From Acidobacteriota bacterium (GTDB lineage Bacteria; Acidobacteriota; Terriglobia; Terriglobales; Acidobacteriaceae): a stretch of 16,359 nt of DNA. Position numbers and translations under genes: made by a program. The stretch is taken from positions 1 to 16,359 of the forward strand of contig JAJZMO010000003.1 of the NCBI GenBank assembly GCA_021798235.1, in the 5' to 3' direction. This document shows, piece by piece, positions 1-16,359 of the stretch. The notes under the pieces are model-generated. The model was not told the DNA's origin and searched no databases. It saw only the letters and a list, made by a program, of their open reading frames with translations. Within the stretch, counting starts at the first letter, position 1, and the number at the start of each line of letters is the position of its first letter.

Positions 1-13
1 CATCGGGCGTCGT

Positions 14-49
14 GTGCCCCACGTCTCGCTTTTGAGACGTGGGCTATGC
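14..49 (+). repeat. REP-like palindrome, copy 1
   Basis: A 10-bp perfect stem (18-27 with 34-43, arm CCCACGTCTC) closes on a 6-nt loop GCTTTT. It is preceded by the tetranucleotide GTGC and followed by CTATGC. The whole 36 bp recurs exactly at 1388-1423, and an inverted relative is at 1924-1953. The neighbouring RAYT gene makes a REP element the natural reading. A terminator is less likely because no T-tract follows. Confidence 0.85.
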
Positions 50-96
50 CGGTGCATTCTTGCTCGGAAGAAGGGCATGACTTTAGAAAGCAGCGA

Positions 97-212
97 GTCA
101 TTCTGAGCGAAGGTCGCCACGGCGACCGAAGTGAAGAATCCAGAGAATGCAGGCTAGTAAATACGAGGCGGAGATTCTCTGGATTCTTCGTCGCGATGCT
201 CCTCAGAATGAC
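97..212. repeat. Long imperfect inverted repeat, MITE-like
   Basis: The outer ends are an 11-bp perfect inverted pair (97-107 GTCATTCTGAG with 202-212). An inner 16-bp perfect pair (133-148 with 174-189) contains GAAGAATCC. The left arm carries an additional small hairpin, GGTCGCC-AC-GGCGACC, at 112-127. No convincing coding sequence lies inside. Elements of this type (GTCATTCTGAG... / ...GAAGAATCC) are recalled as dispersed intergenic repeats in acidobacterial genomes. Copy number could not be checked here. Confidence 0.75.
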
Positions 213-360
213 ACTGTATTGGAGTGCCCCAAAGTTTCTTACGCCTGAGTCAGAACCTCAACAAAGTCGGGTGGATCAGCTTCCCTGCAATTATTAGTTG
301 TTTCCAGTTTTCCTCAATATCCTTATTCTCCTTAATCTACTAGTGTAGTAGCCTTTCGAC
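213..360. other. A+T-rich leader of the DUF2971 gene
   Basis: This non-coding stretch lies between the inverted repeat and the ATG at 361. It contains an isolated GTGCCCCA (224-231) that matches the foot of the REP elements but lacks a stem. It also has a small palindrome CTAC-TAGT-GTAG at 337-348 just before the gene. No Shine-Dalgarno sequence of usual strength precedes 361, and no promoter is clear enough to name. Confidence 0.4.
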
Positions 361-1371
361 ATGAACCATTCAAACCAGAAAAACTCAGCACAAAATTGTA
401 ATCAACTTTCATTCGCCTTCGAAACATTTCGCAGCGAGTGCAAAAAAATCTTAGATGATTGGCATTCAGTATTGAGGAAACAATCTGTACCACCACATGT
501 CTATCACTACACCAATGACAAGGGCCTCATGGGGATTTTGGAAAGCGGAAAGTTATGGTTCACGGATATTTTTTCGCTGAATGATCCATCCGAGTTGAGG
601 CATGGTGTTTCACTTGCAATTAAGAAATTCGGCATCATGGCAGAGAATATATCTAAAAAACATGCGATTATTTCAAGAAAATTCAGAGAAATATTTGACG
701 AGGGAGTTCTAATTAACGATGGAATTCAAGGCATAGCTCACTTCTTCACCTGCTCGTTCAGCAAGTGCGGTGATGACCTAGGACAATGGCGAGCATACGC
801 AGATAACGGACATGGCTTTGCACTTTGCTTTGATGTTATGGGTTTAGAAAATGTTTTTGTGTATTCCGTAACAACAGATAAATTTGCCCGTGAAACATTC
901 CCTCTTGTTTATGATGACAGTCGTCTCGTTGAGGTACATGAAAAACTTATTGACAATACACTTGCGTACATTCAAGTTCTAGACGGTGCAGGCATTCCTG
1001 AAATGCCGGAAGAGCTTTTGCGGGACAACTTGAGGCAATTATACATAGAGCTTGCTAAGTACATTGTGACCATCTCCATCTATTTTAAACATGCGGGATA
1101 TGCGAATGAAGTTGAGTACCGATTTTTTGAACTACACGTCGCTGGTTCACGTCCGGAAGTCAGGTTCAGGGCGCGCAATAATTCTCTAGTTAAATATCGT
1201 GAATTCGATTGGAAGAGCGCAGGGGCGGATGTCCTCAGAAAAATCGTCATTGGCCCGGCGGCCAATTTCGAAAAATCCAAAGAGTTTGCCGAGGAATGCT
1301 TGCGCAGGGCTGGCTTTGATCCCGCCAGTATCGAAATCACACAATCGAAAATTCCCTACCAGCCCGCATGA
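361..1371 (+). CDS. DUF2971 family protein
   Basis: This is a 336-residue soluble protein. The family is recognised from the N-terminal block with HYT (49-51), an isoleucine/leucine-rich 'GILESGKLW' stretch and NDPSE (74-78). Further blocks are the central DDLGQWRAYA (138-147) followed by GFALCFD (152-158), and the late GYANEVEYR (246-254). Family function is not settled. The arrangement of an early His, a central Tyr and a late Glu (H49, Y146, E252) resembles the H-Y-E pattern of ADP-ribosyltransferase folds, but that is inference. The gene is markedly A+T-richer than everything downstream and lies between two identical REP palindromes, consistent with recent acquisition. Its ATG has only a weak ribosome-binding site, and the start is supported mainly by frame. 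No signal peptide or membrane segment is seen. Confidence 0.8.
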   Translation: MNHSNQKNSAQNCNQLSFAFETFRSECKKILDDWHSVLRKQSVPPHVYHYTNDKGLMGILESGKLWFTDIFSLNDPSELRHGVSLAIKKFGIMAENISKKHAIISRKFREIFDEGVLINDGIQGIAHFFTCSFSKCGDDLGQWRAYADNGHGFALCFDVMGLENVFVYSVTTDKFARETFPLVYDDSRLVEVHEKLIDNTLAYIQVLDGAGIPEMPEELLRDNLRQLYIELAKYIVTISIYFKHAGYANEVEYRFFELHVAGSRPEVRFRARNNSLVKYREFDWKSAGADVLRKIVIGPAANFEKSKEFAEECLRRAGFDPASIEITQSKIPYQPA

Positions 1372-1387
1372 CAGCCGGGGTGCCGGG

Positions 1388-1423
1388 GTGCCCCACGTCT
1401 CGCTTTTGAGACGTGGGCTATGC
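1388..1423 (+). repeat. REP-like palindrome, copy 2
   Basis: This is an exact 36-bp duplicate of 14-49: GTGC foot, 10-bp stem 1392-1401/1408-1417, loop GCTTTT. It sits directly between the DUF2971 stop and the RAYT start, so the DUF2971 gene is bracketed by direct repeats. Just upstream, GGGGTGCC is tandemly doubled (from 1377). Confidence 0.9.
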
Positions 1424-1430
1424 TGTTCGC

Positions 1431-1958
1431 ATGACCACCGGCCTTGTCCGTTACCAAGAAACCGGAGACCTGCACTTCATCACATTCAGTTGTTTTCAAA
1501 GACGACCCTACTTGGTCTCGAATGAAAGCAAAGATTTGGTTGTCGATGCGCTGGAGCGGATGCGCCTTCGGTACGGATTTTCTGTATACGGTTACGTCGT
1601 GATGCCGGAGCATGTTCATCTGTTGGTAAGTGAGCCGGAGAATGGGATTCTTGCACGGGCCATCCAGGCCATCAAGTTGTCGGTAAGTGTTCGCCGCCAA
1701 AAACGGCCTTTTTGGCAGGCAAGGTATTACGACTTCAATGTGTTTTCTGAGAAGAAGCGCGTGGAGAAGTTGCGCTACATCCATCGCAACCCTGTGACAC
1801 GCGGCTTGGTGAAGCGGCCAGAAGACTGGGCTTGGTCCAGCTTTCGACACTACGCCAGTGGAGTACGAACAACGGTTGAGATCGAATCTTCTTGGACGGC
1901 AGCACGTCGGGAGCGCGCGAGTTCCCACGTCTCAGAATCGAGACGTGGGGCACCCTGA
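1431..1958 (+). CDS. REP-associated tyrosine transposase (RAYT, Y1 transposase)
   Basis: This 175-residue HUH-type Y1 single-strand DNA transposase is the class that binds and cleaves REP hairpins. It shows the typical HFITFSC strand (15-21), the HUH-like metal motif PEHVHLL (H61, H63) and the conserved RYIHRNPV (115-122), whose Tyr116 is the likely nucleophile. The hallmark EDWAWSS (131-137) follows. The start is placed at ATG 1431. An upstream in-frame GTG at 1413 lies inside the REP stem and is unlikely to be used. The last codons and the stop run through the inverted REP copy at 1924-1953, so the C-terminal residues are encoded by the palindrome. Length matches the family (about 150-180 residues), and the gene looks intact. 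Confidence 0.9.
   Translation: MTTGLVRYQETGDLHFITFSCFQRRPYLVSNESKDLVVDALERMRLRYGFSVYGYVVMPEHVHLLVSEPENGILARAIQAIKLSVSVRRQKRPFWQARYYDFNVFSEKKRVEKLRYIHRNPVTRGLVKRPEDWAWSSFRHYASGVRTTVEIESSWTAARRERASSHVSESRRGAP
1924..1953 (-). repeat. REP-like palindrome, inverted copy 3
   Basis: The same 10-bp stem arms (1924-1933 and 1940-1949) carry a different loop, AGAATC, followed by GCAC, the complement of the GTGC foot. It is therefore in opposite orientation to copies 1 and 2, giving the RAYT gene a convergent REP pair (BIME-like layout). It overlaps the 3' end of the transposase gene. Confidence 0.85.
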
Positions 1959-1997
1959 AGAATAATCTTTCCATCCCAATGTACGGAAGAGGGAACA

Positions 1998-2041
1998 CCA
2001 TCAAATGATGGATCGACTAAAATCGAAGGTTCTGAACTTCG
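1998..2041. promoter_or_regulatory. Palindromes in the fumarase leader
   Basis: A 6+6-bp inverted repeat CCATCA-AA-TGATGG (1998-2011) is followed by an imperfect dyad, CGAA-G-GTTC-T-GAAC-TTCG (2024-2041), just before the Shine-Dalgarno GAGGGGA (2044-2050). These could be operator or leader structures for the fumarase gene. No regulator is recognised for them, and a role is speculative. Confidence 0.3.
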
Positions 2042-2060
2042 TTGAGGGGAATCACCGCAC

Positions 2061-3572
2061 ATGGCCACGATCCGCCAGAATGATCTGATCCAAAGCGTCG
2101 CCGACGCGCTGCAATTCATCTCCTACTACCATCCGGTGGACTACATCACCAGCCTGGCGCGAGCCTATGAGCGCGAGCAGTCGCACGCGGCCAAGGACGC
2201 GATGGCGCAAATTCTCATCAACTCGCGCATGTGCGCCGAGGGCCACCGGCCCATCTGCCAGGACACCGGCATTGTCGACGTGTTTTTGAAGGTGGGCATG
2301 GATGTGCGCTGGGATGCGCAGATGACCGTCGAGGAGATGGTGAATGAAGGCGTGCGCCGCGCCTATCTGAACCCGGACAACAAGCTGCGCGCCTCGATCC
2401 TGGCCGATCCCGCCGGTGCGCGCAAGAACACGAAGGACAACACGCCGGCCGTGGTGAATGTTTCGCTGGTCAAGGGCGGCAACGTGGAGGTGATCGTTGC
2501 AGCCAAGGGCGGCGGCTCGGAGGCGAAGTCGAAGTTCGTGATGCTGAACCCGTCGGACTCTGTGGTGGACTGGGTGCTGCAAACCGTGCCAACCATGGGC
2601 GCGGGCTGGTGTCCGCCGGGAATGCTGGGCATTGGCATTGGCGGCACGGCGGAAAAAGCGATGTTGATGGCCAAAGAAGCGTTGATGGCTCCCATTGATA
2701 TGCAGGAGCTGATCGCGCGCGGGCCGAAGAATCGCATCGAAGAGCTGCGCGTGGAACTCTACGAAAAAGTGAACCGGCTGGGCATTGGCGCGCAGGGTTT
2801 GGGCGGGCTGACCACGGTGCTGGACGTGAAGATTCTCGACTATCCCACGCACGCGGCCAATCTGCCGGTGGCCATGATTCCCAACTGCGCGGCCACGCGC
2901 CACGCGCACTTTACGCTGGATGGCAGCGGCCCGGTGGCGCTGGAGCCGCCGCCGTTGCACCTGTGGCCGAAGCTGACCTATGACGTCTCCACCGCGCGGC
3001 GCGTGAACCTGAACACCGTAACGCGCGCCGAGGCTGCGGCGTGGAAGCCGGGCGAGGTGCTGCTGTTGAGCGGAAAATTACTGACCGGGCGCGATGCTGC
3101 GCACAAGCGCATGACGGAGATGCTGGCGCGCGGCGAAAAGCTGCCCGTCGATTGCACGAATCGCTTTATCTATTATGTTGGCCCGGTCGATCCAGTGCGG
3201 GAGGAAGTGATGGGTCCAGCCGGCCCTACCACGGCCACGCGCATGGATAAATTTACGCGGCCCATGCTGGAGCAGACCGGCCTGCTGGGCATGATTGGCA
3301 AGGCCGAGCGCGGCCCGGCGGCCATTGAGGCCATCCGCGACAACCAGGCCGTGTATTTGATCGCTATTGGTGGCGCGGCGTATCTGGTTTCGAAGGCCAT
3401 TCGCGCGGCGCGTGTGCTGGCGTTTGAGGATTTGGGCATGGAGGCCATCTACGAGTTTGACGTGCAGGACATGCCCGTCACCGTGGCCGTTGATAGCAAA
3501 GGCATCTCCGTGCACCGGACCGGCCCGGAGGAATGGCAGCAGCGCATCGCAGGAATTCCAATCTTGCAGTGA
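2061..3572 (+). CDS. Fumarate hydratase class I (iron-sulfur)
   Basis: The product is 503 residues and should catalyse reversible hydration of fumarate to malate in the TCA cycle, in the cytoplasm. The N-terminal part is the alpha (Fe-S) domain. C66 in RPICQDTG, C184 in GWCPPG and C276 in PNCAATRH are the expected [4Fe-4S] ligands, and their spacing (118 and 92) is close to that of characterised class I fumarases. The C-terminal beta domain carries the conserved GPAGPTTATRMD (385-396) and GMIGKAERG (410-418). The family is single-chain FumA/FumB type, and the length is slightly below the E. coli enzymes (about 548 residues). ATG 2061 is preceded by GAGGGGA with a 10-nt spacer. It begins the GC-rich, core-like part of the window. 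The oxygen-labile cluster fits the redox-related neighbours, but no shared operon is evident. Confidence 0.93.
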   Translation: MATIRQNDLIQSVADALQFISYYHPVDYITSLARAYEREQSHAAKDAMAQILINSRMCAEGHRPICQDTGIVDVFLKVGMDVRWDAQMTVEEMVNEGVRRAYLNPDNKLRASILADPAGARKNTKDNTPAVVNVSLVKGGNVEVIVAAKGGGSEAKSKFVMLNPSDSVVDWVLQTVPTMGAGWCPPGMLGIGIGGTAEKAMLMAKEALMAPIDMQELIARGPKNRIEELRVELYEKVNRLGIGAQGLGGLTTVLDVKILDYPTHAANLPVAMIPNCAATRHAHFTLDGSGPVALEPPPLHLWPKLTYDVSTARRVNLNTVTRAEAAAWKPGEVLLLSGKLLTGRDAAHKRMTEMLARGEKLPVDCTNRFIYYVGPVDPVREEVMGPAGPTTATRMDKFTRPMLEQTGLLGMIGKAERGPAAIEAIRDNQAVYLIAIGGAAYLVSKAIRAARVLAFEDLGMEAIYEFDVQDMPVTVAVDSKGISVHRTGPEEWQQRIAGIPILQ

Positions 3573-3596
3573 GGTAGTTTTGGCCCCATGGGCTGG

Positions 3597-3610
3597 GTGA
3601 CCGACGTCAC
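3597..3610. promoter_or_regulatory. CRP/FNR-type operator upstream of usp 1
   Basis: The sequence is a perfect palindrome, GTGAC-CGAC-GTCAC. Its centre is about 80 bp before the ATG at 3684. Perfect GTGAC-N4-GTCAC copies also occur at 5648 and 7446, each upstream of a gene. The half-site and spacing fit a CRP/FNR-family dimer, most simply the regulator encoded at 4709. Confidence 0.7.
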
Positions 3611-3683
3611 ATGCAGATGTAGTGCGTATCACATGCCCGGCCCTCAGGGCTGTCTAGGATGAAGCCTGAGCAAGAGGTGCGGC

Positions 3684-4589
3684 ATGACCACAGGCGCGCA
3701 GTTTGGAGAGGGACCGGTGCTGGCGGGCGTGGATTTTTCTCCCGCTTCGGATGCAGTGGTGGAGTACGCGGCGCGACTGGCGCGGGTTGAGGGTCGCCCG
3801 CTGCATGTGATCTACGTCCTGCCCGTGGTGCCGGAGGATTCTGCCCCGCTGTTGGATGTGCAGGAGGCTGAGCTGCAACAGCGCGTGGCTGAGGCCCAGC
3901 GTGTGATGGGCAAGACCGGGGTGGTGAAGGGCACAATCGCTGCGGGCAATGCGGCGCACACCCTGTTGGCGCAGGCGGATGCACTGCATGCAGCCTGCAT
4001 CGTGGTGGGAACGGCGGCGCTGCAAAGCGTGGACCGGTTCCTGCTGGGGTCGGTGGCAGAGACCGTGGTGCGCACATCGAATCATCCTGTGCTGGTGGTG
4101 GGGCCACAGGCGGTGAAGACCCAGCTGGGTGATTTGCCGTGGCGGCACGTGCTGCTGGCCTGTGACACGCAGCATGGAGTGACGGCGGCGGCGCGTCTGG
4201 CCGGGGAACTGGCCGTGCGCAACCATGCGCGGCTGACCATCTTTCACGTCAAGCGGGATGGCCTGCAAAATCTGAGTGAAGAAGAATTTGCTGCGATGGA
4301 GCCGATGCTGACGCCGGAGGCGTGGCTGGCCGTGCAGCCGCAGTGTTTGATCCGCGCTGGCGAGCCAGCGCAGGAGATTGTGCGCATGGCGGTCGACAGC
4401 GCAGCCGATCTGCTGGTGATGAGCGTGCGCAGTGGCAGTGAGATGTTGACACATCTGCGTGGGGGAATTTTGGCGCGGGTTTTGCGCTCGGTGCGTTGCC
4501 CGGTGCTGGTGTTGCGGGAGGCTGCTGGCAAAGGCCGCGCGCATGTCCCAGCGCAGGGAAACAAAGACGCAGTGCGCCACATCGCCTGA
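3684..4589 (+). CDS. Universal stress protein, tandem UspA domains
   Basis: This 301-residue cytoplasmic protein is built of two UspA folds (about 11-140 and 154-277). Each ends in the usual valine-rich strand (NHPVLVVG; RCPVLVLR). In the first domain the nucleotide loop reads GTAALQSVDRFLLGS (109-123). The spacing of the G-2X-G-9X-G(S/T) motif is kept, but the second Gly is Ala, so ATP binding is uncertain. The second domain lacks a clear motif. Usp proteins act in survival under starvation, anoxia or oxidative stress, often as nucleotide-dependent signalling partners. The start at 3684 has AGAGGTG at 3673-3679, five bases before the ATG. A perfect CRP/FNR-type palindrome upstream and the regulator gene directly downstream suggest redox-responsive expression. 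Confidence 0.9.
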   Translation: MTTGAQFGEGPVLAGVDFSPASDAVVEYAARLARVEGRPLHVIYVLPVVPEDSAPLLDVQEAELQQRVAEAQRVMGKTGVVKGTIAAGNAAHTLLAQADALHAACIVVGTAALQSVDRFLLGSVAETVVRTSNHPVLVVGPQAVKTQLGDLPWRHVLLACDTQHGVTAAARLAGELAVRNHARLTIFHVKRDGLQNLSEEEFAAMEPMLTPEAWLAVQPQCLIRAGEPAQEIVRMAVDSAADLLVMSVRSGSEMLTHLRGGILARVLRSVRCPVLVLREAAGKGRAHVPAQGNKDAVRHIA

Positions 4590-4653
4590 AATCGTGCTCC
4601 CGTGAATGCGGCGGATCGAGCCGACTCATTCTGTCCTTCGCCGATTTTACGCG

Positions 4654-4667
4654 GTGATTGGTATCAT
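4654..4667. promoter_or_regulatory. CRP/FNR-type operator upstream of the regulator gene
   Basis: GTGAT-TGGT-ATCAT is a perfect inverted repeat that includes the classical FNR core TGAT-N4-ATCA. It ends 41 bases before the ATG at 4709, a position that suggests autoregulation. It is the A/T variant of the GTGAC-N4-GTCAC copies found upstream of neighbouring genes. Confidence 0.65.
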
Positions 4668-4708
4668 GGAGTACAAATCGGGGAACAAGGTTGCACGGAG
4701 CATGAAGC

Positions 4709-5416
4709 ATGGCCGAACCAAACTTCAACATTAAACAGCCGGAAAGTTGCCTGACCTGCACCAGCCGGCACGAGGACTGGTTCTGCAACCTGTCGCCGCA
4801 GGCGCTGGCGGAGTTTGAGGCCCTGGGCATGCACATGATGGTGCCGCCGGGCGGGACGCTGTTCTTCGAAGGGCAGTCGGCGCACAGCGTGTATGTGCTT
4901 TGCCATGGCCATGCGAAGCTGATGACCTCATCGCGCGAAGGCAAGACGCTGTTGGTGCGCATTACCAAGCCGGGCGACGTGCTGGGCCTGAGCGCGGCCA
5001 TCTCGGGCACGCCGTATGAGATCACGGCGCAGGCTCTGGATCCCGTGCAGGTGAAGTCATTTCAGCGGCAGGATTTTTTGCGGTTTCTGGAGCGGCACAT
5101 TGAAGGCAGCATGCACGCCACCAAAATGATGAACCGCGAATACCGCAACGCATTGAGCGATGCGACCCGGCTGGCGCTGTCGAGTTCGATTCCGGGGCGC
5201 GTGGCGCGGCTGTTTCTGGAGATGGCCAACGGGCAGGAAGCCAACGGCCAGCGCTTCACTATGTCTCTGACGCATGAAGACCTGGCGACCATGCTGGGCA
5301 CCACGCGCGAATCCGTCACGCGCGCGTTGAATGAGATGAAGCGCAAAGGGATGATCGCCATCAAGGGTACATCGATCACGCTGCTGCGCAAGGATGCGCT
5401 GGAAGTTTTGGTCTAG
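4709..5416 (+). CDS. CRP/FNR family transcriptional regulator with N-terminal Cys cluster
   Basis: The product is 235 residues: an N-terminal cysteine patch, a cyclic-nucleotide-binding-like beta-roll (about 35-120), a dimerisation helix (about 125-160) and a C-terminal winged helix. The recognition helix is TTRESVTRALNEM (198-210). R200, E201 and R205 match the R-E-x3-R of E. coli CRP (R180, E181, R185), which reads GTGA. FNR uses E-x2-S-R for TTGAT. C14, C17 and C26 (C-x2-C-x8-C) resemble the FNR [4Fe-4S] ligands. The fourth FNR cysteine has no counterpart at the expected place, and the only other cysteine is C65 in the beta-roll. The CRP cAMP residues are not recognisable. It is therefore probably a redox, O2 or NO sensor, which is inferred. 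GGAG at 4697-4700 supports ATG 4709. A matching palindrome lies in its own upstream region. Confidence 0.9.
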   Translation: MAEPNFNIKQPESCLTCTSRHEDWFCNLSPQALAEFEALGMHMMVPPGGTLFFEGQSAHSVYVLCHGHAKLMTSSREGKTLLVRITKPGDVLGLSAAISGTPYEITAQALDPVQVKSFQRQDFLRFLERHIEGSMHATKMMNREYRNALSDATRLALSSSIPGRVARLFLEMANGQEANGQRFTMSLTHEDLATMLGTTRESVTRALNEMKRKGMIAIKGTSITLLRKDALEVLV

Positions 5417-5647
5417 GGAATCTTGGTTCATCGCCACAACCATCCCCCAGGGGTTTAAGGCCCGGCTCGCATTGCGGGTGCTTTCGGATGGGCTAAAGAC
5501 CATCCCCTTCATGGGATCCTGTCCCGCTCCTTCAATGTCAGCTTGAATCAGAATTTCCCGCATCCGCAAGCCGCCGTGCGGCTGTGCGGCGGTCACAAAT
5601 TTTCCCAAACAAAATTTCATACGTGTGCCGTACATCCGGCTGTTTTT
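5417..5647. other. Intergenic region with small palindromes
   Basis: No gene is supported here. ACCATCCCC occurs at 5439 and again at 5499. Each copy is followed by short G-rich complementary pieces (for example CCCC-A-GGGG and GGATGG...CCATCC, 5486-5506), resembling a degenerate intergenic repeat. A 6-bp GC stem (5571-5576 with 5587-5592) lies further on and might be a weak terminator for the regulator gene, but no real T-tract follows. The usp 2 operator begins at 5648. Confidence 0.35.
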
Positions 5648-5661
5648 GTGACTGGCGTCAC
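5648..5661. promoter_or_regulatory. CRP/FNR-type operator upstream of usp 2
   Basis: GTGAC-TGGC-GTCAC is a perfect palindrome centred about 77 bp before the ATG at 5732, nearly the same distance as the site in front of usp 1 (about 80 bp). The preceding T extends it to the CRP-like TGTGA half-site. Confidence 0.7.
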
Positions 5662-5731
5662 GGGCTGGTGTGCCGAGCCTCACATTCGATCCCGCATCGT
5701 TCAGCAGATACTCAGGGCGTAGAGGAGCCTT

Positions 5732-6661
5732 ATGTCCACGCGGCAAATTCAATTGTGGGCCAGTCCGCGTCGCATTCTTCTGGCGACGGGGTTGGTGGAT
5801 CTGAAGTTCACGCTGCCTGTGGCAATTCGTCAGGCGCTTACGTACAAGGCCGAGTTGAAGATTGTGCATGTGCTGCCGGATGCGGCGGCCCCGGTGGTGG
5901 ATCCGGTGCTGATGATGTACTCCGACCCGGACCGGATGCGGCGCACGGCCGAAGAAGAGTTGAAGAGCGCGGCGGAGCAGGCAGAGACGGCGGGTGTGTC
6001 CTGCGGCTACCAACTGGTCAGTGGCAATGTGGTCAATGAGCTGATCGAGATTGCCGCGCAGTGGAAGGCGGAGCGAATCGTGGCCGGCTCACATGGAAAA
6101 TCCAAACATCACATGCACATGCTTGGCTCAGCGGCAGAGTCCATCTTTCATCGCAGCGAGGTGCCCGTGTTGGCGGTGGGGCCGAAGGTGGTGCAGCGCA
6201 CGCTGGGGCCGAATGACCGGATGCGCATTGTGTTTGCCACCAAGCTGGACCAAGGCGCGCGGCGCATTGCCGAGTTTGCCCTGAGCGTGGCTGAGAACCA
6301 CCAGGCCGACGTATGGATGGTGCACGTGGTGACCAATGTGGTGCAGGAGCATCCGACGGCGGGGCCAGTGCGCGCCTACGCCAGCCGCATGATGCAAGAC
6401 CTGATCCGCGAGAACAATGTGCGCAAGTGCAACCCGGTGTGTGATGTGGTCTACGGCCCGGCGGTGGAATCGATTCTGGCCTACGCTGCGCGGCAGAGCG
6501 CGGACATGATCGTGATGGGTGCTTCCGCGCACTCGGCATTTGATGCGCGGTTTATTCCCGGCACGGCCTATCGCGTGCTGTGCGACTCTGCGCGCCCGGT
6601 GCTGGTGCTGAAGCAGGAGTCGGTTTGGGTACAGAAAGGCCTAACGGCGGAAGCCATTTGA
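5732..6661 (+). CDS. Universal stress protein, tandem UspA domains
   Basis: This 309-residue protein has two UspA domains (about 12-150 and 160-295). The first carries an intact nucleotide-binding motif, GSHGKSKHHMHMLGS (119-133): G-2X-G-9X-G-S with G119, G122 and G132. The second domain has only a degenerate version near MGASAHSAF. Binding of ATP by the first domain is therefore plausible, unlike usp 1, where the motif is broken. The start at 5732 follows AGAGGAG (5721-5727). The gene is followed after 48 nt by a small membrane protein gene and then a terminator, so the two are probably co-transcribed from the promoter carrying the 5648 operator. Confidence 0.9.
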   Translation: MSTRQIQLWASPRRILLATGLVDLKFTLPVAIRQALTYKAELKIVHVLPDAAAPVVDPVLMMYSDPDRMRRTAEEELKSAAEQAETAGVSCGYQLVSGNVVNELIEIAAQWKAERIVAGSHGKSKHHMHMLGSAAESIFHRSEVPVLAVGPKVVQRTLGPNDRMRIVFATKLDQGARRIAEFALSVAENHQADVWMVHVVTNVVQEHPTAGPVRAYASRMMQDLIRENNVRKCNPVCDVVYGPAVESILAYAARQSADMIVMGASAHSAFDARFIPGTAYRVLCDSARPVLVLKQESVWVQKGLTAEAI

Positions 6662-6709
6662 AGCGCGCGCTGCGTGCAGACGGATGAAATTTTCAGGGGA
6701 AGGTGACGG

Positions 6710-7330
6710 ATGCAGAGTCTGAAGAAAAACTGGGGCGCAACCGCGCTGCAGAGTGGCATAGCTCTACTGGTGCTGGGGATGGTTTTACTGGTGCTGGGAG
6801 CGAATATGTCCGCGCATGGAACCAATCCGTGGATCCTGGCCGTGGCCAGTGTGCTGCTATGCGTGGGCATGGCGTGGCCGCTGCTGCAGCTGAGCAGGGG
6901 GAGATGGCCGATCGCACCCTGGAGCGTATTGGGTTTGCTGCTGGCTGCGGGAGTATTCTTTCTGGCCTACAAAGCGGCTCCGGTTACAACGTGGATCACT
7001 ATGCCTACGGGCGGGTTGGGCGTTGCCAATCCCGTCGTGCTCTGGATCACGATGCCTGCAGGGGGCATGGGGATTCTGTGGAGTCTGTGGTTGCTGCGGC
7101 TGGCGATGCCGGAGCAACGGCAAAGGGGAAAAGCGCGCCTTCTGGCCATAGCTGCTGGAGTGACGGCGACCTTGGGCGTTGTGCTGGCGATGCAAACCGA
7201 TTTAAGCCGCATTACTGCATTGACCGCAGCGGCATGCTTTGCGTTCTGGATTGGCGCTCAGGTGTTGATGAGCATCCCGCTGCTTTATCGCGAACTGTGT
7301 ACGGAAATGGCACAAACGGTACAGAGATAG
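6710..7330 (+). CDS. Polytopic membrane protein of unknown function
   Basis: The product is 206 residues, with about five or six hydrophobic segments (roughly 12-31, 40-60, 70-88, 107-130, 143-160 and 168-190) and no recognised domain. A striking internal duplication, WITMPTGGLG (95-104) and WITMPAGGMG (112-121), puts two Met-Pro-Gly-Gly turns next to each other in a predicted loop or membrane edge. A cleavable signal peptide is not evident. ATG 6710 is preceded by AGGGGAAGG (6695-6703). It lies 48 nt after usp 2, and a strong terminator follows. Co-transcription with a stress protein suggests a role in envelope stress or redox response, but no function can be assigned. Confidence 0.75.
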   Translation: MQSLKKNWGATALQSGIALLVLGMVLLVLGANMSAHGTNPWILAVASVLLCVGMAWPLLQLSRGRWPIAPWSVLGLLLAAGVFFLAYKAAPVTTWITMPTGGLGVANPVVLWITMPAGGMGILWSLWLLRLAMPEQRQRGKARLLAIAAGVTATLGVVLAMQTDLSRITALTAAACFAFWIGAQVLMSIPLLYRELCTEMAQTVQR

Positions 7331-7349
7331 TTGCTGCCGTCGGACGCAA

Positions 7350-7380
7350 ATATCCCCGCCACAAAGCGGGGATATTTTTT
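7350..7380 (+). terminator. Rho-independent terminator after usp 2 / membrane protein operon
   Basis: A 10-bp perfect stem ATATCCCCGC / GCGGGGATAT (7350-7359 with 7366-7375) has loop CACAAA and is followed by a run of T to 7380. It starts 20 nt after the stop codon at 7330 and separates this unit from the cytochrome operon. Confidence 0.92.
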
Positions 7381-7445
7381 GTACTACCGCGTCTGCGGCT
7401 CGGATGTGCTCGCAAACACTGCAAAAAAAAGGATTCCACGCACAT

Positions 7446-7459
7446 GTGACGCGCGTCAC
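7446..7459. promoter_or_regulatory. CRP/FNR-type operator 1 upstream of the cytochrome operon
   Basis: GTGAC-GCGC-GTCAC is a perfect palindrome, extended on the left by T to TGTGAC. It is the distal member of a tandem pair and lies about 125 bp upstream of the ATG at 7583. Confidence 0.7.
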
Positions 7460-7467
7460 CCTGCGGC

Positions 7468-7481
7468 GTGATGCGAGTCAT
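7468..7481. promoter_or_regulatory. CRP/FNR-type operator 2 upstream of the cytochrome operon
   Basis: GTGAT-GCGA-GTCAT is a near-perfect palindrome. Its centre is 22 bp from that of the 7446 site, about two helical turns, so two dimers could bind on the same DNA face. Confidence 0.55.
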
Positions 7482-7582
7482 GGTTGCTGGGTGATGCAGA
7501 AAGTAGTCTGCAGAGTGCTCGATCACAATGCGCGCACGATTGCACGTGGCGTTGCAGAACGGCACAGAAGGAAGAAAACGGA

Positions 7583-9052
7583 ATGAACCGGGAGATGAAA
7601 ATAGCCTTTGGGTTCACACTACTTGTGACGGCGGCTTTGCTGGCAGTGCAGGCCACGGCGCCCAAAGCAGAGGCGATCCCAGCTTTCGCCAGAAAATATC
7701 ACACAGCGTGCCAAACCTGCCACAGCAATTGGCCGGAGTTGAATGATTTTGGTCTGGCTTTCAAGATGAACGGCTTCAAGTTTCCACAAGACAACGAAGA
7801 TTTTGTGAAGGAACCGCCGCTGGAGCTTGGCTCGCGCGCGCAAAAAGAGGCCTTCCCCAATTCGATCTGGCCGGGCGAGCTGCCGATTTTGCCGATCGCC
7901 TTCCGCTACTCCGGCTATACGACCTATACCAGCCCGCAGCCACAGGCCATCGCCGCCGAGAGTGGATTTATCCCGCAGGCGGAAATGTTCAGCCCGAACA
8001 CGTTTACGATCATCTCTGCCAGCAGTCTGGGGCCGTCGTTGGAGTTTTGGATTGACGATGACATCTCGACAGGCGGAACGGGCCAGGGCGGCGGATTGGG
8101 CGATGCCTATATCAAGGCAAATAACTTCGTCGGCTATTACCTGCATGTGCCGCGCAATGATCTGAATGTGCGCTACGGGCAGTTCGAGCTGGACCTGCCG
8201 TTTACGCAGGCGCGCACGATCAACCTGACCAACTATGCAATCTATAGCGAGACGGCGAATGTGAATCCGTCGGGCAATGGGCCGCTGCCGGGAACGACCA
8301 ACAACCCATTCACCTTTGCCAGTCCGCAGACGGGCATTGAGTTGGGGGGCTATCCCTACCGCGGCAACACGTGGTGGTCGGTGTCCCTGGTGGATGGAGA
8401 AAATTCGCAGTATGGCACCGTGCCTGTAGCCTCGCAGAATGCCAAGGATGTGTACATCAATTTTTGGCAACGCTTCAATCTGGAGCGCGACCCGGCGATT
8501 CGCAAGCAGGTCCAGGCCTCGGGAGCGACAGGTATTCATGACCACACGCAGATTCGCTTCAATGGGTTTGCCTTTATCGGCGACAACCAGACAAATCAGG
8601 ATGGAAAGCTCTATCCAGGGCTGCCGGTGTTGAGCGAGCCGTTCTATCGTGCGGGCGGAGCGTTTCTCTACAAATTCCGCAGTGACTTTTCGCTGTGGGG
8701 TTTGTATGAGCATGCGCACGACGCCAACAAGACCATCAACGCAGCGAACACGGCGTTTGTGACGGCGACGCCGGTGACCTACTCTGGAGGATTTCTGGAG
8801 GCGGAGTACTGGTTCTATCCGTGGCTGATTGGCTTGATGCGCTATGACGGTGTGAACTCGCCGACCGATCGCATCAATGGGGTTTCGCGCTATGACACGC
8901 GCAACCAGTTTGAACCCGGCGTGCAGATTCTGGTGCGCCCCAATATCAAAATCGAGACGCAATACACGTACAGCTACCAGCAGCCGGTGCCGAACTCCAC
9001 GCAGTATTACCGGCAGAACCAGATGATGGCTGGCATCGACTTTGTGTACTAA
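7583..9052 (+). CDS. Monoheme cytochrome c fused to a long putative beta-barrel (Cyc2-like)
   Basis: The product is 489 residues. A signal peptide (about 1-31, ending AEA) is followed by a single heme site CQTCH (C43, C46, H47) inside IPAFARKYH...NWPELNDFGLAFKMNGF. That block resembles the N-terminus of Cyc2-type porin-cytochromes and their relatives ('FAR-x-CxxCH-x-P-x-L-x-FG-x-x-x-NG'). The remaining roughly 410 residues have no further heme. They show alternating, aromatic-rich segments and end in GIDFVY, like outer-membrane barrel C-termini. In Cyc2 such a fusion carries electrons across the outer membrane, for example from Fe(II). That role is inference here. The start at 7583 has AAGGAAG at 7568-7574; a second Met at residue 5 is possible. 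It is first in a four-gene operon of periplasmic electron carriers. Confidence 0.75.
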   Translation: MNREMKIAFGFTLLVTAALLAVQATAPKAEAIPAFARKYHTACQTCHSNWPELNDFGLAFKMNGFKFPQDNEDFVKEPPLELGSRAQKEAFPNSIWPGELPILPIAFRYSGYTTYTSPQPQAIAAESGFIPQAEMFSPNTFTIISASSLGPSLEFWIDDDISTGGTGQGGGLGDAYIKANNFVGYYLHVPRNDLNVRYGQFELDLPFTQARTINLTNYAIYSETANVNPSGNGPLPGTTNNPFTFASPQTGIELGGYPYRGNTWWSVSLVDGENSQYGTVPVASQNAKDVYINFWQRFNLERDPAIRKQVQASGATGIHDHTQIRFNGFAFIGDNQTNQDGKLYPGLPVLSEPFYRAGGAFLYKFRSDFSLWGLYEHAHDANKTINAANTAFVTATPVTYSGGFLEAEYWFYPWLIGLMRYDGVNSPTDRINGVSRYDTRNQFEPGVQILVRPNIKIETQYTYSYQQPVPNSTQYYRQNQMMAGIDFVY

Positions 9053-9110
9053 CGGCGCAAGCAGCAAGGGCCACTGTGGCCACAATCAACCCGAAAGGAA
9101 TGGAGATTTT

Positions 9111-9719
9111 ATGAAGACGAAACAATACATCGCAGGATGGACCATGGCAGCGGCGGCCTTGTTGTTGGCAGGCGTGGCGCACGCGGGCGACATCAAAGGC
9201 AAGGTGACGGCGCAGGGGCTGCGCTCGCCGGAGAATATCGCAGTTTACATTGATGCAATTCCCGGCAAAAACTTTACTCCCCCGGCGCAACACGCGGCCA
9301 TGGATCAGGCGCATCTGGCGTTTGCTCCGCACGTGTTGGTGGTGTTGAAGGGCACAACGGTGGACTTTACGAATGAAGACCCGGTGGGCCACAACGTGTA
9401 CTGGCCGGCGATCAACAAAAACCGCAAGCTGGCGCACAACATGGGAACATGGCCGCAAGGGCAGAAGAAGTCTTTCACCTTTGATGTTCTGGGCACGGTG
9501 CCGTTGCTCTGCAATGTGCACCCGGAGATGTCGGGCTACATCATCGTTGCACCCACGCCGTACTTTGCCGTGACGGACAAGCAGGGCAACTTCGTCATCA
9601 AGAATGTTCCTGCAGGTGCGTACACGCTGACGGCATGGAGCGAAGAGGCCAAGTCCTCCACGCAGCCGGTGAAGGTGGGCGCAGGCGTGACGGCGGTCAG
9701 TGTAACGGTGAAACGGTAA
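9111..9719 (+). CDS. Cupredoxin (type-1 copper) protein with carboxypeptidase-regulatory-like domain
   Basis: This 202-residue exported protein has a signal peptide ending near AHA (about residue 25). The central cupredoxin-like region has the type-1 copper ligands H94 (VGHNVYW), C134, H137 and M140 (LLCNVHPEM). The spacing C-x2-H-x2-M is tight, as in many plastocyanin-like periplasmic proteins. The last 50 residues (YFAVTDKQGNF...VPAGAYTLTAW) form a carboxypeptidase regulatory-like beta domain, often seen in surface or secreted proteins. It should shuttle single electrons in the periplasm, here probably between the Cyc2-like protein and the multiheme cytochrome encoded next. The start at 9111 is chosen for the signal peptide and for GGAG at 9102-9105. 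It lies 58 nt after the previous stop. Confidence 0.82.
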   Translation: MKTKQYIAGWTMAAAALLLAGVAHAGDIKGKVTAQGLRSPENIAVYIDAIPGKNFTPPAQHAAMDQAHLAFAPHVLVVLKGTTVDFTNEDPVGHNVYWPAINKNRKLAHNMGTWPQGQKKSFTFDVLGTVPLLCNVHPEMSGYIIVAPTPYFAVTDKQGNFVIKNVPAGAYTLTAWSEEAKSSTQPVKVGAGVTAVSVTVKR

Positions 9720-9746
9720 CGAAATTCGGATCGGCATGGAGCAGCG

Positions 9747-11672
9747 ATGTTGAAACAATCCATACAAAAAGCAGTGCCATGGCTGCCCCATGCCTTTGCC
9801 GTAGCGATTGCGGCAGCGCTGGTGGCGATTTACTGGCAGGGGTCTGGCAGCAGGGATGCGTGGCGGCACACGCACGCCGAGATGGTGCGCCACGCACATG
9901 CCGGTGCATTGGCGTGGCGGCAGCCGGTGTTGCCGCAGCAATATGAGCAGGCCAGTTGCGGAGCCTGTCACCATGAAGACCTGCCGCAGACGCCGCGTCT
10001 GAACCACGGGCGCGCGCTGCTGGTGCGCTACAACTGCATCGGCTGCCACACGCTGCAAGGCGTGGAGCGCCCGGCCATGCTGGCACCAGACCTGAGCAGC
10101 GTTGGCACCAAGGTGAGCCGGGAGTGGATCTACAAGTGGCTCAAAGAACCGCGTACGATTCTGGATGCGGATGGTAACGTCGTCGTCGATGGCGTGGCCA
10201 CGCAGCCGAGGATGCCGCAGTTTCGCTTGAGCGACGAAGAGTTGCGCGCGCTCTCTGCATTCTTGAGCGTGCAGAAGGCGCAGCCGGTTGCGGCCTATCA
10301 CTTTAGCGCCAGTGCGATGGCTGCAGCGCGCAAGAACGGCGACCCTGCGGATGCAGGCGAGGTGCGCTTCAATCAAATGTTTTGCGTCACCTGCCATTCG
10401 CTGTCCGTAGATCGCGGTGGCGTGACGCAGTTGATCGGCGGCGACATTGGGCCGGAGCTGACCAAGGTGGGCAGCAAGGTGAATCCGCAATGGCTGGTAG
10501 CGTGGCTGCGTGATCCGCAGGGATATTTGCAGCACACGAAGATGCCGCGCTATCAGTGGTCGGATCAGGATTTGTATGAGGTGTCGCAATATGTGGAAAC
10601 GCGGCTGACGGATCCGGATCTGTTGAGCGATGTGCCCAAGCTGGGCGCGCCGACGCCTGAGGAAGTGCAAGAGGGACGCCAGCTCTTCCAGGACAAGGGC
10701 TGCATTCAATGCCACGCAATGCAGGGCATGGAGCGCCGCCAGAATTTTGCACCGAACCTGGCCGGGTTGGGCATGGCACCGGGGCCATACCTGTTTCAAG
10801 TGCAGTCGCACTTTGGGCAGGCGATCCCGATGCACTTCCCCGCAAAGCGCGATGCGGTGCTCGACATCAGCGTGGGAAAAATTCCGCGCTTCCTCATCAC
10901 CTACATCCAAGCCAAGATCACCAACCCGGTATCGGTGACGCCAGAAACGCACATGCCGCAGTTTGCGATGAACCAAAGCGATCTGGATGATTTGACCACG
11001 GCCGTGTTGAGCATGACCGGCGGCGCATCCACAGCGGAGGAGCAGTATCCCATGCTGCCCAAACCGCATCCGGTGTTTCAGCCGAGCGGCGCTGCTGGTG
11101 AACTGTATCAGCGCTATCGCTGCTACGTTTGCCACACCTTCAACGGGTATGGCGGCACACTGGCTCCAAACCTGTCGTATGAGGGCAGCCGCTCTCAGCA
11201 TGACTGGATCGCCGCATTTTTGCAGAAGCCTCAAACCTTGCGGCCTACGCTGACCGCGCGCATGCCAGAGTTCAACATGCCGCAGCAGGACGCACAGGTG
11301 CTGGCAGATTTTTTGACCAGCACGATGCGCAACCCTGCCGTGGATCCAAATGCGGTGAGCGCGTCGAGCTTTACGCCAGAGATGGCCGCGCGTGGCAAGC
11401 ATTTGTATGAAGGAAAATTTCAATGCCAGTCCTGCCACACCATTGGCTCCAGCGGCGGTTACGTTGGCCCCAGCCTAAACAACGCGGGCAACTGGCTGAC
11501 GCCAGCGTGGATGGAGGCCTGGCTGCACAATCCGCAAGCGTTGCTGCCGGGTACGATTGAGCCGCGGCAGAAATTTACAGAGCAGGAAATTCAAGACATC
11601 ACTGCTTATTTATTGACGTTGAAGCAGGCACCGGAACAGGCCGAAGCCGCCGGAGCGGGAGGACAGCCATGA
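9747..11672 (+). CDS. Membrane-anchored hexaheme c-type cytochrome
   Basis: The product is 641 residues. An N-terminal hydrophobic anchor (about 12-30) is followed by six CxxCH heme sites at C71 (CGACH), C97 (CIGCH), C213 (CVTCH), C319 (CIQCH), C459 (CYVCH) and C560 (CQSCH). The last five each head a class I cytochrome c domain. Four of the five have a downstream MPxF/MPxY that could supply the axial Met (M156, M266, M403, M506). The last has no obvious Met and may be differently ligated. The first CGACH lies just upstream of domain 1 with no domain of its own. The protein is probably a periplasmic electron wire tethered to the inner membrane. GGAG at 9738-9741 supports the start. The gap from the cupredoxin gene is 27 nt, and the stop overlaps the next start. 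Confidence 0.9.
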   Translation: MLKQSIQKAVPWLPHAFAVAIAAALVAIYWQGSGSRDAWRHTHAEMVRHAHAGALAWRQPVLPQQYEQASCGACHHEDLPQTPRLNHGRALLVRYNCIGCHTLQGVERPAMLAPDLSSVGTKVSREWIYKWLKEPRTILDADGNVVVDGVATQPRMPQFRLSDEELRALSAFLSVQKAQPVAAYHFSASAMAAARKNGDPADAGEVRFNQMFCVTCHSLSVDRGGVTQLIGGDIGPELTKVGSKVNPQWLVAWLRDPQGYLQHTKMPRYQWSDQDLYEVSQYVETRLTDPDLLSDVPKLGAPTPEEVQEGRQLFQDKGCIQCHAMQGMERRQNFAPNLAGLGMAPGPYLFQVQSHFGQAIPMHFPAKRDAVLDISVGKIPRFLITYIQAKITNPVSVTPETHMPQFAMNQSDLDDLTTAVLSMTGGASTAEEQYPMLPKPHPVFQPSGAAGELYQRYRCYVCHTFNGYGGTLAPNLSYEGSRSQHDWIAAFLQKPQTLRPTLTARMPEFNMPQQDAQVLADFLTSTMRNPAVDPNAVSASSFTPEMAARGKHLYEGKFQCQSCHTIGSSGGYVGPSLNNAGNWLTPAWMEAWLHNPQALLPGTIEPRQKFTEQEIQDITAYLLTLKQAPEQAEAAGAGGQP

Positions 11673-12313
11673 AGACGATCGCACTGTATTTGGCGATGAT
11701 CGCCGCGTGTTTGGGGCTGTATGCCTTCGCTGCGAAAAGCCTGGCGGCAACTCCGCTGTGGTGCTGGCCGTATGGAGGACAGGGATTGGTGGTGCGGCAA
11801 GTGCCGCATCCGAAGGGCGTAGAGTACGTTTCCTATGGCTCCTACGGATCGGATGTGGACGCGAACAATCCTGACCACACGATTCCGTTGAACTATGCGC
11901 AGGCCGATGGCAAGCGCGTGTATATGGAACAGTGCATCTGGTGCCATGCTGACTCGACGCCAGCGGGGCCGTCGAATCGCAGCAACGTGACGCCCACGCC
12001 GCCGTTGATGAGCGATGGCACGGTCTTCAATCCGATGAGCGATGCGGTGCTGGAGCGGGCGATTGCGCTGGGCGGCATGGCCACGGGCAAGTCAGCGATG
12101 ATGCCGCCGTATGGCCAATCGTTGACGCCGCAGGAGATTACGGACGTGGTTGCCTACATGCGCGTGATCGCAACGCCAGCGTATGTGAAGCCAACACTAT
12201 GGAGCCGCATCGCGCACAAAAAACAGAAGAGCGCGCCACCGGCGGCCACCAGTAGCGATGGAAGCGGCGGAAGCACGAGCAACGACAGCAGCAGCTCTCC
12301 AACGGGAAATTAA
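11669..12313 (+). CDS. Monoheme c-type cytochrome, exported
   Basis: The product is 214 residues. A signal peptide or anchor (about 1-27, ending LAA) is followed by one heme site, CIWCH (C89, C92, H93). A candidate axial methionine lies in SAMMPPYG (M144/M145), giving a class I cytochrome c domain of about 75-170. Residues 190-214 are a low-complexity Ser/Gly/Asp tail. The ATG overlaps the stop of the hexaheme gene (ATGA at 11669-11672), so translation is likely coupled and the two proteins probably work together. It is the last gene of the operon. It could hand electrons to or accept them from an inner-membrane complex not encoded in this window. Confidence 0.88.
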   Translation: MKTIALYLAMIAACLGLYAFAAKSLAATPLWCWPYGGQGLVVRQVPHPKGVEYVSYGSYGSDVDANNPDHTIPLNYAQADGKRVYMEQCIWCHADSTPAGPSNRSNVTPTPPLMSDGTVFNPMSDAVLERAIALGGMATGKSAMMPPYGQSLTPQEITDVVAYMRVIATPAYVKPTLWSRIAHKKQKSAPPAATSSDGSGGSTSNDSSSSPTGN

Positions 12314-12382
12314 AGCAACCCTGAGCAAGTCTGCTAATCGTTCCCTCAGCGGCTGAAGCTGCACTTTGATGCTGGAACTTAC

Positions 12383-12402
12383 GGCGGGACTCAAGTCCCG
12401 CC
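12383..12402. repeat. GC-rich palindrome, possible REP or terminator
   Basis: A 9-bp perfect stem, GGCGGGACT / AGTCCCGCC, is separated by CA. It lies 70 bp after the monoheme cytochrome stop. The downstream bases are TTCAAAAA, not a T-tract, so it is a poor intrinsic terminator on the plus strand. A dispersed palindromic repeat is the better reading. Confidence 0.55.
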
Positions 12403-12478
12403 TTCAAAAACACAGGCTTGTTCCGGGATTCCTTAAAGCATTTTTGGGGTATTCAGGATCGAGAAATCACCGGTGTCT

Positions 12479-12517
12479 CCCACTCTAGCCGCAGAGAGCG
12501 CGGCTAGAATGGGGCAC
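12479..12517 (-). repeat. REP-like palindrome with GTGC foot
   Basis: The arms at 12479-12492 and 12500-12513 pair over 14 bp with one mismatch (core CTAGCCGC / GCGGCTAG). On the minus strand it begins GTGCCCCA, the same foot as the REPs around the RAYT gene, but the rest of the stem sequence differs. This suggests a related REP subfamily. Confidence 0.65.
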
Positions 12518-12561
12518 CGAAAACTTTTGTGAAGGCAGAAGCTGAAAGCGCTTGCAATAAA

Positions 12562-12584
12562 CGCGCAGCCAGAGCGGCTGCGCG
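12562..12584 (-). terminator. Possible terminator of the minus-strand flavoprotein gene
   Basis: A 9-bp perfect stem CGCGCAGCC / GGCTGCGCG (12562-12570 with 12576-12584) has a 5-nt loop. Read on the minus strand it is followed by TTTATT, a short U-rich run. It lies about 40 nt beyond the stop at 12626. Confidence 0.5.
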
Positions 12585-12623
12585 AGTTCCCAAACATCCA
12601 TTCAAAAATGCTAGCAGTGTAAG

Positions 12624-12667
12624 AATCACTCCACAGTGGTCAGAGTCTTGGCTTCTGTGGAGTGATT
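12624..12667. repeat. 13-bp inverted repeat spanning the flavoprotein stop codon
   Basis: AATCACTCCACAG (12624-12636) pairs perfectly with 12655-12667 across an 18-nt spacer. It includes the last codons and the stop of the minus-strand gene. It may be a 3'-end stabilising hairpin or part of the terminator region; this is inferred only. Confidence 0.5.
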
Positions 12668-14119
12668 TGCATTTTCGTTCGTGGGGATCTCCGGAGCAAC
12701 GCCAGAGAGCAGTTTTTCTATGACATCGGCGGCGCGATAGCTGGAGCGGCCCGGCGGCAGAAACTGCGCGACGCTCACTAGGTCGTCGCCCGCGGTGACC
12801 AGGCCCACCTCAACGCGATGGCCATTGCGCGCCTGGGGATGGCCGATGTTGGCCAGCAGCGCGTTGCAGATACATTTGCGACCTGCGGCGTCTTCGGCCT
12901 TGCCGCCCTTGGACACGTAGACACTGATTGGTTCCGCAGCGCAACGATAGCCAATGGACCCGTCCGATGTGCGGTAGGCCTCGCGTAAAAAGCCGAGATC
13001 GCAGATGCGTGGACGCGTGGCGCAGATCTCTGCATCGGAACCCGTGCCTTCGAGTTGCGCAACCTTAAACGGAAATCCAGTGGGCGAGGCCAGCGGGTCA
13101 GTAAAGACGTGAGCTTCACCGCGCATGGCTTTGGTGAGCAACGCTTCTTTGTAGTCTGCACGCAGATCGGATTCCTCTGCAAAGGCAAAGGCTGTACCGA
13201 CTTGTATGCCGGTTGCGCCGAGCGCGAGTGCCTCGCGCAATTTCTCCGCATGGCCATAGCCTCCGGCCAGCCAAAAGGGCACGCCGAGTTCGCAGAGCTT
13301 GGCAATATCGACGGTGTCGCGCTCGCCGTATACAGGTTCCCCGGACGTGGAGAGTTGCAGCTTGCCACGCGGCGGTGCATTGTGTCCGCCTGCCGTGCGT
13401 GTTTCGATGATGAGGCCATCGACGCGGCCATGCGCTTTTTTCAGCATGGTGATGGCCAGCGTGTTGGAGGAGACGATGGCCAGAAATTTTGGGCGCGTGA
13501 GCGTGGGCAGATCGCACTCCATCCACGTGCGCGGATCAAAGTGCATCGTGGTGTCATCGCCTTCTTGCGCTCCGGTGACGGTGAGTGGATAGTCGGCGGG
13601 CTGGTGCATGGCGAAGCTATCAAGCACGGCGGGGATGCGCAGCGGGATGCCCGCGCCCATCAAAACATAACCCACGTTGGCGAGCATCGCGCCGTAGATT
13701 GCAGGCAGATGCGCCATCTGAATTTTTTCCAGATAGTTGATGCCGACGGGGTGCGCGTGGCCTTCGCGGGCGAGAAAAACTTCAACGAAGTTGCCCAGGA
13801 TGCACAGCTCCGTCAGCTCGCGCGGGTTTTCCTTGGCGTGCATGGGCGCGACACGATAGGCAGTCTGCTCCGGTTTACCGCCGGGGATGAAGTACTGGCT
13901 CCAAACACGCGCGGCCATCGCCGGAAAGGGAAAGGCGTCGAAGGCGCGGCGCATGTGTCCGTCGGGATCGCCATCTTGCAGGCGACGCGCCAGGATCTGA
14001 TCGAGTGCAGTGCCGGAGACCACGCCCAACTGGCCGAGACGCGAAACGGATTGCGCGAGACGCCAACTGGAGACGCCAGCGCCCATGCCACCTTGAATGA
14101 TGCGAGGAAGTTGAGTCAT
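12626..14119 (-). CDS. Nitronate monooxygenase-like FMN oxidoreductase (NPD family)
   Basis: The product is 497 residues with a TIM-barrel flavoprotein core. The N-terminal PRIIQGGMGAGVSSW (5-19) is the typical NPD start. AGGH (243-246) and the phosphate-binding GGYG (286-289) with GATGIQVGTAF (301-311) complete the FMN site. Family members oxidise alkyl nitronates or act as related flavin oxidoreductases. At about 500 residues it is clearly longer than the usual 320-350. The extra C-terminal part contains five cysteines, including CATRPRIC and KCIC, so the true substrate may differ. ATG 14119 is preferred over an upstream in-frame start (14239) because AGGA lies just before it and homology begins there. 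It is transcribed divergently from hemG. A palindrome CCGCAC-GT-GTGCGG (14139-14152) lies in its leader. Confidence 0.82.
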   Translation of the reverse strand: MTQLPRIIQGGMGAGVSSWRLAQSVSRLGQLGVVSGTALDQILARRLQDGDPDGHMRRAFDAFPFPAMAARVWSQYFIPGGKPEQTAYRVAPMHAKENPRELTELCILGNFVEVFLAREGHAHPVGINYLEKIQMAHLPAIYGAMLANVGYVLMGAGIPLRIPAVLDSFAMHQPADYPLTVTGAQEGDDTTMHFDPRTWMECDLPTLTRPKFLAIVSSNTLAITMLKKAHGRVDGLIIETRTAGGHNAPPRGKLQLSTSGEPVYGERDTVDIAKLCELGVPFWLAGGYGHAEKLREALALGATGIQVGTAFAFAEESDLRADYKEALLTKAMRGEAHVFTDPLASPTGFPFKVAQLEGTGSDAEICATRPRICDLGFLREAYRTSDGSIGYRCAAEPISVYVSKGGKAEDAAGRKCICNALLANIGHPQARNGHRVEVGLVTAGDDLVSVAQFLPPGRSSYRAADVIEKLLSGVAPEIPTNENANHSTEAKTLTTVE

Positions 14120-14138
14120 ATCGATCCTAATTGTTGCA

Positions 14139-14152
14139 CCGCACGTGTGCGG
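14139..14152. promoter_or_regulatory. Palindrome in the leader of the flavoprotein gene
   Basis: CCGCAC-GT-GTGCGG is a perfect 6+6-bp inverted repeat about 20 bp upstream of the minus-strand start codon at 14119. It could be an operator or an mRNA hairpin. No regulator is identifiable. Confidence 0.35.
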
Positions 14153-14217
14153 CGTTCGTCGCAGTTTTGTAATGTTTGCAGGATGAATCTCATCTGTACT
14201 TAGCTTCAGGCACAGCG

Positions 14218-14243
14218 CACAGAAATTCTGTGACCGCAATCAC
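14218..14243. promoter_or_regulatory. Overlapping palindromes: candidate composite operator between divergent genes
   Basis: CACAGAA-A-TTCTGTG (14218-14232) is a perfect 15-bp dyad. It overlaps GTGAC-CGCA-ATCAC (14230-14243), a near-perfect member of the GTGAY-N4-RTCAY family. The pair lies 66 bp before the hemG ATG and about 100 bp before the flavoprotein ATG. Two different regulators could compete here. Confidence 0.5.
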
Positions 14244-14309
14244 TGCGCAGGGTGGAGGCGGAACTTAGTCTGAGGCTGTTGCGATGGAATGCGCACTGGG
14301 GAGCAAGTG

Positions 14310-15746
14310 ATGCAGAAGACTGTGGTGATTGTCGGCGCAGGCATTGCAGGATTGGCGGCAGCCTGGACGCTGCAAAAAAAATCGCACGGAGCCGTTCGCT
14401 GTCTGGTGATGGAACGAGGGTTACATCCCGGTGGAAAAATTGTTTCCGAGTACCACGATGATTTTCTGGTGGAGCGAGGGCCGGATTCTTTCATCGTGCA
14501 AAAGCCGGATGCGCTGGAGTTGTGTCGCGAGCTGGGATTGGAAGAGCGGCTGCTCGGATCCAACATGGAGCAGCGCACGACGTATGTTTGGAGCCGGGGA
14601 AGATTGCATCCGCTGCCGGAGGGAATGATGCTGGTGGCTCCGGCGAAGGTGCTGCCAGTGCTGCGCTCGCGGCTGCTGTCGTGGCCGGGCAAGCTGCGCA
14701 TGGGCATGGAGTACTTTATCCCCGCGCGCAAACCGGATGCGCCGGAAGAGAGCCTGGCCGCGTTCGTTCGCAGACGTCTGGGGCAGGAAGCTCTGGAGAA
14801 AATCGCCACGCCGCTAATGGCTGGCATACACGCTGCGGACCCGGAGCGGTTGAGTTTGCAAAGTACATTTCCTGTGTTTTTGGAGATGGAGCGGAAACAT
14901 GGCGGCCTGTTGCGCGCCATGCGCAGCCGCAGACAGGCGCAGAAAAAGAATGCAGCTCAGGGCGGACTCCATCGTGTGGCAGGGCCCATGTTTTACAGTC
15001 TGCGCGGCGGCTTGCAGCAGATGACAGATGCGTTGGCGGCCCGGCTGGAGCCGGGAACGTTGCGGTTGGGCGAGAGCGTGGAAACGATTACGCGCCAGGA
15101 TGAGCGGTACCTGCTGACGATGGGTAATGGACAGAAGCTGCACGCGGATGCAGTAATTTTGGCCGCGCCGGCCTATGCCGCAGCGCAGATGATTGAGGCG
15201 CTGGACGCACCGCTGGCAGAAAAGCTGCGCGCGATTCGATATGTTTCCACGGCGACAGTTTCGCTGGCGTATCGGCGCAGCGAGATTCCGCACGCGCTGG
15301 ATGGATACGGCTTTGTAATTCCGCGTACGGAACATCGAAGCATAACGGCCTGCTCGTGGTCTTCAGTAAAGTTTCGTGATCGTGCGCCGGAGGATCGCGT
15401 GCTGCTGCGGGTTTTTCTGGGTGGAGCGGGCGCGGAGCACTTGGCGGAGCAGGGCGAGGCGGAGTTGATCGATCGCGCGCGCGTGGAGCTGCGCACCACG
15501 ATGGGGATTGTGGCGCATCCGTTGCTGGCCACGGCGCATTGTTGGTGGAAGGCCAATCCGCAATATGAGCTGGGCCACGCGGCGCTGGTGGAAGAGATTG
15601 AGCGCCGGGCGGCGCAACACGATGGCCTGTATCTGGTCGGTGCGGCTTACCACGGCGCAGGCATTCCCGATTGCATCCGCAGCGGCAAAGATGCAGCTGC
15701 CGTGGCAGCAGAAAAAATCCAAATCGACAGGTGTGTGTCCTTATGA
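14310..15746 (+). CDS. hemG: Protoporphyrinogen/coproporphyrinogen oxidase (HemY/HemG type)
   Basis: This 478-residue FAD enzyme oxidises protoporphyrinogen IX (or coproporphyrinogen III) to the porphyrin late in haem synthesis, using O2. The N-terminus holds the FAD dinucleotide-binding motif VVIVGAGIAGLAAAW (5-19), with the acidic/arginine ER-GLHPGGK region after the second strand. ERGPDSF and the conserved PLMAGIHAADPERLS stretch are typical of the family. The C-terminal LYLVGAAYHGAGIPDCIRSG closes the FAD site. ATG 14310 is preferred over an in-frame ATG at 14289 because GGGGAG (14298-14303) sits at proper distance. A CRP/FNR-type palindrome is upstream. The stop overlaps the start of the radical SAM gene, indicating coupling. 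The gene name follows the PPOX naming hemG (also called hemY or cgoX). Demand for haem by the c-type cytochromes upstream fits the context. Confidence 0.92.
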   Translation: MQKTVVIVGAGIAGLAAAWTLQKKSHGAVRCLVMERGLHPGGKIVSEYHDDFLVERGPDSFIVQKPDALELCRELGLEERLLGSNMEQRTTYVWSRGRLHPLPEGMMLVAPAKVLPVLRSRLLSWPGKLRMGMEYFIPARKPDAPEESLAAFVRRRLGQEALEKIATPLMAGIHAADPERLSLQSTFPVFLEMERKHGGLLRAMRSRRQAQKKNAAQGGLHRVAGPMFYSLRGGLQQMTDALAARLEPGTLRLGESVETITRQDERYLLTMGNGQKLHADAVILAAPAYAAAQMIEALDAPLAEKLRAIRYVSTATVSLAYRRSEIPHALDGYGFVIPRTEHRSITACSWSSVKFRDRAPEDRVLLRVFLGGAGAEHLAEQGEAELIDRARVELRTTMGIVAHPLLATAHCWWKANPQYELGHAALVEEIERRAAQHDGLYLVGAAYHGAGIPDCIRSGKDAAAVAAEKIQIDRCVSL

Positions 15747-16359
15747 TGGAAAACGCGAAGCGGTTGTTTGTCTCGAATCCAGGAGCTGTTGGGGTTGCAC
15801 CCTCTGTGCAGGCGAGCCTGGCGCGCACAGGCGGCAGAGTGGATTATTCGAAGAATCCCATGCTGGTGTATTGGGAGATGACGCAGGCTTGTGCGCTGGC
15901 ATGCCGCCACTGCCGCGCTGAGGCTATCGCCACGCCACATCCCAATGAGATGACGCATGAAGAGAGCCGTTCGCTGCTGCGCCAGATTCTCGCCTTTGGG
16001 CGTCCGTTGCCGCATTTGATTTTGACCGGCGGCGACCCGATGCAGCGGCCCGATGTGTTTGCGCTGATCGACGAGGCGCGCGCGCTGGGGCTTTCCGTTT
16101 CCATCACGCCGAGCGCGACGCCGAACCTGACCCGCACGGCAATCGAGAGGTTACAGCAGCACGGAATTGAGAGCCTGGGGCTGAGCCTGGATGGGTCCGA
16201 TGCCGCGCGGCATGAGTTGGTGCGCGGCGTGGCGGGTTGTTATGACTGGACGATGCGCGCCTTGCGCGATGCCGGGGAGCTGGGCCTGCCCGTGCAGGTG
16301 AACACCTTGGTTTCTGCCGAGACGGTGGACGACTTGCCCGCGATTTACGCCTTGTTGCA
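15743..16359 (+). CDS. Radical SAM protein, TIGR04053/BA_1875-like (partial at window end)
   Basis: The first 205 residues are visible and the gene runs off the right edge. The radical SAM cluster motif CALACRHC gives C-x3-C-x2-C (C50, C54, C57), followed by the SAM-binding LTGGDP (GGD region) and LSLDGSD. The run WEMTQAC...CRAEA with TGGDPMQRPD and TPSATPNLT matches the family I know as BA_1875-type radical SAM/SPASM proteins. The SPASM part would lie beyond the window. ATG 15743 forms ATGA with the hemG stop, so translation is coupled; a second ATG at 15746 is in frame. Coupling to PPOX suggests a role in porphyrin or haem modification, in the manner of Ahb/NirJ radical SAM enzymes, but this is inference. 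Confidence 0.85.
   Translation, partial: MMENAKRLFVSNPGAVGVAPSVQASLARTGGRVDYSKNPMLVYWEMTQACALACRHCRAEAIATPHPNEMTHEESRSLLRQILAFGRPLPHLILTGGDPMQRPDVFALIDEARALGLSVSITPSATPNLTRTAIERLQQHGIESLGLSLDGSDAARHELVRGVAGCYDWTMRALRDAGELGLPVQVNTLVSAETVDDLPAIYALL

What the first reader, a model, noticed from the sequence alone, without database searches (positions are those of the whole stretch)
7583..12313. Candidate transenvelope electron conduit: Cyc2-like porin-cytochrome, cupredoxin, hexaheme and monoheme cytochromes
Four tightly spaced exported redox genes (gaps 58, 27 and -4 nt) give the parts for moving electrons between the outside and the inner membrane. They are a fused heme-barrel, a soluble copper carrier, a membrane-tethered multiheme wire and a small cytochrome. 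The logic recalls the Acidithiobacillus rus operon (cyc2, cyc1, rusticyanin), but the gene set is different and no oxidase is adjacent. In an acidobacterium this could be an undescribed Fe(II) oxidation or extracellular electron transfer system under redox control.
Basis: partly seen in the sequence, partly recalled or inferred. Interest (0 to 1): 0.85.

Follow-up and report, generated by a model that had tools for sequence, protein, structure and literature searches.

The report
Cyc2-like electron conduit in acidobacteria
An acidobacterium carries a set of genes that looks able to pass electrons between the cell's inner membrane and the outside world, and relatives suggest that it is a cut-down form of a larger respiratory gene cluster, which gives a testable candidate for how these acid-loving bacteria use iron.

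Summary
In detail: four genes at 7583-12313, gaps 58, 27 and -4 nt. The first protein meets the published Cyc2 sequence marks (AIPAFARKY, CQTCH, PEL) and a 16-strand barrel is predicted. The second is a type 1 copper protein with an amicyanin-like loop, with no rusticyanin match. The third has six haems, the fourth one. In loci found through the first gene the block is intact in 15 of 15 that can show it; one further contig has the other three genes without it. New result: of 18 regions read from more distant Terriglobales, 15 have the Cyc2-like and copper genes followed by an NAD(P)/FAD/Fe-S protein, Rieske, cytochrome b (two genes) and an octahaem homologue of the hexahaem protein; three have a two-haem cytochrome instead. 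The window block thus looks like a reduced form of a Cyc2-Rieske/cytochrome b operon, lacking the bc genes and the first two haems. Conserved CRP-type sites link it to two Usp genes beside a CRP/FNR-type gene, whose copy neighbours cydA in three of five relatives. Best reading: a transenvelope conduit used at low oxygen, probably outward to Fe(III) or another oxidant; Fe(II) oxidation is a strong rival. Direction and substrate are not shown.

The parts
7583..9052 (+). Cyc2-like porin-cytochrome, 489 aa, one haem c; outer-membrane place inferred
   Evidence: 16-strand barrel predicted, porin matches; motif criteria read
7673..7741 (+). Haem segment AIPAFARKY-HTA-CQTCH-SNW-PEL (residues 31-53)
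   Evidence: Published Cyc2 motif AXPXFAR[Q/K][T/Y] + CXXCH + PXL; most columns invariant in the 54-row alignment
9111..9719 (+). Exported type 1 copper protein with C-terminal carboxypeptidase-regulatory-like domain, 202 aa
   Evidence: PF00127 and PF13620; best PDB match amicyanin, E 2.6e-4
9390..9392 (+). Likely copper ligand His (GHNVYW)
   Evidence: Read; pattern HN...CxxHxxM in 45 of 45 related ORFs
9510..9530 (+). Likely copper ligands in CNVHPEM (Cys, His, Met)
   Evidence: Read
9747..11672 (+). Multihaem c protein, 6 CxxCH, predicted N-terminal membrane anchor, 641 aa; homologue of the octahaem protein of a Rieske/cytochrome b operon
11669..12313 (+). Monohaem cytochrome c with N-terminal anchor or signal, 214 aa
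   Evidence: 40% identity over 104 aa to the monohaem protein of the bc-containing operon
7445..7460 (+). CRP-type site TGTGACGCGCGTCACC, 138 bp before the cyc2-like start
   Evidence: a site of at least 9 of 10 letters within 340 bp upstream in 9 of 16 core loci, resamples mean 0.24
7348..7377 (+). Terminator-like stem after the gene 6710-7330, 12 pairs
   Evidence: the scan finds fewer such sites than shuffles do: 3 against 5.5
4709..5416 (+). CRP/FNR-family regulator with Cys 14, 17, 26, 65 and recognition helix TTRESVTRAL
   Evidence: PF13545, PF00027; aligned with CRP/FNR structures; copies at 71-76% identity in 9 of 16 core genomes
3684..4589 (+). Universal stress protein 1, with CRP-type sites at 3596 (9 of 10) and 3618 (8 of 10)
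   Evidence: named by similarity to the Usp gene at 5732, no family search run on it
5732..6661 (+). Universal stress protein 2, with CRP-type sites at 5647 and 5669
   Evidence: PF00582; sites at nearly the same distances in relatives
6710..7330 (+). Hydrophobic protein of unknown family, upstream of the block in many core loci
14229..14244 (+). CRP-type site between divergent genes, the one at 12626-14239 (-; its TTG start overlaps the site and may be wrong) and 14289-15746 (+, protoporphyrinogen oxidase)

Best explanation
The block encodes a path for electrons across the periplasm. The Cyc2-like barrel with its haem sits in the outer membrane, the copper protein is the soluble shuttle, and the membrane-anchored hexahaem protein and the monohaem protein are the inner-membrane end. 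It is a reduced form of a larger operon in which a Rieske/cytochrome b complex with an octahaem protein, and an NAD(P)/FAD/Fe-S protein, stand between the copper gene and the multihaem gene. It is controlled by a CRP/FNR-type factor linked to low-oxygen genes. Most likely it carries electrons outward to an external oxidant, at low pH probably Fe(III). Shown by computation: the genes, their conservation, motifs, predicted barrel, copper-ligand pattern, homology to the bc-linked octahaem protein, conserved CRP-type sites. Inferred: membrane positions, order of carriers, that the bc block was lost rather than gained, that this regulator binds these sites, direction, substrate.
For: Published Cyc2 sequence marks met; barrel predicted. 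Block order kept. 15 of 18 second-clade regions read carry cyc2L-copper-NAD(P)/FAD/FeS-Rieske-cytb N-cytb C-octahaem (families checked on L055 only). Ten of these operons were extended and 10 of 10 go on with a monohaem c and a 430-aa protein; related copies of both follow the hexahaem gene in 11 of 13 core loci that reach so far, so both ends of the operon match. The N-terminal two-haem pattern is in 18 of 18 bc-linked proteins and in 0 of 16 core ORFs (core fragments included; two distant ORFs, L058 second ORF and L101, left out and lacking it). Low-oxygen link: CRP-type sites; the regulator copy lies next to a cytochrome bd gene in 3 of 5 regions fetched (L110-L112; not L113, L114). Acidicapsa and Acidobacterium capsulatum reduce Fe(III) under oxygen limitation (passages of PMC8790237), and that review gives bc1-CycA1-rusticyanin-Cyc2 as one proposed outward chain in Acidithiobacillus. 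RuBisCO in 3 of 32 carriers.
Against: No experiment. Absence of the bc genes from the core operon weakens a direct quinol-to-outside route there and would also fit a Fe(II)-to-oxidase chain. Three second-clade loci have cyc2L and copper genes with a two-haem cytochrome and no bc block (L062, L129, L130), so bc coupling is not universal. L126 has the copper, hexahaem and monohaem genes without a cyc2-like gene; its hexahaem ORF is in two pieces. The octahaem or hexahaem gene occurs without a full-length cyc2-like match in 52 of 118 genomes, so the bc complex has other uses. Most second-clade proteins depart from the strict Cyc2 motif (4 of 16 meet it, 10 have Ser for Ala, 2 miss it). Five of 16 core upstream regions (425 bp) have no site even at 8 of 10 letters, and the close regulator copy was found in 9 of 16 core genomes (some are MAGs, perhaps incomplete). 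The haem domain is poorly modelled. No characterised Cyc2 sequence was compared directly.
Confidence: 0.48

Rival explanations
1. Inward conduit: extracellular Fe(II) is oxidised by the Cyc2-like protein, and electrons pass through the copper protein, hexahaem and monohaem proteins to a terminal oxidase encoded elsewhere, giving a heterotroph extra energy. The bc-containing operon of relatives would also allow reverse flow to NAD(P)H.
For: Characterised Cyc2 proteins oxidise Fe(II) (passages of PMC8406198 and PMC7029218). Several core contigs carry isolate codes that I recall as acid mine drainage sites. COX1-family genes, which include NO reductases, in 13 of 13 core genomes searched. Lack of bc genes in the core block suits a chain that needs only an oxidase.
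Against: No oxidase in the window. 3 of 32 carriers have RuBisCO. The copper protein scores as amicyanin/plastocyanin-like; such proteins have potentials well below Fe2+/Fe3+ at acid pH (recalled, not measured here). Linked regulator and Usp genes suggest low oxygen.
Confidence: 0.33
2. The set serves another extracellular redox partner (humics, quinones, manganese, or a partner cell), with iron incidental.
For: Proteins with at least a partial match to the Cyc2-like protein are common in the order (211 of 397 genomes); Keffer et al. call the function of cluster 3 homologues most uncertain.
Against: Nothing in the block points to a particular non-iron substrate.
Confidence: 0.13
3. The Cyc2-like protein is a porin for an unrelated solute and the cytochromes only form an ordinary periplasmic branch to oxidases; no electrons cross the outer membrane.
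For: Fold matches are solute porins; the haem domain is not confidently modelled; L126 has the other three genes without it.
Against: Haem motif invariant in the alignments; adjacency to redox genes in two clades.
Confidence: 0.06

Closest known systems
Cyc2 (fused cytochrome-porin; Acidithiobacillus, Mariprofundus)
   Same: Single haem c with AXPXFAR[Q/K][T/Y] and PXL motifs, over 365 aa, 16-strand barrel predicted
   Different: No direct comparison with a characterised Cyc2 and no FeGenie cluster assignment made here; three residues separate motif and haem site, where the paper says 5 amino acids upstream (counting may differ); partners differ
[quoted passage not shown]
   Same: Cyc2-type gene first, with copper protein and c-type cytochrome genes
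   Different: No oxidase genes, no rusticyanin match, a hexahaem and a monohaem protein in place of Cyc1
Acidithiobacillus pet-encoded bc1 complexes (passages of PMC8790237)
   Same: A bc-type complex proposed to work with the same kind of outer-membrane chain
   Different: In Terriglobales the bc genes are in one operon with the Cyc2-like gene, the c-type protein is octahaem and an NAD(P)/FAD/Fe-S protein is included; the window block lacks the bc genes
MtrAB/MtoAB porin-cytochrome conduits (recalled)
   Same: Barrel plus haems for electron transfer across the outer membrane
   Different: Fused single-haem barrel here; no decahaem ORF in the window (one lies beside the block in L010)

Membership tests
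Cyc2 | AXPXFAR[Q/K][T/Y] motif before the haem site | tested here: met
   AIPAFARKY at residues 31-39 (criterion read); in 15 of 15 core ORFs that hold the N-terminus, window included. Strictly met in 4 of 16 second-clade ORFs
Cyc2 | CXXCH, PXL just after it, length at least 365 aa | tested here: met
   CQTCH, PEL, 489 aa
Cyc2 | Fused beta-barrel porin of about 16 strands | tested here: met
   Prediction only: 16 strands of 7 or more residues, pLDDT 72; porin matches
Cyc2 | Match to a FeGenie Cyc2 HMM and cluster | not testable with these tools
   HMMs not held; no NCBIfam or Pfam match
Cyc2 | Fe(II) oxidase activity | not testable with these tools
   Needs protein work
rus operon | coxBACD oxidase genes in the operon | tested here: not met
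   No oxidase among the window ORFs that I identified
rus operon | Rusticyanin | tested here: not met
   Copper protein matches amicyanin, plastocyanin, halocyanin and an S-layer model, all below cut-off, and no rusticyanin model at E up to 0.1 (that NCBIfam holds one is recalled)
Amicyanin (TIGR02657) | Score above curated cut-off of 110.2 bits | tested here: not met
   23.7 bits; the copper-loop spacing CxxHxxM is alike
Rieske/cytochrome b complex operon | Rieske and cytochrome b genes beside the multihaem gene | tested here: not met
   Absent from the window block; present in 15 of 18 second-clade regions read
MtrAB-type conduit | Decahaem cytochrome with a separate barrel | tested here: not met
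   No decahaem ORF in the window

The most novel reading that the evidence does not exclude
Terriglobales have an undescribed iron respiratory system in which one operon links an outer-membrane Cyc2-type porin-cytochrome, through a copper protein, to its own octahaem Rieske/cytochrome b complex and an NAD(P)/FAD/Fe-S protein, giving an NAD(P)H-to-outside (or reverse) chain. The window clade stripped out the bc block and the two haems that dock to it, leaving a portable conduit that plugs into other respiratory complexes under low-oxygen control.
Probability: 0.38. Interest if true: 0.8.

Novelty: new variant of a known kind. Interest (0 to 1): 0.62.

Why it matters
How acidophilic acidobacteria exchange electrons with iron is open: the review passages seen (PMC8790237) record Fe(III) reduction by Acidicapsa and Acidobacterium and say that little is known of the exact mechanisms in extreme acidophiles. 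This gives named genes, a conserved operon, a likely ancestral partner complex and a likely regulatory site, all testable in culture. It also shows Cyc2-type genes tied to bc-complex genes, which bears on using cyc2 alone as a marker of Fe(II) oxidation.

Tried and rejected
Rusticyanin and rus-operon membership: rejected. RuBisCO as a sign of iron lithoautotrophy: 3 of 32 carriers, two of them core genomes with weaker scores. A named Cyc2 relative in the plasmid collection: three records with short N-terminal matches, E 6e-4 to 2e-3. A PDB relative of the first protein by profile: one match at E 0.22, taken as chance. A first AlphaFold model on core sequences alone was weaker (pLDDT 62) and was replaced. 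A sigma-70 scan over 7250-12700 found none. My first copper-ligand pattern was too strict (16 of 45) and was loosened to allow other residues beside His (45 of 45). Literature: eight searches, open-licence papers only, of which I saw listings and starts of abstracts; none of the listed papers appears to describe this operon. Passages only were seen of PMC10654088 (also outline), PMC8406198, PMC7029218, PMC8790237, PMC5462947 and PMC13264449; the last reports cluster 3 Cyc2 genes in 25 MAGs with role uncertain, and the passages seen do not say which phyla. PMC12442345 gave no hit for the terms tried.

Mended on recheck: the claim that no relative contradicts the block (L126 does), 15 of 16 bc regions (now 15 of 18, with L129 and L130 read because one search showed no multihaem match in their genomes), 119 and 53 genomes (now 118 and 52, G005 taken out because one search does not list it), six upstream regions without a site (five). 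The odds of the best and the novel reading were lowered by 0.02 each for the first two; two rivals gained 0.01 each.

Full report
What is there. The first protein has a hydrophobic start, then AIPAFARKY-HTA-CQTCH-SNW-PEL. Keffer et al. 2021 (PMC8406198; passages seen) name AXPXFAR[Q/K][T/Y], CXXCH, PXL and a length of at least 365 aa as marks of Cyc2 and ask for a porin to be confirmed. AlphaFold2 on 100 aligned sequences gives 16 strands of 7 or more residues and two very short ones; 46 of the 50 Foldseek matches shown are named porins or outer-membrane channels and 4 are titled artificial metalloproteins, with modest TM-scores. The copper protein has a His and a CxxHxxM loop as in amicyanin, a pattern kept in 45 of 45 related ORFs. 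The third protein has six CxxCH after a hydrophobic segment, the fourth has one.

Conservation. A scan of genome contigs (one genome for each of 84,980 species) with peptide words found 17 loci, all with acidobacterial titles. Ten have all four genes, five all that contig ends allow, two end in the first gene. Six of the 17 have a second copy of the copper gene. These loci have the first gene by construction. Starting from the hexahaem protein instead, 135 of 398 genomes of the family have a match at E 1e-40; I count 19 with core-type identity of 55% or more. Three of these had no full-length cyc2-like match (G341, G324, G388). Two are cut by contig ends (L125, L127). The third, L126, has copper, hexahaem (in two pieces) and monohaem genes with the hydrophobic-protein gene directly upstream and no cyc2-like gene.

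Two clades. In 397 genomes of the order, 211 have some match to the first protein at E 1e-3. By my count of the rows, 75 have E at or below 1e-60: 15 'core' genomes (66-78% identity, two of them fragments) and 60 'second clade' genomes (42-48%).

The larger operon. In 15 of 15 second-clade loci returned the copper gene is beside the cyc2-like gene. I fetched wider regions from 16 of the 60, chosen for room on both sides, and later two more, chosen because one search showed no multihaem match in those genomes. In 15 of the 18 the order is cyc2L, copper, a protein of about 650-670 aa with Fer4_20, pyridine nucleotide and 4Fe-4S domains, Rieske, cytochrome b N, cytochrome b C, octahaem protein (domains tested on L055 only; some octahaem ORFs are cut by the fetched ends, and in L069 the 650-aa gene shows two pieces). 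In L129 and L130 the copper gene is followed by a two-haem cytochrome and a 430-aa protein, without bc genes; in L062 an ORF with two CxxCH lies before the cyc2-like gene and no bc genes follow. Ten of the bc operons were extended: 10 of 10 go on with a monohaem c and the 430-aa protein, which has no Pfam family. In the core clade the hexahaem gene is followed by a related monohaem c and a related 430-aa protein in 11 of 13 loci that reach so far; the window and L012, its near copy, lack the last gene. So core and bc-type operons match at both ends and differ by the bc block.

Which form is older. The bc-linked multihaem proteins begin with a two-haem part right after the anchor: 18 of 18 (15 second-clade, L099, and L100 and L102 from a third type of bc operon). 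It is absent in 16 of 16 core ORFs, fragments included. In a quick tree rooted on L100 and L102 the core is one group (SH-aLRT 99) and the bc-linked proteins another (92); the program warns that long branches meet, so the root is unsure. The simplest reading is that the core lost the bc genes and the two haems together, which suggests that those haems face the Rieske/cytochrome b part. That is inference; the bc-less second-clade loci show that partner sets change more than once.

Other bc loci. I read four further cytochrome b loci of core genomes, and each has a Cyc2-like ORF nearby (L099 to L102); of these only L101 meets the strict motif. All 18 genomes searched, 16 of them core, have some cytochrome b match, so bc complexes elsewhere could feed the conduit.

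Limits of the link. Of 118 genomes positive for the hexa/octahaem protein and also in the sample, 66 have a full-length cyc2-like match and 52 do not. The multihaem gene is thus wider than the conduit. Nine of the 75 cyc2-like carriers are not among the positives; two of them (G237, G193) are listed as negative and were read as above, the others may not have been in the sample.

Regulation. TGTGA-N6-TCACA with up to one mismatch occurs five times in the window against 0.57 expected, 0 of 200 shuffles reaching five. Three sites lie 88, 85 and 63 bp before the two Usp genes, one 138 bp before the cyc2-like gene, one between the divergent genes at 14.2 kb. Distances repeat closely in the relatives listed. 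Upstream of the cyc2-like gene 9 of 16 core loci have a site of 9 or 10 letters within 340 bp, against a mean of 0.24 and a maximum of 2 in 1000 Markov resamples; two more have 8 letters and five have none. Of six second-clade starts checked, three have a perfect site, one 8 of 10 and two none. The CRP/FNR-family gene at 4709 has an R-E-x-V recognition helix aligned to CRP/FNR structures and four cysteines. Its copy stands beside a cytochrome bd gene in G004, G013 and G002 (L110-L112), with a likely NO reductase and an iron-sulphur repair gene in L110 (recognised by eye), but not in L113 or L114 (CydA tested in L112). Binding was not tested.

Direction. The facts allow both. For outward flow: low-oxygen linkage, few RuBisCO genes, a copper protein unlike rusticyanin, a quinol-oxidising type of complex in the relatives, and known Fe(III) reduction in acidobacteria. 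For inward flow: Cyc2 precedent, and lack of the bc block in the core clade. I put outward first at about one half.

Known or new. The parts are of known kinds. I found no description of this operon in the searches named under tried and rejected. I file it as a new variant of the Cyc2-type conduit, a member by sequence marks and predicted fold, with function open.

Noticed in passing
L010 8644-9627; L009 10445-11365: A decahaem cytochrome ORF (327 aa) lies just before the cyc2-like gene in L010; a 58% identical one is near the block in L009.
   Followed up: partly
L129 3313-4254, L130 3059-4084, L062 5467-6747: Second-clade loci with a two-haem cytochrome in place of the bc block: another partner set for the Cyc2-like and copper pair.
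   Followed up: partly
L126 739-4129: Core-type copper, hexahaem and monohaem genes without a cyc2-like gene; the hexahaem ORF is in two pieces.
   Followed up: partly
L095 5422-8402, L096, L097 7295-9575: A third kind of cassette: Cyc2-motif ORF (AIPAFARKY), a two-haem cytochrome (seen in L095, L097), and a distant copper protein in the same region.
   Followed up: partly
L115 990-2279; L011 15073-16353: A conserved exported-looking protein of about 430 aa without any Pfam family follows the operon in both clades; absent in the window.
   Followed up: partly
window 6710-7330: Hydrophobic protein of no known family, weakly conserved (28-47%, 72% in L017) upstream of the block in many core loci; followed by a strong terminator-like stem.
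   Followed up: partly
window 1413-1958: ORF that looks by eye like a REP-associated transposase (MPEHVHLL); not searched.
   Followed up: no
window 361-1371: DUF2971 protein (PF11185, E 3.6e-8), function unknown.
   Followed up: no
window 15671-16357: Start of a TIGR04053-like radical SAM gene in an ORF overlapping the end of the protoporphyrinogen oxidase gene; cut by the window.
   Followed up: no
L013 15016-16509 and 18320-19174: ORFs with 11 and 8 CxxCH downstream of the block in AB60.
   Followed up: no
L110, L111, L112: Regulator copy beside a cytochrome bd gene, with a likely quinol NO reductase nearby, which suggests an oxygen or NO signal.
   Followed up: partly
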